From: Kribbella voronezhensis
Lineage (GTDB): Bacteria; Actinomycetota; Actinomycetes; Propionibacteriales; Kribbellaceae
Direction: 5' to 3'
Assembly: GCF_004365175.1 (NCBI RefSeq)
Contig: NZ_SOCE01000002.1
Coordinates: forward strand, 124,001 to 188,000
DNA: 64,000 bases
Notes under the pieces: model-generated
Database searches by the model: none
The model's input: the letters and a program-made list of their open reading frames with translations, nothing else
What the model was told of the DNA's origin: nothing
Position numbers and translations under genes: made by a program
Shown: in pieces, positions 1 to 64,000 of the stretch
Layout: the number at the start of each line of letters is the position of its first letter
Numbering within the stretch: the stretch's first letter is position 1

Positions 1-2
1 TT

Positions 3-746
3 CCCAGCCCACCGCCTTGGCAGTGGGCCTACGAGGAAGTGCGAAGGTTGCCTTGGCCAACGATTCCGGCCGGCGCCTTCACCCCGAGGGTCCGTCCTGT
101 GCACGCGGGCGGCCGGCACGGCTGGATGAGCCGGTTGGTCGATCAGTTGCCGCGAGTGCCCGATCCGCCCCAGGCCAACTCGTATCTGGCCGTGCTGGAC
201 ACCGTGCTCGCCGATCGCGAAATCACCCAGGCCGATGCCGATCAGCTGGTCCACGTGGCGACCGAGTTGGGCCTCACCCGACCACAGGTCGACGAGCTTC
301 ATGGGTACTACGTCGCCGGGCTGGCGTCGGCTTTGTGGGGCGACGGCTCCGGCGAGATGAGTGCCGAGCAGCGAAGTGACCTCGACAAGGTGGCGGTGAT
401 GCTCGGGCACCGTGCGTCGGATGTGGATGCGGCATTGGTCGCTGCCAGCCGAGGTGCGTACTCGGTGCCGCTGCGGCCGGGTGCGCGTGGGTTCCCGCCG
501 GGCAGCACGATGGTGTTCACGGGAGACATGATCGACCCACGCGAGACCTGGTGGGACCGGGCCGTCGCGGCCGGCTTCGTGCCGCAGGAGGCGGTCCGGC
601 CGGACACCGATTTCGTGGTGGCGGCCGACGTGGACAGCTTGTCGGTCAAAGCCCGGGCCGCCCGCGCGTACGGCGTACCGATCATCCCTGTCGAGGATTT
701 CCGTCGCCTGTTGCCGGCCGACCCTGGCGCTCAGCGGGCGAGCTGA
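3..746 (+). CDS. Exonuclease-type protein with BRCT domain, 3' part only
   Basis: The frame is open from the left edge of the window, so the 5' part is missing; at least 247 codons remain. The middle, about residues 50-140, is a helical segment of the kind found after the DnaQ-like 3'-5' exonuclease domain in actinobacterial epsilon-like proteins. The last 90 residues look like a BRCT domain: GSTMVFTGDM, then a WWDRAVAAGF helix, TDFVVAADVDSLSVKARAARAYGVPII and EDF. BRCT domains bind phosphopeptides or DNA ends in repair proteins. A GTG at 39 could open a shorter frame, but upstream codons (WQWAYEEVRRLPWP) look coding, so I treat it as truncated by the window. The exonuclease assignment rests on family architecture because the catalytic domain is outside the window. 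Confidence 0.7.
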   Translation, partial: PSPPPWQWAYEEVRRLPWPTIPAGAFTPRVRPVHAGGRHGWMSRLVDQLPRVPDPPQANSYLAVLDTVLADREITQADADQLVHVATELGLTRPQVDELHGYYVAGLASALWGDGSGEMSAEQRSDLDKVAVMLGHRASDVDAALVAASRGAYSVPLRPGARGFPPGSTMVFTGDMIDPRETWWDRAVAAGFVPQEAVRPDTDFVVAADVDSLSVKARAARAYGVPIIPVEDFRRLLPADPGAQRAS

Positions 747-765
747 GGCTGGATAGGGTGCGGGC

Positions 766-1290
766 GTGGATCTCGCTGAGCTGGGTGAACGGATTTACCG
801 GACGGCACATCTGACCGGAGAGTTCGTCCTCCGGTCGGGCGTGACGACCGATCACTACTTCGACAAGTACTCCTTCGAGGGCGATCCGGTGCTGCTCGAC
901 GCGATCGCCGAAGCCATGGCGCCACTGGTGCCTGCGGACACCGAGGTCCTGGCCGGGCTGGAGATGGGTGGGATCCCGGTCGTCACCGCGCTGAGCCGGC
1001 ACACGGGGCTGCCGTGCGCCTTCGTCCGCAAGAAGGCCAAGCCGTACGGCACCCGCCGGCTGGCCGAAGGCGCCGACATCGTCGGACGGCGCGTCCTGGT
1101 CGTCGAAGACGTCGTCACCAGCGGCGGCCAGATCATCCTCTCCACCAACGAACTCCGCGGTCTAGGAGCCGACATCCACGAAGCCCTCTGCGTCATCGAC
1201 CGCGAACAAGGCGGCGCCGAATCGCTGGCAGCCGCCGACATCACCTTGCACTCGCTGCTGACGGCCAGTGCCCTAACCCCGCAGGTCTGA
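766..1290 (+). CDS. pyrE: Orotate phosphoribosyltransferase
   Basis: Converts orotate and PRPP to OMP in de novo pyrimidine synthesis, in the cytosol. The 174-residue product has the type I phosphoribosyltransferase PRPP loop RVLVVEDVVTSGGQ at about residues 109-122 and the flexible-loop basic segment VRKKAKPYGT at about 87-96, both typical of PyrE. The length matches the short actinobacterial OPRTs. The GTG start lies 6 nt after a TAGGGT box (754-759) with no Shine-Dalgarno sequence, which suggests a leaderless transcript. The 3' end overlaps the convergent MerR gene by 18 bp. It stands alone, not in a pyr operon. Confidence 0.95.
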   Translation: MDLAELGERIYRTAHLTGEFVLRSGVTTDHYFDKYSFEGDPVLLDAIAEAMAPLVPADTEVLAGLEMGGIPVVTALSRHTGLPCAFVRKKAKPYGTRRLAEGADIVGRRVLVVEDVVTSGGQIILSTNELRGLGADIHEALCVIDREQGGAESLAAADITLHSLLTASALTPQV

Positions 1291-2058
1291 TCGACCGTTC
1301 CGCCAGTCCAGATAGGCAACCAGGGCGGCGTCGGCGCGCAGCCGGCGAAGGCTGCGTTCGTCCAGCTGGAGATCGCGGCGACTGAGTTCGGCGCCGACCC
1401 GCTCCGGACGGCCGTCCGCCGAGGAGTGCATCTCGGTCAGTGCGGCACGGATGATCGCCGTCGGGAAGTTGCCCTCGCGAAGGAGGCGCACGAGGTGAGC
1501 ATCGCGGGCGGACGCGCGGTCGTAGACGCGGTAGCCGGTCGCTCGGTCGCGGGTCGGCCGGACAAGGCCGGCGCTTTCCCAGAAACGCAAGGTCGAGGTG
1601 CGAACGCCGAGGAGGTCAGCGAGTTGACCGACGCGTAGTGAGGCGCCCTGCCGATCCATCTGGTCGAGTGCGGCCTTCATCCGTGGATCGGCGTCGAGGG
1701 GGTGGGTGACGACCACCTCGAAGGCATGCAGCGCCTGCTGGATGCGCCGGCGTTCGCTGTCGAGTTCGGCATGAGCGTGATCGACGCGCGCCACGGCGGT
1801 CTTCAGATCATCGCGGTGCACGGCCGCCATGATCGTCACGGCGTCCTCCCAGCCGTACGCCGCGACCAGCGCGCGCGCCGCCACCAAGGCCTGACGGTGT
1901 TGCTCATCGAACTCGCGATAGCCCGCCGCGGAACGGGTAGTGGCCGGCAGCAATCCCGCCTGCTCGTAGTTGCGCACCTGCTGAACTGAGATCCCCGCTT
2001 CCCTGGCCAGCATGACGCCGCGGATCGTGCTTGAGGTGCCACTTGAGGGTTTTGCCAC
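1273..2058 (-). CDS. MerR-family regulator with two MerR HTH domains
   Basis: A 261-residue protein with two MerR-type winged helices. The first is near the N-terminus (GVMLAREAGISVQQVRNYEQAGLLP, about residues 15-40). The second is in the C-terminal half (LRVGQLADLLGVRTSTLRFWESAGLVRPTRD, about 143-175), followed by YRVYDRASARDAHLV. A helical stretch of about 60 residues joins them. Canonical MerR proteins carry one HTH and a C-terminal effector domain, so this tandem form may bind DNA without an obvious ligand domain. I chose the GTG at 2058 because GAGGA (2065-2069) sits 6 nt upstream; a TTG two codons earlier would overlap that site. It is divergent from the ABC exporter operon, with 71 bp between start codons, and probably controls it. 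Confidence 0.88.
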   Translation of the reverse strand: MAKPSSGTSSTIRGVMLAREAGISVQQVRNYEQAGLLPATTRSAAGYREFDEQHRQALVAARALVAAYGWEDAVTIMAAVHRDDLKTAVARVDHAHAELDSERRRIQQALHAFEVVVTHPLDADPRMKAALDQMDRQGASLRVGQLADLLGVRTSTLRFWESAGLVRPTRDRATGYRVYDRASARDAHLVRLLREGNFPTAIIRAALTEMHSSADGRPERVGAELSRRDLQLDERSLRRLRADAALVAYLDWRNGRSDLRG

Positions 2059-2117
2059 TGTCAATCCTCATCGTCCGCGAAGCGCTCCAGGAGAACTCTC
2101 AAACTGTAGTTCAAAGA

Positions 2118-2129
2118 TACACTTTAATC
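2118..2129 (+). promoter_or_regulatory. Leaderless -10 element for the ABC exporter operon
   Basis: TACACT (2118-2123) is followed by exactly 6 nt and then the ATG at 2130, so transcription would begin at or next to the start codon. The 71-bp divergent region shared with the MerR gene is the expected place for a MerR operator, but I could not settle a -35 box or a dyad. Confidence 0.55.
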
Positions 2130-3134
2130 ATGCTGACCTCCGAACCAGCCGTTGCCGTGACCGACCTGTCGATGACGTACCGCGTACCGGTGCGCGACGC
2201 CGGGCTGGTCGCGGCGGCCCGCTCGCTGGTCCACCGGCGATTTCGTGATGTCCACGCCGTCCAGAACCTCAGCTTCGAGATCGCACCCGGGCAGATCGTC
2301 GGCTTCCTCGGGCGGAACGGTGCCGGAAAGACGACCACGATGAAGATCCTGGCGGGAATACTTCATCCCACCAGCGGGCGGGTCCGGGTGCTCGGGGAGG
2401 TGCCTTGGCGGCGGTCCAGTCCGTACCTGCGCAAGATCGCGCTGATCCGCGGAAGTCAGCCGATCGGGGACGCGCCCGAACTCACCGTGCTGGATTCGTT
2501 CCGGTACCAGCAGGTTCTCTACGACGTCGAGGAGCCGCAGTTCCGGCGGAATCTGGCAGAGCTCAGCTCGTTGCTCGACCTCGACAACATCCTGCAGCGC
2601 CAGATTCGGGCCCTCAGTCTCGGTGAGCGGATGCGCGCAGGTCTGGCTCTCGCGCTGCTGTACCGGCCGAAGGTGCTGTTCCTGGACGAGCCGACCATCG
2701 GCCTGGACGTGTCGGCGGCCAGGATGATCAGAACCTTCATCGCCCAGTACTCCGCGCAGACCGGCGCCACAGTGCTGCTCACCAGCCATTCGATGGTCGA
2801 CGTCGAAACGCTGTGTCCACGGATGATCCTGGTCGACGAGGGATCGATCGCCTTTGACGGTGATCGCGACGAGCTCAGCTCGGCCTTCGTCCCGATGAAG
2901 CTGATCCGGGTGGCCATCACCGACGACGAGCCGGACCTGTCGGCGTACGGCGATGTTCTGCACCACAGCGGCAACCAGGTCTTGCTGCGGGTGCCGCGGC
3001 ATGCGGTGCCGGCAACGACGGCCAGGCTGCTCTCCCACTTCGCCATCGCCGACCTCTCGGTCGAGGAGCCGTCGCTCGAGAACGTGATGGACCAGGTTTA
3101 CCAGGGCCTGCGGGGCATCGAGGGCGCCGCGTGA
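2130..3134 (+). CDS. ABC-2 type exporter, ATP-binding subunit (COG4586-like)
   Basis: ATPase of an ABC-2 exporter, 334 residues. Walker A is GRNGAGKTT (61-69), the signature is LSLGE (162-166), and Walker B is VLFLDEPT (182-189) followed by the D-loop GLDVSAA and an H-loop in LLTSHSM. The N-terminal extension containing RSLVHRRFRDVHAVQNLSF and the roughly 85-residue C-terminal regulatory part match the COG4586 group, which works with COG4587/COG3694 permeases (viologen/daunorubicin-like exporters). The start is the ATG at 2130. The stop overlaps the next gene (ATGA-type coupling). Substrate unknown; the divergent MerR gene suggests induction by a small toxic molecule. Confidence 0.9.
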   Translation: MLTSEPAVAVTDLSMTYRVPVRDAGLVAAARSLVHRRFRDVHAVQNLSFEIAPGQIVGFLGRNGAGKTTTMKILAGILHPTSGRVRVLGEVPWRRSSPYLRKIALIRGSQPIGDAPELTVLDSFRYQQVLYDVEEPQFRRNLAELSSLLDLDNILQRQIRALSLGERMRAGLALALLYRPKVLFLDEPTIGLDVSAARMIRTFIAQYSAQTGATVLLTSHSMVDVETLCPRMILVDEGSIAFDGDRDELSSAFVPMKLIRVAITDDEPDLSAYGDVLHHSGNQVLLRVPRHAVPATTARLLSHFAIADLSVEEPSLENVMDQVYQGLRGIEGAA

Positions 3135-3913
3135 TGAGCAAGGTACGGCGATTGCTCCGCTTGCTACGGCTCGAGATCTGGCGGCAGTTCATCGGTTGGT
3201 CGGGTGCCTGGTGGTTCCTCGTCACCCTGGTCGTCGGGCAATCGGTGGCTCCGCTGCTCGGGCTTCTGATCTGGCTCGAAGTCCCCAGCGCAGGTCCTCG
3301 GATCGGTAGCTACTACCTCGCTGTGATCTGTGTCGGGCTGGTGACCGCGTCCTTCGAGAATCACACCTTCGCGCAATCGATCTACAGCGGTGGCCTGGCC
3401 ACCGCGCTGCTCAGACCGCAGCCTCCCGTCCTCGGTCCACTCGGGGAGAACCTGGCGATCCGGCTCTGGATGCTGCTGCTCGGAATGCCGCTGATTGCGG
3501 CCGTCGGGTTGTCGGTCGGCGCCAGTTTCTCGGTGCCTGCGGTGCTGGCCGCAGTACCGGCTCTGGTTCTCGCAGCAGTCCTGCGGTTCCTGTGGGTCTG
3601 GACTCTCGCCATGGCGGCGTTCTGGACCGAGCGCGTTCATGGAGTGGTCGCTTTCGGCGGTGTCTTGATCCTCCTGATCGGAGGCTCGGCAGCCCCCATC
3701 GCGTTGCTCCCCGAGCCCCTCCGGAGCATCGCCCAGCTCCTGCCGTTCCGCTCGATGCTCGGATTTCCTGCCGAGTTGGCAACCGGCACGCTGACAGCCG
3801 CCGAGGCCGCAACCGGCTACCTGGTCGCGTTGTTCTGGGTCGGCGCGCTGGCGTGCAGCGCGGTGGGCGCCTGGCGGCTCGGCATCCGTCGCTACAGCAC
3901 AGTGGGGGCCTGA
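3131..3913 (+). CDS. ABC-2 family exporter permease 1
   Basis: A 260-residue membrane protein with about six hydrophobic segments, including WWFLVTLVVGQSVAPLLGLLIWL, LWMLLLGMPLIAAVGLSV, VPAVLAAVPALVLAAVLRF, GGVLILLIGGSAAPIALL and a last segment near GYLVALFWVGALACSAVGAW. It ends RRYSTVGA; the RRY ending is shared with the next permease and typical of the ABC2_membrane_6 family. The start overlaps the ATPase stop by 4 bp, and the stop shares one base with the next ATG (TGATG at 3911-3915). Together with its neighbours it would form a heterodimeric export channel in the cytoplasmic membrane. Confidence 0.85.
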   Translation: MMSKVRRLLRLLRLEIWRQFIGWSGAWWFLVTLVVGQSVAPLLGLLIWLEVPSAGPRIGSYYLAVICVGLVTASFENHTFAQSIYSGGLATALLRPQPPVLGPLGENLAIRLWMLLLGMPLIAAVGLSVGASFSVPAVLAAVPALVLAAVLRFLWVWTLAMAAFWTERVHGVVAFGGVLILLIGGSAAPIALLPEPLRSIAQLLPFRSMLGFPAELATGTLTAAEAATGYLVALFWVGALACSAVGAWRLGIRRYSTVGA

Positions 3914-4695
3914 TGAGAACCGTTCGACTGTTCGGTACGGCGTTTTCGCTGGCGCTGCGGGGTGCCTTGGCCTATCGCACCAACCTGTTCTTCGACGCGC
4001 TGCTGGCCCTTGTGCAACTGGCTGCCTCGATCGCAACCATCGGCATCGTCTTCACCCGGACCGGGCTGCTAGCCGGCTGGTCCGCGGGTCAGATGCTCGT
4101 CCTGGTCGGCACGTACTCGCTGATCACCGGGCTCCGGGCGACCTTCCTCGATCCGAGTCTTGCCGACTTCTCCGAACAGATCAGGGACGGTCGGCTCGAC
4201 GCCTACCTGTTGCGGCCGGCCAACAGCGTATTGCTCGCAACCACCACCAGACACGCACCCGTTGCTGTCGTGCAATGCATCCTCGGTGTCGGTGTCATCA
4301 TCTCGGGGCTGCGCGAGCTGGAGACGATCCCGTCGCCGGCCGCGCTGGCTGCCTGGTTCCTCCTGACGTGTGCGGGGTTACTGATCGGCTGGGCGACTTC
4401 GGTGGGACTCGCATCGCTGGCCTTCTGGGCGCCTCGCCTCAACCTCGGCGTGCTCCATGGCGCTGCCTGGGAGTTCGGTCGCTACCCGATCGACATCTAC
4501 GGCCGCTGCATCCGGCAGCTCCTCACGTTCGCCTTCCCGGTCGCCGTCGTCACGACCTGGCCGGCCCGAATCCTTGTTCACGGACCCGATCTCGGCACCC
4601 TGCTGATGGCTGTCCTGCTGGCGGCCGGATTCACGGCTGGGACGCTGCTTCTGTGGCGACTGGGACTACGGCGCTACACCGGGGCCACTTCTTAG
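3913..4695 (+). CDS. ABC-2 family exporter permease 2
   Basis: Second permease, 260 residues, again with about six membrane segments and the C-terminal LGLRRYTG signature shared with its partner. The central segment SEQIRDGRLDAYLLRPANSVLLA is characteristic of this exporter family: a cytosolic loop with a conserved LLRP. It is the last gene of the three-gene operon. Its 3' end overlaps the convergent DUF429 gene by 30 bp, so both C-termini are read from the same DNA on opposite strands and there is no room for a terminator between them. Confidence 0.85.
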   Translation: MRTVRLFGTAFSLALRGALAYRTNLFFDALLALVQLAASIATIGIVFTRTGLLAGWSAGQMLVLVGTYSLITGLRATFLDPSLADFSEQIRDGRLDAYLLRPANSVLLATTTRHAPVAVVQCILGVGVIISGLRELETIPSPAALAAWFLLTCAGLLIGWATSVGLASLAFWAPRLNLGVLHGAAWEFGRYPIDIYGRCIRQLLTFAFPVAVVTTWPARILVHGPDLGTLLMAVLLAAGFTAGTLLLWRLGLRRYTGATS

Positions 4696-5454
4696 GATGA
4701 ATGGAGTGACGGGGGTGAGGATCGTGCCGGTGGCGGGGTCGCCGAAGGTGCGGGTTCGGGTGGGGTGCGTGGTGGCATACCAGGCGATGTAGGCACAGAC
4801 GACTCCGTCGATGGCGTCTTCGAGGCGTTTGAGATCGACCTTGCGGGTCGCCGCATCGAGGTTCTTGCGGATCAACTGCCATTCGGCGTTGTCGACGAGG
4901 TGGAGCGGTGGCGAGGCGTCGGCGAGGGCCTCCAGATAGCCGGCCAGCCGGAGCATCTCGGCGTACAGGTGATCGAAGTCGCGTCCGGGCTTCGCCTTGT
5001 ACTGCAGGATTCGCGGCAGGTCGAACAGTGCGACCAACGCGGGATGCGGGTAGACCTCGGCGGCTCGTCGTACGGAGGTGCTCGTCGGGTCGACCTCGAG
5101 CCCGAGCGCCTCGGTGAGCCGCAGCGCTCGCGATTCGTCGGCGAAGCTCGGGTTGGCGGTGTTGGCCGAATGGCAGTGCGCGCCGTACCGGCCGAAGTAC
5201 TGACCGATCAGCCGCTCGCACAAGCGTTTGCCTGACGGGTTCACCACGATCAGCGGCGCGTCGAACGCGACGAAGCACGGCCCGTCGGTCCAAGGGCGCA
5301 ACCAGGCGAGGATCTCCTCGTCGGTCTGCCGGGTCGCGACGTCACGCAGTACGCCGCTGTCGTCGATCACCGCCAGGCCGGTGCTGCCCCGCTGGCCCCA
5401 AGCGAGGTCGACGCCGACGAAGTACCTACTCGTCGTCGCCTTCTTCGTCACCAT
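4666..5454 (-). CDS. DUF429 family protein, predicted RNase H-like nuclease
   Basis: Start chosen at ATG 5454 (MVTKKATTSRYFVGVDLAWG). The product of 262 residues has the N-terminal RNase H-fold strand FVGVDLAWGQRGSTGLAVID with its first acidic residue, then FVAFDAPL with the second Asp, and AAEVYPHPALVALF and KRLEDAIDGVVCAYIAW in the C-terminal half, all typical of DUF429. The family is predicted to be a nuclease; activity is unproven. It overlaps the upstream small gene by 29 bp and the convergent exporter gene by 30 bp. Upstream in-frame codons to 5526 lie inside the neighbour and look non-coding. Confidence 0.78.
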   Translation of the reverse strand: MVTKKATTSRYFVGVDLAWGQRGSTGLAVIDDSGVLRDVATRQTDEEILAWLRPWTDGPCFVAFDAPLIVVNPSGKRLCERLIGQYFGRYGAHCHSANTANPSFADESRALRLTEALGLEVDPTSTSVRRAAEVYPHPALVALFDLPRILQYKAKPGRDFDHLYAEMLRLAGYLEALADASPPLHLVDNAEWQLIRKNLDAATRKVDLKRLEDAIDGVVCAYIAWYATTHPTRTRTFGDPATGTILTPVTPFILRSGPGVAP

Positions 5455-5695
5455 CGCGGCGCTCGATCTCGAAGCGCAGCGTCTTGCCGGAGCGGATCCG
5501 CTCGACTGCTGCCAGGCACGCCGCATCGCTCATGTGGACGCCGATCTCGCCGAGCTTGTGCCGCAGCACCAGCGCCGCGTCCTCGGCCGACCGTGAGCTG
5601 GACTCGTTGATCGCCTCGATCGTCGTCGCGGTGAGCTTCTCGCGGATGTCCGGGTGGACCTCGTGGATCTCGTGCGTGATTCTGAACTCCGTCAT
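5426..5695 (-). CDS. Small conserved hypothetical protein
   Basis: An 89-residue, mainly helical, acidic-tailed protein (C-terminus RRDGDEEGDDE). The start is ATG 5695, with GGAG in the upstream GGGAGTGAGACGCGA; an ORF reading further upstream has no comparable signal. The sequence EFRITHEIHEVHPDIREKLTATTIEAINESS and the later DAACLAAVERIRSGKTLRFE show no motif I can assign. It overlaps the DUF429 gene and is probably co-transcribed with it. Confidence 0.6.
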   Translation of the reverse strand: MTEFRITHEIHEVHPDIREKLTATTIEAINESSSRSAEDAALVLRHKLGEIGVHMSDAACLAAVERIRSGKTLRFEIERRDGDEEGDDE

Positions 5696-5761
5696 TCGCG
5701 TCTCACTCCCGGTTCGGCGGCCTGCCCCAGACCCTTGGCCAAGCGTAGTCATCGCCAGCGG

Positions 5762-6250
5762 TTATGCGAGTACCCGGCCGACGAAACTATCAAGCCTCTG
5801 ACCTAACCGATCGACCCGCACCTCGGCGGCGACCGTCTCGCCTTGCGGCACCTCGGGGTCGCGCAAGCCGCGGACGTAGAGCGAACAGGCCAGGTCTGCG
5901 CAGATGTAGGTGCCGACGGTGTTCCCCGCGCGCCCGGCCGAACCGGCCCGCCGAGCCGCGAACAACGCGACGTCGGTGACCTGGTGAGCGGTATGGCAGA
6001 GGTCGCACAACCCCGTACCCCGCCTGGGCTTCCCGGACGCCGCAGTACCGAGCGCGATGGCGGCCACCCCACCATCCCGCGGTACGACGAGGTAGGCGCG
6101 CGCGGGTGCCTTCGGATCCCGCCAGCCGAGGTAGTCCAGTGACTCCCACGGCAACTCGTCGAAGTCGCGCGGCAGCGTCATCGCCTTCACCAGACTCTTC
6201 GTCGAGTTGACGAACGCACCCCGAATCTCCGCGGCACTCACCGGTTCCAC
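5762..6250 (-). CDS. FBP domain (treble-clef zinc finger) protein, EF-G-binding type
   Basis: A 162-residue protein with a C-terminal four-cysteine zinc site: CDLCH near residue 82 and CADLAC near 117-122, in the order expected for the treble-clef FBP domain of fusidic-acid-resistance FusB-like proteins, which bind elongation factor G and release it from ribosomes. The N-terminal half (SAAEIRGAFVNSTKSLVKAMTLP) is the helical part of the fold. The GTG start at 6250 is preceded by AGGAAAGG. Family assignment is from motif recognition; whether it gives fusidic acid tolerance is not known for actinobacterial members. Confidence 0.8.
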   Translation of the reverse strand: MEPVSAAEIRGAFVNSTKSLVKAMTLPRDFDELPWESLDYLGWRDPKAPARAYLVVPRDGGVAAIALGTAASGKPRRGTGLCDLCHTAHQVTDVALFAARRAGSAGRAGNTVGTYICADLACSLYVRGLRDPEVPQGETVAAEVRVDRLGQRLDSFVGRVLA

Positions 6251-6362
6251 AACCGTTCCTTTCCTAGATCAACCCCACTACCCAACCTGCCAGGCTTCGC
6301 CGGCCGCAACCGAATAAACCTTTGCCCTCAGCAACAAATACGCGCCGACGGGTGGTGGTCGG

Positions 6363-6794
6363 TCAAACGCCGTCGGCGTAGTGGGTGGTGCGGGTGTTGT
6401 CGTGGTTGCGGAGGTCGACGCCGAAGTCGACGGAGGCTTTGAGGCGGAGGAGAAGCGAGACCCAGGTGGCGGCGTCCGCCTCGATGGCCGCGGGGTCTTG
6501 AATGTCGGGTGCCTCGTAGGCCAGCGTCAGGTCGGTGCCGTTGGATTCCTCGTCGAGGGTGATGAAGAAGGTGAGCAGCCGGCCGAAGTACCGGACGGCG
6601 TACACCCGGTCCTTGACGGCCTTCTCGATCGGACTGTCGTCGGTGCGTTCTCCTGGCAGGACGAAGTGGATCACCCCGTCGGTCTCCTTCGCGGACTCCG
6701 CCCAGAACCGCGAGCGGCCGAGCGGCGTACTGAGCGCCCGGTACACCTCACTCGGTGCCGACTTGAAGTGGACCTTCCACTGCTTAGAACTCAC
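6363..6794 (-). CDS. SRPBCC/START-fold protein (AHSA1-like)
   Basis: A 143-residue protein. The GTG start at 6794 is set by a strong GAGGAGGG ribosome-binding site; the frame is open further upstream but that part reads as junk. The sequence KVHFKSAPSEVYRALSTPLGRSRFWAESAKETDGVIHFVLPG is the first strand, helix and grip start of a SRPBCC fold, and the C-terminal helix SLLLRLKASVDFGVDLRNHD closes it. Such proteins bind hydrophobic ligands or act as polyketide-type aromatases or stress proteins; no specific role can be given. Confidence 0.75.
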   Translation of the reverse strand: MSSKQWKVHFKSAPSEVYRALSTPLGRSRFWAESAKETDGVIHFVLPGERTDDSPIEKAVKDRVYAVRYFGRLLTFFITLDEESNGTDLTLAYEAPDIQDPAAIEADAATWVSLLLRLKASVDFGVDLRNHDNTRTTHYADGV

Positions 6795-7119
6795 AAGCCC
6801 TCCTCGACAAACGGCAGCCCCCATTGTCAGCCCCACCCGGTCCACCCCCGCCCCACCCGACCGCACCTGGTCCATCGCCGCCCCACCTGGTCACCCGGCG
6901 GCACCTGGTCCGCCCCGCGCCACTTGGTTCACTCGGCCAGCTGGCTGGGGCGTGCTGGTCGGCGGGCTTTCATCGGTTGGGCGGTGCGTGCTGCGGGTTT
7001 GTTGGGGGTTCGTCGCGGTGGGGTCACGATCTGGGGTGGCGTCAGCGCTGGAGTGGCTAGTCACCTTGGGTGCTGAGAGAATTTCGGTGAGTGCCGGGCT
7101 AGGTCCAGGGGGTCCGCCG

Positions 7120-7623
7120 ATGATTGACACCAGGTTCCGCCGCTGGTTCCTGCCGCTGCTGGGACGCCGACGCCGAGGTCGGCGTGCGCCTGAGGAGCTT
7201 CGGCCTCGCGGGACGAGTTCGCGCGTGAGCCGGCTGTCGGCGCGGTACGACGCCGACGTCGATCTGGCGTTGAAACGGCTGTGGCCGAAGGCGCGGGTGT
7301 ACCACGATCGCGAGTTCACGCGGGACCGCGCGGACTTTCTGCTCGTGGTGCGCGGGCGCGGGGTGATGATCGAGACGAAGGTGAAGAGCGATCCCGGGTT
7401 GTTCCACGGGTCGACGTTGCCGCCGCTGCTCGACCGTCTCCAGCGCGACGGCCGGCGCCTCGTCGTACTCCTCAATCAAGGCGATCCGACCCCCGCCCGC
7501 GAACTGGTCGCCGCCAAGCTCGGCGCGAAGGCCCGCGTGATCGTGTGGTCCGGCCCCGCCGACGACGCCGAACTCCACGCCGCAGTAGAAGCCCTGATCC
7601 GCATCGAAAGCCGCCACTCCTAG
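7120..7623 (+). CDS. Hypothetical protein with PD-(D/E)XK nuclease-like motif
   Basis: A 167-residue basic protein beginning MIDTRFRRWFLPLLGRRRRGRR. I recognise no named family. After a helix (DADVDLALKRLWPKARVYHD) comes RADFLLVVRGRGVMIETKVK: an Asp followed by a hydrophobic hairpin and an E-x-K, the layout of PD-(D/E)XK and NERD-type nuclease cores. A helix (LLDRLQRDGRRLVVLLNQG) and strand (KARVIVWSG) follow. The start is not well fixed; the frame is open far upstream, but the codons before 7120 are out of character. It stands alone, next to a repeat-rich spacer. Confidence 0.6.
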   Translation: MIDTRFRRWFLPLLGRRRRGRRAPEELRPRGTSSRVSRLSARYDADVDLALKRLWPKARVYHDREFTRDRADFLLVVRGRGVMIETKVKSDPGLFHGSTLPPLLDRLQRDGRRLVVLLNQGDPTPARELVAAKLGAKARVIVWSGPADDAELHAAVEALIRIESRHS

Positions 7624-7696
7624 GTTGTCGGGCCGGAACCCTCCACGCCTAATTCGCCGGCCTCCGGAATCGCCATGGAGAAAGCTGGTCGATCGC

Positions 7697-7804
7697 CGTC
7701 CGCCCGATCGCTCGCCCACTCGCCCGTCCGTCCGCTCGCCCGCTCGCCTGTCCGCCTGTCCGCTCGCCCGCCCGTCCGTCCGCTCGCCTGTCCGTCCGCT
7801 CGCC
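7697..7804. repeat. Degenerate tetranucleotide (CGYY) repeat, about 27 units
   Basis: Units such as CGCT, CGCC, CGTC and TGTC follow each other in a 4-bp register for about 108 bp. It lies in the 557-bp stretch between the gene ending at 7623 and the one ending at 8181. The repeat gives long open frames on both strands with Arg/Pro/Ser-rich junk translations; I take these as by-products. Confidence 0.8.
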
Positions 7805-7916
7805 GGCAGCGCACTTGTGACCAGCATCCTCGTCACGAGCGTCGTTGCTCTACGACCGCCCACGAGGTTGGGTTCGTGGAGCTGGAGTTGGCCTGTGGAG
7901 TGTGGCGGGAAACAGA

Positions 7917-7951
7917 CAGCGCGGAGAGCGAGGGGTGTGCTCTCCGCGCTG
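7917..7951. terminator. Strong hairpin, possible factor-independent terminator
   Basis: A perfect 13-bp inverted repeat: 7917-7929 pairs with 7939-7951 around a 9-nt loop, and the core arms are GCGCGGAGAGC and GCTCTCCGCGC. No T-run follows on either strand, which is common in actinomycete terminators. It lies 230 bp beyond the end of the lipoprotein gene at 8181 and 294 bp beyond the plus-strand gene ending at 7623, so it could end either transcript. The rest of 7624-8180 holds no gene I can support. Confidence 0.6.
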
Positions 7952-8180
7952 CGAGTTGGCTCCGAGCCGCGAGGTGTGCCCTAGGTAGGCAGCGGACCGG
8001 AGTCGTCTGTAGCCCCGTCGCCGGGGTTGGTGGAGGGGACGGCGGTTGCGCTCGCCGGAGGGCAAGTGCGGTTGGTACCCGCCAAGGTCTGACGGTCGGT
8101 GAGCGTGTCGGCGCCCAGCCGTGCTGGCGGCCGACTGCGCGAGGTGGAGTCCACTGTGCGGAGGCGGTGGGTGATGAGAG

Positions 8181-8744
8181 TCAGCACTTCACGGGGGTGG
8201 TGCGACCGCCGTCGACGATCCATCGGCCCTGGACCTGTTCGACTCGCATCTCGTCCAGCCAGCGGGTCGGGGTCTTCGGGGGCAGCGCGCTCTTGCCCTT
8301 GGCGTCGACAGTGGTGGCCTTCTTCGTGTCGTAGCAGGCCCGGACGATCACGCCATCGGCCAGCAAGGTGCGCTTGGCCCAGACGACCGTGGTGACTCCG
8401 GTGTTGTGGAGGCGCTTGGTGCGGTAGTACTTCGCTTGCGCGCTGATCGCCCGGTACAGGCTGTTCGTCATCACCGGAACCAGTTGCTTGGTGGCCTTGC
8501 CGCCGCTGCGCATCATCACGTCCAAGGCGACGCGGTAGTCGTAGTACGCGTTGACGACCGGGTCGTCCGATACGGGCGAACCCTCGACCTGGGCGGAGCC
8601 GTCGGCGACCGTGTCCAGGCCGTGCTTGGCCGCCTTTTGTGCGCCGGGCGATTCCGCCGCGACGTCGGACGAACCGTTGCCACAACCTGCGAGCATCAGG
8701 ACCGGGACTAGCGTGGCGGTCACTGCCAGGTTCCGAATGCGCAT
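8181..8744 (-). CDS. Secreted lipoprotein, unknown function
   Basis: A 187-residue protein with a lipoprotein signal: MRIR, hydrophobic VTATLVPVLM, lipobox LAGC with Cys21. The start at 8744 has AGGGAGG 9 nt upstream. The mature part (PVVNAYYDYRVALDVMMRSGGKATKQLVPVMTNSLYRAISAQAKYYRTKRLHNTG then WLDEMRVEQVQGRWIVDGG) resembles the cystatin/NTF2-like accessory domains of actinobacterial lipoproteins, and a Cys pair could be formed by CYDTKK and the C-terminal Cys. Divergent from the repeat-bearing membrane protein gene, with a CRP-like palindrome between them. Confidence 0.8.
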   Translation of the reverse strand: MRIRNLAVTATLVPVLMLAGCGNGSSDVAAESPGAQKAAKHGLDTVADGSAQVEGSPVSDDPVVNAYYDYRVALDVMMRSGGKATKQLVPVMTNSLYRAISAQAKYYRTKRLHNTGVTTVVWAKRTLLADGVIVRACYDTKKATTVDAKGKSALPPKTPTRWLDEMRVEQVQGRWIVDGGRTTPVKC

Positions 8745-8857
8745 TTGTCCGAACCTCCCTGTCGGGCGCGGCATCGCCGCTGACGCCTACGGCGTGAGTT
8801 GGCCGCTGACACCAATCGGCACTGACCGTGTAACGCGTTGACACAGACCGTGGTCAC

Positions 8858-8873
8858 TGTGACGTAGATCACA
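8858..8873. promoter_or_regulatory. CRP-type palindrome TGTGA-N6-TCACA
   Basis: TGTGACGTAGATCACA is a perfect match to the CRP/Vfr-type consensus, located 114 bp upstream of the lipoprotein start and 107 bp upstream of the membrane protein start at 8981. TTGACA (8838-8843) next to it could be a -35 box for rightward transcription. Actinobacterial Crp proteins use the related GTG-N8-CAC core, which this site contains. Confidence 0.65.
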
Positions 8874-8980
8874 GATCGCCCGCTACCGGGGTAGGGGGTC
8901 CGAATTGGCTCCCTGGCCGGACGCCCGGAATCACGCTGATTCCTAGGCTCGATCTCGATAGCTGAGACCAAGGAGAAGCC

Positions 8981-10015
8981 ATGACGGACACCGTTCAGCC
9001 CCGCCCAGGCAACGCCGACGGACCGCAATCCGGTCAGGACCACCAGAGTGCCGTCGACCAGGCAAGCGACGGAGCCGGAATCGCCGAACAGGCGAGATAT
9101 GGAGCTGGAGGCGACCGACGTGCGAGCGATGAAGCTGAGGTGGACGGGTGGATGAGCGATGAAGTTGGGGAGGACGGGCGGATGAGCGATGAAGTTGGGG
9201 TGGACGGGCGGGTGGGCGACCGAGCTGGGGTGGACGGGGGGATGAGCGATGAAGTTGGGGTGGACCGGCGGGTCAGCGACCGAGCTGGGGTGGACGGGCG
9301 GGTCAGCAACGGAGCTGGAGTCGACGGGCGGGTGAGGTACGGAGCTGGGGTGGACGGGCGGGTGAGTGACCGAGCTCGAGTGGACGGGCGGGTGGGAGGC
9401 GGGGGTGGCGGTCGGATCGGTGGGGGGAACGGGATTGGTGCCGGGGGTGGTGCGGGGAGGGGTGGGGGAGTGCGGCGGGGCCGGGTGGGGCGGTTGGTGC
9501 GGGGTGGGGGCTACGGGGTGGTGCTGGTGGGAGTGGGCCTCGTGGTGATGGGGGAGTCGGTGGTGGGGCGGCTGGATTCGGTCTATCGGCGGTGGCGGGG
9601 GATGGCTGGGTATCTGGGGGCTCCGGAACTGGTGTGTCTGCGGCGTCCGGGAGCCGTGAAGTCCTTTGTTCATGGGGTTCTGAGCGTCGTGTTCGGGTTC
9701 CTGAGTCTGTTCCTGCTGATGCTTTTCGTACTGTCGGTCGTCCGAGGTCCGTTCTACGGGTTCGTGGAGGACGGGCCGTTCGGGCCGGGAACGTGGGGCG
9801 GGCCGACCAAGGCCGGCGCATGGCTGGTGCATGCCGGGGTCGCGGTACCGATCATCGTGCTGATTCCGTTCGTACTTCGTGGTCTGGCGCTCGTGCATGC
9901 CGCGGCGATCCGGCGGTTGTACGGGTCGGCGGTCGGGTGGTGGGTGCTCCCGGCAACCACTTTGATCGCTGTCGGTGGAATGCTGTTCTTCTACTCCTGG
10001 ACCCGGCAGATCTGA
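8981..10015 (+). CDS. Membrane protein with N-terminal decapeptide repeats
   Basis: A 344-residue protein; ATG 8981 has AAGGAG upstream. Residues 1-53 are polar, then come eight 10-residue repeats (consensus VDGRVSDRAG, 30 bp each, 9140-9379) and a glycine-rich linker with GGGGGRIGGG. The C-terminal 190 residues carry four hydrophobic segments: GYGVVLVGVGLVVMG, VLSVVFGFLSLFLLMLFVLSVV, HAGVAVPIIVLIPFVL and VLPATTLIAVGGMLFFYSW. It lies 36 bp before a histidine kinase/response regulator pair and may be its sensor or target. The N-terminal repeats look like recent slippage expansion. No family name can be given; the reading frame is supported by the RBS and the membrane segments. Confidence 0.65.
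   Translation: MTDTVQPRPGNADGPQSGQDHQSAVDQASDGAGIAEQARYGAGGDRRASDEAEVDGWMSDEVGEDGRMSDEVGVDGRVGDRAGVDGGMSDEVGVDRRVSDRAGVDGRVSNGAGVDGRVRYGAGVDGRVSDRARVDGRVGGGGGGRIGGGNGIGAGGGAGRGGGVRRGRVGRLVRGGGYGVVLVGVGLVVMGESVVGRLDSVYRRWRGMAGYLGAPELVCLRRPGAVKSFVHGVLSVVFGFLSLFLLMLFVLSVVRGPFYGFVEDGPFGPGTWGGPTKAGAWLVHAGVAVPIIVLIPFVLRGLALVHAAAIRRLYGSAVGWWVLPATTLIAVGGMLFFYSWTRQI
9140..9379 (+). repeat. Eight tandem 30-bp coding repeats
   Basis: Units run GTG GAC GGG (C/T)GG ATG/GTG AGC GA(T/C) ... GGG with a ten-codon period, and a partial ninth unit follows at 9380-9394. Two sub-types alternate (SDEVG and SDRAG endings). The array is open on the opposite strand as well, giving a Pro/His/Val-rich frame that I reject as a gene. 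Confidence 0.9.
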
Positions 10016-10039
10016 TCTCGATGCGCGCCGAACGCACCC

Positions 10040-10051
10040 TAGGCTCGCACT
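10040..10051 (+). promoter_or_regulatory. Leaderless -10 element of the histidine kinase gene
   Basis: TAGGCT (10040-10045) then 6 nt then the GTG at 10052, with no ribosome-binding site. It implies the two-component pair has its own promoter and is not only read from the upstream membrane protein gene. Confidence 0.55.
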
Positions 10052-11458
10052 GTGACCAGTGATAGGCACTCCTCGGACGGCCCGGTCCAGCGGATCGATG
10101 CTGGGATCGGGCCGGTCGACGGGTGGCCTGAAGGACGTGGCGGTTGGTGGGCCGCGCTGGCGACTGTGGGGTTGCTGGTTCTGACGACGGCTGATCTCGG
10201 GCAGCACTACCGGATTCCGTTGGGGGCGGCGCTGGCATTGGGGGTTGCTCGAGGCGTCGGGCTGGCGCTGGCCTGGTTGCGGCCGGTGGCGAGTGTTCCG
10301 GTCTCCTTGCTCGTGGCGTCGCTGATCGCGGCCGTGAGTGTTCCGGTCTCGTCGGAGGAGGCGTGGCCGTGGCCGGTGACGAGCGTCTTCGGACATGCGG
10401 CCGTCTTGGCGATCGTCGGTGCCCGCAGTGCGTCGCGGCGGGAGATGGCCGGCTGGTGGGTCGTTACGCAGGCGGTCGGAGTCGTTGCCATGCTCGTAGC
10501 GCCGGATCGCGGTAGCTGGCCGGGGCTGGTGACCATGGCGGTCTTCTCCGCGGTCGCGGTGGTGGTGGGGGACCTGCTGCGATCGCGGTCCGAGACCAGA
10601 CGGCAGTTGGCTGCGCAGGAAGGGATCAGTGCGGAGGAGCGGGCGGAGCGGGCACGATGGCAGGAACGGGCTCGGATTGCGCGGGAGCTTCATGATGTCG
10701 TTGCCCATCACCTTTCGGTTGTCGTGGTCCGTGCCGACAGTGCGCCGCATCGGCTTGCTGGGCTGCCGGATGACGCGCGCGAGGAGTTCGCCGGCATCGC
10801 GGAGGACGCTCGGTCCTCGCTGACAGAAATGCGACGAGTACTACGCCTGCTGCGCGAAGACCCGGCGAAACCCGCTCACCAAGGCCAGGTGCAGAGCAGC
10901 TCAGCTGACCCTCGCAACCCAACAGCTGCATCCGCCTCAACTGGAGCAGACAGCTCAGCGGGGGCAAGCAGGTCAGGGGAAGCGGGCAGGTCGGGGGGAG
11001 CAGGTAGGTCAGAAGGAGTGGCCAGGTCAGCCGGAGCGGGTGGGTCGGGGGAGTTGGCGCCTCAGCCTGGGTTGGGGGAGTTGGGGGAGTTGGTGGCGAG
11101 TACTCGGCGGGCTGGAGCTGATGTTCGGTTGGAGGCTGAGGTGCCGTCAGGGCTGGATCCGGCGGTGGAGTTGAACGCCTATCGGGTTGTGCAGGAGGCG
11201 GTCAGCAACGCGGTGAGGCATGCGCCGAAGGCCGTAGTACAGGTGGCTGTTCGGGTGATTGGTGCTGAGCTGCGGTTGACGGTGGTGAACGGGCCTGCTC
11301 GTGCCGAAGTACCGACGGCGCCCGGGAGTGGGCACGGGATGATCGGGATGCGTGAGCGGATGGCATTGGTGGACGGAACCCTGCACGCCGGGCCGACTGC
11401 TGATGGTGGCTACCTGGTCGAGGCAGCCATCCCCTTGAGCGAGGAGGCGGGCCGGTGA
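10052..11458 (+). CDS. NarL-type sensor histidine kinase (HisKA_3)
   Basis: A 468-residue cytoplasmic-membrane kinase. The N-terminus has about five hydrophobic segments (residues 30-175), then a coiled region and the dimerisation/phosphoacceptor helix ARIARELHDVVAHHLSVVVV with His214 as the predicted phosphorylation site. The ATPase part has the N box VVQEAVSNAVRHAPKA and the GHGMIGMRER glycine loop. An unusual Ser/Ala/Gly-rich insert with repeated AGRSGGAGRSEG-type units (about residues 300-345) separates the DHp helix from the ATPase domain; homologues normally have a short linker here. The stop overlaps the response regulator start by 4 bp (GTGA), so the pair is translationally coupled. 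Confidence 0.92.
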   Translation: MTSDRHSSDGPVQRIDAGIGPVDGWPEGRGGWWAALATVGLLVLTTADLGQHYRIPLGAALALGVARGVGLALAWLRPVASVPVSLLVASLIAAVSVPVSSEEAWPWPVTSVFGHAAVLAIVGARSASRREMAGWWVVTQAVGVVAMLVAPDRGSWPGLVTMAVFSAVAVVVGDLLRSRSETRRQLAAQEGISAEERAERARWQERARIARELHDVVAHHLSVVVVRADSAPHRLAGLPDDAREEFAGIAEDARSSLTEMRRVLRLLREDPAKPAHQGQVQSSSADPRNPTAASASTGADSSAGASRSGEAGRSGGAGRSEGVARSAGAGGSGELAPQPGLGELGELVASTRRAGADVRLEAEVPSGLDPAVELNAYRVVQEAVSNAVRHAPKAVVQVAVRVIGAELRLTVVNGPARAEVPTAPGSGHGMIGMRERMALVDGTLHAGPTADGGYLVEAAIPLSEEAGR

Positions 11459-12120
11459 CGGTCAGGGTGCTGGTGGTCGATGACCAGGAGATCGTCCGGG
11501 CCGGGTTCAGCGCGCTGCTGGATGGGCAGCCGGATCTCGAAGTGGTCGGCCAGGCGTCGAACGGAGCCGAGGCCGTCGAGTTGGCCGACCGGCTCGTGCC
11601 CGACGTGATCTTGATGGACGTCCGGATGCCCGTGCTCGACGGACTCGCCGCCACGCGGCAGATCCTCGCCGGCGTGGCACCCGGGGAAACGCCTCGGGTC
11701 ATCATGCTCACCACCTTTGATCTGGACGAATACGTGTACGACGCGCTGCGGGCGGGCGCGAGCGGATTTCTGCTGAAGCACTCTTCTCCCGATGAATTGA
11801 CTGCCGCGGTTCGGGTCGTGGCCGCCGGCGACGCATTGCTTGCTCCTTCGATCACGCGGCGGCTGGTCGAGGACTTCGCAAAGGTGCAGCCTGTTCTGCC
11901 GGCGACCGCGGGTGGACTGACTCCCCGCGAGACCGACGTACTGCGGTTGATCGCGCGTGGGCAGTCCAATCGGGAGATCGCAGCGACGCTGGTGCTCGCC
12001 GAGCAGACCGTGAAGACTCACGTCAGCCGGATCTTGACCAAGTTGGATCTGAGGGATCGGGCGCAGGCCGTGGTCTATGCGTACGAGGCAGGGGTGGTCG
12101 CCCCGGGGCCGCGTCGCTGA
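11455..12120 (+). CDS. NarL/LuxR-family response regulator
   Basis: 221 residues. The receiver domain has acidic residues Asp9-Asp10 (VVDDQE), the phosphoacceptor Asp55 in VILMDVRMP, a conserved Thr/Lys in MLTTFD and LLKHSS. The C-terminal LuxR-type HTH is GLTPRETDVLRLIARGQSNREIAATLVLAEQTVKTHVSRILTKL. GTG start within the kinase stop. It would be phosphorylated by the adjacent kinase; targets cannot be read from the window, although the membrane protein upstream is a candidate. Confidence 0.95.
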   Translation: MTVRVLVVDDQEIVRAGFSALLDGQPDLEVVGQASNGAEAVELADRLVPDVILMDVRMPVLDGLAATRQILAGVAPGETPRVIMLTTFDLDEYVYDALRAGASGFLLKHSSPDELTAAVRVVAAGDALLAPSITRRLVEDFAKVQPVLPATAGGLTPRETDVLRLIARGQSNREIAATLVLAEQTVKTHVSRILTKLDLRDRAQAVVYAYEAGVVAPGPRR

Positions 12121-12140
12121 GACCGGAGCCGCCGTTGGTG

Positions 12141-12188
12141 GCGAGGGTCGGACTGGACGGTAGTGCGAGGGTCGGAATGGACGGTTAG
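12141..12188 (+). repeat. Two tandem copies of a 24-bp unit
   Basis: GCGAGGGTCGGACTGGACGG and a near-identical copy (12165 onward) differ at few positions. The pair lies between the response regulator stop and the YjbR gene start at 12210, just before the ribosome-binding region. Confidence 0.75.
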
Positions 12189-12209
12189 AAGGAGTGAGGG
12201 AGGTCTGCG

Positions 12210-12569
12210 ATGGATGGGCTGGAGCGGTTGCGGGAAATCTGCCTGCGGTTGCCGGAGACGACCGAGCGGTTGAGCCACGGCGAGCCGACCTGGTTCGTCC
12301 GGGACAAGAAGACGTTCGTGATGTTCGCCGATCAGCACCATGACGATCGGACCGGTTTCTGGTGTGCGGCACCCGAGGGTGCGCAGGAGGCATTGATCGC
12401 GGCGGATCCCGAGCACTTCTTCCGGCCGCCGTACGTCGGGCATCGCGGCTGGCTCGGGGTGTATCTCGACGTGGAGGGCGTGAACTGGGAGCAGCTCGAG
12501 GACATCGTCGAGGACGCGTACCGCCGGGTCGCACCGAAGACGCTGATCGCTCAGCTCGACCAGAACTGA
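12210..12569 (+). CDS. MmcQ/YjbR family protein
   Basis: 119 residues, ATG start after GGGAGG. The sequence LREICLRLPETTERLSHGEPTWFVRDKKTFVMF, then GAQEALIAADPEHFFRPPYVGHRGWLGVYLD and WEQLEDIVEDAYRRVAPKTL, matches the whole MmcQ/YjbR domain. It has the CyaY-like fold; YjbR was proposed to bind DNA but the function is not established. It ends 20 bp before the end of the convergent hypothetical gene. Confidence 0.9.
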   Translation: MDGLERLREICLRLPETTERLSHGEPTWFVRDKKTFVMFADQHHDDRTGFWCAAPEGAQEALIAADPEHFFRPPYVGHRGWLGVYLDVEGVNWEQLEDIVEDAYRRVAPKTLIAQLDQN

Positions 12570-12589
12570 CCGGCCGCGAACTCGCCTGC

Positions 12590-13609
12590 TCATTCGGGCG
12601 GGCGTCTCAGGGCGAGTACGGCGTCCGGGAGGTCGTCTATCCAGACCTCCTCGAAGTCGTCCGAGGCTTCGCAGTCGTCGTCGGGTCTCTCCCCATCCTC
12701 GGTTTCGTTGGGATCCGCAGGCGGATTGAGGTAGGCGGCTTGGGCATCGTGGCGACAGGGCAACGCTGTCCGATAGGTCGCGGCCGACAACAGCAGCACG
12801 GTCAGCTCGCCGGTGGTGACGCCCAGGCGGTCGGCGTCGCGGCGTAGGGCTGCCACCAGTGCGCTCGGTACGTCGTCGAGCAGAACCCGCTGGCCGTCGG
12901 GAATGCCCTCGACGGATTCGACCGGCCAGTCTCTGGCCCAGCGCTCGTTGCCCAGCCGGAGGATCTCGTCCAGAGGTGGCAAGGGTTCCCGGAGCAGGTC
13001 CGGGACCTCCGCCAGGGCGCGGAGCATGACTTTGCCCAGCGTGTGATGGCTTTTCCAAGGATCCAGATCGTCCGAGGTCATCAGGAATCTTCTGAGCACG
13101 ACGCGGAGGCGCTCCACCTCGGCGCTCTTGAAGGACGGCTCCTGGGCCACGGGCTCCACGGCGAGCCGTCCGTTGCGGAACCGGAAGGCCAGGAGGGAGT
13201 CGGCGGGCACGTCCGGCAGCCAGTCCGGTGGGCCGCACCAGCCACCGAACTCGCCGAGCGACGACGTGATGGCACCGCCCGAGGTCAGCGCCAGGGATCC
13301 TTCGTGCACGAGGATCTGATCGAGGACGGCCAGCTCGGGACCGGCGTACAGGACCTGTCTTCCCTTGGTGGCGAAGCGGACCCGGTGGGTGAGAGCGACG
13401 CCGTCGAGCATCCGGCGGGCGGAGTCGAAGCGGCCGTCGGGGAGTTGCACCATCACCGGTGACTGGCGCAGGGCAGTGCGGATGGCATTGGCCGGGTGCA
13501 CCGATTTGGTCAGGCCGGCGGCGAGGACCTGCTGGCCGAGGTCGTCAGGAGTCAGTGGGCCGGCGGCGTTGATGAGGTCGGAACAGAAGATGACGATTCG
13601 TTTGCTCAT
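12590..13609 (-). CDS. Hypothetical protein with possible N-terminal winged helix
   Basis: 339 residues, start ATG 13609 (MSKRIVIFCSDLINAAGPLTPDDLGQQ). The first 70 residues (DLGQQVLAAGLTKSVHPANAIRTALRQSPVMVQLPDGRF) have the pattern of a winged helix of the HARE/restriction-linked type: a helix, a second helix with an NAIRTALR core, and a strand ending in LPDGRF. The rest has no motif I can name; the C-terminal region is acidic (NETEDGERPDDDCEASDDFEEVW). It is divergent from the spermidine synthase homologue. Confidence 0.65.
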   Translation of the reverse strand: MSKRIVIFCSDLINAAGPLTPDDLGQQVLAAGLTKSVHPANAIRTALRQSPVMVQLPDGRFDSARRMLDGVALTHRVRFATKGRQVLYAGPELAVLDQILVHEGSLALTSGGAITSSLGEFGGWCGPPDWLPDVPADSLLAFRFRNGRLAVEPVAQEPSFKSAEVERLRVVLRRFLMTSDDLDPWKSHHTLGKVMLRALAEVPDLLREPLPPLDEILRLGNERWARDWPVESVEGIPDGQRVLLDDVPSALVAALRRDADRLGVTTGELTVLLLSAATYRTALPCRHDAQAAYLNPPADPNETEDGERPDDDCEASDDFEEVWIDDLPDAVLALRRPPE

Positions 13610-13772
13610 GCCAGGGAAAGTACGAGTGTTCTGCCCTTCGATCGCCGTTGTCCACAAGGGAATTCGAGCAAACTGGCCCGGTCTGCCGATTCGGAGGAGG
13701 TGTGGGGAGCAGCTCCGAAGAGGTTGTCCACAGCAGGCGGCGAGGGCCGAGCGAGCAACGGTCTTGCCTGGA

Positions 13773-13784
13773 TAGGGTGGCGCA
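13773..13784 (+). promoter_or_regulatory. Leaderless -10 element of the spermidine synthase homologue
   Basis: TAGGGT (13773-13778), then 6 nt, then the ATG at 13785; there is no Shine-Dalgarno sequence. The TAGGGT box and 6-nt spacing are identical to those before pyrE. Confidence 0.55.
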
Positions 13785-15290
13785 ATGAGTGAGACGACGG
13801 CAGCCGCGGCTGAGGGCGTGGCGAGAGGGATCGGCGACAGGCTGGCGATCGCCTTGTCGTTGCTCAGCTCTGCGTCGGTGATGGTGCTCGAACTGGTGTC
13901 GCTGCGACTGATCGCGCCCTACCTGGGGCTGACGCTGGAGACCAACACTGCCGTCATCGGGGTCGCGTTGGCCGCGATCGCGACGGGGGCGGCGTTCGGC
14001 GGGAAGTTCGCGGATGCCGTGCCGCCGACCCGATCGCTGGGTCCGCTGATTCTCTTCGGCGGCGCGATGGTGCTGCTGATCCTGCCGATCGTGCGCTGGA
14101 CCGGCGAGGCCGTCCGCGGTGGCGACAGCAATGTGGTGTTCCTGGCGGTGACGGTCGCGCTGTTCATCCCGGCGGCGCTGCTGGCCGCCGTGACACCGAT
14201 GGTGACCAAACTCAGGCTGCAGACGCTCACCCAGACCGGCACAGTGGTCGGCCGGCTGTCGGCGTACGCGACGGTCGGCGCGATCGCGGGCACTGTGTTG
14301 ACCGGGTTCGTGTTCGTGGCGAAGGTGCCGACGAGCGTGATCGTGCTCTGCCTCGGCGGCTTCCTGGTTGCGGGCGGCGCGGCGCTCACGATCTACTTCC
14401 GCGGATTGAAGGCCGCCGCACGACCACTCGCGCTCGCGCTGATCGGCACCGGTCTGACCCTGGTCGCGCCGCGGCCGTGCGAGGTCGAGACGGCGTACCA
14501 CTGCGCCCGCGTCGTCGCCGATCCGGATCGGGCCAGCGGACGCACGCTGTATCTGGACCAGTTGAGGCACTCGTACGTCGACCTCGCGGACCCGACGTAC
14601 CTGGAGTTCCTCTACATCAAGAACTTCGCCGACGTCATCGAGAGCAAGTGGCCGGCCCGGCAACCGGTCGACGCGCTGCACGTCGGTGGCGGTGGTCTCA
14701 CCATGCCGCGGTACCTGACGGCCACCCGGCCGGGCAGCCGGAACAAGGTGTACGAGATCGATCCGGGCGTGATCGAGGTCGACAAGTCGGAGCTGGGCGC
14801 CAGGACCGGCCCCGAACTCGACGTGCGGATCCGCGACGGCCGGCTCGGCGTACGGTCCGAGCCGGACAGCAGTCGCGACCTGGTGATCATGGACGCGTTC
14901 GGCGGGATCGCGGTGCCGTGGCATCTGACCACCCGCGAGATCGTGGCCGACATCCGCCGGGTGCTCAGGCCGGACGGGATCTACCTGGCGAACATCATCG
15001 ACTTCGGTCCCCAGGCCTTTCTCAAGGCGGAGATCCGGACGGTGGCCGCCGAGTTCGCGCACGTCGCCGTGATCGCGGACCCGGACGAGTTCACGGGCCA
15101 GGCGGGCGGCAACTTCGTGCTGGTGGCATCCCAGCAGTCGTTGCCGTCGGCGGCGATCCGGTCGCGGCTGGGACAGCGGGCCGAGTTGCTGGACGATCCG
15201 GCCGCAGTACGGGCGTTCGTCGGTGACGCGCCGCTGCTGACCGACGACTATGCGCCGGTCGACCAGCTCCTCACGCCGTACCCGAGCTGA
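13785..15290 (+). CDS. Membrane-fused spermidine synthase-like protein
   Basis: 501 residues. The N-terminal 220 residues form about seven transmembrane helices ([28 protein letters not shown] and onward), the rest is a Rossmann-fold aminopropyltransferase-like domain. It has the SAM-type glycine motif [13 protein letters not shown] with an acidic residue in [18 protein letters not shown], and [10 protein letters not shown] at the usual catalytic Asp position, then [14 protein letters not shown]. Soluble SpeE lacks the membrane part; such fusions occur in many bacteria and their substrates are mostly unproven. Residues 230-290 ([24 protein letters not shown]) match the N-terminal beta-hairpin of the SpeE fold. 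The opposite-strand frame over this gene is a shadow. Confidence 0.85.
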
Positions 15291-15346
15291 AAACGCGCGC
15301 CGAACCGCGGAGAAGTTGTGCACGCCACCCGGATGGAGTTGTGATC

Positions 15347-16996
15347 ATGGCCGAAGGCTTGTTGCATGAGCACATGCACCCACGCGCAGGCCAGCCCGCT
15401 CAGCCCGAGGATCTCGTCGACGTCGACGCGCTGCTCGCCGCCTACGACGGGATCACGCCGGACGTCGAGAACCCCGCTCAGAAGGTCGTCTTCGGTACGT
15501 CGGGCCACCGCGGCTCGAGTCTCGACGGAGCCTTCAACGAGGCGCACATCCTGGCGATCACCCAGGCAGTCTGTGAGTACAGGGCCGGCGAGGGGACGTC
15601 CGGGCCGCTGCTGGTCGGCCGGGACAGCCATGGCTTGTCCGAGCCCGCCTGGCGGACCGTGCTCGAGGTGCTGGCAGGCAACAACGTCCAGACACTGGTG
15701 GACAGCGCCGACGGGCTGACCCCGACGCCCGCCGTGTCGCACGCGATCCTGCGGCTCAACCGCGGCGCAGGCGCCGGCGCGGACGGCATCGTCATCACGC
15801 CGAGCCACAACCCGCCGCGCGACGGCGGCATCAAGTACAACCCGCCGCACGGAGGTCCGGCCGATTCGGACGCGACCGGCTGGATCGCGAACCGGGCCAA
15901 CGAGCTGATCGCGGGCGGCAACCGCGAAGTACGCCGTACGCCGTTCGAGACGGCCCGGGCGCAGGCAGGGGAGTACGACTTCCTCGGTCACTATGTCGAT
16001 GATCTGCCATCCGTGCTCAACCTCGACGCGATCCGGAGCGCTGGAGTCCGGATCGGCGCCGACCCGCTGGGAGGCGCGAGTGTCGACTACTGGGCGGCGA
16101 TCGCCGAGCGGCACCGCCTCGACCTGACCGTGGTGAACCCGCGGGTCGACCCGGCCTGGTCGTTCATGACGCTCGATCACGACGGCAAGATCCGGATGGA
16201 CTGCTCGTCGCCGTACGCGATGGCGTCGCTGGTCGCGCAGAAGGACCGGTTCGACGTGGCCACGGGCAACGACGCCGACTCGGACCGGCACGGCATCGTG
16301 ACGCCGGATGCGGGCCTGATGAACCCGAACCACTACCTGGCCGCCGCGATCTCCTACCTGTTCGGGAACCGGCAGTGGGGTCCGGAGGTGGCGGTCGGCA
16401 AGACGCTCGTGTCGTCCTCGCTGATCGACCGGGTCGTCGGCGATCTCGGCCGTCGGCTGTGGGAGGTGCCGGTCGGGTTCAAGTGGTTCGTGCCAGGGCT
16501 CATCGACGGGTCGGTCGGCTTCGGCGGCGAGGAGTCGGCCGGGGCGAGCTTCCTGCGCTTCGACGGCACGGTGTGGACCACGGACAAGGACGGCATCCTG
16601 CTCGCGCTGCTGGCCAGCGAGATCACCGCGGTGACCGGCGAGACCCCGTCGCAGGCGCACGCGAAACTGGTGGAGAAGTTCGGCGCCTCGGCGTACTCGC
16701 GGGTCGATGCGCCCGCCACGCGCGACCAGAAAGCCAAGCTTTCGGCGCTCTCCGCGGATACGGTCACGGCGACCGAACTGGCCGGCGAGCCGATCCTGGA
16801 CCGGATGACGAGCGCTCCCGGCAACGGCGCGCCTATCGGTGGGCTGAAGGTGACGACCGAGTCGGCGTGGTTCGCCGCCCGGCCGTCCGGCACCGAGGAT
16901 CTCTACAAGATCTACGGCGAGTCGTTCAAGGGTGAGGACCACCTCGCCGAGGTCTTCGCCGAAGCCCGCGAGGTCGTCTCCCAAGCACTGTCCTGA
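15347..16996 (+). CDS. pgm: Phosphoglucomutase, alpha-D-glucose-phosphate specific
   Basis: Interconverts glucose-1-phosphate and glucose-6-phosphate, linking glycogen/cell-wall sugar metabolism to glycolysis. 549 residues, the normal size for the Pgm (E. coli type) family. All four signature loops are present: the phosphoserine loop TPSHNPP with Ser153, the Mg site DADSDRHG, the sugar loop GGEESAG and the phosphate loop RPSGTED. Start chosen at ATG 15347 because GGATGGAG lies 8 nt upstream; GTG 15341 is an alternative. The opposite-strand 578-codon frame is a shadow. Confidence 0.95.
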
Positions 16997-17051
16997 CCCG
17001 TACGACGTAAGCCCCGGTCGGCCGAATCGCCAGCCGGCCGGTCCGGATCGC

Positions 17052-17143
17052 CAGCCGACCCGGCCGCGATGCGTCAGCCGACCCGGCCGCGATGCGTCAG
17101 GCGACCCGGCCGCGCTGCGTCAGCCGACCCGGCCGCGAGTCGT
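17052..17143. repeat. Four tandem 23-bp units
   Basis: Units start at 17052, 17075, 17098 and 17121, each close to CAGCCGACCCGGCCGCGATG plus CGT, and a partial fifth follows. Differences are single bases. The array sits between the 3' ends of the convergent pgm and tetR genes. Confidence 0.9.
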
Positions 17144-17173
17144 CAGCCGGTCGCGGGGGCGATCGAGTTCCGG

Positions 17174-17881
17174 TCAGCCGGCGCGGCCAGGGGTGATGCC
17201 GTCGAGGAGTTGGTTCAGGCCTTCGTCGAAGGCGCTGTCCGGTGTCTCCCGACTGGCGTCGTGGACGAACTTGGCGACGGTCGGGAAGTCGCCTGACGCC
17301 AGGGTGCGGGTCAGGTACGGCCCCGCCTTGCGTCGCCAGGAGTCCTTGTCGAGACCGGTCGACCGCTCCGCTCGCCGCTCGGCGACCTCGGCCCTGAGCG
17401 CTCCGATCAGATACGCGTTCAAAGTACGGACCGCGCGGCTGACGGCGTCGATGTTCTCGAATTCGTCAGCTCGGTCAAGCGCGGCCAAAGACGCTTCCAG
17501 GTACGCGAGAGCGTGCGGCCCCAGGTGCGGCCGGCGGCCCAGGAGATCGGCGAACCATTCGTGCCGCAGCGCGACCTGCCTGATGCCGTGCGCGAGTGCT
17601 CGCAAGGTCGAGCGCCAGTCCTGGCCGCTCGATTCCGGCAGCAAGATCTCGCCGTACGCCGTGTCGACCATCAGGTCGAGCAGGTCGTCCTTGGTCGACA
17701 GGTAGCCGTAGAGCCGCATCGGGCCGGCATCCAGTTCCGCGGCGACCTTGCGCACGGACACCGCTTCGAGTCCTTCGGCGTCGGCCAGCCGGATCGCCGC
17801 CTGCACGATCGACTCCCTGCTCAACGGGCTCGGCGCCGGCCGCTTGGCGGGCTCGGGCCGGTCCCAGATCACCGCGGACAT
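17174..17881 (-). CDS. TetR-family transcriptional repressor (TetR_C type)
   Basis: 235 residues; ATG 17881 has GAGGAG 4 nt upstream. The N-terminal HTH is SRESIVQAAIRLADAEGLEAVSVRKVAAELDAGPMRLYGYLSTKDDLLDLMVD, with recognition helix GPMRLYGYL. The C-terminal part (WRSTLRALAHGIRQVALRHEWFADLLGRRPHLGPHALAYLEA, then VRTLNAYLIGALRAE) matches the TetR_C domain found in tetracycline-type repressors. Divergent from the TetX-like FAD enzyme, with two overlapping palindromes between them, so it most likely represses both itself and that gene. The frame continues to 17962, but those codons are the operator region. Confidence 0.9.
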   Translation of the reverse strand: MSAVIWDRPEPAKRPAPSPLSRESIVQAAIRLADAEGLEAVSVRKVAAELDAGPMRLYGYLSTKDDLLDLMVDTAYGEILLPESSGQDWRSTLRALAHGIRQVALRHEWFADLLGRRPHLGPHALAYLEASLAALDRADEFENIDAVSRAVRTLNAYLIGALRAEVAERRAERSTGLDKDSWRRKAGPYLTRTLASGDFPTVAKFVHDASRETPDSAFDEGLNQLLDGITPGRAG

Positions 17882-17909
17882 GCTGCTCCTCACTCTCGAT
17901 GCAGACATC

Positions 17910-17932
17910 GTATCGTCCGATACACTGTATCG
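17910..17932. promoter_or_regulatory. Overlapping palindromes, probable TetR operator
   Basis: GTATCG (17910-17915), CGATAC (17918-17923) and GTATCG (17927-17932) alternate, so CGATACACTGTATCG is a perfect palindrome with a 3-bp centre and the first pair adds a second with a 2-bp centre. A further ACTGT/ACAGT pair overlaps to the right (17924-17939). On the minus strand a TACAGT -10 box with a TTCTGT -35 box at 17-bp spacing overlaps this site, so a bound repressor would block tetR transcription. Confidence 0.75.
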
Positions 17933-17964
17933 AAACAGTACGCCGTACAGAATGAGGTGCACTC

Positions 17965-19161
17965 ATGAAGATCGCCATCGTCGGTGGGGGAGTCGGCGGT
18001 TTGACGCTGGCCCGCGTCCTCGCCGTGCACGGGATCGAAGTAGTCGTCTACGAGCGTGAAGCCTCTCGCTCGGCCCGCGCCCAGGGAGGCATGCTCGATC
18101 TCCACGTCGAAACCGGCCAGCGGGCGCTGAGGATCGCCGGTTTGGAGAGCGAGTTCCTGGCGATCGCCCGCCGGGAAGGCCAGGACATGCGCCTGCTCGA
18201 TCCGGCCGGCAAGATCCTGCACCAGGAAGACACTCCGGACGATGCGCCGATGGCTCGTCCCGAGCTGGATCGCAGTGATCTGCGAGCCATCCTCCTGGAC
18301 TCGCTCCCCGAGGAGACCATCCAGTGGGGCCACGCCCTGAGCAACGCCGAGCCGGCCGAGCGCGCCGAGCGGGCCGAGCGGGCCGAGGCGGGTGAGCGGG
18401 GCGAGGCGGGTGAGCGGGGCGAGCGGGCCGAGCGGGGCGAGCAAGGCGGCTACCGACTGCGGTTCACCAATGGCGCCACTGCCGAGTGTGACCTGCTGGT
18501 TGGCGCTGACGGCGCGAATTCAGTCGTTCGGCCTCTTCTGACCGACGCCCGCCCCGCGCATATGGGCGTCAATTCCGTGGAGCTCGGCATCCCTGACGCC
18601 GACAACACGCATCCGGAACTGGCGGCCATGGTCGGCCGCGGTAACTACTGGGCGCTCGGCGACGGGCAGCATCTGGCGGCACAGCGCAACGGCGACGGGC
18701 GGATCCGGGTTTACCTGTCGTTCCACGGTCCAGAGGACTGGCTTGAGACCTGCGGGATCCCGTTCGGCGAGCCGGAAAAGGCTCGGGCGGCCCTCGCGGA
18801 CCTCTTCCGCGACTGGCATCCGCAGTACAGGGAGCTGATCGAGGCCTGCGATGACACGGTTGTCCCGAGGGCGCTCAGCGCCTTGCCGATCGGCCTGAGC
18901 TGGTCGGCCGTGCCGGGCGTCACCCTGATCGGGGATGCCGCTCACCTGATGCCGCCGGCGGGAGAAGGCGCGAACCTGGCGATGCTCGACGCCGCCGAAC
19001 TGGCCTTGGGGCTGGCGGCGGATCCGGCAAACGCCGTACGGACTTATGAGCTGGAGATGTTCGAGCGGAGTGCTGCCGCGGCGAAGCAGTCCGCTGAGGT
19101 TCACAAACTCGTGATGGCCGGCGCTGACGCTCTGCTGAAGTTCTTCACCCGGACTACCTGA
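17965..19161 (+). CDS. FAD-dependent monooxygenase, TetX-like
   Basis: 398 residues; start ATG 17965 with GAGGTG upstream. It has the dinucleotide-binding GGGVGG at residues 7-12 followed by VVVYERE, the RAQGGMLDLH segment that is characteristic of TetX-like hydroxylases, DRSDLRAILLDSLP, the DG motif LLVGADGANSVVR and the FAD ribityl site GVTLIGDAAHLMPPAGEGANLAMLDA. Family members hydroxylate aromatic or tetracycline-like substrates. An expansion of AERAERAEAGERGEAG repeats (about residues 131-156; 18355-18446) interrupts the region after QWGHALSNAEP and is absent in usual homologues. The TetR_C-type repressor beside it fits an inducible detoxification pair; substrate unproven. Confidence 0.9.
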   Translation: MKIAIVGGGVGGLTLARVLAVHGIEVVVYEREASRSARAQGGMLDLHVETGQRALRIAGLESEFLAIARREGQDMRLLDPAGKILHQEDTPDDAPMARPELDRSDLRAILLDSLPEETIQWGHALSNAEPAERAERAERAEAGERGEAGERGERAERGEQGGYRLRFTNGATAECDLLVGADGANSVVRPLLTDARPAHMGVNSVELGIPDADNTHPELAAMVGRGNYWALGDGQHLAAQRNGDGRIRVYLSFHGPEDWLETCGIPFGEPEKARAALADLFRDWHPQYRELIEACDDTVVPRALSALPIGLSWSAVPGVTLIGDAAHLMPPAGEGANLAMLDAAELALGLAADPANAVRTYELEMFERSAAAAKQSAEVHKLVMAGADALLKFFTRTT

Positions 19162-19534
19162 CGAAGGCGTCGACCAAGCGGTCGAGGTCGGCGGTGGGGT
19201 CGCTGGTGAGGCCGCTGTGGATGGGGCTGGGGTGCACGACCGTACTGCGGGGTGCCGCAAGCCAGCGGAATCGCTCGCCGATCCGCGTGGTCGCCGCCGG
19301 CCCGCCGTCGGGATCGCCGGCGCAGATCGCGCGGATGTGCTCCAGCGACGCGCACACCACGTCGACATCGACCGCGGGGTCCAACGCCTTCAGCCGTGCG
19401 GGTTCCACGTCCCAGGCGGCGCCGAGGAAGTCCAATGCCCGGCAGTAGAGCACCGCGCCGACGTTGACGAACTCGCCTCGCTGGATCCGCGGGGCGGCCC
19501 GGAGGATGACGTAGTCGAAGGGGACGAGGTTCAT
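19154..19534 (-). CDS. DUF3037 protein
   Basis: 126 residues; start ATG 19534, inside the stop of the HipA-like gene (ATGA). MNLVPFDYVILRAAPRIQRGEFVNVGAVLYCRALDFL is the DUF3037 N-terminal signature, followed by a helical part and FRWLAAPRSTVVHPSPIHSGLTSDP. DUF3037 proteins are found next to HipA-like kinases; function unknown. The 3' end overlaps the TetX-like gene by 8 bp. Confidence 0.85.
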   Translation of the reverse strand: MNLVPFDYVILRAAPRIQRGEFVNVGAVLYCRALDFLGAAWDVEPARLKALDPAVDVDVVCASLEHIRAICAGDPDGGPAATTRIGERFRWLAAPRSTVVHPSPIHSGLTSDPTADLDRLVDAFVR

Positions 19535-20268
19535 CGCGCACCACCCGGCAGCCACGCGGACCGGTCGGCCAGCCGCGCGGTCAGATGGTCGAGGTACCGC
19601 TCCCGGTCACCAGGTGCGATCCACTCGTCGGGCACGAGACCGATCACCTCGGTCAACAACTCCGGGGTGATCTCAGCGGCCAGTTGCGAGTCGATGTCCG
19701 GCACGGCCGGGGCGACGTCGCGGAAGACATGGTCGGTGGCGTCGTACGGAAGCCCGGTGAACTTCTCCGCGGACATCCAGGAGTGGTGGAAGTACAACGC
19801 GGCTCCGTGGTCGATCAGCCAGAGGTTCTTGTGCCAGACGAGCAGGTTCGTGTTGCGCCAGGACCGGTCGACGTTCGCCACGAACGCGTCCAGCCACAGG
19901 ATCCGCGCCTGGGTGGCGTCGTCCGGCTTGCCACTGGAACCGTCGTACCCGAACGAGCCGGGCAGGAAGTCGACGGCGAGGTTGAGCCCGGCGCTGCGGA
20001 TCAGCAGGTCCTGGATCTCCTCGTCGGGCTCGGACTTGCCGATCGCCGGGTCGAGTTCCATCAGCTTCAGCTCGGGCACCCGCAGGCCGAGCCGGCGGAA
20101 CAATTCACCGACCACAACCTCGGCGACCAGCGCCTTCGGACCCTGGCCCGCGCCGTGGAACTTGAGTACGTACGTGCCGAGATCGTTGCCTTCGACAACA
20201 CCAGGCAGTGAACCGCCTTCGCGCAGCGGCAACACGTACCGGGTGGCGGTGATGATCGGCAGACTCAC
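19531..20268 (-). CDS. HipA-like kinase (HipA_2 type)
   Basis: 245 residues. The sequence TATRYVLPLREGGSLPGVVEGNDLGTYVLKFHGAGQGPKALVAEVVVGELFRRLG includes the ATP-binding strand pair with the VLKF lysine. WLDAFVANVDRSWRNTNLLVWHKNLWLIDHGAALYF has the catalytic Asp-x4-Asn motif (DRSWRNTN) and the metal-binding DHG, which act like the DxxxxN and DFG motifs of HipA kinases. The start is likely the GTG 20268 (a TATGCT box lies 7 nt upstream, 20276-20281, giving a leaderless mRNA); ATG 20280 is an alternative. It is coupled to DUF3037. HipA itself phosphorylates GltX and is a toxin; whether this HipA_2 member is a toxin is open. Confidence 0.85.
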   Translation of the reverse strand: MSLPIITATRYVLPLREGGSLPGVVEGNDLGTYVLKFHGAGQGPKALVAEVVVGELFRRLGLRVPELKLMELDPAIGKSEPDEEIQDLLIRSAGLNLAVDFLPGSFGYDGSSGKPDDATQARILWLDAFVANVDRSWRNTNLLVWHKNLWLIDHGAALYFHHSWMSAEKFTGLPYDATDHVFRDVAPAVPDIDSQLAAEITPELLTEVIGLVPDEWIAPGDRERYLDHLTARLADRSAWLPGGAR

Positions 20269-20377
20269 GCCGCAGAGCATATGCGTCCGGCACACCCGGC
20301 CGGCGGCCCGGGGCACGGTTTCCGCGCGGATCGCGCCGGGTACCGGGGAGCCTCACCTGACCGAGGAGAAGAGTCAC

Positions 20378-21433
20378 TTGAGCCTTCCGTCCATGGGCGT
20401 AGAGGAAGAGTTGCTGCTGGTGTCCGCCGACGGCGAGCCGCTGCCGCAGAGCAAGGCGGTCGCCGCCGAGGCCGGCGACATCGACGTGGAACTCGAACTG
20501 ACCAGGGCCCAGGTCGAGATCAACGCTCCGGTCTGCGAGACCGCGGACGAGCTGCACGAGCAACTGGTGCGGATGCGCTCGAAGCTGGCGGCGGCCGCGG
20601 CTGAGCAGGGCGGTCGGCTGTGCGCCATCGCGGTGCCGCCGAGTGGCCGTGCCGCGCAGTTGGTGACGAAGAAGGCGCGGTACCAGCAGATGGAGGCGCG
20701 GTACGGGCTGCTCGCCAGGGAGCAAGCGGTCTGCGGCTGCCACGTGCACATCGACGTACCCGACAAGGAAGCCGCGATCCGGGTCAGCAACCACTTTCGC
20801 CCTTGGCTGCCCGTGCTGCTCGCGCTGACGGCCAACTCGCCGATCTACCTGGGGTCGGACACCGGGTTCTCGAGCTGGCGATCCATCATGTGGTCGCGCT
20901 GGCCCTGCTCCGGCCAACCGCCGTACTTCGAGTCAGCGGATCACTACGACGCGCTGGTCGCGATGCAGCTCGCCTCAGGCAGCATCATGGACGAGCGGAT
21001 GGTCTATTGGGATGTCCGTCCTTCCACTCACCTCCCGACCGTGGAGGTGCGCGTCAGCGACGTACCGCTGTCTGTCGACGAGACAGTGCTGCTGGCGACT
21101 CTGATCCGCGCGCTGGTGATGACAGCGACAGCCGACGGTGGGCTGGGACCGAAGCTCGAGCCGGAGGTACTACGGGCCGCGTACTGGCTTGCTGCCCGCG
21201 ACGGCCTCGAGGGCAACGGCCTTGACGTGCTGCACGCCGAGTCGCTCCCGATGTCGCAGCTCGTCGGCCTGCTGATCGACCACGTCGGCGACGCCCTGCA
21301 AGAGCTCGGCGAACTCGACCGGGTGCGGGAAACCGTCCAGCGACTGATCACCGAAGGCAATGGTGCAATCAGACAGCGCAAAGCCTTCCGTGAGGGCGAC
21401 GACGTCGTCGCCCTCACGGAAATCAAGCCCTAG
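20378..21433 (+). CDS. YbdK-type carboxylate-amine ligase (glutamate-cysteine ligase family 2)
   Basis: 351 residues. Start chosen at TTG 20378 (reads MSLPSMGVEEELLLV, matching the usual MTLPTVGVEEEFLLV) because GAGGAG is 9 nt upstream; the frame runs far upstream over the HipA gene as a shadow. GVEEELLLV, ELTRAQVEINAP, CGCHVHIDVPD, SSWRSIMWSRWPCSGQPPYF and WDVRPSTHLPTVEVRVSDVP are the conserved blocks of this ATP-grasp-unrelated glutamine-synthetase-fold family. YbdK has weak glutamate-cysteine ligase activity in vitro; physiological substrate unknown. Its TAG stop lies in the CTAG shared with the convergent GDPD gene. Confidence 0.9.
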   Translation: MSLPSMGVEEELLLVSADGEPLPQSKAVAAEAGDIDVELELTRAQVEINAPVCETADELHEQLVRMRSKLAAAAAEQGGRLCAIAVPPSGRAAQLVTKKARYQQMEARYGLLAREQAVCGCHVHIDVPDKEAAIRVSNHFRPWLPVLLALTANSPIYLGSDTGFSSWRSIMWSRWPCSGQPPYFESADHYDALVAMQLASGSIMDERMVYWDVRPSTHLPTVEVRVSDVPLSVDETVLLATLIRALVMTATADGGLGPKLEPEVLRAAYWLAARDGLEGNGLDVLHAESLPMSQLVGLLIDHVGDALQELGELDRVRETVQRLITEGNGAIRQRKAFREGDDVVALTEIKP

Positions 21434-23229
21434 CCGCGCAGGAAGTCTTCCAGGCCGTGCAGGTCGTCGGTGTTGAGGTTGTCGACGCCTGCGGCGGTCA
21501 GCTCGGTCCAGACGGCATCTCGGGCGGCGCCGCGGACGTCTGGCGTCTCCCAGAACCGCACCTTGTAGCCGGCGTGATGAGCCGTCGTCACGATGTCCTG
21601 CAGCTTGGCGCGTTCGGCGGCCGGGAACTCGCCGATACCTCGCCAGGTGAAGTTCTTCGACCAGTTGTCGCTCACCAACGGCATCACCGACGCCGGCAAC
21701 CCGGAGTTCAGGTCGGACAGTCGGCCGTCGTACCCGGCGTACCGGATCTTCTGTGCCTGCAGGATGTCCAGCGGGCGGTTGCCGCTGATCACCGACGTCA
21801 CGGCGCCCCGGTGCACGCGGCCGTTCGCGTAGATTGTGCTGATGCCGCGGTACTTCTGCAGTGCCTTGTCGACCGCCGCGTACGTCGTGGGCCCGTCGCT
21901 CTTGATGTCGATGAGCAGCTGGAAGTCGCGACCGTGACGGTAGACCTGGCCGCCGTTCGCCCGGACCCGCTGGGCGAGCGGTTCGAGGTACAGGTTCTCC
22001 AGGTTCCGGCCAGGGACGGCATCCGTCAGCTCATGGGCGACGCGCAGCTCGCCGTCGACCAGCCAGACGTCGGCCTCGACGCTGTTGAAGCCGCGGTCGA
22101 GTGCGTCCAGTAGCGGTCGCCGGTGCTCGTAGTCGTTGTGTGCGTGAGCCGTAGGCAGCGCCTGGACCGCAGGAGCGTCGTACGCACGCGGTAGCCGGAA
22201 GCCCGCCTCTGCAGCGACCATACGGACCCGGTCCGGGTAGTCGGAGATGAGACCGTCGACGCCCAGGCCGATCAGCCACTGCATGGTCGCGGGGTCGTCC
22301 ACCGTCCACGGCACGACCTTCATGCCGGCCTGGTGGGCCGAGCGCACCATGTCGGCGGTGACGTACGGCCGGTACCCCGGGTCGGTCACCTTGCCGCCCT
22401 GCGGGAATCCGTGCACCGGGGAGATCGCGGCAGCGCCGAACGACTTCGCCGCCTTCACCAGGTCGCCGCCGAAGTCGTCGATGTCGATCCCGCCGAGCCA
22501 GGGCGACCTGCCCGGCTTGCCGGTCTCCAGGAAGTCGTAGTTCGTCAGCGCGACCAGCGGCAGTTCCGGGGCGACCTGACGCATCCGCATCAGCGAACCC
22601 CAGTCGAAGCTCTGGATCGTCACCTGGCGGGCGATGTGCGCCTTGCGGATCTCGGCCGCCACGACCTGGACGAACTGTTCGCGCGGCGCGGTCTCGCTCG
22701 GCGCGCCGGCCTCGACCTTGGTCTCGACGTTGAGCTTCACACCGTTTGCGTGGAAGCGGTGGACGAGGTCGAACACGTCGCGCAGTTCCGGCATCCGGGC
22801 ACCCGGGTCGGGGGTCTGGCCGGGGAACTCCGGTTGCGGCAGCGAGCCGCAGTCGAGTTGCCGCACCTGGGCGAGCGTGAGGGTGTTGATGAACTTACCG
22901 ACGTACGGGTATTCGGGGTCGTCCGGCGTGTACGGCGCGGTGTCCTTGCACTTGGCGCCGCTGACCTTGCGGTCGTGGGTGACCACGGCCCGGCCGTCCT
23001 GGGTGATCTGGACGTCGAGCTCGAGCGTGCTCACGCCGAGTTCGAGGCCGCGGCTGAACGACGCGATCGTGCTCTCGACCGTCAGGCCGAGGCCGCCGCG
23101 ATGTCCTTGGATGTCGAAGTCACGGCGACCGGCAGAGCCCGAGGCGGAGGCCGGCACGGCGACCAGACCCTGGGCGAACAGGCCGGCCGCGAGGGCGAGT
23201 GGAAGCAGCGCGCGGGGGAGGCGGCGCAT
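21430..23229 (-). CDS. Secreted two-domain glycerophosphodiester phosphodiesterase-like protein
   Basis: 599 residues with a signal peptide (MRRLPRALLPLALAAGLFAQ, cleavage near ASASG). Domain 1 (about 38-320) is a GDPD: IQGHRGG with the catalytic His, VESTIASFSRGLELGVSTLELDVQITQDG with the metal-binding Glu-Asp pair, VVTHD, and TIQSFDW. It is predicted to release glycerol-3-phosphate from glycerophosphodiesters outside the cell. Domain 2 (about 345-599) has AHAHNDYEHRRPLLDALDRGFNSVEADVWLV, typical of the AIM6/PI-PLC-like branch of the same barrel superfamily, so this is a fusion of two divergent barrels. GAAGGGA precedes the start. The TAG stop is shared with the convergent ligase gene. Confidence 0.9.
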   Translation of the reverse strand: MRRLPRALLPLALAAGLFAQGLVAVPASASGSAGRRDFDIQGHRGGLGLTVESTIASFSRGLELGVSTLELDVQITQDGRAVVTHDRKVSGAKCKDTAPYTPDDPEYPYVGKFINTLTLAQVRQLDCGSLPQPEFPGQTPDPGARMPELRDVFDLVHRFHANGVKLNVETKVEAGAPSETAPREQFVQVVAAEIRKAHIARQVTIQSFDWGSLMRMRQVAPELPLVALTNYDFLETGKPGRSPWLGGIDIDDFGGDLVKAAKSFGAAAISPVHGFPQGGKVTDPGYRPYVTADMVRSAHQAGMKVVPWTVDDPATMQWLIGLGVDGLISDYPDRVRMVAAEAGFRLPRAYDAPAVQALPTAHAHNDYEHRRPLLDALDRGFNSVEADVWLVDGELRVAHELTDAVPGRNLENLYLEPLAQRVRANGGQVYRHGRDFQLLIDIKSDGPTTYAAVDKALQKYRGISTIYANGRVHRGAVTSVISGNRPLDILQAQKIRYAGYDGRLSDLNSGLPASVMPLVSDNWSKNFTWRGIGEFPAAERAKLQDIVTTAHHAGYKVRFWETPDVRGAARDAVWTELTAAGVDNLNTDDLHGLEDFLRG

Positions 23230-23353
23230 GAGGATGGTCCCTTCGTCGGAGGCGGGGCGTGCGATCCGAGGCCGATCGTGACCCGTTCACGGGACACCCG
23301 GCAATCAAGAAGGTAACCAACATAAGGCCAACTGGTAAGCGCCAGGCGCCGAC

Positions 23354-24070
23354 TCAGGGCATCGAAACCACCTGGCGGACCGACTGGGCCTCGGCGACGA
23401 CCGTCCCGTTCTTGAACGCTCCGTCGAGCTTCCCCGTCGTACGCCGGGTCAGCGTGAGCGTCAAATGGCAGGTACCGCTGTCCCCGGATCGCGGGCTGGC
23501 CGAGGCCGTCGGGACAGCTCGGATCAGCCCGACGGCGATCGTCGCGAAGGACCGCCCTGACTCGATCTCCAGGTTGCCGGTCTGGACACACGGCCCTGAC
23601 CAGGTGAGCAGTTGCGAAGGACCGCCGGCGACCCTGACCTGGACGGCCGTACGCCGGGACAGCTTGGCGCCGGCGACCGGCGCTGCGAGGTGCACCGGCT
23701 CAGGGAGCGCCACCGTCGAGCTGGGCGCGGACGTGTTGTCGCCGTCGCGTTCGAGGGTGAAGGTGAACTCTGTACCAGGCGCTGTTGCCTCCAGTTGCCC
23801 GGTGTACCTGGTAGCCCCCGCGAATTTGGCGCGGCGCAACTCCTCCGTCAGACCCTGCGCCGAGGCCGTGACCTTCTCCCCGCTGCTCAGCTCGACGTAG
23901 GTCAGCGTCCCGACACGGAAGGACGCGGTGAGCTCGGCGGCGTGACCGTTCTCGGGCAGTTGGACCAGCAGGTCGGCAGTCATGCCACTGGTCCGGATGT
24001 CAGCGGAGTCCACAGTGGAGCAGCCCGTCACGACCAGGGCAGTGACGAGCAGTACTGCGAGCAGGCGCAT
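23354..24070 (-). CDS. Putative lipoprotein, unknown function
   Basis: 238 residues with lipobox VVTGC (Cys17) after a short hydrophobic signal MRLLAVLLVTAL; GGAGGT precedes the start. The mature part is predicted beta-rich with Thr/Ser-rich strands, a single further Cys pair (GPCVQTG, TCHLTLTL) and no motif I recognise. It lies 47 bp downstream of the ABC permease gene on the same strand and may be part of that operon. Confidence 0.7.
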   Translation of the reverse strand: MRLLAVLLVTALVVTGCSTVDSADIRTSGMTADLLVQLPENGHAAELTASFRVGTLTYVELSSGEKVTASAQGLTEELRRAKFAGATRYTGQLEATAPGTEFTFTLERDGDNTSAPSSTVALPEPVHLAAPVAGAKLSRRTAVQVRVAGGPSQLLTWSGPCVQTGNLEIESGRSFATIAVGLIRAVPTASASPRSGDSGTCHLTLTLTRRTTGKLDGAFKNGTVVAEAQSVRQVVSMP

Positions 24071-24116
24071 CGGACCTCCAACAACGGCAGGGCCGGAAAA
24101 CTAGCACCGTGGCGGC

Positions 24117-26897
24117 TCACTCGTACTGCAGGGCCTCCAGGGGGTCGAGGCGGGCGGCGTGACGGGCCGGCCAGATGGCGGCGAAGATGCCGACGACGAC
24201 CGAGACGACGGCGAAGAGAAGCAGTTGACCGGTCGGTACGGCGAAGCTGATCTCGTCCAGGCGGGCGGCGAGGAGCAGGGCAAGGCCGAGGCCGAGCAAG
24301 ATCCCGATCACCGCGCCGATGAGTGCGGTGATCACGCTTTCGTGCCGGATCATCCGCTTCACCTGGCGCCGGGTCAGGCCGATCGCCCGCAGCATGCCGA
24401 GTTCGCGGGTCCGTTCGAACACGGTCAGGACCAAGGTGTTCACGATGCCGAACAGGCTCACCAGCACCGAGAGCGCGAGCAGCACGTACAAGACGTTGAG
24501 CAGGCTCTTGATGCTGTCGGACTGGACCTTCTTGAACTGCTCGCGGGTCAGTGCCTTCGCGTTCGGGAAGGTGCTCAACGCCTGTTGCAGCGCCGCAGTG
24601 TTCGCAGCGTTGACGCCGCCGCGGAGGCTGACGAAGGTGTAGAGGTCGAGCGGCTGCGGGTTGGTCGCGTCGAAGGCGCTGGTCGAGATCGTCACGCTGC
24701 CGAACGGCGAACCACCGGCCGGTGGCTTGAAGATCCCGCGCACCTGCAACGGAAGGGTCTTGCCGGCCACGGTCTCCAGCGGCAGCGTCGAGCCGACGGC
24801 CAGCCCGTGCTTGTCGGCATAGTCGGCGTCGACGACAGCGCCGTCGGCTCCGAGCTCACCGAGAGTCGCCTGCGAACCGGACTTCCAGTCGAATCTGAGC
24901 ACGTCCGGCGCTTGCTTGTCGACACCGGTGATCTGGATCGTCTCGCCGAACGCCCGGCCCTGACCGCCGCGCACACTCGAGAGCGCGTCGACCCCGGGCA
25001 CCGTCGCGACGGCCGCGGCCACGGTCGGCGGCAACGGGCTGAAGTTGTTCTGCGCGGTGATCGCGTAGTCCCCACTGAAGATCTTGTCGACAGCTTCCTC
25101 GAACGGCCTGATGATCCCGGCGCCGAGCGTTGCCACCAACGTGACCAACGCCAGCCCGATCATCAGCGCGGCCGCGGTCGAAGCGGTCCGATGCGGGTCG
25201 CGCCGGCTGTTCTGGCCGCCGATCCCGACGGCCGGCCGGTCACTCAGTACGCCGGGGAACTCCGCGGGCCACTCCGGCTGCCAGGAGGTGACCGCACGGC
25301 GTACGGCCATCAGGGCCACGATCACCAACAGGACGGGGTTCAGCAGAGCACCCAACAGCAACCCGCCGAGGCGGCTCGCCATCGATCCGGGACCCCAGAA
25401 ACCTCGCCTGAGAAGCCAGTACGGCAGCGAGAACAGCGGCCAGGCAACGATCGACAAGATGAGCACCGACCACCGTGCGACCGGATCCGACGCCGCAGCG
25501 AGCGGACGCACCAACCTCGCCGAGAACAAGGCGATACCGATGAAGATCAGCAGTACGCCGATGGCCAGTAGCCCCAGCAACGCTCCGGTGGACAGACCGT
25601 CGACGAACAACCCGCTCACCACCAGCGCGACCCCGAGCACGGCGAGCAGCGCGGCACCCAACGGACGGAAGCGGTGGAACCTCCCCGGCGGCAGCTTGGC
25701 GCCCTCGCGGACGGCCGCGATCGGCGGGACCCGGGTCGCACGCCAGGCGGGCCGCAGGCTGGCCAGCAGCGTGACCAGGACACCGACCGCCAAGGCGACG
25801 ACGACGGTCCTGGTGCGGAACACGAGTCCGTTGTTGGGCAGGGTCAACCCGGCGGCGTCGAAGATCTTGAACAATCCGGTGGCGATCCCGAGCCCGAGGA
25901 ACAAGCCGGCCACCGCGGACACCAGTCCGGTCACCAGCGCCTCGAGGACCACCGAGTTGAGGACCTGGCGACGGGACGCGCCCAACGTCCGCAGCGTGGC
26001 GAACTCGCGGGTCCGCTGGGCGATCGTGATCGACAGCGAGTTCGCGATCACGAACGAGCCGACGAACAACGCGATCCCGCCGAACACGAGCAGGAACGTC
26101 CGGAAGAAGGTCAGGAAGCTCGAGGTGCCCTTGGCATCCTCGGCCGCCTGGTCGTCGGCGCTGCGCACCTGGGTACCGGCGGGCAGGATCTTCTGCACCG
26201 CGTCGACGAGTTGCTGGGTGGAGACGCCGTCCTTGGCCGCGAGCAGGATCTGGTCGAGCTTGCCGGGTTTGTCGAAGAGTTGCTGCGCGGTCGCCAGATC
26301 GAAGCCAGCCAGCGTCGCCCCGCCGATGGACGAGACCGCCCCGAACTCGACCAGCCCCGAGATCTGCATCCGCTGCACGGCGCCCCGAGCCTGTACGCCG
26401 ATCGTGTCGCCGGTCGCGAACTTCTTCGCCTCCGCCGTCTTCGTGTCGATCACCACCTGGCCCGCGGTCGGCCAGGCACCTTTGACCAGCGTCAGCGTAT
26501 TGAACTCGGGCCGGGCCGGGTCGACGCTGAAGCCGAGGTTGGGCGCGCCGCCGAAGACGACCGCCTTGCCGTCACGGCCGATCAGCTGCGCCTGTCCACC
26601 GACCGCCCCGCCGGCCGCACCGACCTCGGGAAGTTCGGCGACCTTGGCGAGCAGTCCCTGGTCGAACGGCGGGGCCGTGCCGGCGTTGTCCTGCGACAGT
26701 TCGAACGCGGCCTTGCCGGTGATCGCGGCGTCGGTGTTCTTGTAGTTCTCCGTGAAGATCGAGTCGAAGGCCGACGAGATCGAGTCGGTCAGCACGAAGG
26801 TGCCCGACACCAGTGCCACGCCGAGAATGACCCCGATCGCGGTCAGCGCGGTCCGCAGTTTCCGGCCGAGCAGCCCGCGCAACGCGAACCGGATCAT
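24117..26897 (-). CDS. MacB/FtsX-type ABC transporter permease, duplicated form
   Basis: 926 residues, two FtsX units in one chain. The N-terminal signal-anchor (RTALTAIGVILGVALVSGTFVLTDSISSAF) is followed by a periplasmic MacB-like domain. An FtsX block with three helices ends near FRTRTVVVALAVGVLVTLLASLRPAWRATRVPP. Four central helices lead to a second periplasmic domain and a second FtsX block (KSLLNVLYVLLALSVLVSLFGIVNTLVLTVFERTRELGMLRAIGLTRRQVKRMI) closing with GIFAAIWPARHAARLDPLEALQYE. Such fused permeases act with a LolD-like ATPase in lipoprotein or antimicrobial-peptide handling. Its start is inside the ATPase stop (ATGA). Confidence 0.92.
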   Translation of the reverse strand: MIRFALRGLLGRKLRTALTAIGVILGVALVSGTFVLTDSISSAFDSIFTENYKNTDAAITGKAAFELSQDNAGTAPPFDQGLLAKVAELPEVGAAGGAVGGQAQLIGRDGKAVVFGGAPNLGFSVDPARPEFNTLTLVKGAWPTAGQVVIDTKTAEAKKFATGDTIGVQARGAVQRMQISGLVEFGAVSSIGGATLAGFDLATAQQLFDKPGKLDQILLAAKDGVSTQQLVDAVQKILPAGTQVRSADDQAAEDAKGTSSFLTFFRTFLLVFGGIALFVGSFVIANSLSITIAQRTREFATLRTLGASRRQVLNSVVLEALVTGLVSAVAGLFLGLGIATGLFKIFDAAGLTLPNNGLVFRTRTVVVALAVGVLVTLLASLRPAWRATRVPPIAAVREGAKLPPGRFHRFRPLGAALLAVLGVALVVSGLFVDGLSTGALLGLLAIGVLLIFIGIALFSARLVRPLAAASDPVARWSVLILSIVAWPLFSLPYWLLRRGFWGPGSMASRLGGLLLGALLNPVLLVIVALMAVRRAVTSWQPEWPAEFPGVLSDRPAVGIGGQNSRRDPHRTASTAAALMIGLALVTLVATLGAGIIRPFEEAVDKIFSGDYAITAQNNFSPLPPTVAAAVATVPGVDALSSVRGGQGRAFGETIQITGVDKQAPDVLRFDWKSGSQATLGELGADGAVVDADYADKHGLAVGSTLPLETVAGKTLPLQVRGIFKPPAGGSPFGSVTISTSAFDATNPQPLDLYTFVSLRGGVNAANTAALQQALSTFPNAKALTREQFKKVQSDSIKSLLNVLYVLLALSVLVSLFGIVNTLVLTVFERTRELGMLRAIGLTRRQVKRMIRHESVITALIGAVIGILLGLGLALLLAARLDEISFAVPTGQLLLFAVVSVVVGIFAAIWPARHAARLDPLEALQYE

Positions 26898-27652
26898 TGC
26901 AGGTCCAGCGAGTCGATGATCTGCAGGATCTCGCCCTGGCTGGTCCGGCCGGTCTCCTTCACGATCTCCCCGTCGGCCAGGAAGAGCACCCGGTCGGCCA
27001 TCGCGGCCGCGCGGGCGTCGTGGGTGACCATCACCGTGGTCTGGCCGTAGTCGTCGACCGAGCTGCGCATCAGGTGCAGGATCTCGCTACTGGTCCGGGA
27101 ATCCAGGTTGCCGGTCGGCTCGTCCGCGAAGATCACCGTCGGCCGCGAGACCAGGGCGCGGGCGATCGCGACGCGTTGCTGCTGCCCGCCGGACAGCTCC
27201 GCCGGGCGGTGGGTGAGCCGGTCCGTGAGGCCGACCCGGGCGATCAGCTCGTCGAAGTACGCCGGGTCCGGCTTCTCGCCGGCGATGGTCAGCGGCAGGA
27301 CGACGTTCTCGCGTGCGGTCAGCATCGGCAGCAGGTTGAAGAACTGGAAGATGAAGCCGATGTGCTTGCGGCGCAGCTTCGTCAACGCGTCGTCGCCGAG
27401 CGTGGTGATCTCGGTGCCGTCGATCCGCACCGATCCCGAGGTCGGCTTGTCCAGGCCGGCCAGGATGTGCATCAGGGTCGACTTGCCCGAACCCGACGGA
27501 CCCATCACCGCGGTCAACCGGCCGGCCGCGACCTGCACGCTGACTCCCCGGAGTGCGTGAACCGCCGTGTCGCCCTCGCCGTACGTTCGCTCCAGGCCGG
27601 TCGCGACGACCACCGAAGCTTGTTCGTCCGTGTTCCCCACCATGCCGATCAT
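26894..27652 (-). CDS. MacB/LolD-type ABC transporter ATPase
   Basis: About 252 residues, energises the adjacent FtsX permease. Walker [11 protein letters not shown]-loop in [11 protein letters not shown], signature [15 protein letters not shown], Walker [14 protein letters not shown] and H-loop [10 protein letters not shown] are all intact. The exact start is unsure: ATG 27652 or 27643 behind GGGGAGGG; upstream codons to 27697 are unlikely. It is the first gene of a possible ATPase-permease-lipoprotein operon. Confidence 0.93.
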
Positions 27653-27776
27653 CGCCCTCCCCGGCCGATCAGATGTGCTGAGTCTCCTCGGGTTCACGGG
27701 CCGGCGAAAGGGTATTTAGCCCTGACTGGACCCTGATCGGTTCGACCGGACCTCGGGCCCGATCCGGGCCGAGGTC

Positions 27777-27805
27777 TTGCACTCGTCAGACGGTGGCTTT
27801 ACCTT
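27777..27805 (+). promoter_or_regulatory. Promoter of the GH8 gene
   Basis: TTGCAC (27777-27782), a 17-bp spacer and TACCTT (27800-27805) predict a start of transcription near 27812, about 75 nt before the ATG. Confidence 0.55.
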
Positions 27806-27815
27806 CAGCTAATCG

Positions 27816-27832
27816 TTAGGAAAGTTTCCTAA
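27816..27832. promoter_or_regulatory. Perfect 17-bp palindrome, probable repressor operator
   Basis: TTAGGAAAGTTTCCTAA is fully symmetrical around one central G and lies just downstream of the predicted transcription start, a position that suits a repressor. From memory it resembles the operator family described upstream of actinomycete chitosanase and other glycosidase genes (ROK-type repressors); I could not check that. Confidence 0.8.
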
Positions 27833-27886
27833 CAGCAAGAGGCAGCTGCAGCGCCTTTCCCGCCCCACCGCCCGGAGGATCCGCTG

Positions 27887-29827
27887 ATGTCGTACCTACT
27901 TCGAGGGCTGACCGCTGCCGCGGTCGTCACCGCAGCCCTGTTCGCCCAACCCGTCCTGGCCCCTTCGGCCTCGCAGGCCGCCGACACCCTGCTCTCGCAG
28001 GGAAAGCCCGCCACGGCATCATCGATCGAGGGTAGCGTCTTCGAGGCCGGCAAGGCCGTCGACGGCAACTCCGCCACCCGCTGGGCCAGCGTCGAAGGCC
28101 ATGACCCGGAGTGGATCAGGGTCGACCTCGGCGCCACCGCGAGCATCACCCGGGTCAAGCTCAACTGGGAGGCCGCTTACGCGAAGTCCTACAAGATCCA
28201 GACCTCCGCCGACGGATCGGTCTGGACCGACGCCTTCTCCACCACGACCGGCAACGGTGCGCTCGACGACCTGACTCTGTCGGGCAGCGGCCGCTACGTT
28301 CGCGTCTACGGCACCGCCCGCGGTACGGCGTACGGCTACTCGCTCTGGGATCTCGAGGTCTACGGCACGACCGGTGGCGGCACGGGCGACACCACACCGC
28401 CCAGTACGCCGGGGAACCTCGCGGCAACCGCCACTACCTCAAGCAGCGTGTCTCTGGCCTGGAACGCGTCCACGGACAACGTCGGGGTCACCGGATACGT
28501 CATCTCTCGCAACGGCACCGAGGTCGCGACTACGAGCGGCATTGGCACGACGTACACCGACACCGGCCGCACTGCCTCGACCAGCTACACCTACACGGTC
28601 AAGGCGCGCGACGCCGCCGGCAACGTGTCCGGCGCGAGCAATGCGGTCACTGCGACCACGCAGGCCGGCGGTAGCGGACCGGCCGTCCCCTTCGGTAGCC
28701 ACCAGTTCCAGTACGCGGCCGGCATGCTCACGCCGTCGGGGAGCCAGGCAACGCTCGACCAGAAGGTGGTCGACTATTACCAGCAATGGAAGGCGGCGTT
28801 CGTCAAGCAGAGCTGCGGCAACGGCTGGTACCAGATCATCTCGCCGGACGCCGATCACCCGTACGTCGCTGAGGCTCAGGGCTACGGCATGGTCGTCACA
28901 GCGACCATGGCAGGCGCCGACCCCGCCGCCAAGACGATCTTCGACGGCTTGGTGAAGTACATGCTTGCCCACCCCTCGGTGAACAACGCCGACCTGCTGG
29001 CTGCCGAGCAGGACACCTCCTGCAAGAGCGTGAACGGCTCCGACAGCGCGACCGACGGCGACATGGACGTTGCCTACGGCCTCTTGCTGGCCGACAAGCA
29101 GTGGGGGAGCGCCGGCACCTACAACTACAAGCAGCTGGCGATCAAGCACATCAACGCGATCAAGGCGGGCGAGATCAACCCGAACACCAACCTGCTCACC
29201 TTCGGCGACTGGAGCACCTCCGGTGACGCCACCTACAACATGTCCCGTACGTCGGACTGGATGATCGACCACTTCCGGGCCTTCAAGGCGGCCACCGGCA
29301 ACTCCGCCTGGGACACCATCCGTGCCAAGCACCAGACCGTGATCACCTCGCTGCAGGCGAACTACGCGTCCAGCACCGGCCTGCTGCCCGACTTCGTGAT
29401 CAACACCAACACCGCCCCGAAGCCCGCGACCGGACAGGTCCTGGAGGACCCGAACGACGGCGCCTACTGGTGGAACGCCTGTCGCGACCCGTGGCGGATC
29501 GGAGCCGACGCGGTCACCAGCGGCGACAGCGCCTCACTCGCTGCGGCCCGCAAACTGAACAGCTGGATCAAGTCCAAGACCGGCGGCAACGCGAGCAGCA
29601 TCGCCACCGGTTACAAGCTGAACGGAACGGCGATCGACTCCAGTAGCGACGCCGCCTTCTTCGCGCCGTTCGCCGTCACCGCCATGACGGACTCGGGCAG
29701 CCAGGCCTGGCTCGACGCGATCTGGACCAAGATGCTGAACACCCCGGTCGACACGAGCAGCTACTACGCCGCGAGCATCCAGCTCCAGGTGATGATCACC
29801 GCCACCCACAACCACTGGGTGCCCTAG
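27887..29827 (+). CDS. Secreted GH8 glycoside hydrolase with discoidin and FN3 domains
   Basis: 646 residues, start ATG 27887 with GGAGGA upstream. A signal peptide (to about SQAAD) is followed by an F5/8-type discoidin/CBM32-like domain (residues 35-163, GKPATASSIEG to DLEVYG), a linker, an FN3 domain (about 170-262, PSTPGNLAATATTSSSVSLAW to ATTQAGG) and a GH8 catalytic domain from about 268. The general acid is likely Glu329 in VAEAQGYGM, and Asp390/Asp392 lie in ATDGDMDVAYGLLLA, a GH8 hallmark. GH8 covers chitosanase, endoglucanase and xylanase; chitosanase is favoured by the operator and CBM32, which is inference. The gene ends at a strong shared hairpin. Confidence 0.93.
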   Translation: MSYLLRGLTAAAVVTAALFAQPVLAPSASQAADTLLSQGKPATASSIEGSVFEAGKAVDGNSATRWASVEGHDPEWIRVDLGATASITRVKLNWEAAYAKSYKIQTSADGSVWTDAFSTTTGNGALDDLTLSGSGRYVRVYGTARGTAYGYSLWDLEVYGTTGGGTGDTTPPSTPGNLAATATTSSSVSLAWNASTDNVGVTGYVISRNGTEVATTSGIGTTYTDTGRTASTSYTYTVKARDAAGNVSGASNAVTATTQAGGSGPAVPFGSHQFQYAAGMLTPSGSQATLDQKVVDYYQQWKAAFVKQSCGNGWYQIISPDADHPYVAEAQGYGMVVTATMAGADPAAKTIFDGLVKYMLAHPSVNNADLLAAEQDTSCKSVNGSDSATDGDMDVAYGLLLADKQWGSAGTYNYKQLAIKHINAIKAGEINPNTNLLTFGDWSTSGDATYNMSRTSDWMIDHFRAFKAATGNSAWDTIRAKHQTVITSLQANYASSTGLLPDFVINTNTAPKPATGQVLEDPNDGAYWWNACRDPWRIGADAVTSGDSASLAAARKLNSWIKSKTGGNASSIATGYKLNGTAIDSSSDAAFFAPFAVTAMTDSGSQAWLDAIWTKMLNTPVDTSSYYAASIQLQVMITATHNHWVP

Positions 29828-29835
29828 TCGCCGAT

Positions 29836-29867
29836 CCCGCGCGGCCGGCCTCGGTCGGCCGCGCGGG
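29836..29867. terminator. Bidirectional hairpin terminator
   Basis: CCCGCGCGGCCG and CGGCCGCGCGGG (29836-29847 and 29856-29867) form a perfect 12-bp stem with an 8-nt loop. It sits between the convergent GH8 gene (stop at 29827) and the small secreted protein gene (stop at 29875). There is no T-run, as usual in actinomycetes. Confidence 0.8.
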
Positions 29868-29874
29868 TGCGAGG

Positions 29875-30237
29875 TCAGCCCTCGCAGGAGTCGACGTGAC
29901 TCTTCACGGTCGAGCTGAAGTGACTGCTGTAGACGTAGGTGTTGCTGTTCGTCTTGTACCAGAGGTTGTTGTAGTCGTTGTAGAGCCAGCAGGCGATGCC
30001 GACGGTCGTGCCGGCCGAATATGTCCGGGTCTTGGAGCAGGCCTCGTACGGCCCGGTGCGGGCCGGCGTCGAGTTCAGCGTCTTCGCGTTGTAGATGAAG
30101 CCACCGCCGGGCATCGCGCCGCAGGTCACCGAGACGGAATCGGCGCCGGCCTCCGCGGCCTGGGCGGTCTGGACGGCCGGGAGGAAGGCGAGGGCGGTCA
30201 CGGCGCTGGCCGCGGCGAGAGTGACGAGGCGATTCAT
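29875..30237 (-). CDS. Small secreted protein, SH3-like
   Basis: 120 residues with a clear signal peptide (MNRLVTLAAASAVTALAFLPAVQTAQA, cut near AQA-AEA). The mature domain of about 90 residues has four Cys (VTCGAM, YEACSKT, IACWLY, DSCEG) and is rich in Tyr/Asn/Ser, with TRTYSAGTTVGIACWLYNDYNNLWYKTNSNTYVYSSHFSS resembling bacterial SH3-type domains of secreted peptidoglycan-binding proteins. It is a weak, family-level call. A TATACT box on the minus strand about 190 bp upstream (30429-30434) could be its promoter. Confidence 0.75.
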   Translation of the reverse strand: MNRLVTLAAASAVTALAFLPAVQTAQAAEAGADSVSVTCGAMPGGGFIYNAKTLNSTPARTGPYEACSKTRTYSAGTTVGIACWLYNDYNNLWYKTNSNTYVYSSHFSSTVKSHVDSCEG

Positions 30238-30515
30238 GGATTCCTGTCCTGTGACTGATGAGGCGGAAGGGACAGAAAGTAACTTACAAGTATCCCCCGG
30301 TCACGGGCACCGAAGTACCGGCCGGGGGAGAGGATTTGGGGCGTCGGACCGGGAAGCGCCTCACGGCGCGTGGCCGCTCGAAGCGGCTTAATTTGGGACC
30401 CGGGGCTACCGCGGCCCGACACCTCAGACAGTATAACGGGTCCGCAAACGCCTTGTCCTGTTGGGTTTTCTCCTCATAGCACCCTGGCTTGCCAGATGCA
30501 AGACAGCGCGCCCGA

Positions 30516-31118
30516 TCACCAGAGCTGGCCCGCTCGTTCGGTCCGTGCGGCGGTCTGCAACTGGTCGGCCATCTCGAGCAGTTTCGACGCCGAGAGCACC
30601 TGCCCGTGGCCGTCGCCGGCGAGATGGGCCCGGCCGGTCGCCACGATCCGGGCGAACGCCGCGGCCCGGTCCAGGGTGGTCGCGAAATCGCCGGCCGCGA
30701 CACCCCGCAGTACGGCGTCGACCATCTGCCGTACTTCGGTCGGGCCGGGCGGGTCGGCGACACCGGCGACCACCGCGTGCACTTCGGCGTACTCGCGACC
30801 CGTGGCGTACTCGCGGGACACCTCTTCGGCATGCGAGTGCACCCAGGAACGCAGCAAGTACAGGCGCCACAGTGCTCCTGGCAACGAGTCGGACGGGCTG
30901 TCGGACCACAGGTCGGCCAGTTCGTCGAGACCGTAGTCGTCGGCGAGCTTCACCACGCGTGCGATCACATCCGCGTCCTCGGAGGACCGCGCACCACGGA
31001 CCAGCAGTTCCGCGGTGCGGTGCGCGACCTCGGCGACCGCCGCCGGGTCGGAGGCGCCCGGCAGCGAGTCGAACAGCTTGTTACCCGGCAGGATCGGCCG
31101 GCGCGGAGTAGGTACCGT
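30516..31118 (-). CDS. Conserved hypothetical protein
   Basis: About 200 residues, helical, beginning MTVPTPRRPILPGNKLFDSLPGA. Start GTG 31118 is preferred over ATG 31157 because the extra residues look non-native and neither has a strong RBS. It contains ADVIARVVKLADDYGLDELADLWSDSPSDSLPGALWRLYLLRSWVH, a pattern I associate with a conserved actinobacterial hypothetical family, but I cannot give it a function. It is divergent from the small basic protein at 31243. Confidence 0.7.
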   Translation of the reverse strand, partial: TVPTPRRPILPGNKLFDSLPGASDPAAVAEVAHRTAELLVRGARSSEDADVIARVVKLADDYGLDELADLWSDSPSDSLPGALWRLYLLRSWVHSHAEEVSREYATGREYAEVHAVVAGVADPPGPTEVRQMVDAVLRGVAAGDFATTLDRAAAFARIVATGRAHLAGDGHGQVLSASKLLEMADQLQTAARTERAGQLW

Positions 31119-31242
31119 CACCTGCTCAATGGTGCCCGACGCCTCGCGAGCCCGCATGCCGACCGCTGTGTTAGCCCATCGGCTCGGTCAGCTCAGCTGC
31201 GTTTCGCGGCCCGCCGCCCCGGTCGGTCAGTACAGTCGAGGT

Positions 31243-31644
31243 ATGGCAGGTGGGCGGAGTCGGCTGGCGAAGAGCATGGTCAAGTACGGCGTGCGGTACG
31301 GGCCGATGGCGTTCGAGGCCGTCAAGCACGGCCGTGAACCTGCACAGCAGGCACTCCAGGCCGCGTTGGCGAAACGCTCCGCCCGGAAGAAGGCGCTCGA
31401 GCATGCTCTGACCGTTCGCGACGGCTCTCTGCTCAAGGTGATCAAGGAGGGGCAGGCGGTCTTCTTCGTCTTCAGTGGCGACGCGATCGTCACGACCTAT
31501 CCGCCGGTGCCGCAGTCGTCGTACCCGGAACTGCTCCGCCATGCGGACCTGGACCGGCGCGAGAGCGCCGCCGAGCTGGCCGCCCGGCGGCCGAAACTCG
31601 CCGACCGGTTGCCCCGGGTTCCCGGCCGGGCGCGCAAGGGTTGA
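31243..31644 (+). CDS. Conserved hypothetical basic protein
   Basis: 133 residues, start ATG 31243, 6 nt after TACAGT (31231-31236), with no SD, so probably leaderless. The sequence SRLAKSMVKYGVRYGPMAFEAVKHGREPAQQALQAALAKRSARKKALEHALTVRDGSLLKVI is basic and helical; VFFVFSGDAIVTTYPPVP is a beta-hairpin. It matches no family I can name. The frame is open upstream of 31243 but that portion overlaps the divergent gene. Confidence 0.65.
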   Translation: MAGGRSRLAKSMVKYGVRYGPMAFEAVKHGREPAQQALQAALAKRSARKKALEHALTVRDGSLLKVIKEGQAVFFVFSGDAIVTTYPPVPQSSYPELLRHADLDRRESAAELAARRPKLADRLPRVPGRARKG

Positions 31645-31748
31645 CGCGGGCGTAACATCCCGGACCCGGTGAGGCAACACCTCCCGCGCACAGTGGACTG
31701 ATCCCCGTCTCCGTTTCGGACGGGTGTTCCACGAGGGAGGGCGTACCC

Positions 31749-32864
31749 ATGCTCTGGAAGATCAGGACCGAACTCGCCGACCGGCCGGGCGCACTGGCCG
31801 AACTCGCAGCACGGTGTGGTGCCGACGAGATCAACATCCTCAGCCTGGAGGTCTTCACCGCCGAGTCCGGCGCTGTGGACGAGCTAGTGGTGTCCACTGG
31901 TGTCGGCTGGACCGCAGAGACGCTCACTGCTCTGGTCGCAGAGGCAGGCTGCGTCCGTACGACGGTTCGCCCCTGCCAGGCCGATGTCCTGAACGACGCC
32001 CCGACCAGATACCTCCGTGCCGTACTGCGGCTGCTCGACGACCCCATGTCGGTCGACGAGGAACTGGAGAACCTGCAGGGCTTCGACGAGTACACCCCGG
32101 CCGAGTGGGCCAGGGCGGACGTACTGGTGGAGATCGCCGGCCGACTGGTCGAGCGTGACCAGGGCGTCGTACAGGAGGGCCCGCGACCAGGCACCGGCGT
32201 ACCGGAGTTGCGTCGGGCCACTGTCGAGGACGCCGAGGCCGTAGTGGCGATGCACGAGCGCTGTTCGTACGAGAGCCGCACACGCCGCTACCACGTGCCC
32301 ATGGCGAAGCTCACCACCCGTACTGCGCGGCACCTGTCCGCGCCCGCCGGTGGCATCTCCGTGGTCGCCTCTGTCGGTGACGCGATCGTAGGCATGGCCA
32401 CTGCTGCTCCCTGGGACGAACTGGGCAGCACCGCGATGGAGATGGCCGTGCTGGTCGAGGACGGCTGGCAGAACCAGGGCCTGGGGAGTCAGCTGCTGCG
32501 GCGAGTGATCCAGGAGGCCCGGGAGCTGGGAGCGGACCGGGCCGTGTGCATGGTGCAACCCGAGAACGTCGCCATGCTGCGCACTGTCGAGGGACTGCGG
32601 ATGCGGACCAGGGTGGTGCAGGATAGCGGTCATCTGATGGTGACCGTCGCACTGTCCGATCAGAGCCTGTCGCATGCGGTGGATCGGCCACCGGTGCCCT
32701 ATCGTCAGACGCGTGCCATCCCTGCCCACCGGTCGCAATCCGCACGGTCTCTTGGTCAACCTGCCCGCGAGCACTCGCTCGCCGGTGGTGGAGCTGTCGC
32801 GGCGACTGCTGATCGCGCTGGGGCTGTTGATCCTGATGGTGCTCATCGTTCTGGTCGACCGTGA
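31749..32864 (+). CDS. ACT domain-GNAT acetyltransferase fusion, extended C-terminus
   Basis: 371 codons; ATG 31749 with GAGGG upstream. Residues 1-70 are an ACT domain (KIRTELADRPGALAELAARCGADEINILSLEVF), which usually binds amino acids. Residues about 150-302 are a GNAT domain with the acetyl-CoA loop VLVEDGWQNQGLGSQLLRRVI. It probably acetylates a substrate under amino-acid control. The recognisable fold ends at about 32654 (VTVAL). The last 70 codons are low-complexity, and 152 bp overlap the K+ channel frame, whose own coding starts at 32713. The tail therefore appears to be read-through after loss of a stop codon or a sequencing frame error, not a real domain. Confidence 0.85.
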   Translation: MLWKIRTELADRPGALAELAARCGADEINILSLEVFTAESGAVDELVVSTGVGWTAETLTALVAEAGCVRTTVRPCQADVLNDAPTRYLRAVLRLLDDPMSVDEELENLQGFDEYTPAEWARADVLVEIAGRLVERDQGVVQEGPRPGTGVPELRRATVEDAEAVVAMHERCSYESRTRRYHVPMAKLTTRTARHLSAPAGGISVVASVGDAIVGMATAAPWDELGSTAMEMAVLVEDGWQNQGLGSQLLRRVIQEARELGADRAVCMVQPENVAMLRTVEGLRMRTRVVQDSGHLMVTVALSDQSLSHAVDRPPVPYRQTRAIPAHRSQSARSLGQPAREHSLAGGGAVAATADRAGAVDPDGAHRSGRP

Positions 32865-33786
32865 CGGCTACAAGGACACCTACGACGGCCGCGTCGGCTT
32901 CATCGACAGCATCTACTACGCGACCGTCACGCTGACCACGACCGGGTACGGCGACATCACGCCGGTGACGCCCACTGCCCGGCTGGTCAACGCCTTCATC
33001 GTCACGCCACTGCGGATCTCCTTCCTGGTGGTACTGGTCGGCACCACCCTGGAAGTCTTGGCGAACGAAGGTCGCCGCGTCATGCGCGACACACGATGGA
33101 GGAAGCGCATGAAGGACCATGTGGTCGTCGTCGGCTACGGCACCAAGGGCCGTTCGGCCGTGCAGACCCTGCTCAGCAACGGCGTCAAGCGCGAGAAGAT
33201 CGTGGTGATCGACCCGCGCGCCACCGCGATCGGTGACGCGGGCAACGATCAGATCGCCGCCTTCCACGGCGACGCGACCAACCGGACCGTACTGCGCCGG
33301 GCCGAGGTCGTCGCCGCCCGCGAGGTCATCGTCACAACGGATCGTGACGACTCCGCGGTGCTCGTCACCCTGGCCGTCCGACAGTTGAACCCGAAGGCGC
33401 ACATCGTCGTCGCCGTCCGCGAAGAGGACAACGTCCCGCTACTCCGCCAGAGCGGCGCGGACGCCGTCGTCACCTCGTCGGAGGCCGTCGGCCGGCTCCT
33501 CGGTCTGTCGGCGGTCAGCCCGAACCTGGGTGAGGTGATGGAAGACCTCCTCACGTACGGCGAAGGCCTCGAGGTCGCCGAACGCCCGGTCCTCGGCCGC
33601 GAGGTCGGCAAGGCGCCGTCCTCGGTGCCGGACCGAGTCGTCTCCGTCGTCCGCGACGGCAAGGTCCACCGGTACTACGACTCGTCCGTCTCGGTGCTGG
33701 CCGCCGGCGACAAACTCATCGTCGTCCGGCCGGCCAAGGAAACGCCCTGGGCCGAACGCCCGGGCGCGGACGACCAGGAAGAGTAG
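32713..33786 (+). CDS. Ion-channel/TrkA-N potassium channel protein
   Basis: 357 residues. Start chosen at GTG 32713: a TATCGT box lies 7 nt before it, implying a leaderless mRNA. Two transmembrane helices (RLLIALGLLILMVLIVLV and, after the pore loop, FIVTPLRISFLVVLVGTTLEVL) flank a K+ selectivity filter TTTGYGD at residues 75-81, followed by an RCK/TrkA-N domain (VVVVGYGTKGRSAVQTLL, VVIDPR, FHGDATN) and a TrkA-C-like C-terminal region. Such proteins form Kch/MthK-like channels gated by nucleotides or cations. It overlaps the ACT-GNAT gene by 152 bp in another frame. Confidence 0.9.
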   Translation: MPSLPTGRNPHGLLVNLPASTRSPVVELSRRLLIALGLLILMVLIVLVDRDGYKDTYDGRVGFIDSIYYATVTLTTTGYGDITPVTPTARLVNAFIVTPLRISFLVVLVGTTLEVLANEGRRVMRDTRWRKRMKDHVVVVGYGTKGRSAVQTLLSNGVKREKIVVIDPRATAIGDAGNDQIAAFHGDATNRTVLRRAEVVAAREVIVTTDRDDSAVLVTLAVRQLNPKAHIVVAVREEDNVPLLRQSGADAVVTSSEAVGRLLGLSAVSPNLGEVMEDLLTYGEGLEVAERPVLGREVGKAPSSVPDRVVSVVRDGKVHRYYDSSVSVLAAGDKLIVVRPAKETPWAERPGADDQEE

Positions 33787-34298
33787 TTCACCCCTCGCCG
33801 CCGCCTACGGCAGGTTGGCTCCCACCCACCCGAGACGCCGGCTCCTACGTCGCCTGCTGAAGCAGGTGCGTCGCTTGGGCCGCAGTGACGGCATCCGGGG
33901 TTGGTGGGATTGGAATGCGCTGAAAGCGCGCCACGATCTCGACCCTCCGCTGGAGGAGTTGGCTACCGTCGCTGAGCGGCACCCGAGGGTGCGGCCGGTG
34001 GAGGGCAGACGACGAGGGCAGCCCGGATTGCATCTGAGAGCCCGACTGCTCGGGTCGAGGGTGATCGCGCGGGACTCAGCTGATCGGGATGGCAGGTGCT
34101 GACCCGCAACTCGCCTTGACGGATCGGCAGAAGGCAACCCGCACCCAGCCGGGAGGCGCGACGGAGGAGCGCCGGATGGGGTGGGTGGGAGCCAGACGCC
34201 GGAGGACGCGACGAAGGAGCGCCCGTAGGTGGCGGCGTGGGTTGAACACGCTCGGCAACCTTCGGACCACACCGTTGACTGGTCTTGCGAGGGCGTCC
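33787..34298. other. Long spacer with distant inverted repeat; no gene supported
   Basis: TGGCTCCCACCCACCC near 33815-33830 recurs as its exact reverse complement near 34183-34198, and flanking bases (CCGCC(A/G)CCTACGG) are partly repeated as well, so the ends of the spacer form a long imperfect inverted repeat. ORFs of up to 209 codons here have Arg/Ser/Pro-rich translations without domains, and no RBS, and I do not call them. Confidence 0.6.
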
Positions 34299-34304
34299 TA
34301 TGGT
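34275..34304 (+). promoter_or_regulatory. Promoter of the LacI gene and sugar operon
   Basis: TTGACT (34275-34280), an 18-bp spacer and TATGGT (34299-34304). It is one of the best -35/-10 pairs in the window and is followed directly by the operator at 34311. Confidence 0.7.
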
Positions 34305-34310
34305 GTGATC

Positions 34311-34324
34311 TGTAAACGATTACA
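34311..34324. promoter_or_regulatory. LacI-family operator TGTAAACGATTACA
   Basis: A near-perfect 14-bp palindrome with the central CG typical of LacI/GalR operators, placed at the predicted transcription start. A second half-site with the same ACGATTACA core follows at 34328-34336, just before the AGGAGG (34336-34341) of the LacI gene, so the repressor most likely controls itself and the whole downstream operon. Confidence 0.85.
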
Positions 34325-34345
34325 AGAACGATTACAGGAGGCCGC

Positions 34346-35434
34346 GTGAGTCGTCCGACGGTTGCCGGTGTGGCCCGGGCTGCTGGGGTTTCGGTGGCTT
34401 CGGTGTCGCGCGTGCTGAACGGGTTGCCGGCCACCGAGGAGATGGTCGGGCGGGTTCAGCGGGCCGTCGAGGAGCTCGGGTACGTGCCGGACGCACGGGC
34501 GCGGTCGCTGAAGGTGGGGCGGACGTTTCAGCTCACGCTCGCTGTCGCCGATGTCGGTAACCCGGTCTACGTGACGATGATGCGCGCCGTGGAGGAGGTC
34601 GTGTCAGCCGCCGGTTATCGGCTCGTCGTGACCACCACCGGGCCGGATGTCGCGGACGAGGTTGCGCTGGTGCGGGGGATGGCTCGCGGGTACGCCGACG
34701 GCCTGGTGATCAGCCCGCTGCGGGTCGACGACGACCTGATCAAGTCGATCCGCGAGTGCGACGTGCCGGTGGTTGTCGCAGGCAACGTGCCGGCCAGCGC
34801 CGGTGTCGACACGATCCGCGCGAACTCGCCGAAGGGGATGCTGCTCGCGGTCGAACACCTGCTGCAGAAGGGCCGCCGCCGGATCGCCTTCCTGAACGGA
34901 CCGCGCGACACGGTTCCCGGTACGGCGCGCGCGAAGGGCTTCGCCGAGGCGATGAAGGCGAACGGGCTGCGACCGGTGGCCGAGGTCGAGGCGGCCGACT
35001 TCACCTTCGCCGCGGGCCGCGAGGCCGGCCGCGAGTTGCTGTCCGGGCTGGGTGCCGGCTCGAATCGCGCCGATGCTCGAGGCGTGGCCCCGGGCGACCG
35101 CGGCAGGGCTGGTGTCGCTGGTGGCCCCGCTGCCAAGCGCCGCAGATCGGCCCCCGACGCGGTGATCGCGGCGAACGATCTGCTCGCGGTCGGGTTGATG
35201 CACGAGCTCGCGGCCGTAGGGCTCGAAGTACCGAGGGATGTTGCTGTGGTCGGGATGGACGACAGCGAGCTGGCCGAGCAGTCGTTCCCCCCGCTGACGA
35301 GTGTGAACCTCGGTTCCGCCGAACGGGGGCGGCGGGCCGCTGAGTTGCTGCTGGCAAGGATCGACGACGACACCCGTACGCCGCGGCGCATCGTCGTGCA
35401 GCCGACCCTCAGTGTCCGGAGGTCGACCCCATGA
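34346..35434 (+). CDS. LacI-family transcriptional repressor of the sugar operon
   Basis: 362 residues, GTG start with AGGAGG 4 nt upstream. The N-terminal HTH is TVAGVARAAGVSVASVSRVLNGL with hinge ATEEMVGRVQRAVEELGYVPDARARSLKVGRT; the sugar-binding type I periplasmic fold follows (LTLAVADVGNPVYVTMMRAVEEV to SVRRSTP). The segment NRADARGVAPGDRGRAGVAGGPAAKRRRSAPDAVIAANDLLA carries a 25-residue Arg/Gly/Ala-rich insert before the usual AIIAANDLLA core, which is not found in typical LacI proteins. Its stop overlaps the first permease start by 4 bp. It is the first gene of the operon and, with the operator at the promoter, an autorepressor. Confidence 0.93.
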   Translation: MSRPTVAGVARAAGVSVASVSRVLNGLPATEEMVGRVQRAVEELGYVPDARARSLKVGRTFQLTLAVADVGNPVYVTMMRAVEEVVSAAGYRLVVTTTGPDVADEVALVRGMARGYADGLVISPLRVDDDLIKSIRECDVPVVVAGNVPASAGVDTIRANSPKGMLLAVEHLLQKGRRRIAFLNGPRDTVPGTARAKGFAEAMKANGLRPVAEVEAADFTFAAGREAGRELLSGLGAGSNRADARGVAPGDRGRAGVAGGPAAKRRRSAPDAVIAANDLLAVGLMHELAAVGLEVPRDVAVVGMDDSELAEQSFPPLTSVNLGSAERGRRAAELLLARIDDDTRTPRRIVVQPTLSVRRSTP

Positions 35435-36324
35435 GCGCCGTCACCACAGGCAGGCCGAAGCAGAACAGGGAAGCGATCTACCTGTTCCTGCCCGCGCTGC
35501 TTCCGATCCTGCTGTTCAGCGTCTACCCGTTGCTGCGCGGCCTCGCGCTCGGTTTCACCGACGCGAAGGCGGGCCTGCACGTTCAGACCAACTTCATCGG
35601 CTTCGGCAACTTCAGCAAGTTGCTGCACAACGATCTGTTCTGGTCGTCGTTCAAGATCGGCTTGATCTGGACGTTGTCCGTGACGATTCTTCAGTTCGTG
35701 GCGGCGCTCGGCCTCGCCTTGTTGCTGAACACGAACCTCCGCTTCCGTGGCGTCGCCCGTACGCTCGCGCTGATCCCGTGGGCGATGCCCCCGGTGGTGG
35801 TCGCGATCATGTGGCGGTTGCTGCTGCACCCGACCAACGGACCGGTCAACGAGATCCTGCAGAACCTGCATCTGACCGACCATCCGATCAACTTCCTCGG
35901 CAACTTCAGTACTGCGTTGCCGGCGGTGATCGTGGTCGGGATCTGGGTCGGCATGCCGATGACCACGGTGACCCTGCTCGCCGGTCTGCAAGGCATCGAC
36001 AGGTCCCTGTACGAAGCGGCGGCCGTGGACGGCGCGGGCGGGTGGCACCAGTTCTGGAACATCACCCTGCCGCAACTGCGGACCGTGATCGTGGCGATCA
36101 CCAGTCTGGACATGATCTGGAACTTCAATTCGTTCGGCCTGGTCTACGTGCTGACCGCGGGCGGTCCGGGTGGCAAGACGATGCTGCCGATGCTGTTCGC
36201 CTACAACGAGGCGTTCCGGTACGGGAACTTCGGGATGGCGGCCGCGATGGGTGACGTGATGGTCGTGATCATCATCGTGTTCCTGGCCTTCTATCTGCGC
36301 AACCGGCTGAGGAGCCAGGCATGA
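35431..36324 (+). CDS. Carbohydrate ABC importer permease 1 (MalF/UgpA-like)
   Basis: 297 residues, about six transmembrane helices (EAIYLFLPALLPILLFSVYPLL and onward). The cytoplasmic EAA loop is LYEAAAVDGAGGWHQFWNITLPQL (around residue 195), which contacts the ATPase. It forms the membrane channel with the next gene. The start is the ATG at 35431 inside the LacI stop. Confidence 0.93.
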   Translation: MSAVTTGRPKQNREAIYLFLPALLPILLFSVYPLLRGLALGFTDAKAGLHVQTNFIGFGNFSKLLHNDLFWSSFKIGLIWTLSVTILQFVAALGLALLLNTNLRFRGVARTLALIPWAMPPVVVAIMWRLLLHPTNGPVNEILQNLHLTDHPINFLGNFSTALPAVIVVGIWVGMPMTTVTLLAGLQGIDRSLYEAAAVDGAGGWHQFWNITLPQLRTVIVAITSLDMIWNFNSFGLVYVLTAGGPGGKTMLPMLFAYNEAFRYGNFGMAAAMGDVMVVIIIVFLAFYLRNRLRSQA

Positions 36325-37169
36325 GCCGGCAACGTTTGGGGACGGCGCCCGCCACCCGCGCCGCGCAGTACGTCGCGGTCGTCTGCTACCTGATCTTCCT
36401 AGGGTTCCCGCTGCTCTGGCTGATCTCCACCTCGCTGAAGTCGCCGCAGGAGTTCGCGAGCATCGATCCCTCCTTTCTGCCCAAGCATCCGGACTTCTCG
36501 AACTTCACGGATGCGCTGGAGGAGCAAGGGCTGGTCCGGTCGATGCTGAACTCCTTGCAGGTCTCGGTCGCGTCGACCGTGCTCGTGCTGATCGTCTCGT
36601 TGCCGGTGGCGTACGCGCTGGCCAGGTTCCGCAGCCGGCTGCGGCCGATCACCAACGGGTGGATCCTGGTCAGCCAGGTGTTCCCGGTGATCCTGATCGT
36701 GATCCCGCTGTTCATGATCCTGCGGCCGCTGCACCTGACCAACACGATCCCGGGCGTGGTGATCGTCTACACGGTCTGGTCGATGCCGTTCGCCCTGTGG
36801 ATGCTGCAGGGGTACGTCGCCGCCGTACCGCGAGAGCTCGAAGAGGCCGCGTCCGTCGACGGCGCCAGCCGGGTCCGCACCATCGTGTCGATCGTGATGC
36901 CACTGCTCAGGCCGGGGCTGATCGCGACCGCCATGTTCACCTTCATCTCGGCGTGGAACGAGTTCTTCTTCGCCCTGGTCCTGCTGCAGGACCCACAACT
37001 GAAGACGTTGCCGCTGGTACTCGCCCGCTTCGTCGGTGCGGAGGGCCAGGTCCAGTTCGGACCCCTCGCGGCGGCGTCCGTCCTTGCCACTGTTCCCAGC
37101 CTTGTTTTCTTCGCCTTCCTGCAGCGCCGGTTGACCTCCGGCTTGCTCAGTGGCGCTGTCAAGGGTTAG
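36321..37169 (+). CDS. Carbohydrate ABC importer permease 2 (MalG/UgpE-like)
   Basis: 282 residues, six helices and the EAA loop LEEAASVDGASRVRTIVSIVMPLLRPGL around residue 175. The gene starts inside the stop of permease 1. No ATP-binding subunit is encoded in the operon; as for many actinomycete CUT1 systems, a shared MsiK-type ATPase elsewhere would be needed (inference). Confidence 0.93.
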   Translation: MSRQRLGTAPATRAAQYVAVVCYLIFLGFPLLWLISTSLKSPQEFASIDPSFLPKHPDFSNFTDALEEQGLVRSMLNSLQVSVASTVLVLIVSLPVAYALARFRSRLRPITNGWILVSQVFPVILIVIPLFMILRPLHLTNTIPGVVIVYTVWSMPFALWMLQGYVAAVPRELEEAASVDGASRVRTIVSIVMPLLRPGLIATAMFTFISAWNEFFFALVLLQDPQLKTLPLVLARFVGAEGQVQFGPLAAASVLATVPSLVFFAFLQRRLTSGLLSGAVKG

Positions 37170-37190
37170 AGAATCCCCTGAGGAGATGCA

Positions 37191-38471
37191 ATGAAAAAGG
37201 TACTGATCTCGTTGCTGGCGGCAAGCGCCTTGGTGACGCTCGCGGCCTGCGGCGACGACAAGGGGTCCGGTTCGGGCTCCGGTGACTCGAACGAGAAGGT
37301 GACGCTGAAGTTCCAGAGTCTCGCCTTCCAGAAGACCACGGTCGCCGCGACCAAGAAGATCGTCGCGGACTGGAACGCGGCCAACCCGAACACCCAGGTC
37401 GAATACGTCCAGGGCAGCTGGGACTCGGTGCACGACCAGTTGGTCACGCAGTTCCAGGGCGGCACCGCGCCCGACGTCATCCAGGACGAGTCGGCCGACA
37501 TCACCGGCTTCGCGAACCAGGGGTACCTCGCCGACCTCTCGCCGTACCTGAGTCAGGAGACGAAGGACGCCGTGTCGAAGGGTGTCTGGGACACCGTGTC
37601 GAGCGACGGCAAGGTGTTCGCCGCGCCGACCCTGCTGCAGTCGTACGTCGTGTTCGGCAACACCAAGCTGCTCAAGCAGGCCGGGATCTCCACCACCGGC
37701 GATTCGCTCAGCTGGGACGACCTGCAGGCGAACGCCAAGAAGCTCACGGCCGGCGGCAAGTACGGACTCGGCTGGGGCCTGAAGAGCCCGACCGCGACCG
37801 TGCTGAACCTCGGGATGAACTTCGACGGCACGTTCTTCGAGGGCACCGGCCGCGACGCCAAGGCGAAGATCGGCGACCCGGAACTCGAGGTGCCGAAGCG
37901 GATCCACGCGATGGCCTACACCGACAAGTCGATCGACCCGACGTCGCTGACCCAGAGCGGTTCCGACGTACTGCCAGGGTTCTTCGGTGGCAAGTACGCG
38001 ATGATTGTCGGCGGCAACTATGCGGCGCAGCAGATCGTCGAGCAGGGGCCGAAGGGCTTCGAGTGGGAGGTACTGCCGCCGCTGAAGGGGACGTCGGAGA
38101 AGCAGGCGGCGAACCCGCAGACCCTGTCGGTACCGGCCGAGGGCAAGCACGTGAAGCAGGCGGCGCAGTTCATCGACTACTTCATGAAGGCCGACAACCT
38201 CGCCGCGGTCGGCCAGGGCGACTGGCTGATCCCGACCACGCAGGCGGCGCGCGACGCGATCGCCAAGGCCACCGGTGGCAAGAACGGCTGGACCCAGACG
38301 CTGGCCAGTGGTGCCGAACTGACCAAGGCGCCGTTCCAGAGCGTGGAGAACTACCCGAAGTGGAAGGACCAGATCGCCACTCCGGCGCTGCAGGAGTTCC
38401 TGGCGAACAAGATCGATCTCGCCACGCTGGGCAAGAAGCTGAGCGACGGGTGGGGACAGGTCAACGGCTGA
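37191..38471 (+). CDS. Extracellular solute-binding lipoprotein of the importer
   Basis: 426 residues, ATG preceded by GAGGAG. Lipobox LAACG with Cys20, then the CUT1-type binding fold: VTLKFQSLAFQKTTVAATKKIVADWNAANPNTQVEYVQGSW, DVIQDESADITGFANQGYLADLSPYL and later PGFFGGKYAMIVGGNYAAQQIVEQGPKGFEWEVLPPLKG. Tethered outside the membrane, it delivers a carbohydrate-like ligand to the two permeases. The ligand cannot be read from sequence; the downstream genes point to a ribosylated compound. Confidence 0.93.
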   Translation: MKKVLISLLAASALVTLAACGDDKGSGSGSGDSNEKVTLKFQSLAFQKTTVAATKKIVADWNAANPNTQVEYVQGSWDSVHDQLVTQFQGGTAPDVIQDESADITGFANQGYLADLSPYLSQETKDAVSKGVWDTVSSDGKVFAAPTLLQSYVVFGNTKLLKQAGISTTGDSLSWDDLQANAKKLTAGGKYGLGWGLKSPTATVLNLGMNFDGTFFEGTGRDAKAKIGDPELEVPKRIHAMAYTDKSIDPTSLTQSGSDVLPGFFGGKYAMIVGGNYAAQQIVEQGPKGFEWEVLPPLKGTSEKQAANPQTLSVPAEGKHVKQAAQFIDYFMKADNLAAVGQGDWLIPTTQAARDAIAKATGGKNGWTQTLASGAELTKAPFQSVENYPKWKDQIATPALQEFLANKIDLATLGKKLSDGWGQVNG

Positions 38472-39625
38472 TGCCTGAGAATGCCAGTACTTCCCTGCTC
38501 GAAGACAAGTCGGTGGGTGCCCTCGTCGGCTCGGCGGTCGGTGACGCGATCGGTGGTGCCGTCGAGGGCTGGAGCCCCGAGGCGATCCGGGAGCGGCACG
38601 GCGGCTGGGTGACCGGCATCGTCGGTCCGTGGTACGACGACTGGCGCAACGCGCGGCCGATCGCGCCGTACCACAAGGGCGACGGGCACATCACCGACGA
38701 CACCTTGATGACACACGCGCTGGTCGAGGTGTACGACGAACGCCGCCAGCACCTCGATGCCTATGCGATCGCCGAGTCGCTGGTGCCGAAGCTGCTGATC
38801 GGGAAGCGCTGGGTTCCGGAGTTGGAGACCGACGCTCTCTTGTTGCAGCGGGTGTTTCTGGCCGAGAAGTGGTTGGTGGCGCGGTTGCACTACGGGCACA
38901 ACGATCCGCGCGAGGCCGGCGTCGGCAACATCGTGAACTGTGGCGCGGCGATGTACGTGGCGCCGGTCGGGATCGCCAACGCCGGTGATCCCGCCGGGGC
39001 CTATGCCGAGGCGATCGATCTGGCCGGCGCGCATCAGTCGAGCTACGGACGAGAGGCGGCCGGAGTGTTTGCGGCCGCGGTCGCGGCGGCGATGATGCCT
39101 GAGGCAACGGCTTCGTCGGCGGTGGCGGAGGCGCTCTCCCTGGCGAAGGACGGGACGCGGGCGGCGGTCGAGGCCGTCGCGGCAGCCGCGGACGGGCTCG
39201 ACGACTGGGAGCAGGCGATTCCTGTCCTGCGGCGCGCGGTCGAGCCGTTCGACACGGTCGGACCGGACTATCGCGACCAGTCGCTCGATGCCCGGCGACC
39301 GAGCCGGACGAAGGCGATCGAGGAGTTGCCGGTCGCGCTCGGGTTCGTGCTCGTGTCGGGTGGCGATGTGCGGCAGGCGGTGCTCGGCGGGACCAACTAC
39401 GGGCGCGACGCCGACTCGATCGCGTCGATGGCGGGCGCGATCACGGGTGCGCTGAGCGGAGCCTCCGGCGTACCGGGGGACTGGGCGGCGGACATCGCTG
39501 AGGCGAGCCGGACGGATCTGGAGCTGCCGGGGCGGGTGATGGCGTCGGTCGCGGCGGAACTGCACGAGTCCGACGCGCGCCGCTGGTCGCGTCGGAGTGA
39601 ATCGTTGGAGAGACTGAGGCGATGA
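38471..39625 (+). CDS. ADP-ribosylglycohydrolase-fold protein 1
   Basis: 384 residues; ATG 38471 directly follows the binding-protein stop (TGATG). The ARH fold signatures are present: VGALVGSAVGDAIGGAVEGWSPEAI at the N-terminus, the metal-binding ITDDT at about 74-78 and, near the C-terminus, GTNYGRDADSIASMAGAITGALSG. ARH enzymes cleave the O- or N-glycosidic bond of ADP-ribose on proteins or small molecules, with two Mg ions. The acidic residues that bind them appear intact. In an import operon it is more likely to act on a small imported ribosyl glycoside than to reverse protein ADP-ribosylation; this is inference. Also in this family: DraG, crystallins and N-ribosyl hydrolases. Confidence 0.9.
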   Translation: MPENASTSLLEDKSVGALVGSAVGDAIGGAVEGWSPEAIRERHGGWVTGIVGPWYDDWRNARPIAPYHKGDGHITDDTLMTHALVEVYDERRQHLDAYAIAESLVPKLLIGKRWVPELETDALLLQRVFLAEKWLVARLHYGHNDPREAGVGNIVNCGAAMYVAPVGIANAGDPAGAYAEAIDLAGAHQSSYGREAAGVFAAAVAAAMMPEATASSAVAEALSLAKDGTRAAVEAVAAAADGLDDWEQAIPVLRRAVEPFDTVGPDYRDQSLDARRPSRTKAIEELPVALGFVLVSGGDVRQAVLGGTNYGRDADSIASMAGAITGALSGASGVPGDWAADIAEASRTDLELPGRVMASVAAELHESDARRWSRRSESLERLRR

Positions 39626-41013
39626 GACTGACCTGGGTGCAGCCGGAGGATTTGCTGCCACACCAGCTGGTCCAATCCCGCGCGGAGGGCGTCGACGTCA
39701 CCGACATCGAGTCCCGCTGGCGAGACGCAGGCGGTACGACGGAAGCCCCTGTCTCCGGCGCCTCGGACAAACCGGCCCCGCCCGTACTACGAACCCTCGC
39801 CCGAGAACTCCTCGACGAGCTCGACACCCGCACTCCCGAGTGGACCCCACCCCAGATCCCACAGCTACCACTGCTCGGCGACGCCGCCTCCGCTACGCGG
39901 GCCGGCTGGGCGGGGGGCAAAGCGCTGGGCCGCGGTGCGGACTCGCCGGGCTCGGCTTCGCTTCGCTCGCCTGGGTTGGACGGGCGGGTGTTGGGCGCCT
40001 GGGTGGGGCGGGCGGCGGGAAACCTGTTGGGGAAGCCGGTGGAGAAGATTCCTCGGGAGGGGATCAGGGAGATTCTTCAGAGTTCGGGGCAGTGGCCGTT
40101 GGGGCGGTATGTGACTGCGGTGGGGGTACCGGACGAGGTGCAGCAGAGGTGGCCGTGGAATCGGCGGTCGAAGCCGATCAGTTTGCGTGAGGTGATCGAT
40201 GGGATGCCGGAGGATGACGATCTCAACTTCGCGATCCTTGCCTTGCAGTTGGTAGAGCGGCACGGGGACGGGCTGACCACGGAAGATGTCGCCACGGCTT
40301 GGTTGAACGATTTGCCGGCCGGGCGGGTGTTCACGGCTGAGCGGGTGGCCTACCGCAACCTGCTCGAGGGTGTGGAGCCGGAGCGAGCTGCCGTGATCAG
40401 GAACCCGTTCCGAGAGTGGATCGGTGCGCAGATCCGCACCGACGTCTACGGGTGGGTGCACCCCGGTGATCGGACCGCCGCGGCGCGGTTGGCGCTGACC
40501 GACGCGCGGTTGAGCCACACGGGCGCAGGGGTCGACGGCGCCATCTGGGTAGCCGCGATGTCAGCTGCCGCGCTGGTGCTCGACGATCCGCGCGAGGTGG
40601 CGCTTGCCGGGCTGGAGGCGATCGCTCCGGATGGTGAGATCGCCCGAGCGGTGCGCTTCGGCTTGGCCCTCGCCGATGATCCACTGGACGACGCGCTGGA
40701 CCGGCTGCACGCGGAGTACGGGCACCTGCACTGGGTGCACTCGGTCAACAACAGTGCGCTCACGGCGTACGCGCTGACGGCCCCGGATTTCGCCACCGGG
40801 ATCGGTCGCGCGGTGATGGGAGGGTGGGACACGGACTCGGCCGGTGCGACGACCGGTGCGGTGCTTGGCGCGGTGCTCGGGGTTCCGGCAGAGTGGGCCG
40901 GACCGTTGGACGACCGGCTGGCCACGAGCCTGCCGGGGATGAACCAGGTCGCGATCAGCGAACTGGCAGCACGGACTGTGGAGGCGGCATCGATGGTGGG
41001 CGAGCGTGGCTGA
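39622..41013 (+). CDS. ADP-ribosylglycohydrolase-fold protein 2
   Basis: 463 residues, starting inside the stop of protein 1. The first 110 residues are a separate module (MRLTWVQPEDLLPHQLVQ, Pro-rich linker) ahead of the ARH fold, which begins at GRVLGAWVGRAAGNLLGKPVEKI. The first metal motif is EDDDLNF, in place of TDDT, and the second is GGWDTDSAGATTGAVLGAVLG. The two ARH copies are divergent, so they may act on different bonds or form a heteromer. The insert between LGDAASATRAGWAGGKALG and the fold is variable. Confidence 0.88.
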   Translation: MRLTWVQPEDLLPHQLVQSRAEGVDVTDIESRWRDAGGTTEAPVSGASDKPAPPVLRTLARELLDELDTRTPEWTPPQIPQLPLLGDAASATRAGWAGGKALGRGADSPGSASLRSPGLDGRVLGAWVGRAAGNLLGKPVEKIPREGIREILQSSGQWPLGRYVTAVGVPDEVQQRWPWNRRSKPISLREVIDGMPEDDDLNFAILALQLVERHGDGLTTEDVATAWLNDLPAGRVFTAERVAYRNLLEGVEPERAAVIRNPFREWIGAQIRTDVYGWVHPGDRTAAARLALTDARLSHTGAGVDGAIWVAAMSAAALVLDDPREVALAGLEAIAPDGEIARAVRFGLALADDPLDDALDRLHAEYGHLHWVHSVNNSALTAYALTAPDFATGIGRAVMGGWDTDSAGATTGAVLGAVLGVPAEWAGPLDDRLATSLPGMNQVAISELAARTVEAASMVGERG

Positions 41014-41902
41014 CGTCGTCGTCGTGGGAAGCGCGAACGTGGACCTGGTGTTGCCGGTGCAGCGGATCCCGCGACCGGGCGAGACCGTTCTCGCGAGCGG
41101 CTTGTCCCGCGGCCCCGGCGGCAAGGGCGCGAACCAGGCCGTGGCCGCGGCCCGGGCCGGAGCGTCGACCGCTTTCGTCGCCTCGCTCGGAGCGGACGAG
41201 TCCGGCGAGTTGTTGCGGACGGCCCTGACCGAGTCGGGCGTCGACCTGTCGCTGGTGTCGACAACCAGTACGCCGACCGGTACGGCGATCATCACCGTCG
41301 CGGCCGATGGCGAGAACTCGATCGTCGTCGCGCCGTCCGCGAACGCCGAGCTCGCGCTCTCCGCCGAAGCTCTCAGCGCGATCCGGTCGGCGAAGGTCGT
41401 GCTCGCCCAGCTGGAGATCCCGTTCCCGACCGTCCAGGCCGCGGCCGAGGCGAGTTCGTACTTCGTCCTCAACGCGGCGCCGGCGGCCGAGCTGTCCGAC
41501 GAGCTGCTCGCCCAGGTCGATCTGCTGGTGGTGAACGAGACCGAGGCGGAGGCGGTCGGCGGATTGTTGCTCGATCGCGTCCCCGCCGCGGTGATCACAC
41601 TCGGGGCCGAGGGCGCGGTGATCCTGACCCGCGGTGCGGCGGAGGTCCGGGTGCCCGGCGTACCGGTCGAGGTGGTCGACACGACGGCTGCGGGAGACAC
41701 CTTTTGCGGGGTTCTCGCGGCGACATTGGCTGCCGCGTCAACTAGTTCGGCAAATACCGGTTCAGTTACGGTGGGCGACCTGACGAATGCGGTCCGACGC
41801 GCTAACGTTGCTGCTTCATTGAGCGTTAAAACGGCGGGAGCGATCCCTTCGGTGCCACACGGGGAAAACATCGACGCGCGTGCTGCGGAGGTATACCTGT
41901 GA
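41006..41902 (+). CDS. rbsK: Ribokinase (PfkB family)
   Basis: 298 residues; GTG start overlapping the stop of the preceding gene by 8 bp. PfkB signatures: SANVDLVLPVQRIPRPGETVLASGLSRGPGGKGANQAVAAARAGA (first, with the ribokinase GGKGANQA), ATP site VNETEAEAVGG and the catalytic DTTAAGDTFCG with Asp as the base. It would phosphorylate ribose released by the ARH-fold proteins to ribose-5-phosphate. The match to ribokinase is strong; other PfkB sugars are possible. Confidence 0.88.
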   Translation: MADVVVVGSANVDLVLPVQRIPRPGETVLASGLSRGPGGKGANQAVAAARAGASTAFVASLGADESGELLRTALTESGVDLSLVSTTSTPTGTAIITVAADGENSIVVAPSANAELALSAEALSAIRSAKVVLAQLEIPFPTVQAAAEASSYFVLNAAPAAELSDELLAQVDLLVVNETEAEAVGGLLLDRVPAAVITLGAEGAVILTRGAAEVRVPGVPVEVVDTTAAGDTFCGVLAATLAAASTSSANTGSVTVGDLTNAVRRANVAASLSVKTAGAIPSVPHGENIDARAAEVYL

Positions 41903-43887
41903 ACCCCCTCGTGCCCCGGCCGATCGACCTGCCGGCCAAGGTCGATCTCGGCCTGCGAGCGGATCTCGCCCTACTCGACGATGCCAAGATCCTCGGCGCA
42001 CCCGAGGACCCGACGGACCTGCCCCGCTGGCGCGGCAAGCTGGCCGAGTGGCTGATCGGGGCCTACGACCGGACCCCGTACGACGGGTCGCACTACGAGG
42101 TCCCCGGCCGGGAATGGACCCAGACGGCGTACTCCGTCGCGCTGGTCTGGCTCTGGGACGAGCAGTTGTACGACGTCCGCACGGGTCGGTTCACCCCGGA
42201 GAAGTTCGTGCAGTGCGGCGTCGACGACTTCGGCGGCTACGACGCGGTGGTGCTCTGGCACGCGTATCCGGTGATCGGGATCGACTCGCGCAACCAGTTC
42301 GACTTCTACCGGGATGCTCCGGGGCTGGCGGACCTGGTGGCCGACCTGCACCGGCTGGGGCTGAAGGTCTTCCTCGACTACAACCCGTGGGATGTCGGGA
42401 CGCGGCGGATGACGAGGTCCGACGCGGACGAATTCGCTGCCCTGGTAGCCGAACTCGATGCCGACGGCGTCTTTCTGGACACCTTGAAGGAAGGCGATCC
42501 GGCCTTCACCCGGGCGCTGCAGAAGGTGAAGCCGGCGATCGCCTTCGAGGGCGAGTCACGGTTGCCGATGGCAAGGATCGGTGACCACGCGCTGTCCTGG
42601 GCGCAGTGGTTCGCCGACACCCGGGCGCCCGGCGTCCTGCGGGCGCACCTGTTCGAGCGCCGGCACATGATGCACCACACCCGCCGGTGGAACCGCGATC
42701 ACAGTGACGAGTTGCAGTCGGCCTGGGTGAACGGCGTCGGCATGCTGGTCTGGGAGTCGGTGTTCTCGGCCTGGGTCGGCTGGAACGCGCGCGACCGGGC
42801 CACCCTGCGCCGGATGGTGGCCGCACAGAGAGCGTTCTCTCCGATCCTGATCAACGGCGACTGGATCCCGTTGACGCCGGAGATCCCGGACAAGGCCCGT
42901 GAGCACGGCGTGTTCGGCTCCCGGTTCGAACTGGCCGACGTCACCTTCTGGACCTTGATCAACCGCGACGAGGAGGACTTCGAGGGCATCGTCCTGCGGT
43001 CCGAGGATCAGGTCGGCGACTGGTACGACGTGACGTCGGGCGTGCCGATCACTGCTGACGACGACGGTGTACACCTCGTCGTACCCGGTCGCGGCGTGAC
43101 CGGCATCGTCCGGATCGGTGCGACCGCCGGAGCCACCTGCCGCGCGACCGCCAGGCGGCTGGGCACGATGGAGCGGCCGCATGTCAAGGACTCGGCGTTC
43201 CCGATGGCTCCTGCGGTGCGGTCCGCCGTTCCGGAGGTGTCCGGCGAGGCCGAGATCGGTCCGGTCGTCGAGGTGCCGGCGGGGGAGCGCTCTCTGCCGA
43301 TCCGGTACCGCCGCCGCGAGACGGGGATCTACGACCAGGCGCCGTACGTGGAGGAGTGGAAGCCGCTGCCGCCCAGACTGCACGACCAACGCACCGAGAC
43401 GCGCGAGATCGCGCTCTCCGGGATCTCTGTGGCGATCCGGGAGGTGACCAACGCGCAGTACCGGGAATTCCTGGCTGCGACCGGGTATCGACCGTTGGTG
43501 GCCAACCGGTTCCTGGCGCATTGGGTGGACGGTGCGCCCGCGCCGGGGACCGAAGACCAGCCGGTGACGTACGTCGATCTGCCGGATGCGCGGGCGTACG
43601 CCGAGTGGCGCGGTGGGCGGTTGCCGACCGAGGACGAGTGGCAGGTGGCCGCCGGGCTGGACGGGTTCACCCGGGCGGAGCCGCTGGTCTGGAACCTGAC
43701 CGAGAGCGAGCACAGTGACGGGCGCAGCCGGTTCTGCATCCTCAAGGGTGGTTCCTGGTTCGTTGCCGAGGGCTCCGACTGGTACGCCGACGGCGGGCCG
43801 CAGGAACCGGAAGTGAGCTTCAAGCTGGTACTCACCGGTGGCGGGCTGGACCGTTCGGAGACGATCGGCTTCCGCTGCGCCGGTTGA
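41899..43887 (+). CDS. Glycosidase-like barrel fused to an FGE/SUMF1-like domain
   Basis: 662 residues, start ATGA-coupled to the kinase. The N-terminal 380 residues look like an alpha-galactosidase-type TIM barrel (GIDSRNQFDFYRDAPGLADLVADLHRLGLKVFLDYNPWDVG, then DGVFLDTLKEG with a candidate nucleophile Asp, then AIAFEGESR). Residues about 400-455 are beta-rich. From about 500 it has the sulfatase-modifying (FGE/EgtB/PvdO) pattern EVTNAQYREFLAATGYRPLV, YVDLPDARAYAEWRGGRLPTEDEWQVAAG, ILKGGSWF and GFRCAG. The Cu-binding Cys pair expected after GGSW is absent, so it is unlikely to make formylglycine. The combination is unusual and I know no characterised homologue. Confidence 0.8.
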   Translation: MNPLVPRPIDLPAKVDLGLRADLALLDDAKILGAPEDPTDLPRWRGKLAEWLIGAYDRTPYDGSHYEVPGREWTQTAYSVALVWLWDEQLYDVRTGRFTPEKFVQCGVDDFGGYDAVVLWHAYPVIGIDSRNQFDFYRDAPGLADLVADLHRLGLKVFLDYNPWDVGTRRMTRSDADEFAALVAELDADGVFLDTLKEGDPAFTRALQKVKPAIAFEGESRLPMARIGDHALSWAQWFADTRAPGVLRAHLFERRHMMHHTRRWNRDHSDELQSAWVNGVGMLVWESVFSAWVGWNARDRATLRRMVAAQRAFSPILINGDWIPLTPEIPDKAREHGVFGSRFELADVTFWTLINRDEEDFEGIVLRSEDQVGDWYDVTSGVPITADDDGVHLVVPGRGVTGIVRIGATAGATCRATARRLGTMERPHVKDSAFPMAPAVRSAVPEVSGEAEIGPVVEVPAGERSLPIRYRRRETGIYDQAPYVEEWKPLPPRLHDQRTETREIALSGISVAIREVTNAQYREFLAATGYRPLVANRFLAHWVDGAPAPGTEDQPVTYVDLPDARAYAEWRGGRLPTEDEWQVAAGLDGFTRAEPLVWNLTESEHSDGRSRFCILKGGSWFVAEGSDWYADGGPQEPEVSFKLVLTGGGLDRSETIGFRCAG

Positions 43888-43967
43888 GCAGCCCGGACGG
43901 CAAGGCAGGAACGAGAAATCGGGGATGAGAAGACGGGGATGAGGATGTGCGGGATGAGCCGGTTGCG

Positions 43968-45155
43968 ATGAGACCTGCGCCTTTGCAAGGGGTCAAGGTG
44001 CTGGAGGCCGCGACCCTGTTCGCGGGTCCGCTGGCGGCGACCTTCCTCGGCGACTTCGGTGCGGACGTGACGAAGATCGAGCACCCGGCCAAGCCGGACG
44101 CCGCGCGCGGTCACGGCACCAGCAAGAACGGGGTCGGCCTGTGGTTCAAGACGCTGGGCCGGAACAAGCGGCTGGCGACGCTGGACCTCTCCCAGGGCCG
44201 TGAGGTCTTCCTCGACCTGGTCCGCGCGAACGACGTGCTGGTGGAGAACTTCCGCCCCGGCACGCTCGAGCGCTGGGGCCTCGGTCCCGACGTCCTGCTC
44301 GAAGCCAACCCGCGGCTGGTGATCGCGCGCGTGACCGCGTTCGGTCAGGTCGGTCCTTGGTCGAGGCGGCCGGGCTTCGGTTCGCTGGCCGAGGCGATGA
44401 GCGGCTTCGCCGCCGTCACCGGTGAGCCCGACGGACCGCCGACGCTGCCACCGTTCGGCCTCGCCGACGGGATCACCGCCCTGGCCACCGCGTACGCCGT
44501 ACTGGTGGCGCTCCGCGAGCGGGATCGGTCGGGGGCCGGTCAGGTGATCGACATGGCGATCATCGAGCCGATCCTGATGATGCTGGGCGGCGGCATCACG
44601 GCGTACCAGCAGACCGGGTACGTCCAGCCCCGGCTGGGGAACCGCTCGTCGAACAACGCACCCCGCAACGTCTACCGGACCGGCGACGGCCGGTGGGTCG
44701 CCGTCTCGACGAGTTCGCAGAGCATCGCCGAGCGGGTGGTCACGCTGGTCGGGCGGCCCGATCTGGTCGCCGAGCCGTGGTTCGGCACCGGCCGGGAACG
44801 CGCCGAGCATGCCGACGAGTTGGACGAGGCCGTCGGCTCCTGGATCGGGGAGCGCTCTCTGGACGAGGTCATGCTCGCGTTCGAGAAGGCGGAGGCGGCT
44901 GTTGGGCCGGTACACGACATCCGCGGGATCGTGACCGACCCGCAGTACGCCGCGCTGAACACGATCGTCGAGGTCGACGATCCCGAGCTGGGCGGTCCGG
45001 TGCAGATGCAGAACGTGCTCTTCCGGCTCTCCGAATCACCCGGCTCGATCCGCTGGGCCGGCCGCCCGCACGGCGCCGACACCGACGACGTCCTGGCCGA
45101 GATCGGCGTCACCCCGGACCAACTCGCGGCGCTGCGAGAACGCGGCGTGATCTGA
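43968..45155 (+). CDS. Class III CoA-transferase (CaiB/BaiF)
   Basis: 395 residues. Start chosen at ATG 43968 (MRPAPLQGVKVLEAATLFAGP), typical for the family; GTG 43947 is in frame too. Features: GVKVLEAATLFAGPLAATFLGDFGADVTKIEHP at the N-terminus, RVTAFGQVGPWSRRPGFGSLAEAMSGF, and the catalytic Asp in FGLADGITALA. It transfers CoA between carboxylates. Placed next to a CitE-like lyase, it may activate the acid moiety released from the imported compound (inference). It begins 80 bp after the fusion gene stop, a gap rich in repeated GGGGATGAG. Confidence 0.9.
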   Translation: MRPAPLQGVKVLEAATLFAGPLAATFLGDFGADVTKIEHPAKPDAARGHGTSKNGVGLWFKTLGRNKRLATLDLSQGREVFLDLVRANDVLVENFRPGTLERWGLGPDVLLEANPRLVIARVTAFGQVGPWSRRPGFGSLAEAMSGFAAVTGEPDGPPTLPPFGLADGITALATAYAVLVALRERDRSGAGQVIDMAIIEPILMMLGGGITAYQQTGYVQPRLGNRSSNNAPRNVYRTGDGRWVAVSTSSQSIAERVVTLVGRPDLVAEPWFGTGRERAEHADELDEAVGSWIGERSLDEVMLAFEKAEAAVGPVHDIRGIVTDPQYAALNTIVEVDDPELGGPVQMQNVLFRLSESPGSIRWAGRPHGADTDDVLAEIGVTPDQLAALRERGVI

Positions 45156-45974
45156 ATGCTCACCGCTCTCTACGTTCCCGCGAACAGGCCCGACCGGTTC
45201 GCGAAAGCTGTTGCCGCGGGCCCCGATCTCGTGGTGTTCGACCTGGAGGACGCCGTACCGGTCGACGACAAGGCCGATGCCCGGAGCTGGGCTGTCGCCT
45301 GGGTGGCGGCGCGTTCGGGCGGGTCGTTCGAAGTCCGGGTGAACGCGGCGGGGACGCCGTGGATCGAGGACGACCTGGCGGCGCTGGCCGCAGTACCGGC
45401 GGTGCGGATCCGATTGCCGAAGGTGGAGAGCGCGACCGACGTACGCCGGGTGCTGGATCAGGTGCCGACGGCAAGGATCACCGCGCTGATCGAGTCGCCG
45501 CTCGGGCTGGAACGCGCCTTCGAGATCGCGATGGCGGATCCACGCGTGGTCGCGGTCGCGCTGGGAGAGGCCGATCTGATGAGTTCGCTCGGCGTCGACG
45601 GCCCCGAAGGACTCGCCTGGGCCCGCGGCCGGCTGGTGTCGGCGTCGCGCGCCGCGGGGCTGGGCGCGCCGATGCTGTCGGTGTATCCGCACGTAAACGA
45701 CGAGGACGGCCTTCGTCGGACCTGTCTCGAGGGCCGGGCGCTTGGCTTCGTCGGGCGGACGGCGATCCATCCGCGGCAGTTGGCGCCGATCATCGAGAGC
45801 TTCACCCCGTCGGCGACCCAGGTGGCCGACGCGGCCGCGTTACTGGCCGCGGTGGAGAAGGCAGGGGTCGCGGAGGGCGGCGTGATCGTGCTGCCCGACG
45901 GACGGATGGTCGATCCGGCGATGCTCGGCCGCGCGCGTGAGATCGTCGACCTGATGAACCAACTCGAACACTGA
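45156..45974 (+). CDS. CitE/HpcH-type CoA ester lyase
   Basis: 272 residues; ATG 45156 directly follows the CoA-transferase stop. Motifs: LYVPANRPDRFAKAVAAGPDLVVFDLEDAVP with the Mg-binding Glu-Asp, VRVNAAGTPW, ALIESPLGLERAF with the second Glu, and VALGEADLMSSLG. It is predicted to split a beta-hydroxyacyl-CoA such as citramalyl- or malyl-CoA into acetyl- or pyruvyl-type products. It is the last gene of the operon; 119 bp separate it from the next start. Confidence 0.9.
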   Translation: MLTALYVPANRPDRFAKAVAAGPDLVVFDLEDAVPVDDKADARSWAVAWVAARSGGSFEVRVNAAGTPWIEDDLAALAAVPAVRIRLPKVESATDVRRVLDQVPTARITALIESPLGLERAFEIAMADPRVVAVALGEADLMSSLGVDGPEGLAWARGRLVSASRAAGLGAPMLSVYPHVNDEDGLRRTCLEGRALGFVGRTAIHPRQLAPIIESFTPSATQVADAAALLAAVEKAGVAEGGVIVLPDGRMVDPAMLGRAREIVDLMNQLEH

Positions 45975-46092
45975 TCACCTGCAGGCACGCAGTGTGATCA
46001 GCATCGGCGGTGGGGTGAAAGAGACGTAAATCAGACCGACCTCCGCGCCCACCGGGCGAGAAACCGTGAGCAGACCAGCTAGGGTCGATTTC

Positions 46093-47679
46093 ATGCTGCC
46101 GCGTGTTGTTGATGCTGTGGTGATCGGCTCGGGCCCGAACGGGCTGGTGAGCGCGATCACGCTCGCCGACAGAGGCTGGGACGTGCTGGTGCTGGAGGCG
46201 GCCGACCGGTTCGGCGGCGCCGTGCGTTCGGTCGAGCAGGACGGCTGGATCAGCGACCGGTTCAGCTCCAGCTATCCACTCGGTGTGGCGTCACCGGTAC
46301 TGCGAGCGCTCGAACTCGACAAGTTCGGGCTGCAGTGGGGACACGCGCCGTCGCCGTTGACCCACCTGCTGGATCCCGAGACGGCGGCCACGATCCACGA
46401 GGACCCGAACGACACGGCTTCGTCCCTCGCGGTGGAGCACCCGGCGGACGGAGAAGCCTGGCTTCGGCTCTACTCGCAGTACGTGAAGATCCGCGAGCCG
46501 TTCCTGGATGCCCTGCTGACGTCGTGGCCGCCGGTGACGGCCGGCCTGCGACTGACCCGGCGGCTCGGGTCGGCCGGCGAGCTGGCCAGGTTCGCGCGCT
46601 TCATGGCGATGCCGATGCACCGGATGGGCCAGGAGCTGTTCGCAGGTCCGCGAGGTCGCGCTCTCCTCGCCGGGAACGCGTTTCACGCGGACGCACCGTT
46701 GACCGGCAGCGTCAGTGGCACGATGGGCTGGTTGCTCGCGATGCTGGCCCAGGATGTCGGATTCCCTGTTGCCGTCGGCGGTTCCAGCTCGCTGTCGACC
46801 GCGCTGGTACGCCGTGGCGAGCGGGCCGGGGTGCTGCTGGCGTCCGGTTCGCCGGTCGAGGGTCTCGAGGTCTCGATGGGGAAGGTCACCGGCGTACGGA
46901 CGGCCTCGGGCGAGCGCGTGGCCGTACGCCGTGCCGTGATCGCCGACGTGTCCGCACCGATGCTGTACGGCGAGTTGTTGCCGGAGGCAAGTGTTCCCGC
47001 GGGATTGCGGCGGGACCTGGAGAACTTCGAGTGGGACTACCCGACGGTGAAGCTGAACTACCGGCTGAGCGGGCCGATCCCGTGGCAGGCGGAGGCGGCG
47101 CGATCGGCCGGCGTCGTCCATCTCGGTGGCACCGCGGACGACCTGGTGCACACCTCGGCGGACCTCGAGACCGGTCGCGTGCCGACCGAGCCGTTCCTGC
47201 TCATCGGCCAGACGACCAAGGCGGATCCGTCGCGGTCTCCGGCCGGGAGCGAGGCGGTGTGGGCGTACTCGCATCTCCCGCGCGGTCTCGCCGACGACGC
47301 TGCGGCCGAGAAGCTCGCCGGACGGATGGATCGGGCGATCGAGCGGTACGCGCCGGGGTTCCTCGACCTGGTGGTGGATCGCGATCTGCAGCGGCCGAGC
47401 GATCTGGCGGCTGCCAACGCGTCGCTGGCGCTCGGCGCGCTCGGTGGCGGGACCACGCAGCTTCACCAGCAGCTCATCTTCCGCCCGACGATCGGGCTCG
47501 GCAGTCCACGAACGGTCGTCTCAGGCCTGTACCTCGGCAGTTCCGCCATCCATCCGGGTCCCGGCGTCCACGGCGCCTGCGGCCACTTGGCCGCCCGCAC
47601 AGCCCTCCGCGACGCTTCTGCTTTAGGAGCCCTCACCCGTACGCCGGCTACCGCCGCCCTCCGGCATCTCCAGCGCTGA
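46093..47679 (+). CDS. FAD-dependent oxidoreductase, phytoene-desaturase-like
   Basis: 528 residues. Start chosen at ATG 46093 (MLPRVVDAVVIGSGPNG): TAGGGT lies 7 nt upstream (46080-46085), indicating a leaderless transcript, so the earlier in-frame GTG at 46066 is unlikely. The Rossmann GSGPNGLVSAITLADRGWDVLVLEAADRFGGAVRS and C-terminal HPGPGVHGACGHLAAR are typical of CrtI/COG1233 enzymes. Members desaturate carotenoids or act on other polyprenyl or aromatic substrates. No other carotenoid gene is nearby. Confidence 0.87.
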   Translation: MLPRVVDAVVIGSGPNGLVSAITLADRGWDVLVLEAADRFGGAVRSVEQDGWISDRFSSSYPLGVASPVLRALELDKFGLQWGHAPSPLTHLLDPETAATIHEDPNDTASSLAVEHPADGEAWLRLYSQYVKIREPFLDALLTSWPPVTAGLRLTRRLGSAGELARFARFMAMPMHRMGQELFAGPRGRALLAGNAFHADAPLTGSVSGTMGWLLAMLAQDVGFPVAVGGSSSLSTALVRRGERAGVLLASGSPVEGLEVSMGKVTGVRTASGERVAVRRAVIADVSAPMLYGELLPEASVPAGLRRDLENFEWDYPTVKLNYRLSGPIPWQAEAARSAGVVHLGGTADDLVHTSADLETGRVPTEPFLLIGQTTKADPSRSPAGSEAVWAYSHLPRGLADDAAAEKLAGRMDRAIERYAPGFLDLVVDRDLQRPSDLAAANASLALGALGGGTTQLHQQLIFRPTIGLGSPRTVVSGLYLGSSAIHPGPGVHGACGHLAARTALRDASALGALTRTPATAALRHLQR

Positions 47680-47743
47680 CTCAGGTCGCGAGCCTGGAGG
47701 GAAGTAGGCTCGCGAGGGCTGGTGGTCAGTGGGAGGAGTGGGT

Positions 47744-48988
47744 GTGGGCGAGCGGGTAGAGGACCTCTTGCGGGAACTGGCACCGCAGGTGCTTGGTTTT
47801 CTGGCGCGACGGCACGGGCAGTTCGACCTCTGCGAGGACGCGGTCCAGGAGGCTTTGCTCGCGGCTGCGACGCAGTGGCCGGCCGACGGCGTACCGGCGA
47901 ACCCGCGGGGCTGGCTGATCACGGTCGCGACCCGCAAGCTGACCGACCAGTTCCGCAGTGAGAGCGCTCGCCGCAAACGCGAGGACAATCTCGCGGCGAT
48001 GGCCGGCCCGGAAGAGCTCGTTGCCCCGGGCGCCGATGCCGACCAGCCGCCGGAGTCCGACGACACCCTCACGCTGCTCTTCCTCTGCTGCCACCCAGCG
48101 GTGACGCCGGCGTCGCAGGTCGCGCTGACCCTGCGTGCGGTCGGCGGTCTCACCACGGCCGAGATCGCCAAGGCGTTCATGGTGCCGGAGGCAACGATGG
48201 CGCCGCGGATCAGCCGGGCGAAGAAGAGCATCAAACAAGCCGGCAGCCGATTCGTGCTGCCGCCGGCAGAGGAGCGCGCGGAGCGACTGCGCGTAGTACT
48301 GCAGGTGTTGTATCTGATCTTCAACGAGGGATACACGGCGAGTTCGGGGCCGGAGTTGCAACGGGTCGAGCTGACGGCCGAGGCGATCCGGTTGACCCGG
48401 CTGCTCTACCAGTTGCTGCCGGACGACGGTGAGGTCGCCGGCCTGCTGGCGTTGATGTTGCTGACCGACGCCCGTCGCGCGGCGCGTACCCGTGTCGACG
48501 GAAGTATGGTTCCGATCGACGAGCAGGACCGGAGCCTCTGGCTGCGGGAGCCGATCGACGAAGGCGCTGCGCTGATCCTGCGGACGCTCGCGCACGGCGA
48601 GGTCGGCCCGTACCAACTGCAGGCCGCGATCGCTGCTGTGCATGCCGAAGCGCCGAGTGCCGAAGAGACCGACTGGCCGCAGATCCTGGCCCTTTACCAG
48701 TTGCTGGAAAAGATCGCGCCGAATCCGATGGTCACCCTGAACCGCGCGATCGCGCTCTCCCAGGTGGAAGGCCCCGACGCCGGTCTCGCGCTGCTGACCA
48801 CCATCGAGGACGACCGGCTCATCACCGAGAGCCATCGCCTCGACGCCGTTCGCGCGCATCTGCTCGAGCGAGCCGGCCGCCCAGTGGAGGCCCGAGAGCA
48901 CTACCTCGCGGCAGCCCGCCGTACGACCAGCCTTCCGGAGCAGCGCTACCTGACCGCCAAGGCCACCGCCATCGCGGACGTGACCTGA
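47744..48988 (+). CDS. ECF42-type RNA polymerase sigma factor
   Basis: 414 residues. GTG 47744 is preferred because GGAGGAG (47732-47738) lies 5 nt upstream; earlier in-frame GTGs at 47729 and 47738 overlap it. Sigma regions: LAPQVLGFLARRHGQFDLCEDAVQEALLAA (region 2) and QVALTLRAVGGLTTAEIAKAFMVPEATMAPRISRAKKSI (region 4), then a long C-terminal DUF6596/TPR-like extension of about 220 residues. This domain set is ECF group 42, which usually sits beside a YCII/DGPF-domain gene. No such gene is present here. Confidence 0.9.
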   Translation: MGERVEDLLRELAPQVLGFLARRHGQFDLCEDAVQEALLAAATQWPADGVPANPRGWLITVATRKLTDQFRSESARRKREDNLAAMAGPEELVAPGADADQPPESDDTLTLLFLCCHPAVTPASQVALTLRAVGGLTTAEIAKAFMVPEATMAPRISRAKKSIKQAGSRFVLPPAEERAERLRVVLQVLYLIFNEGYTASSGPELQRVELTAEAIRLTRLLYQLLPDDGEVAGLLALMLLTDARRAARTRVDGSMVPIDEQDRSLWLREPIDEGAALILRTLAHGEVGPYQLQAAIAAVHAEAPSAEETDWPQILALYQLLEKIAPNPMVTLNRAIALSQVEGPDAGLALLTTIEDDRLITESHRLDAVRAHLLERAGRPVEAREHYLAAARRTTSLPEQRYLTAKATAIADVT

Positions 48989-48996
48989 CGGTCAGG
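48984..48996. repeat. Short palindrome CCTGACGGTCAGG at a convergent gene junction
   Basis: A 6-bp stem around one base overlaps the sigma factor stop codon and lies 19 bp from the end of the convergent MFS gene. It may be part of a small bidirectional terminator but is too short to be confident. Confidence 0.4.
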
Positions 48997-49014
48997 CGCT
49001 ACTTGTCGAGATCG

Positions 49015-50445
49015 TCAGCTGACCGCCGCCAACTCCTCCGTGGCCGGTGCCGGTTCGGCCTTGGTGCGCAGGAGAACCGCGGTGATGAGCGCACAGATGA
49101 AGAATGCAGCCGCTCCGACACCAGCGACGACGTGCAGGCCGGCCGTGAACGCGCCGTTCGGACCGGCATCCACGTGGTGGCGGGCAACGATCGTGCCGAG
49201 ACTGCCGAGCATCGCAACGCCGAGGGCGATGCCTGCCTCGGTACCGGTCTCGGACAGGGAGGCGACGGAACCGGCTCGTTCCGCCGGAGCGGCTGCCAGC
49301 AGCAGGTTCATTGCCAGCGCCATCGGTACTCCGAGTCCGAGGCAGGTCACGGTGAGCCCGGCCGCGAGTGACGCGACGCTGTCGGTCTGGGTCAACAGGG
49401 CCAGTCCGATGCCCCCGACGCCGAAGCCGATCGCCATCGCGGTGGAGGTTCCCAGCCGACGGGCCGCTCGCGGTGCGACGTTGAGGCCGATGATCATCGC
49501 GAGGTTCTGGGGAACCAGCCAGAACCCGGCATGCAATGGGTCCAGCCCTTCCACGACCTGCAGGTAGAGCGCGGCCTCGAAGGAGATCCCGGCCATCACG
49601 ACGCCCGCCAGCAACTGGATGGTGAGGGCCGGAGTGAACCTCGGCAGCCGGAACAGACCCAGTTCCAGCAGCGGATGGGTCAGTCGCCGCTGCCTGCGGA
49701 CGAACGCGACCCCGACGGCCAGTCCCACCACGACAGCGATGCCAGGGCCGAGCGCCCAGCCGGACCGCGCCAGTTCCTTCAGGCCCCAGACCACTGGCAG
49801 GATCGTTGCTAGCGACAACAAAACGCTGGCCAGGTCGACCCGGCCGGCGGAACTGTCGCGGTACTCCGGCAGCAGGATCGGTCCGACGACCAGCAGCAGG
49901 GCCATCACCGGTACGCCGACCAGGAAGACCGAGCCCCACCAGAAGTGGTCCAGCAGCAGGCCGCCGATCACCGGGCCGAGGAGCACGCCGCCGAGGAAAC
50001 AGCTGAACCACACGCCGATCGCCCGGCCCAGCTCGGCGGGATCGGGGAACAAGTTGCGGATCAGCGCCATCGTCGAAGGCATCAAGGTCGCACCGGCGAT
50101 GCCGAGGAGGGCGCGGCTCGCGATCAGCAGACCGGGTGAGGTCGAGAAGGCAGCGGCCACCGACGCAAGGCCGAAGGCTGCCGCTCCGATGAGCAGCAAC
50201 CGGCGCCTGCCGATCCGGTCGCCGAGCGTGCCCATCGTGACCAGGAAACCGGCCAGCAGGAACGAATAGATGTCGACGATCCACAGCCGCTCGGTGCTGC
50301 TCGCGCCGAGATCGGCACTGAGCCGGGGCAGCGCCAGGTAGAGCACACCGACATCGAGGGAGAGCAGCAGAGTCGGCAAGGCGAGGACGCCGAGCGCGAT
50401 CCACTCGCGGCGGGTCGCCTTCGCGGCGACCGGAGTCTCTGTCAT
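49015..50445 (-). CDS. MFS drug exporter, DHA2 (14-TM) family
   Basis: 476 residues with about 14 hydrophobic segments. Motif A is LGDRIGRRRLLLIGA, motif D1 LDVGVLYLALP near the first helix and motif C GVLLGPVIGGLLLD. These match drug:H+ antiporters such as SmvA/LfrA/QacA. The ATG is inside the stop of the upstream hydrolase-like gene (ATGA), so the two are translationally coupled. No dedicated regulator is adjacent, apart from the divergent LysR-esterase fusion. Confidence 0.92.
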   Translation of the reverse strand: MTETPVAAKATRREWIALGVLALPTLLLSLDVGVLYLALPRLSADLGASSTERLWIVDIYSFLLAGFLVTMGTLGDRIGRRRLLLIGAAAFGLASVAAAFSTSPGLLIASRALLGIAGATLMPSTMALIRNLFPDPAELGRAIGVWFSCFLGGVLLGPVIGGLLLDHFWWGSVFLVGVPVMALLLVVGPILLPEYRDSSAGRVDLASVLLSLATILPVVWGLKELARSGWALGPGIAVVVGLAVGVAFVRRQRRLTHPLLELGLFRLPRFTPALTIQLLAGVVMAGISFEAALYLQVVEGLDPLHAGFWLVPQNLAMIIGLNVAPRAARRLGTSTAMAIGFGVGGIGLALLTQTDSVASLAAGLTVTCLGLGVPMALAMNLLLAAAPAERAGSVASLSETGTEAGIALGVAMLGSLGTIVARHHVDAGPNGAFTAGLHVVAGVGAAAFFICALITAVLLRTKAEPAPATEELAAVS

Positions 50446-50957
50446 CGGGGAGTTCCTTCCAGGAGGTCGTACAGGGTGAGGTCCGGCCAGCCCTCGTCTG
50501 CGGCCAGTCGGGCGATCTCGACGGCGACAGCAGCGGCCGTACCGCTACCTGCCAGGTAGAGCCGGGCCGGATCCGCTTCGAGTTCGCCTGCGTGGTCCGC
50601 TGCCCAGCCGACAACCGCCCTGGCCGCGGCCACTGCGCCGTCGTACGGCGGGACTGCCACGGTGACGTCGTACGGCGGGACTGCCACGGTGCCGTCGTAC
50701 GGCGGGTCTGCCGGCGGCCTGTCCGGAGTCGGGGTTTCGGGGATCGGGGGAATCGGGCAGGTGAGGACTACCAGCCGACCGCGCAGGCAGAGCTGTTCGC
50801 AGCGACGGGCCAGTTCCTCGGGTTCGGAGTCGTCGGAGAGCACGACCAGCAGCGGTGGCTGAAGGTCTTCGCCGGGCGGCGGCCGGTACAACCGCGCCCA
50901 GATCGGACCGGACGGTCCGCGCAGTTGAACAGCCGCGGTTCTGGGGGTGGAGTTCAT
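50442..50957 (-). CDS. Small alpha/beta-hydrolase-like protein, truncated fold
   Basis: About 171 residues from ATG 50957; no ribosome-binding site is seen. PLLVVLSDDSEPEELARRCEQLCLRGRLVVLTCPIP and YLAGSGTAAAVAVEIARLA, which resembles a nucleophile elbow (AGSGTA), followed by a C-terminal WPDLTLYDLLEGTPR, indicate an alpha/beta hydrolase remnant with no obvious Asp-His residues after the elbow. A repeat of PPYDGTVAV, PPYDVTVAV and PPYDGAVAA comes from 27-bp DNA repeats. It is coupled to the MFS exporter downstream. The start is uncertain. Confidence 0.55.
   Translation of the reverse strand: MNSTPRTAAVQLRGPSGPIWARLYRPPPGEDLQPPLLVVLSDDSEPEELARRCEQLCLRGRLVVLTCPIPPIPETPTPDRPPADPPYDGTVAVPPYDVTVAVPPYDGAVAAARAVVGWAADHAGELEADPARLYLAGSGTAAAVAVEIARLAADEGWPDLTLYDLLEGTPR
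50641..50713 (-). repeat. 27-bp tandem coding repeats
   Basis: Units at 50641-50667 and 50668-50694 are nearly identical, and a partial third follows. They encode the PPYD-type 9-residue repeats in the coupled hydrolase-like protein. Confidence 0.85.
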
Positions 50958-51064
50958 GACCGAAACGCTGGCAGCCGGACGGGGGTGAAGGGAAAGGCCG
51001 ACTGGACATGGCCGTCGTACGCCCTTTGCATCACCATTGGGCCCCATCGGGAACCGGTCACGTC

Positions 51065-51077
51065 CACAATGGTCGGC
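51065..51077 (+). promoter_or_regulatory. Candidate leaderless -10 element of the LysR-esterase fusion
   Basis: CACAAT (51065-51070) is 7 nt before ATG 51078. It is a weaker box than those at other genes here; an alternative ATG at 51069 would overlap it. No Shine-Dalgarno precedes either. Confidence 0.4.
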
Positions 51078-52301
51078 ATGAGCGACGACAGCGGTACCGC
51101 CGACATCCTGGCGCTGCGGCAGACGCCGGACGCGATCGAGTTGCGCCACCTGCGCGCGTTCATCGCCGTCGCTGAGGAGCTCAACTTCGGCCGCGCGGCC
51201 GGTCGGCTCTACCTGTCCCAGCCCGCTCTGAGCCGTCAGATCCGCGCGCTGGAACGACTGGTGGGTTGCGACCTGCTGCGCCGTTCTACTCACCGCGTGG
51301 AGCTGACACTTGCCGGCGAGGCGCTGCTGGACCGAGCCAGGGCCTTGCTCGCCGACCTCGACGCGGCCCTTGCCACCACCCGATCGGTCGGCGGCGAACT
51401 GATAGGCCGGGTCAATCGGCTGTGGGCGCCGCTGATCGAGGAGGTTCTGGAGGGGGCCGGCGAGCTGGGTGCGATGCGAGCGGCGTACGAGCGAATGCTC
51501 GCGCAGGCGGTGATACCCGACGAGTTGGCCGTGCTGCCCCTGACGGCTGGGGGCGTTCCTGCCTTGCAGGTGTCAGCTGACGCGAGTGCGGTGCCCAGCG
51601 TCCTGCATCTGCATGGTGGTGGGCTGGTGCTGGGGTCGGCGTACGGGTATCGAGCTCTGGCTGGAGCGGTGGCCGACAGTGTCGGCTCCGGCGTACTCGT
51701 GCCGGACTACCGCCTGGCGCCGGAGCATCCTTTCCCGGCGGCGCTCGACGATGCGCGAAATGCCTACCTCTGGCTGCTCGACCAGGGTGTTCCGCCGTCG
51801 GACCTGATCGTCAGCGGCGACTCCGGTGGTGGTGGCCTGGTCGTTTCACTGATGCTCCAGCTTCGTGAGCTCGGCATTCCACTGCCGGCGGGCGTGGCGC
51901 TGCTCTGTCCGGGTCTCGATCTCGCCGGCCTGCTCGACGGTTCGTCGCCACTTCTCGCGTCGGGCAACGGCGAGACCCTGGCGAAGGTCGCGGGGTGGTA
52001 TGTCGGCGATCATCGGGTCGACGACCCGCTGATCAGTCCGCTCCAGGCCGACCTGCGTGGCCTGCCGCCGATCCTGATCCAGGCAGGGACCGGGGACCCG
52101 ATCGCCCACGACGCCGGGCTGCTGGCCGCACGAGCCGAGGAGTACGGCGTCGAGGTGACGATGGAGCTGTACCCGGTCGACACGCACATCTTCCAGTTGT
52201 TCTGGTCGTTCCTGCCCGAAGCCCGGCAGGCGCTGGCCAAGGTCGGGGAGTTCACCGCTCGGGTGCGGGGCGACGAAGCACGTCGTACCGCCGGCAGCTG
52301 A
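51078..52301 (+). CDS. LysR-type DNA-binding domain fused to an HSL-family esterase
   Basis: 407 residues. Residues 20-100 are a LysR-type winged HTH: IELRHLRAFIAVAEELNFGRAAGRLYLSQPALSRQIRALERLVGCDLLRRSTHRVELTLAG. Instead of the usual effector-binding domain, residues 105-407 form an alpha/beta hydrolase of the hormone-sensitive-lipase class: oxyanion HGGG (179-182), DYRLAPEHPFPAAL, nucleophile elbow GDSGGGG with Ser249, acid Asp340 in TGDPIAHDA and base His370 in PVDTHIF. All catalytic residues are present, and the frame is open through the join, so this is not a simple frameshift. It is divergent from the hydrolase-like/MFS pair, which it may control, possibly responding to an ester substrate. 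Confidence 0.87.
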   Translation: MSDDSGTADILALRQTPDAIELRHLRAFIAVAEELNFGRAAGRLYLSQPALSRQIRALERLVGCDLLRRSTHRVELTLAGEALLDRARALLADLDAALATTRSVGGELIGRVNRLWAPLIEEVLEGAGELGAMRAAYERMLAQAVIPDELAVLPLTAGGVPALQVSADASAVPSVLHLHGGGLVLGSAYGYRALAGAVADSVGSGVLVPDYRLAPEHPFPAALDDARNAYLWLLDQGVPPSDLIVSGDSGGGGLVVSLMLQLRELGIPLPAGVALLCPGLDLAGLLDGSSPLLASGNGETLAKVAGWYVGDHRVDDPLISPLQADLRGLPPILIQAGTGDPIAHDAGLLAARAEEYGVEVTMELYPVDTHIFQLFWSFLPEARQALAKVGEFTARVRGDEARRTAGS

Positions 52302-52367
52302 CTGGACATTTGCGGTTGCTTCGTCCGGTGTGAGCTGGGTCGCGTGACTTGGGTTGTAACTTCGGTT

Positions 52368-52379
52368 TACAGTTACTGC
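52368..52379 (+). promoter_or_regulatory. Leaderless -10 element of the acyl-CoA dehydrogenase pair
   Basis: TACAGT (52368-52373), then 6 nt, then ATG 52380. GTGACT (52344-52349) gives an 18-bp spacing as a candidate -35 box. It also selects ATG 52380 over the in-frame ATG at 52344. Confidence 0.6.
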
Positions 52380-53741
52380 ATGGTCAACTTGCGCACGGCA
52401 CCCCGAAGGACGGCGCCTCATCCGGTCGGCCCCGCGCCGAGCCGGGTCAAGCGGGACCCGATCGGGGTCGGCGTTGCGCTGCTGAACCGGCTGGCGAAGT
52501 CGCGGGCGATCGACAAGCTGGGGTTGCGCAGGCAGACCGAGCGGGTGGTGTTCGAGGCGACCAAGACGGGTTTCCGGACAGCGGGAGCGCTCTCCCGGAC
52601 CTTCACCGCGGCGACGAAGCTGGCGAAACCGTCCCGGCTGCCGAGCGCCAAGGCGACCGGCCGCTTCGACCTGACGCCGACCGAGGACCAGCAGATGGTG
52701 GTCGCGGTGGTCACCGAGTTCGCCGCCGAAGTGCTGCGTCCCGCCGCGCCCGACGCCGACGTGGCCGGTACGACGGATGCCAAGGTGCTCCAGCAGAGTT
52801 CCGAGCTCGGCCTGAGCCTGATCGAGGTGCCCGAGGAACTCGGCGGGATCGTCAGAGAGCGCTCTACGATGACCGGCGTTCTGGTCGCCGAGGCGATGGC
52901 CTACGGAGACATGGGTCATGCCGTCGCCTGTCTCGCGCCGGCCGCGGTGAGTACGGCGATCTCGCTCTGGGGCGACGAGGACCAGCAGGCGACGTACCTG
53001 CCGTCTTTCACCGGCGACTCCGTCCCGGCCGCCGCGCTCGCGATCGTCGAGCCGCGTCCGCTCTTCGACCCGTTCGCGCTGAAAACTCGCGCGACCAGGC
53101 AACGAACCGGGTATCTGCTCAACGGAGTGAAATCTTTGGTGCCGCGAGGTGCCGAGGCGGAGGTCTTCGTCATCGCGGCGCAGTTGGAGGATCACGGACC
53201 GGCGTTGTTCCTGATCGAGTCGGGTCACCCGGGCGTCACGATCGAGGCCGAGCCGTCGATGGGGCTGCGAGCCGCTTCGCTCAGCCGGGTGATCCTGCAG
53301 GACGTCCCTGCTGTGCAACTCGGCACGCTCGACGACTACGCCGACTGCGTGCGCCTGTCACGACTCGGCTGGTGCGCGCTGTCCCTCGGTACTGCGAAAT
53401 CGGTGCTCGACTACGTCACGCCGTACGTGAACGAGCGGACCGCCTTCGGTGAGCCGATCAGCCACCGGCAGTCGGTCGCCTTCATGGTGGCCAACATCGG
53501 GATCGAACTGGAGGGCATGCGACTCGTGACGTACCGGGCCGGATCCCGTGCTGAACAAGGGCTTTCGTTCGCCCGAGAGGTGGCGCTGGCTCGTCGCCTT
53601 TGCACGGAGAAGGGCATGCAGATCGGCACCGACGGCGTGCAGTTGCTGGGTGGGCACGGCTTCGTCAAGGAACATCCGGTGGAGCGGTGGTACCGCGATC
53701 TGCGGGCTGTCGGCGTGATGGAAGGTGCGGTGCTGGTCTGA
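52380..53741 (+). CDS. Acyl-CoA dehydrogenase family protein, subunit-type 1
   Basis: 453 residues. The N-terminal 90 residues are an extra basic segment (NLRTAPRRTAPHPVGPAPSRVKRD); the dehydrogenase part runs from about FDLTPTEDQQMVVAVVTEFAAEVLRP. FAD/acyl-CoA residues include SLIEVPEELGGI, LNGVKSLVPRGAEA and VERWYRDLRAVGVMEGAVL. The usual catalytic Glu motif is weak, and the C-terminus is short. The stop overlaps the next start (TGATG). Such paired actinobacterial ACADs can form alpha2beta2 heterotetramers in which one subunit lost the full active site. Confidence 0.85.
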   Translation: MVNLRTAPRRTAPHPVGPAPSRVKRDPIGVGVALLNRLAKSRAIDKLGLRRQTERVVFEATKTGFRTAGALSRTFTAATKLAKPSRLPSAKATGRFDLTPTEDQQMVVAVVTEFAAEVLRPAAPDADVAGTTDAKVLQQSSELGLSLIEVPEELGGIVRERSTMTGVLVAEAMAYGDMGHAVACLAPAAVSTAISLWGDEDQQATYLPSFTGDSVPAAALAIVEPRPLFDPFALKTRATRQRTGYLLNGVKSLVPRGAEAEVFVIAAQLEDHGPALFLIESGHPGVTIEAEPSMGLRAASLSRVILQDVPAVQLGTLDDYADCVRLSRLGWCALSLGTAKSVLDYVTPYVNERTAFGEPISHRQSVAFMVANIGIELEGMRLVTYRAGSRAEQGLSFAREVALARRLCTEKGMQIGTDGVQLLGGHGFVKEHPVERWYRDLRAVGVMEGAVLV

Positions 53742-54955
53742 TGATCAACCTCGAGACCCCGCGGAAGTTCCGCGCGTTCGTCAACCAGGCCCACCAGGTC
53801 GCGGCGGAGATGTTGCGGCCGAACTCCCGGCAGTACGACCTCGCCGAACACGCCTATCCGAAAGAACTCGACATGCTGGCGGCGATGGTCGACGGGCTCG
53901 GCGCGTCCGGGACCGGCTCGGGCGCCGGAGCGAGCGGCGTACGGCGTACTGAAGCCGCTGACGACGACGGCAAGGTGAAGAACGGGTCGAACCTGTCGTC
54001 GGTGCTGTCGATCATGGAGATGTGCTGGGGCGATGTCGGCCTGCTGTTGTCGATGCCGCGGCAGGGGCTGGGCAACTCGGCGATCGCCTCGGTGGCGTCC
54101 GACGAGCAGTTGAGGCGGTTCGAGGGATTCTGGGCCGGGATGGCGATCACCGAACCGGGTTGCGGTTCGGACTCGGCCGGCATCCGGACCACGGCGCGAC
54201 TGGATGGTGACCACTACGTCATCGACGGGGAGAAGATCTTCGTGACGGCCGGTGGTCGCTGTGATGCCGTCGTGGTCTGGGCGACGCTGGACAGGTCGCT
54301 CGGCCGGGCCGCGATCAAGTCGTTCGTGGTCTTCAAGGACACGCCGGGGATGACGGTCGAGCGGCTCGAGCACAAGCTCGGGATCCGTTCGTCGGACACC
54401 GCGACGATCCGCTTCGAGAACTGCCGGGTACCCGCGGAGAATCTGCTCGGTTCGGCTGAGATCGACGCTGACAAAGGGTTTGCGGGGGTGATGCAGACCT
54501 TCGACAACACCCGGCCCCTGGTGGCCGCGATGGCCGTCGGCTGCGCCCGCGCCTCCCTGGAGGTCACCCGGGAACTGCTCGCCGACGCGGGTGTCGAGAT
54601 CGACTACGACCGGCCGGTCCACCTGCAGACCGCGGCGGCTGCCTCCTACCTGCAGATGGAGGCGGACTGGGAGGCGGCGTACCTGCTGACCCTGCAGGCC
54701 GCCTGGCTGGCCGACAACTCCCAGCCCAATTCCCTGCAGGCCTCGATGGCCAAGGCCAAAGCCGGCCGCGTCGGCAACGACATCACCCTGCGCTGCGTAG
54801 AACTAGCCGGCAGCCTCGGCTACAGCGAACACCACCTCCTCGAAAAATGGGCCCGAGACTCCAAAATCCTCGACATCTTCGAAGGCACCCAACAAATCCA
54901 ACAACTAATCGTCGCCCGCCGCCTCCTCGGAAAGACCTCAGCCGAGCTCAAATAA
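53741..54955 (+). CDS. Acyl-CoA dehydrogenase family protein, subunit-type 2
   Basis: 404 residues, translationally coupled to the first. Standard ACAD blocks: AITEPGCGSDSAGIRTTARLDGDHYVIDGEKIFVTAGG, FDNTRPLVAAMAVGCARASLEV, QASMAKAKAGRVG and DSKILDIFEGTQQIQQLIVARRLLG, with the conserved Glu in IFEGT. A stretch of Gly/Ser/Ala residues (DGLGASGTGSGAGASGVRR) between helices appears expanded. It oxidises an acyl-CoA at the alpha-beta bond with FAD; the substrate (fatty, steroid-side-chain or branched acyl) is unknown. Confidence 0.9.
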   Translation: MINLETPRKFRAFVNQAHQVAAEMLRPNSRQYDLAEHAYPKELDMLAAMVDGLGASGTGSGAGASGVRRTEAADDDGKVKNGSNLSSVLSIMEMCWGDVGLLLSMPRQGLGNSAIASVASDEQLRRFEGFWAGMAITEPGCGSDSAGIRTTARLDGDHYVIDGEKIFVTAGGRCDAVVVWATLDRSLGRAAIKSFVVFKDTPGMTVERLEHKLGIRSSDTATIRFENCRVPAENLLGSAEIDADKGFAGVMQTFDNTRPLVAAMAVGCARASLEVTRELLADAGVEIDYDRPVHLQTAAAASYLQMEADWEAAYLLTLQAAWLADNSQPNSLQASMAKAKAGRVGNDITLRCVELAGSLGYSEHHLLEKWARDSKILDIFEGTQQIQQLIVARRLLGKTSAELK

Positions 54956-55202
54956 CCTTGCCGACAAATTGGACTGCCGGGCCCGGCCTGCGTCCAGGTC
55001 TCAGCGTCTGACAGCTGTTCGCGACAGGTACTGGAATGGTTCCACCGACCGGGAGCCAGCACCAGCGTGTTGGTTGCCGTAAGCGCCCAATATCTCTTGT
55101 CAGCAAGGGACTCTGATCTCTCCGGCTGCTGCATAGGTGCTCAGAAGTCGCCATCCTCTTCGGTTGATTGAGGTGCGTCTCTGCGTGTCCGCGGGACTTG
55201 CC

Positions 55203-56156
55203 TTACCGTGTCCGGGGTGTGCGGGCCTCCTTGACCGTACGGCCACCGACGCGGCGCAGGCTTGTCGCGTCCGGACTCGCTGCGGCGGCTGGGCCGCCGA
55301 CGAAGTAGTCGTAGTCGTAGTAGCCGACGATGTCTACGAAGAAGTGGGTCCTGGCGGTCGAGGCGGCCGAGTAGCAGGCGACCGACAGCCGGCCGAAGTT
55401 CGCACCTTCAGGGTCGCCCAGCTTGCTGGTGAAGGAGGTGACGCCGGAGAAGCCGGGCGCGCTCCACACCGTGGTGGAGTACCCGCTGGGCTGGATGTCA
55501 CCCGACCCGAGCGCGAGGTAGCCGGTGTTGGTCTCCGTCGCGTACAGCTGGACCGTGCCGAGTACCGAGTCGGCCCACGGCGGTACGCCGGAGTCCGCAC
55601 CTGTGGGCGTCCGGGTGGTGTCGATCTTCCGCAGTTGTCCGGCACGGATCTTCGCGTTACTGGAGGCGGGGTCGTTCGTCGAGGCGTAGACGCGGATCGG
55701 GTGCGGCAGCAGGTTGAGTACCGGCCCTGTGTTGGTCAGTCGTGACCAACGCGTGTTCGAGTTGGCCGCGCCGTCGCTCTCGATGCACTGGAACAACTGG
55801 CCCTGCCAGTTCACGATCGCCCCTGGGTAGTACTGACCGGTCGTCGGCGGAAACTCCGGCGCCTGGTTCACGCCCAGCAACAGCTGCGCTCCGATGGCGT
55901 TGTTCGCCTCGATCGCCGCCTGCTGACCGTTGAGCGTGACGCGGAACTGTGACCCGGTCAGTGACGTGAGGCCGCTGCCCTCGTTGGGCGCGTCGATCCG
56001 GACCGGATCGCCGGGCGCGGCCTGCGCCGGCGTCGCGACCGCTGCCGCAGCCGTCCCGGCGACGGTGGCTGCCGCCGCCGTCCGCATCATCCGCCGGCGG
56101 CTGACCCGGCGGTCCTCTTGGTCGTCGGTCGACTGGACGGGTGTCTCCTGTGACAT
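55203..56156 (-). CDS. Tat-exported secreted protein, unknown function
   Basis: 317 residues from ATG 56156, with GAAAGGTG upstream. The N-terminus is DRRVSRRRMMRTAAAATVAGTAAAAVATPAQAAPG: a twin-arginine-type signal (SRRRMMR) and AxA cleavage before APG. The mature part is Thr/Ser/Asn-rich and beta-predicted, with GQYYPGAIVNWQGQLFQCIESDG, TGPVLNLLPHPIRVYASTNDPASSNAKIRAGQLRKIDTT and HFFVDIVGYYDYDYFVGGP. I know no family for it; export to the outside is the one solid inference. The upstream codons to 56345 have no RBS and are not part of it. Confidence 0.75.
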   Translation of the reverse strand: MSQETPVQSTDDQEDRRVSRRRMMRTAAAATVAGTAAAAVATPAQAAPGDPVRIDAPNEGSGLTSLTGSQFRVTLNGQQAAIEANNAIGAQLLLGVNQAPEFPPTTGQYYPGAIVNWQGQLFQCIESDGAANSNTRWSRLTNTGPVLNLLPHPIRVYASTNDPASSNAKIRAGQLRKIDTTRTPTGADSGVPPWADSVLGTVQLYATETNTGYLALGSGDIQPSGYSTTVWSAPGFSGVTSFTSKLGDPEGANFGRLSVACYSAASTARTHFFVDIVGYYDYDYFVGGPAAAASPDATSLRRVGGRTVKEARTPRTR

Positions 56157-56396
56157 GCCGCTGCACCTTTCGGGGCCGTGAAGGCGAACCTTCCGGATAT
56201 TTTGACCAGTAAGCGCCGGACTGTTATGCGCTGAGCTCGGCGCGCTACAAACGGTGTCGATGCCCGTCGCCTGATCTTCGCGAGGGGTGGCGGTTTGCCT
56301 GTAGCAGAACGCGATTGAACCATGGTACGAGCCGTCCGTCGACACCGAGGCAAGAGCGCCAGCGCTCGAATGAACCTGGCACGTCGGGCGATCCAG

Positions 56397-56864
56397 TCAG
56401 CTCTTGAGTTCGTTCCCGAAGTCGATTCGCACCAGGGGAAGCCTGGTGGCGATGTCTTCGGGGAGCGGGCCGTCCTCGATGAGTTCGGGGATGTCCAGGG
56501 TTCGGCCGAGTGCCTTGGCCGCGCGCCGATGCCGGCCGCGGTAGCTCTCCAACAGCGACGGTGTCTCGGACGAGGGAACCGGCGTCGCGCGGGCGAGGAC
56601 GTCCTTCGTGGCTCCGGTCCAGATCCGTACGTCCGGGGTGGCGAGGATGTTGCGGTACCACTGCGAGGAGGGACCGTAGCCGGACACGATGATCAGCGAT
56701 TCCGGTTCGCGGTCGACCACCTCGAGGACGACGTACCGGCGCTGACCGGTCGTGCGGCCACGGTGCTCGAGCATCATCAGTCGGGAGCCGAACAACCGGC
56801 CGAATCCCCAGCGATACAGCGGGATAGGCGATCGTGCCAGCCATCGAGGCATCTGTCTGGTCAC
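56397..56864 (-). CDS. F420/deazaflavin-dependent nitroreductase family protein
   Basis: 155 residues from GTG 56864 (GGAGG 8 nt upstream). The DDN/Rv3547-type core is visible: LYRWGFGRLFGSRLMMLEHRGRTTGQRRYVVLEVVDREPESLIIVSGYGPSSQWYRNILATPDVRIWTG. Such enzymes use F420H2 to reduce nitroaromatics, quinones or other acceptors. ORF codons upstream to 56978 have no start support. Confidence 0.88.
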   Translation of the reverse strand: MTRQMPRWLARSPIPLYRWGFGRLFGSRLMMLEHRGRTTGQRRYVVLEVVDREPESLIIVSGYGPSSQWYRNILATPDVRIWTGATKDVLARATPVPSSETPSLLESYRGRHRRAAKALGRTLDIPELIEDGPLPEDIATRLPLVRIDFGNELKS

Positions 56865-57202
56865 TTGGTGAGCCTCCACGCTGCCATCTCTGAGTTCCGG
56901 ACGAATTGGCCGACTGCCGACTATAGGGAGTGGCCGAGCCAGGGAGCGTCGATCGGCCGTCGGGCGGGACAAAGTCATGAAGTCTCAAACTGCGCTCAAA
57001 GTGGCCGCAGCATCCGCCGTCGATGCCGCCCGGCTCACGGGCATCCGCGAGATCCCGGAGACGGTCGAGATGTCGCCTTGATGACAAGTGGGATCAAGCC
57101 GCGTGCGCGGCCTGCGAACTGGGCACCGAGGCAGTACGACGTCCGCGGCCCGGACCGCCGGGACGATCAGGGGAGTTCCGTGCGATTCGAAGGGAAGTCG
57201 TT
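56865..57202. other. 338-bp intergenic region without a supported gene
   Basis: Lies between the divergent nitroreductase (start 56864) and POT transporter (start 57203). Frames here are open but lack RBS and domains. A TATAGG on the plus strand (56920-56925; read as TATAGT on the minus strand) could be a -10 box; no matching -35 was found on either strand. Confidence 0.45.
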
Positions 57203-58660
57203 GTGGTCATCGAGACATCGGAGCAGCGCGGTCGCACCTTCTTCGGGCAGCCGCCAGTGCTGGCGAACCTCTTCGGCGTCGAGCTGTGGGAGAGGTTCTC
57301 CTTCTACGGCATGCAGGGCATCCTGCTGATCTACCTGTACTACTCCGCGGGCGATGGCGGTCTGGGGATCAGCGAGGGGACCGCGACCAGCATCGTCGGC
57401 GCGTACGGCGGTTTGGTCTACCTGTCGACGATCGTCGGCGGATGGTTGGCCGATCGACTGCTCAGTGCAGAACGCACGCTGTTCTACAGTGCCGTCGTCG
57501 TGATGTTTGGACACATCGGACTCGCCTTGATCCCAGGACTGGCCGGTGTCGCGGTAGGACTCGTCTTGATCGGATTCGGCAGCGGTGGGGTGAAGGCCAA
57601 CGCCACCTCCTTGGTAGGCACGCTGTACGCCGAAAACGACGAGCGCCGTGACGCAGGTTTCTCCCTGTTCTACCTGGGCATCAATCTGGGCGCGTTGGCC
57701 GGCCCGCTACTCACCGGCCTGCTGCAGAAGAACGTCGGCTTCCACTACGGCTTCGGACTCGCGGCCGTCGGTATGGCTCTCGGCTTGACGCAGTACAGCA
57801 TCGGGCGTCGTCGACTCACCGGCTCTGCCCGGGAGGTGCCGGATCCGATTCCGGCCGCGGCTCTGCGGCGCGTCGGTGTCGGTGTGGCCGCCGGGATTCT
57901 CGTCATCGGCATCGTCTTGGCCACCGGCATCCTGCCGGCGTCCCGCTACGCGACCGCTGTCGTCGTACTGAGCGCCGTCGCAGCCGTGATCTACTTCGTG
58001 GTCATCCTGCGGAGTCCCCGAGTGACGGTCGTCGAGCGGCGCCGAGTGCTCGCGTTCATCCCGCTGTTCATCGCCAGCGCGGCGTTCTGGTCCCTGTACC
58101 AGCAACAGTTCACGGTGGTGACCATCTACTCCGATCAACGGCTGAACCGGACCGTCTTCGGCTGGGAGATGCCGGTGTCGTTCGTGCAGTCGATCAATCC
58201 GGTCATGATCATCGTGTTGTCCGGCCTGTTCGCGGCGCTGTGGACGAAGCTCGGTTCGCGCCAGCCCTCCACTCCGGTCAAGTTCAGCCTCGGGCTCGCC
58301 GTGATGGGAGTCGCGTTCCTCTTGTTCCTGCCGATGGCCGGGGGAGGCCCCAACAGTGCACCGCTGGCGGGACTGGCCGGAGTACTGCTGGTGTTCACGG
58401 TCGCGGAGCTGCTGCTGTCCCCGGTCGGTCTGTCGTTGGCGACCAAGCTCGCGCCGGAGGCATTCCGTACCCAGATGGTTGCCCTCTTCTTCCTCTCCAT
58501 CGCCCTCGGTACGGCGATGTCGGGGGTCCTCGCCAAGTTCTACAGCGCCGATCACGAGTCGGTGTACTTCGGGGTGATCGGCGGGGTGGCACTCGCCCTC
58601 GCGGCCGCATTGGCTCTTGCCGTCCGTCCGATCCGTCGCTTGATGAGCGGTGTCCACTGA
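57203..58660 (+). CDS. POT/PTR-family proton-dependent peptide transporter
   Basis: 485 residues, GTG 57203 with GAAGGGAAG upstream. The POT signature ELWERFSFYGMQGILLIYL (ExxER proton-coupling motif) is near residue 24 and GGVKANATSLVGTLY with FSLFYLGINLGALAGPLLTG follows. About 12-14 helices in total. It imports di- and tripeptides, or related compounds, with protons. The frame upstream of 57203 to 57023 lacks a start signal. Confidence 0.92.
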   Translation: MVIETSEQRGRTFFGQPPVLANLFGVELWERFSFYGMQGILLIYLYYSAGDGGLGISEGTATSIVGAYGGLVYLSTIVGGWLADRLLSAERTLFYSAVVVMFGHIGLALIPGLAGVAVGLVLIGFGSGGVKANATSLVGTLYAENDERRDAGFSLFYLGINLGALAGPLLTGLLQKNVGFHYGFGLAAVGMALGLTQYSIGRRRLTGSAREVPDPIPAAALRRVGVGVAAGILVIGIVLATGILPASRYATAVVVLSAVAAVIYFVVILRSPRVTVVERRRVLAFIPLFIASAAFWSLYQQQFTVVTIYSDQRLNRTVFGWEMPVSFVQSINPVMIIVLSGLFAALWTKLGSRQPSTPVKFSLGLAVMGVAFLLFLPMAGGGPNSAPLAGLAGVLLVFTVAELLLSPVGLSLATKLAPEAFRTQMVALFFLSIALGTAMSGVLAKFYSADHESVYFGVIGGVALALAAALALAVRPIRRLMSGVH

Positions 58661-58763
58661 TCCTGGCGCTGCGGAACGCCGGCCTCCGCGATGAGGGCCG
58701 CGCCGGCCAGCCGAGGCCCTCCGCTCGCCAGCTGTACTGACCTTCGTGGTCCAGTCGTCCCCG

Positions 58764-58850
58764 TCACCTTTTCCGCAGTACCGCGTGGATCGCGATCGCG
58801 AAAACCAGCGCGATCGCGATGAAGCTGATCGTCGCGGTGGTGTGGCTCAT
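58764..58850 (-). CDS. Tiny single-helix membrane protein
   Basis: 28 residues: MSHTTATISFIAIALVFAIA, then IHAVLRKR. Hydrophobic residues 8-24 make one membrane helix; the C-terminus is positive (RKR), so it should stay inside. GGAGG is 5 nt before the ATG, a strong start. It is on the same strand as the next gene, 24 bp away, and much shorter than annotation thresholds. Size resembles KdpF-type stabilising peptides, but no kdp gene is present. Confidence 0.6.
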   Translation of the reverse strand: MSHTTATISFIAIALVFAIAIHAVLRKR

Positions 58851-58873
58851 CCAGCCTCCGATCGTGGTGTGAA

Positions 58874-59287
58874 TCAGCGGTTCACGAGATGAAAGAGCGG
58901 AAGGTCCAGTCGGGTTCGCGCCTGGGAGGCCAGGTCGCGGCGGAACATCTCCGCTACCCGGTGCCGATCGGTCACGACCACGGCTTCTTCACTGCTGGTC
59001 ACCCCGACCAGGTCGGCCAGGGCCTCGATCGGCTCCTGGTCCGTGACAGTGCCCGTGACCTCGACCCCCAAGGACTCCAGCCGCTCGAGGCTTTTCTGCA
59101 TCAGCTGGTCCGCTTCTGTCTCGGGTGTCGCGAGGCGCGACCGGACCAGGTTGTACCGCAATGGCGCGCTCTTCATCTGGTAGAGCTCGACCATCCGCCG
59201 TGCGGCCGTGCCTGTCACCTCGCGCTCGACCAGTACCGCGACATCGAACCAGCCGTTCTGATCGTCCTTCGTGTCGTTTCCACGCAT
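58874..59287 (-). CDS. Conserved hypothetical protein, universal-stress-like
   Basis: 137 residues, ATG with AAGGAGG 8 nt upstream. FDVAVLVEREVTGTAARRMVELYQMKSAPLRYNLVRSRLATPETEADQLMQKSLERLESLGVEVTGTVTDQEPIEALADLVGVTSSEEAVVVTDRHRVAEMFRRDLASQAR alternates strands and helices in a Rossmann-like pattern, similar in order to UspA (VAVLV, GVEVTGTVTD, AVVVTD) but without the UspA ATP-binding motif. Function unknown. Confidence 0.65.
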   Translation of the reverse strand: MRGNDTKDDQNGWFDVAVLVEREVTGTAARRMVELYQMKSAPLRYNLVRSRLATPETEADQLMQKSLERLESLGVEVTGTVTDQEPIEALADLVGVTSSEEAVVVTDRHRVAEMFRRDLASQARTRLDLPLFHLVNR

Positions 59288-59571
59288 CGTTGATCCTCCT
59301 TGGTTCTGTCCGTTGTTGCCCGGTTGTGGCTACTCCAGGTCCGCTTCCGGCCAGTGACGATCGACAGGGCCGCCTTGAACACCAGCCCGCTGCAGGCTCC
59401 GACGACGGTCGCTACCTTGCTCACCTGAAACCAGACCACCAGCGGTTCGTCGAACCAGCCGATGACCGAGACCGCCAGTCCCAGCCAGGCACCTACCGTG
59501 ATGGCAGCGACCACGCTCCAGAGCGCAGTTCGCGTTCGCTTGGGCGAGGGCTCCCCGGGGCCGTCCTGCAT
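59215..59571 (-). CDS. Small membrane protein overlapping the stress-like gene
   Basis: 118 residues from ATG 59571 (AAGGAG 5 nt upstream). Two hydrophobic segments: WSVVAAITVGAWLGLAVSVIGWF and VVWFQVSKVATVVGACSGLVFKAAL. The C-terminus is basic and overlaps the next gene by 73 bp, which is unusual but both starts have good ribosome-binding sites. The longer frame to 59736 has no start support. No family assigned. Confidence 0.5.
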   Translation of the reverse strand: MQDGPGEPSPKRTRTALWSVVAAITVGAWLGLAVSVIGWFDEPLVVWFQVSKVATVVGACSGLVFKAALSIVTGRKRTWSSHNRATTDRTKEDQRCVETTRRTIRTAGSMSRYWSSAR

Positions 59572-59723
59572 GTGGCTCCTTTCCGTGTCACCAATACACA
59601 CCCCAGGCTGCCCGCCGTCGGCCGAGAACCAAGTCATCTCATGAGATCGTCCGCAACCCTTCATGAAACCGACAACTGTGCACGGGTAGCTGGAGATCCG
59701 GCGTGAATTGGTGACAGCAACTA

Positions 59724-59736
59724 TTGCGTCGCGCAA
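59724..59736. promoter_or_regulatory. Palindrome TTGCG-TCG-CGCAA, MarR-type operator motif, copy 1
   Basis: Part of a segment of about 41 bp at 59706-59745 that resembles the CLC promoter region at 60372-60411: both read TGAATTGG(C/T)GA, then a TTGC-N5-GCAA palindrome, CTCATG and YCC. Nothing supported follows it on the plus strand. Confidence 0.55.
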
Positions 59737-59811
59737 CTCATGCCGTTACCGTCAGGGCGCTCGGTCCGGTCGTTACCCGTGGCGGCCGGACCGGGCTCGA
59801 CATCCGCCTTG

Positions 59812-60120
59812 TCAGCTGTCTTGACCGGTACGGAGGAACTCGGGAGGTTCGCCGGTCAGGGCGGCCGGTGACGTCAGCCAGGTCCGGGTCTGAACCGGGT
59901 ATCTGCGTTCGATCTCGGCGATGAGGAGTTGCCGTGCTTGGGCGACGGTGATCGGCCTCGGCCCTGCGGCGGCCCGGTAGCTGTCGGTTGTGGTGGCACG
60001 CCAGACCGCGTAGAGCTGGGAATCGCTCCAGGTCCGCAGGACGCTGCCGGCGAGCGAACCGTTCGGTGAAGCGGGCCGGAACCTGGTGAGCCAGTTGACG
60101 AGCAGGCGCTGGATTCCCAC
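59812..60120 (-). CDS. Small conserved hypothetical protein
   Basis: About 102 residues from GTG 60120, start uncertain. Trp-rich LLVNWLTRFRPASPNGSLAGSVLRTWSDSQLYAVWRATTTDSYRAAAGPRPITVAQARQLLIAEIERRYP reads as a genuine coding sequence (periodic hydrophobics, WSDSQLYAVWRATT motif). A good GAGGAGAG lies 100 bp upstream before a different 35-codon frame that ends at the start of this gene, so the 5' end could carry a frameshift. Function unknown. Confidence 0.45.
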   Translation of the reverse strand: MGIQRLLVNWLTRFRPASPNGSLAGSVLRTWSDSQLYAVWRATTTDSYRAAAGPRPITVAQARQLLIAEIERRYPVQTRTWLTSPAALTGEPPEFLRTGQDS

Positions 60121-60389
60121 GGTCAGATCCAGTTCTCGCGTTCCGCCGCGAGCTCTTCGACCCGGACGGGCATGCCGCCCCAGATCATCGATGGCAGACG
60201 GGAAGTGGGCGCGGACGGGCGCTCGGGCACAACTCTCCTCTCGCTCACGGTGTTGCAAGGTCTTGTCTAGCCCGTCGCTGGGCCGGATGCGGAGTCCGGC
60301 GACGGAACGACATGCGATCTCAAACTCTCCTCAGCGCGCTCGTCATACTGCCGGACGGTGAGACAGCACTGAATTGGCGAGACCAAATA

Positions 60390-60402
60390 TTGCATAATGC
60401 AA
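60390..60402. promoter_or_regulatory. Palindrome TTGCAT-A-ATGCAA, MarR-type operator at the CLC gene
   Basis: A perfect 13-bp palindrome overlapping a CATAAT -10 box (60393-60398) that is 7 nt before ATG 60406. A bound repressor would block initiation. The MarR-family gene just downstream of the CLC gene is the obvious candidate repressor. Confidence 0.65.
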
Positions 60403-60405
60403 CTC

Positions 60406-62178
60406 ATGTCCGCCGAGATCCTGACGCCTCCCGCTGAAGCGCCGTACCGAGCAAGGGTGCGGCGGCTGCTGCGCGGGTCGGACGGCGGGCTGTTGGCGTT
60501 GGCTTTGCTGGTGGGTGCGGGTTCGGCGGGGTTCGCGGTCTTGTTCCGGTGGTTGATCGCGACCTTTTCGCAGTTGGCGACCGGGCATGCCGACTACGCG
60601 GCCACCCCGGGGGCGTCCCATCCGTGGCTACCCGGGTTGGGGAAGTGGTTCGTGGTCGGTGTGCCGGTGGTCGCCGGTCTGTTGTACGGGCCGTTGTTGC
60701 ATTTCTTCGCCCGGGAGGCGCGGGGGCACGGCGTACCGGAGGTGATGTACGCCGTACGGCATCGTGGTGCCCGTATCGCGCCTCAGGTCGCCGGTGTGAA
60801 GGCGCTGGCGTCCGCGCTGTGTATCGGCGGTGGTGGTTCGGTCGGGCGGGAGGGCCCGATCGTCCAGATCGGCTCGGCGCTGGGATCCACAGCGGGGCGC
60901 CTGGCTCGCGTGGCGGAGCCGCGGCTGCGGGTCTTGGTCGCGTGCGGGGCGGCCGGTGGGATCGCGGCGACGTTCAACGCGCCGCTGGCCGGCGTCTTCT
61001 TCGCGATGGAGCTGATCTTGGCGGACTTCACGGCCCAGGCGTTCGGCATGGTGGTGGTCTCCGCGGTCACGTCCGCCGCGATCGGCCGGGCCGTCCTGGG
61101 GGACGCGCCGTTCCTGACGCTGCCGGCCTTCACTGTCGACCATGTCGGTCAGTACGCACTGTTCGCTGTTCTGGGACTGCTGGCTGGTACGGCTGGTGTT
61201 GTTTTCACCCGGGTGCTTTACCTGATCGAAGATGCGTGCGACTGGTTGTGGCGTGGTCCGGAGTGGTTGCGTCCGGCGGTCGGTGGCGTCTTTCTCGGTG
61301 GACTGCTGCTCGTCGTGCCAGAGATGTACGGGGTCGGCTATCCGGTGCTGGGGCACGCGGTCTTCGGCTTGTACGGCGTCGGATTCCTGCTGTTCCTGGC
61401 GGGGGCGAAGATGGTCGCCACCAGTCTGACCATCGGGATCGGCGGGTCCGGTGGTGTGTTCGCGCCGAGCCTGTTCATCGGGGCGATGCTCGGGTCTGCC
61501 TTCGGTGAGCTGGTCCATCAGGTACTGCCCGGAACCGCGGGCCCGGCCGGTGCGTACGGGTTGATCGGCATGGGTGCTGTTTTCGCCGGTGCGGCGCGGG
61601 CGCCGATCACCGCGGTGGTGATCATGTTCGAGTTGACGGGGGAGTACTCGATCATCTTGCCCTTGATGACGGCGATCGTGCTGGCGGCAGGGATCAGCCA
61701 CGCCTTGTCTCCGGACACCATCTACACGCTCAAGCTTCGCCGGCGCGGTGTCGATCTCGGGCGACGCGAGACGATCAGTACGGCCGCGCGGACCAGGGTC
61801 GGCGACATCATGACCGCCGTGCCCGGACCGATCAACGCGGAGCGTCCGCTGCGGGAGGTAGCAGTGTCACTCGCCCGGTCGGCGTCCGGCGTACTGCCGG
61901 TCCTCGATGCCGAAGGTGAGTACGTCGGTGTCGTGACCGCACGGGTGGTGGCCGAGGCGCTGGCTGACGGGCGGCACGATGCGGACCCGGCGTCGCTGGC
62001 GCTGGAGTTGCCGGTCGAAGTGGGGGAGGACGATCACCTCGACCAGGCGATCGAAGCGCTCGACCGCAGTGGCTGCGCTGCTGTCCCGGTCCTGACCGCA
62101 GGACGGATCGCCGGCTGGATCAGCTACCGCACCGCACTGAACGCACTCCCGGCCGGGCCCGGTGGAGTGGGCTCCTGA
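60406..62178 (+). CDS. CLC chloride channel/transporter with CBS domains
   Basis: 590 residues. Membrane helices span residues 25-445. Ion-path motifs: GGGSVGREGPIVQIGSAL (the GREGP loop with the gating Glu), GIAATFNAPLAGVFFAMEL, and GIGGSGGVFAPSLFIGAMLG (the GxFAP loop). A typical Cl-/H+ exchanger also has a second proton Glu; this cannot be settled from sequence alone. Two CBS domains (about 465-580) follow: RVGDIMTAVPG and GEYVGVVTARVVAEALADG with the second at VPVLTAGRIAGWISYRTAL. ATG 60406 is preferred to 60397 because the -10 box spacing fits it. The MarR-type operator precedes it. Confidence 0.92.
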   Translation: MSAEILTPPAEAPYRARVRRLLRGSDGGLLALALLVGAGSAGFAVLFRWLIATFSQLATGHADYAATPGASHPWLPGLGKWFVVGVPVVAGLLYGPLLHFFAREARGHGVPEVMYAVRHRGARIAPQVAGVKALASALCIGGGGSVGREGPIVQIGSALGSTAGRLARVAEPRLRVLVACGAAGGIAATFNAPLAGVFFAMELILADFTAQAFGMVVVSAVTSAAIGRAVLGDAPFLTLPAFTVDHVGQYALFAVLGLLAGTAGVVFTRVLYLIEDACDWLWRGPEWLRPAVGGVFLGGLLLVVPEMYGVGYPVLGHAVFGLYGVGFLLFLAGAKMVATSLTIGIGGSGGVFAPSLFIGAMLGSAFGELVHQVLPGTAGPAGAYGLIGMGAVFAGAARAPITAVVIMFELTGEYSIILPLMTAIVLAAGISHALSPDTIYTLKLRRRGVDLGRRETISTAARTRVGDIMTAVPGPINAERPLREVAVSLARSASGVLPVLDAEGEYVGVVTARVVAEALADGRHDADPASLALELPVEVGEDDHLDQAIEALDRSGCAAVPVLTAGRIAGWISYRTALNALPAGPGGVGS

Positions 62179-62244
62179 GTCCCGTTGGGATGGTCGATTA
62201 GTCTCGGCAAGGATCAGTCAGAAAAGTATTCCGGAGGTGGAGCC

Positions 62245-62751
62245 GTGGCCGGCTCACGTGCCCGAACCACAGGCGTCCCGACGGACGAGACCGTCGACGA
62301 TCTGGTCGCCGCCGTCCTGACGGCCTCGCGGGTGCTGGTCGGGATCTCCGCCCGGTCGTTGGCCGGGGTCGAGGAGTCGGTCACGCTGACCCAGTTCCGG
62401 ACGCTGGTCGTGCTCGACAGTCACGGGCCGAGCCGGCTCAACCAGTTGGCCGAGCGTTTGGAGGTGACGGCTTCGACAGCGCTGCGGATGGTCGACCGGT
62501 TGATCGCTGCCGGTCTGGTCGATCGGCGGGAGAACGCCCAGGACCGGCGCGAGGTCGTCATCGATCTGACGGCGGCCGGCCGATCCCTGGTACGCCGGGT
62601 CACGCGCGCACGGCGTACCGAAATCGAGCGGGTGGTGCGGGCGATGCCGGTCACCCGGCGGCGTGAACTGGTTCGCGCTCTGGAGGCGTTCGCGACCGCT
62701 GCCGATGAGCCCGCGGTGGTGGCGGAAGCAGCGGGCCGTCTCGGCTGGTGA
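62245..62751 (+). CDS. MarR-family transcriptional regulator
   Basis: 168 residues from GTG 62245 (GGAGG about 8 nt upstream; the frame upstream to 62185 lies in the promoter). The winged HTH is LTQFRTLVVLDSHGPSRLNQLAERLEVTASTALRMVDRLIAAGLVDRRENAQDRREVVIDLT, with recognition helix TASTALRMVDRLIAAGLV and the wing DRREV. It sits 66 bp after the CLC gene on the same strand and probably binds the TTGC-N5-GCAA palindromes; the inducing signal is unknown. Confidence 0.9.
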   Translation: MAGSRARTTGVPTDETVDDLVAAVLTASRVLVGISARSLAGVEESVTLTQFRTLVVLDSHGPSRLNQLAERLEVTASTALRMVDRLIAAGLVDRRENAQDRREVVIDLTAAGRSLVRRVTRARRTEIERVVRAMPVTRRRELVRALEAFATAADEPAVVAEAAGRLGW

Positions 62752-62763
62752 CCCGCTGCGGAG

Positions 62764-63345
62764 TCAGCGGGACTTGAGTTGGGCATAGTCGGCCGCGGTG
62801 AGCGGTTCGGCGGTCAGTGCGCCGTCGGCGAGCAGCGCTTCGACGGGTTGACCGTCGCGGGAGAACGTGACCTCGTCGATGGTGGGTACGGCCGTCATGG
62901 ACAAGACGATCTGTCCGACGGCCAGGATGTTCTCGGTCGCCGATCGGCCGTCGGTCTCACCGGACAGTTCGAGGACGACGCGGTTTCCCTCGACCTGGAC
63001 GATGGAAAGGGCAAGGTCCGGGGGCAACGCGGAGGTGAGGCCGGTGGACTGTTCGGCCGCGGTGGGTCCGGCGAGCAGTGCCTGGATGACCGTGGTGAGG
63101 CGGTCGGTGACAGCTGCGTCCGGTGCTTCGCGGACCAGGCTGACCAACTTGTCCTTGCGCACGAAGTTCACTTGGACTGTCGGCTTGCCGCGGGTCGCTG
63201 TGGGTTGACCGGTGGTCGGTTCAGCGGAGCCTGTCAGTCGCGACGGGACGGGGGCGGGCTCGATCGGCGCGGGTTCGTGCTGGAGAGGAACCCCGCATCC
63301 CACCAGGAGAGCCGACAAGACGATGGCGGCGGCGAGTGCTTTCAT
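62764..63345 (-). CDS. GerMN-domain lipoprotein
   Basis: 193 residues from ATG 63345. MKALAAAIVLSALLVGCG carries a lipobox LVGC. After a Pro-rich linker (EPAPIEPAPVPSRL) comes a GerMN domain: VQVNFVRKDKLVSLVREAPDAAVTDRLTTVIQALLAGPTAAEQSTGLTSALP, then LSIVQVEGNRVVLELSGETDGRSATENILAVGQIVLSMTAVPTIDEVTFSRDGQPVEAL. GerMN proteins include GerM and the LpqB lipoprotein of the MtrAB system; this one is much shorter than LpqB. Its start is within the histidine kinase stop (ATGA), so it is co-translated and may modulate that kinase. Confidence 0.88.
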   Translation of the reverse strand: MKALAAAIVLSALLVGCGVPLQHEPAPIEPAPVPSRLTGSAEPTTGQPTATRGKPTVQVNFVRKDKLVSLVREAPDAAVTDRLTTVIQALLAGPTAAEQSTGLTSALPPDLALSIVQVEGNRVVLELSGETDGRSATENILAVGQIVLSMTAVPTIDEVTFSRDGQPVEALLADGALTAEPLTAADYAQLKSR

Positions 63346-64000
63346 GCCTCGGCCTCCGGCAGCCGTACGACGAATCGCGCGCCGCCGGCGGGTGACGTCG
63401 TACACCAGACCGTCCCTCCGTGCACCGTCGCGGTTTCCGCGACGAGGGCCAGGCCGAGCCCGGTTCCGGACGAGGAGCCGCGCTTGTTCCGTCCGGTCGC
63501 GAAGCGTTCGAACAGGCGCTCGCGGTCCTCGGGCTGAATACCGGGCCCGGCGTCGTCGACGAAGACCAGGACATTCGGACCGGACCGGGTGATCTCTACC
63601 GCTGTGAGGCCGCCGCCATGTGTCTCGGCGTTCTCGAACAGGTTGCGGAACAGCCGTCCGAGGCGCGGTTTGTCGGCCAGTACGACGGCGTCGTCGACCC
63701 CGCTCAGCACACCCTGGTCGCGACCGACCTCGTCGAGCACCTGCCTCAGCAGAGGCTTGAGGCCGATCACACTGCTCAGCCGACGGTCGAGTCCGCCGTC
63801 GGAGCGGGCCAGTTCCAGCAGGTCCTCCAGGAGGCGCCGGAAGCGCTGCAGGTCGGCGGTGACCAGGTCGAGGGCGCGCTGGGAACGTTCCGACAACTCG
63901 TCGCGCCGGGAGTTCAGCAGATCGACGCTGCCGACGAGGGTGGTCAAGGGGGAGCGGAGTTCGTGGCTGACGTCGGCGGCGAGCCTTGCGTCGCGGTTGA
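63342..64000 (-). CDS. Sensor histidine kinase, partial (runs off the window)
   Basis: The 3' 219 codons are present; the start lies to the right of the window. The H-box SHELRSPLTTL (nucleotides 63940-63972), with His at 63963-63965, is followed by the dimerisation helix and a HATPase_c domain: N box in NLFENAETHGGG, G1 DDAGPGI, FERFATGRNKRGSSSGTGLGLALVAETATVHGG (G2 region). A MtrB/CseC-like architecture is plausible given the GerMN lipoprotein partner. The response regulator would be expected further right. Confidence 0.9.
   Translation of the reverse strand, partial: NRDARLAADVSHELRSPLTTLVGSVDLLNSRRDELSERSQRALDLVTADLQRFRRLLEDLLELARSDGGLDRRLSSVIGLKPLLRQVLDEVGRDQGVLSGVDDAVVLADKPRLGRLFRNLFENAETHGGGLTAVEITRSGPNVLVFVDDAGPGIQPEDRERLFERFATGRNKRGSSSGTGLGLALVAETATVHGGTVWCTTSPAGGARFVVRLPEAEA

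Follow-up and report, generated by a model that had tools for sequence, protein, structure and literature searches.

The locus examined here raises a simple question, i.e., what a protein may do when a glycosidase-like barrel is joined, in one open frame, to a domain of the SUMF1/FGE type deprived of the FGE cysteines. In the window, namely the whole stretch of 64,000 nucleotides of Kribbella voronezhensis DNA that was analysed, the frame is open without any interruption, codes for 662 residues and begins with a GTG codon, which shares gtga (41899-41902) with the stop of the kinase gene upstream and is preceded by ggagg (41887-41891). Every sequence block listed in the initial annotation (VFLDYN, GVFLDT, AFEGESR, EVTNAQY, RLPTEDEW, GGSWF, and GFR) was found in this single frame, and its view of a barrel pattern and a SUMF1-type half joined inside an operon agrees with the intact frame and with the neighbouring genes as assigned by Pfam (Table 1). 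Considering the match to FGE-sulfatase (PF03781), the AlphaFold2 scores for the whole chain (mean pLDDT 94.2, pTM 0.93) and the full-length copies present in 38/38 same-genus genomes searched, the source genome counted in, the frame is not due to chance; conservation across many phyla likewise rules out an artefact.

Table 1. Genes of the ten-gene unit and domains of the fusion protein, in window positions; strand numbers of the barrel are our own count from DSSP of the predicted model.
Feature	Position	Strand	Basis
LacI-family regulator, first gene of the unit	34346..35434	+	Pfam LacI PF00356 2.2e-10, Peripla_BP_3 1.9e-36
ABC importer permease 1	35431..36324	+	Pfam BPD_transp_1 4.7e-23
ABC importer permease 2	36321..37169	+	Pfam BPD_transp_1 2.8e-22
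Extracellular solute-binding protein	37191..38471	+	Pfam SBP_bac_1 3.9e-39
ADP-ribosylglycohydrolase-like protein 1	38471..39625	+	Pfam PF03747 1.3e-48
ADP-ribosylglycohydrolase-like protein 2	39622..41013	+	Pfam PF03747 3.6e-46
PfkB sugar kinase, nearest ribokinase	41006..41902	+	Pfam PfkB 3e-53; NCBIfam ribokinase 238.9 bits, below equivalog cut-off 299.65
Fusion gene, 662 aa, putative glycosidase barrel and Cys-less SUMF1-like domain	41899..43887	+	Frame, Pfam, AlphaFold2, fold comparison
Predicted (beta/alpha)8 barrel, residues about 60-335, candidate catalytic D194 (strand 4) and E219 (strand 5)	42076..42903	+	DSSP of model, VIA-align matches (GH13, GH129, GH27-type barrels), conservation
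Predicted antiparallel beta domain after the barrel, residues about 338-408	42910..43122	+	DSSP; aligned matches mostly stop near residue 408
SUMF1/FGE-superfamily domain, short form, residues 450-662	43246..43884	+	Pfam match 500-588, own AlphaFold2 model, SUMF2 fold match
Class III CoA-transferase	43947..45155	+	Pfam CoA_transf_3 2.1e-114; all NCBIfam matches below cut-offs
HpcH/HpaI lyase	45156..45974	+	Pfam 2.4e-34; nearest NCBIfam RipC (itaconate degradation C-C lyase) 7.4e-48, 163.4 bits, below cut-off 375

Regarding the C-terminal half, PF03781 was matched by the window protein at E 1.5e-19 (71.1 bits vs a cut-off of 23.3) and, at E up to 1, by 59/59 members of alignment A2, which is composed of the window protein and 58 of the 80 loci found, near-duplicates being left out and L058 and L073 dropped as truncated; with 27 further non-duplicate sequences, the set amounts to 86 proteins. 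In the Foldseek comparison of the whole chain, barrels took up the rows, so a separate model of the C domain was made (AlphaFold2 pLDDT 91.9); it displays the SUMF1 (C-type-lectin-like) fold, with Z scores of 16.2 for SUMF2, 15.7 for FGE, 15.2 for SenA, 14.7 for EgtB, and 14.3 for PvdO. SUMF2 (pFGE, 1y4j) was also the top PDB match by profile (1.4e-22) and by fold shared first place (rmsd 3.1, 177 aligned) with FGE (6muj; rmsd 3.1, 179 aligned), which has the same superfamily and fold. Profile and fold checks both keep this half inside the FGE superfamily, as originally annotated. SUMF2, the human paralogue of FGE, also lacks the FGE active site but is a stand-alone protein, whereas the window domain is part of a fusion and is devoid of the residues that separate the RLPTE and VW blocks. 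In FGE, a Cu-binding Cys pair follows the GGS block; its absence after GGSW, first remarked for the window protein, proves to be a family trait, since the motif GG[SAC]xxCxxxxC is missing from the fusion in 59/59 sequences of A2 (0/59 matches) and in 27/27 further ones (0/27). No His or Cys of the C half is invariant either, H495, C660, and H541 being kept in 46, 44, and 38 of the 59 members and in 56, 70, and 61 of all 86 proteins.

The conserved positions of this domain are instead W628, Y629, and R652, kept in 84, 80, and 83 of the 86 proteins, together with E474, D607, and K642, which are nearly invariant in A2 but each kept in only 17/27 of the further sequences, thus weakening the case for one conserved ligand. 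Such variation in distant members is what would be expected of a purely structural domain stabilising the barrel and binding no ligand, as are the lack of a metal site and the short form of the domain, where about 37 residues present in the long form are lost and the domain is nonetheless kept. Against this, W628, Y629, and R652 stay conserved and the C domain was present in every strong match examined, so that a role restricted to stability appears rather unlikely.

As for the N-terminal half, no significant Pfam family was found in 59/59 members and no Pfam GH family either, with the lone exception of GH97 at E 0.21. Its model is predicted to form a (beta/alpha)8 barrel followed by a beta domain. 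The same succession occurs in the GH13 neopullulanase 1j0j (Z 19.6, rmsd 3.5, 330 aligned), although identity to the fusion is 13% and Pfam GH13 matches none of the 59 members; the model also resembles the Zobellia GH129 structures 8rzk and 5opq (both Z 17.3, rmsd 4.1, with 332 and 331 aligned), at 9% identity and with no Pfam match in the 59 members, and the rice alpha-galactosidase 1uas (Z 16.7, rmsd 4.2, 305 aligned). Fold comparison, then, did not take this half out of the glycosidase barrels, and the glycosidase-like assignment of the initial annotation gains from these matches as well as from homology to DUF6259. When the N module was compared with five DUF6259-containing proteins by hhalign, 358 columns were aligned at 99.7% probability and E 4.9e-26, with D194 and E219 facing D213 and E259, a pair invariant in the five proteins. 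The barrel is assigned from its predicted fold and from profile-profile homology to DUF6259 proteins, sequence profiles alone not revealing it.

Pfam DUF6259 (PF19773) had no match in the 59 members at E up to 1 and, judging from sequence comparison, the barrel module of the fusion is a sister family of DUF6259 and not a member of it. The DUF6259 proteins, which are uncharacterised, share the barrel and beta domain with the fusion by homology, and both candidate acids occupy equivalent positions in them. The DUF6259-like proteins recovered as weak matches (Pfam DUF6259 being confirmed in the five scanned) differ from the fusion in that they stop after the beta domain, carry a SUMF1-like domain in 0/38 cases, and for the most part exceed it in length, having an extended N-terminal region. 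A DUF6259 search of the source genome gave no match, and its controls gave none either.

Retaining glycosidases of the GH13/GH101/GH129 type possess one acid on strand 4 and one on strand 5, i.e., an Asp and a Glu in GH13, and in the predicted model of the fusion D194 and E219 lie on these strands, suggesting a catalytic role. D194 is kept in 58/59 members of A2 and 26/27 further sequences, and E219 in 56/59 and 27/27; counting against a glycosidase, D194 is replaced by Asn in one paralogue of a Salinivirgaceae genome and E219 by Gln in three A2 members. The barrel fold by itself does not fix the chemistry, being common to other barrel enzymes, and with no known GH profile of Pfam matched in the 59 members, the module might be a lyase, an isomerase, a phosphorylase or an inactive binding scaffold. 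The correspondence of D194 and E219 with invariant DUF6259 acids is however as expected of a retaining glycosidase, and the barrel-plus-beta-domain layout combined with a strand-4 Asp and a strand-5 Glu common to DUF6259 proteins would fit such an enzyme, which makes a barrel other than a hydrolase improbable.

Turning to redox chemistry, for which the SUMF1 fold is known at Cu or Fe, two public plasmid records already call relatives "SUMF1/EgtB/PvdO family nonheme iron enzyme," and, the fold being retained, the domain could be taken for a working oxidase, or for an enzyme akin to sulfoxide synthases, in which the metal site is unusual, making the protein bifunctional. EgtB and sulfoxide synthases carry a DinB-type domain with iron-binding His residues; the Pfam scan of the 59 members returned no DinB-type family, and the EgtB equivalog gave 43 bits vs a cut-off of 360. 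The absent FGE Cys motif, the want of any invariant His or Cys and the roughly 37 residues missing from the short form render an active oxidase very unlikely, and a nonheme-iron or Cu enzyme was set aside as the main reading for the second of these reasons. With the Cys pair absent in 59 + 27 homologues, the label "nonheme iron enzyme" is unsupported. Of the three options initially offered for the C domain, "different nonheme-iron type" is accordingly disfavoured, no invariant His or Cys and no DinB-type domain being found, while "non-catalytic" and "sugar-binding" are the better ones. A part in maturing or protecting a sulfatase, as FGE does, recommended only by fold and sequence kinship to FGE and SUMF2, is scarcely credible and was set aside, the catalytic cysteines being missing and Pfam finding no sulfatase among the ten genes 34346-45974.

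The initial annotation knew of no described protein with this combination. In PMC, where subscription journals mostly fall outside the scope, no title on the fusion appeared among the matches listed, nor any mention of DUF6259; in public sequences, on the other hand, the fusion is common and named in the two records above. At least 80 loci from many phyla were found through two patterns lying in the C domain, a route that favours fused members, and the set does not constitute a census. With the N module alone as query in samples of three phyla, at most four or six first-look candidates being scored per genome so that misses are possible, a SUMF1-like domain accompanied 26/26 strong matches, or 21/21 when centre genomes were omitted, one of them (L134) only partly. 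The 39 strong N-module matches include the window twice as well as genes already in A2, and exclude L113, the gene of which is broken by a stop; in one search, the C domain was judged in the best ten rows and a few more loci, and in another four weak rows had no locus attached. Counting against the reading of a glycosidase family, no strong N-module match other than the window was found in a sample of 396 genomes of the source phylum, the other matches being one weak and two marginal ones. A search of viral contigs gave no relative. Across 3653 pairs of the 86 proteins, p-distances in one half correlate with those in the other (r 0.83), which, along with the absence of unlinked strong matches in the linkage test, rules out a recent or local fusion.

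The gene neighbourhood gives a further indication of function. In 47/48 actinobacterial loci and 3 others, the fusion is accompanied by a class III CoA-transferase, an HpcH-type lyase and two or more ADP-ribosylglycohydrolase-like genes; a PfkB kinase occurs in 40/48 of the former, none being found in 8/48. Counting against an operon-based reading, this arrangement is not kept outside Actinobacteria, Devosia, Pelagibacterium, and Trueperaceae: in the stretches around 31 non-actinobacterial loci (L046 excluded), an ADP-ribosylglycohydrolase-like gene was present in 3 and the CoA-transferase plus lyase in 2. For L055, both ADP-ribosylglycohydrolase-like proteins were contained in the profile used, so that their profile match is circular; both were confirmed independently by Pfam. 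The metal-site motifs of the ADP-ribosylglycohydrolase family occur together in 101/107 sequences, one or both being missing in six, among them both proteins of L055. Some ADP-ribosylglycohydrolase-like proteins may accordingly have their role in the breakdown of carbohydrates and not in the ADP-ribosylation of proteins.

Taken as a whole, the fusion probably represents, in a reading held with a little better than even confidence, a new family of retaining glycoside hydrolases or transglycosidases, sister to DUF6259, equipped with a non-redox SUMF1-like module and having an imported sugar-acid conjugate as its substrate. In the GH13/GH101/GH129-like barrel, D194 would be the probable nucleophile and E219 the probable acid/base, while the SUMF1-like domain, without the FGE copper site, would be a fixed module binding the substrate or closing the active site, its arrangement relative to the barrel being presumably fixed in view of the pTM of 0.93 for the whole chain. 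In Actinobacteria, the protein would act in the cytoplasm downstream of the ABC importer; the ADP-ribosylglycohydrolase-like enzymes may free a pentofuranose, to be then phosphorylated by the PfkB kinase, and the CoA-transferase may turn the acid part into its CoA thioester, which the HpcH lyase would then split. More tentatively, and with well under even confidence, the SUMF1 fold may have become the obligate part by which a new GH family recognises carbohydrates, working with ADP-ribosylglycohydrolase-like glycosidases, CoA-transferase, and HpcH lyase in an undescribed catabolism of pentofuranose-hydroxyacid conjugates.

As such, the fusion can be put forward as a clearly delimited candidate for founding a new family of glycoside hydrolases and would illustrate how a redox fold is put to a different use, in a family of many phyla where at least two public records say nonheme iron enzyme and a glycosidase is, on present evidence, more likely. 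The conserved transport and breakdown unit seems to import and degrade a sugar conjugate in many bacteria. Pfam gave no family for L080:7860-9803, L065:8066-9835, and L076:6071-7039. Sugar-related neighbours outside this unit also favour a glycosidase: Sphingopyxis shows the order ribokinase, fusion gene, GH127, CoA transferase; GH28 adjoins the fusion gene in Dyadobacter and Spirosoma; and Salinivirgaceae have three fusion copies with PfkB, nucleoside hydrolase, and GH28. Of note, switching between the long and short forms of the C domain requires, by parsimony, 7 changes on the tree of the N half and 3 on that of the C half, the truncated L134 being scored as short.

The fusion protein is encoded by an uninterrupted frame, which contains every sequence block named in the initial annotation and whose GTG start shares bases with the stop codon of the PfkB gene ahead of it. 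The protein matches FGE-sulfatase in Pfam (PF03781, 1.5e-19), and its N-terminal half found no Pfam family. A whole-chain AlphaFold2 model, built on an alignment of 59 proteins (the window protein and 58 homologues), reached a mean pLDDT of 94.2 and a pTM of 0.93, with residues 1-410 predicted to fold into a (beta/alpha)8 barrel and, after it, a small antiparallel beta domain, and with the C-terminal domain, taken alone (pLDDT 91.9), predicted to adopt the SUMF1-superfamily fold. By VIA-align of the predicted model, the N part resembles glycosidases, namely (i) GH13 1j0j (Z 19.6, rmsd 3.5, 330 aligned), (ii) GH129 8rzk (Z 17.3, rmsd 4.1, 332 aligned), and (iii) the alpha-galactosidase 1uas (Z 16.7, rmsd 4.2, 305 aligned). 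For the C domain modelled alone, SUMF2 heads the matches (Z 16.2, rmsd 3.1, 177 aligned), on a par with FGE (Z 15.7), with SenA, CalU17, EgtB, and PvdO (14.3) at most 2 Z units below the top match; SUMF2 also comes first by profile search of PDB sequences (1.4e-22; FGE, 1.3e-19). Of the two outcomes that would have refuted the initial annotation, a C half outside the FGE superfamily and an N half outside the glycosidase barrels, neither was found. The fusion is built from known kinds of domain, a glycosidase-type barrel and a SUMF1-type domain, and is not a categorically new system; no description of it was found among the PMC matches listed, and the proteins are probably misnamed in databases.

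Coordinates of features in the window and at homologous loci (L-numbers)
Locus	Position	Strand	Feature
window	32674-33786		ion channel with TrkA-N domain, upstream of the operon
window	41887-41891		ggagg ahead of the fusion GTG
window	41899-43887	+	fusion gene, 662 aa
window	46066-47679		FAD-dependent oxidoreductase, directly downstream of the operon
L001	3298-5433		public name "SUMF1/EgtB/PvdO family nonheme iron enzyme", yet FGE cysteines missing
L002	14890-17064		same public name, yet FGE cysteines missing
L036	11995-13269		PF00756 esterase between fusion and CoA-transferase
L038	11946-14099		PF00756 esterase between fusion and CoA-transferase
L046	3756-5852		second ADP-ribosylglycohydrolase-like protein, ~700 aa (alphaproteobacterial)
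L054	5949-8048		second ADP-ribosylglycohydrolase-like protein, ~700 aa (alphaproteobacterial)
L119	3428-11375		three tandem copies of the fusion (Salinivirgaceae MAG, genome of L084)

Genome searches by the N module alone (profile A3, 35 sequences) returned two classes of match, the strong ones being fusions and the weak ones other frames, most of them 1000 to 1350 aa long. In samples drawn evenly from each of three phyla (296, 294, and 288 genomes), the C domain accompanied 26 of 26 strong matches, only partly so in L134, and 21 of 21 once the centre genomes were set aside, against none of the 38 weak DUF6259-like matches, the frames of which end within the sequence examined. Distances in the N and C halves also correlate (r 0.83). 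The C domain is therefore part of the family and not a chance feature of the window; the fusion is real and old. Among 196 relatives searched, a full-length copy occurs in all 38 genomes of the same genus, the window's own counted, and in 3 of the remaining 158. The distribution of the gene is patchy: a sample of 396 genomes from the window's own phylum gave no strong N-module match apart from the window. The best named relative among the matches listed is a Kribbella monticola protein, 98% identical. In two loci, L113 (genome G204) and L107 (G202), an in-frame stop (TAA and TAG, respectively) interrupts the fusion gene, reflecting either a broken gene or an assembly error. A second Bacteroidota subfamily (L129-L137, mostly 925-978 aa) also has a SUMF1-like domain and carries about 200 additional residues ahead of the barrel.

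Pfam DUF6259 was found in all five weak-match proteins scanned, and the N module aligns with these five at 99.7% (hhalign, E 4.9e-26, 358 columns); judged from sequence, it is a sister of DUF6259. Two candidate catalytic acids, D194 and E219, align with D213 and E259, both invariant in the five proteins, and are themselves kept in 58/59 and 56/59 aligned members and in 26/27 and 27/27 further non-duplicate homologues, respectively. By DSSP of the predicted model, with strands counted by hand, barrel strand 4 ends at D194, and strand 5 is directly followed by E219. Because GH13, GH101, and GH129 have their nucleophile and acid/base at these same places, a retaining glycosidase is proposed. In the Salinivirgaceae tandem array, the copy closest to the window protein has Asn in the position of D194, the candidate nucleophile.

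The FGE motif, GGSxxCxxxxC, is absent from all 59 aligned members and all 27 further sequences, in agreement with the initial annotation that the FGE cysteines were missing. In the C half, every His and Cys varies within the alignment (H495, 46/59; C660, 44/59; H541, 38/59). Residues E474, D607, K642, W628, Y629, and R652 are each kept in 57 to 59 of the 59; among the 27 further sequences, W628 and R652 are retained in 26 each and Y629 in 22, but E474, D607, and K642 drop to 17 each. The window C domain is a short form, having 13 residues where the long form (e.g., L055 of Planctomycetota, L057 of Bryobacteraceae, and L076 of Dyadobacter) has about 50, including the RYPWG and DMxGN blocks. The SUMF1-like domain would most likely serve to bind the substrate or give the active site its shape.

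Altogether, we lean towards a retaining glycoside hydrolase of an undescribed family, with a non-redox C domain, acting in the breakdown of sugar-acid conjugates. That the SUMF1 fold would be an obligate carbohydrate-recognition part of this new family, within an undescribed pentofuranose-hydroxyacid conjugate pathway, is a tentative proposal with the odds against it. Slightly less probable still is a purely structural C domain, stabilising the barrel without any ligand, a role with which the lower conservation of E474, D607, and K642 among remote homologues is compatible; this lower conservation made us rate both preceding readings slightly lower, and the structural and non-hydrolase alternatives slightly higher. 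A barrel acting as lyase, isomerase, phosphorylase, or inactive binding scaffold is nonetheless improbable given the placement of D194 and E219.

In the window, the operon comprises, in order, a LacI regulator, two permeases, a solute-binding protein, two ADP-ribosylglycohydrolase-like proteins, a PfkB kinase, the fusion, a class III CoA-transferase, and an HpcH lyase, all on a single strand with intergenic gaps of at most 59 bases. The kinase is nearest to ribokinase, the lyase to RipC, and the CoA-transferase to glutarate, formyl-CoA, and mesaconate transferases (NCBIfam), all below curated cut-offs. Of 80 fusion loci listed, 48 are actinobacterial by record title; among these, at least two ADP-ribosylglycohydrolase-like genes together with transferase and lyase occur in 47 (the exception, L022, lacks CoA-transferase and lyase), a solute-binding protein in 47, and the kinase in 40. 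Three further loci (Pelagibacterium, Trueperaceae, and Devosia) have the gene set minus the kinase. From gene order and family names, we infer individual steps whereby a small conjugate would be imported, the ADP-ribosylglycohydrolase-like enzymes would release a pentofuranose, then phosphorylated, the fusion protein would cut a different glycosidic bond, the CoA-transferase would activate a hydroxy acid, and the lyase would split the activated acid. The esterase encoded between fusion and CoA-transferase in two loci, of Rugosimonospora and Micromonospora, hints at an acylated substrate. Among the loci compared, the downstream oxidoreductase has relatives only in five Kribbella loci (L005-L009).

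At the planctomycetotal L055, two ADP-ribosylglycohydrolase-like genes precede the fusion (Pfam 4.9e-28 and 1.8e-23), and no CoA-transferase or lyase was found at the locus. At other loci, the fusion gene has different neighbours. Sphingopyxis has ribokinase, GH127, and a CoA transferase nearby. GH28 is encoded close to the fusion in Dyadobacter, Spirosoma, and Salinivirgaceae, the last of these also with PfkB, a nucleoside hydrolase, and an esterase of the BD-FAE type. Single bins show an alpha-L-fucosidase (Bacteroidetes), GH3 (Armatimonadetes), and RhaT (Phycisphaerales). The remaining scanned neighbours are without clear link to sugar breakdown, e.g., DUF455, a glycosyltransferase, an epimerase, COX1, and a GGDEF/EAL protein. 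In L054, the second ADP-ribosylglycohydrolase-like protein has a weak Laminin_G match in its C-terminal part.
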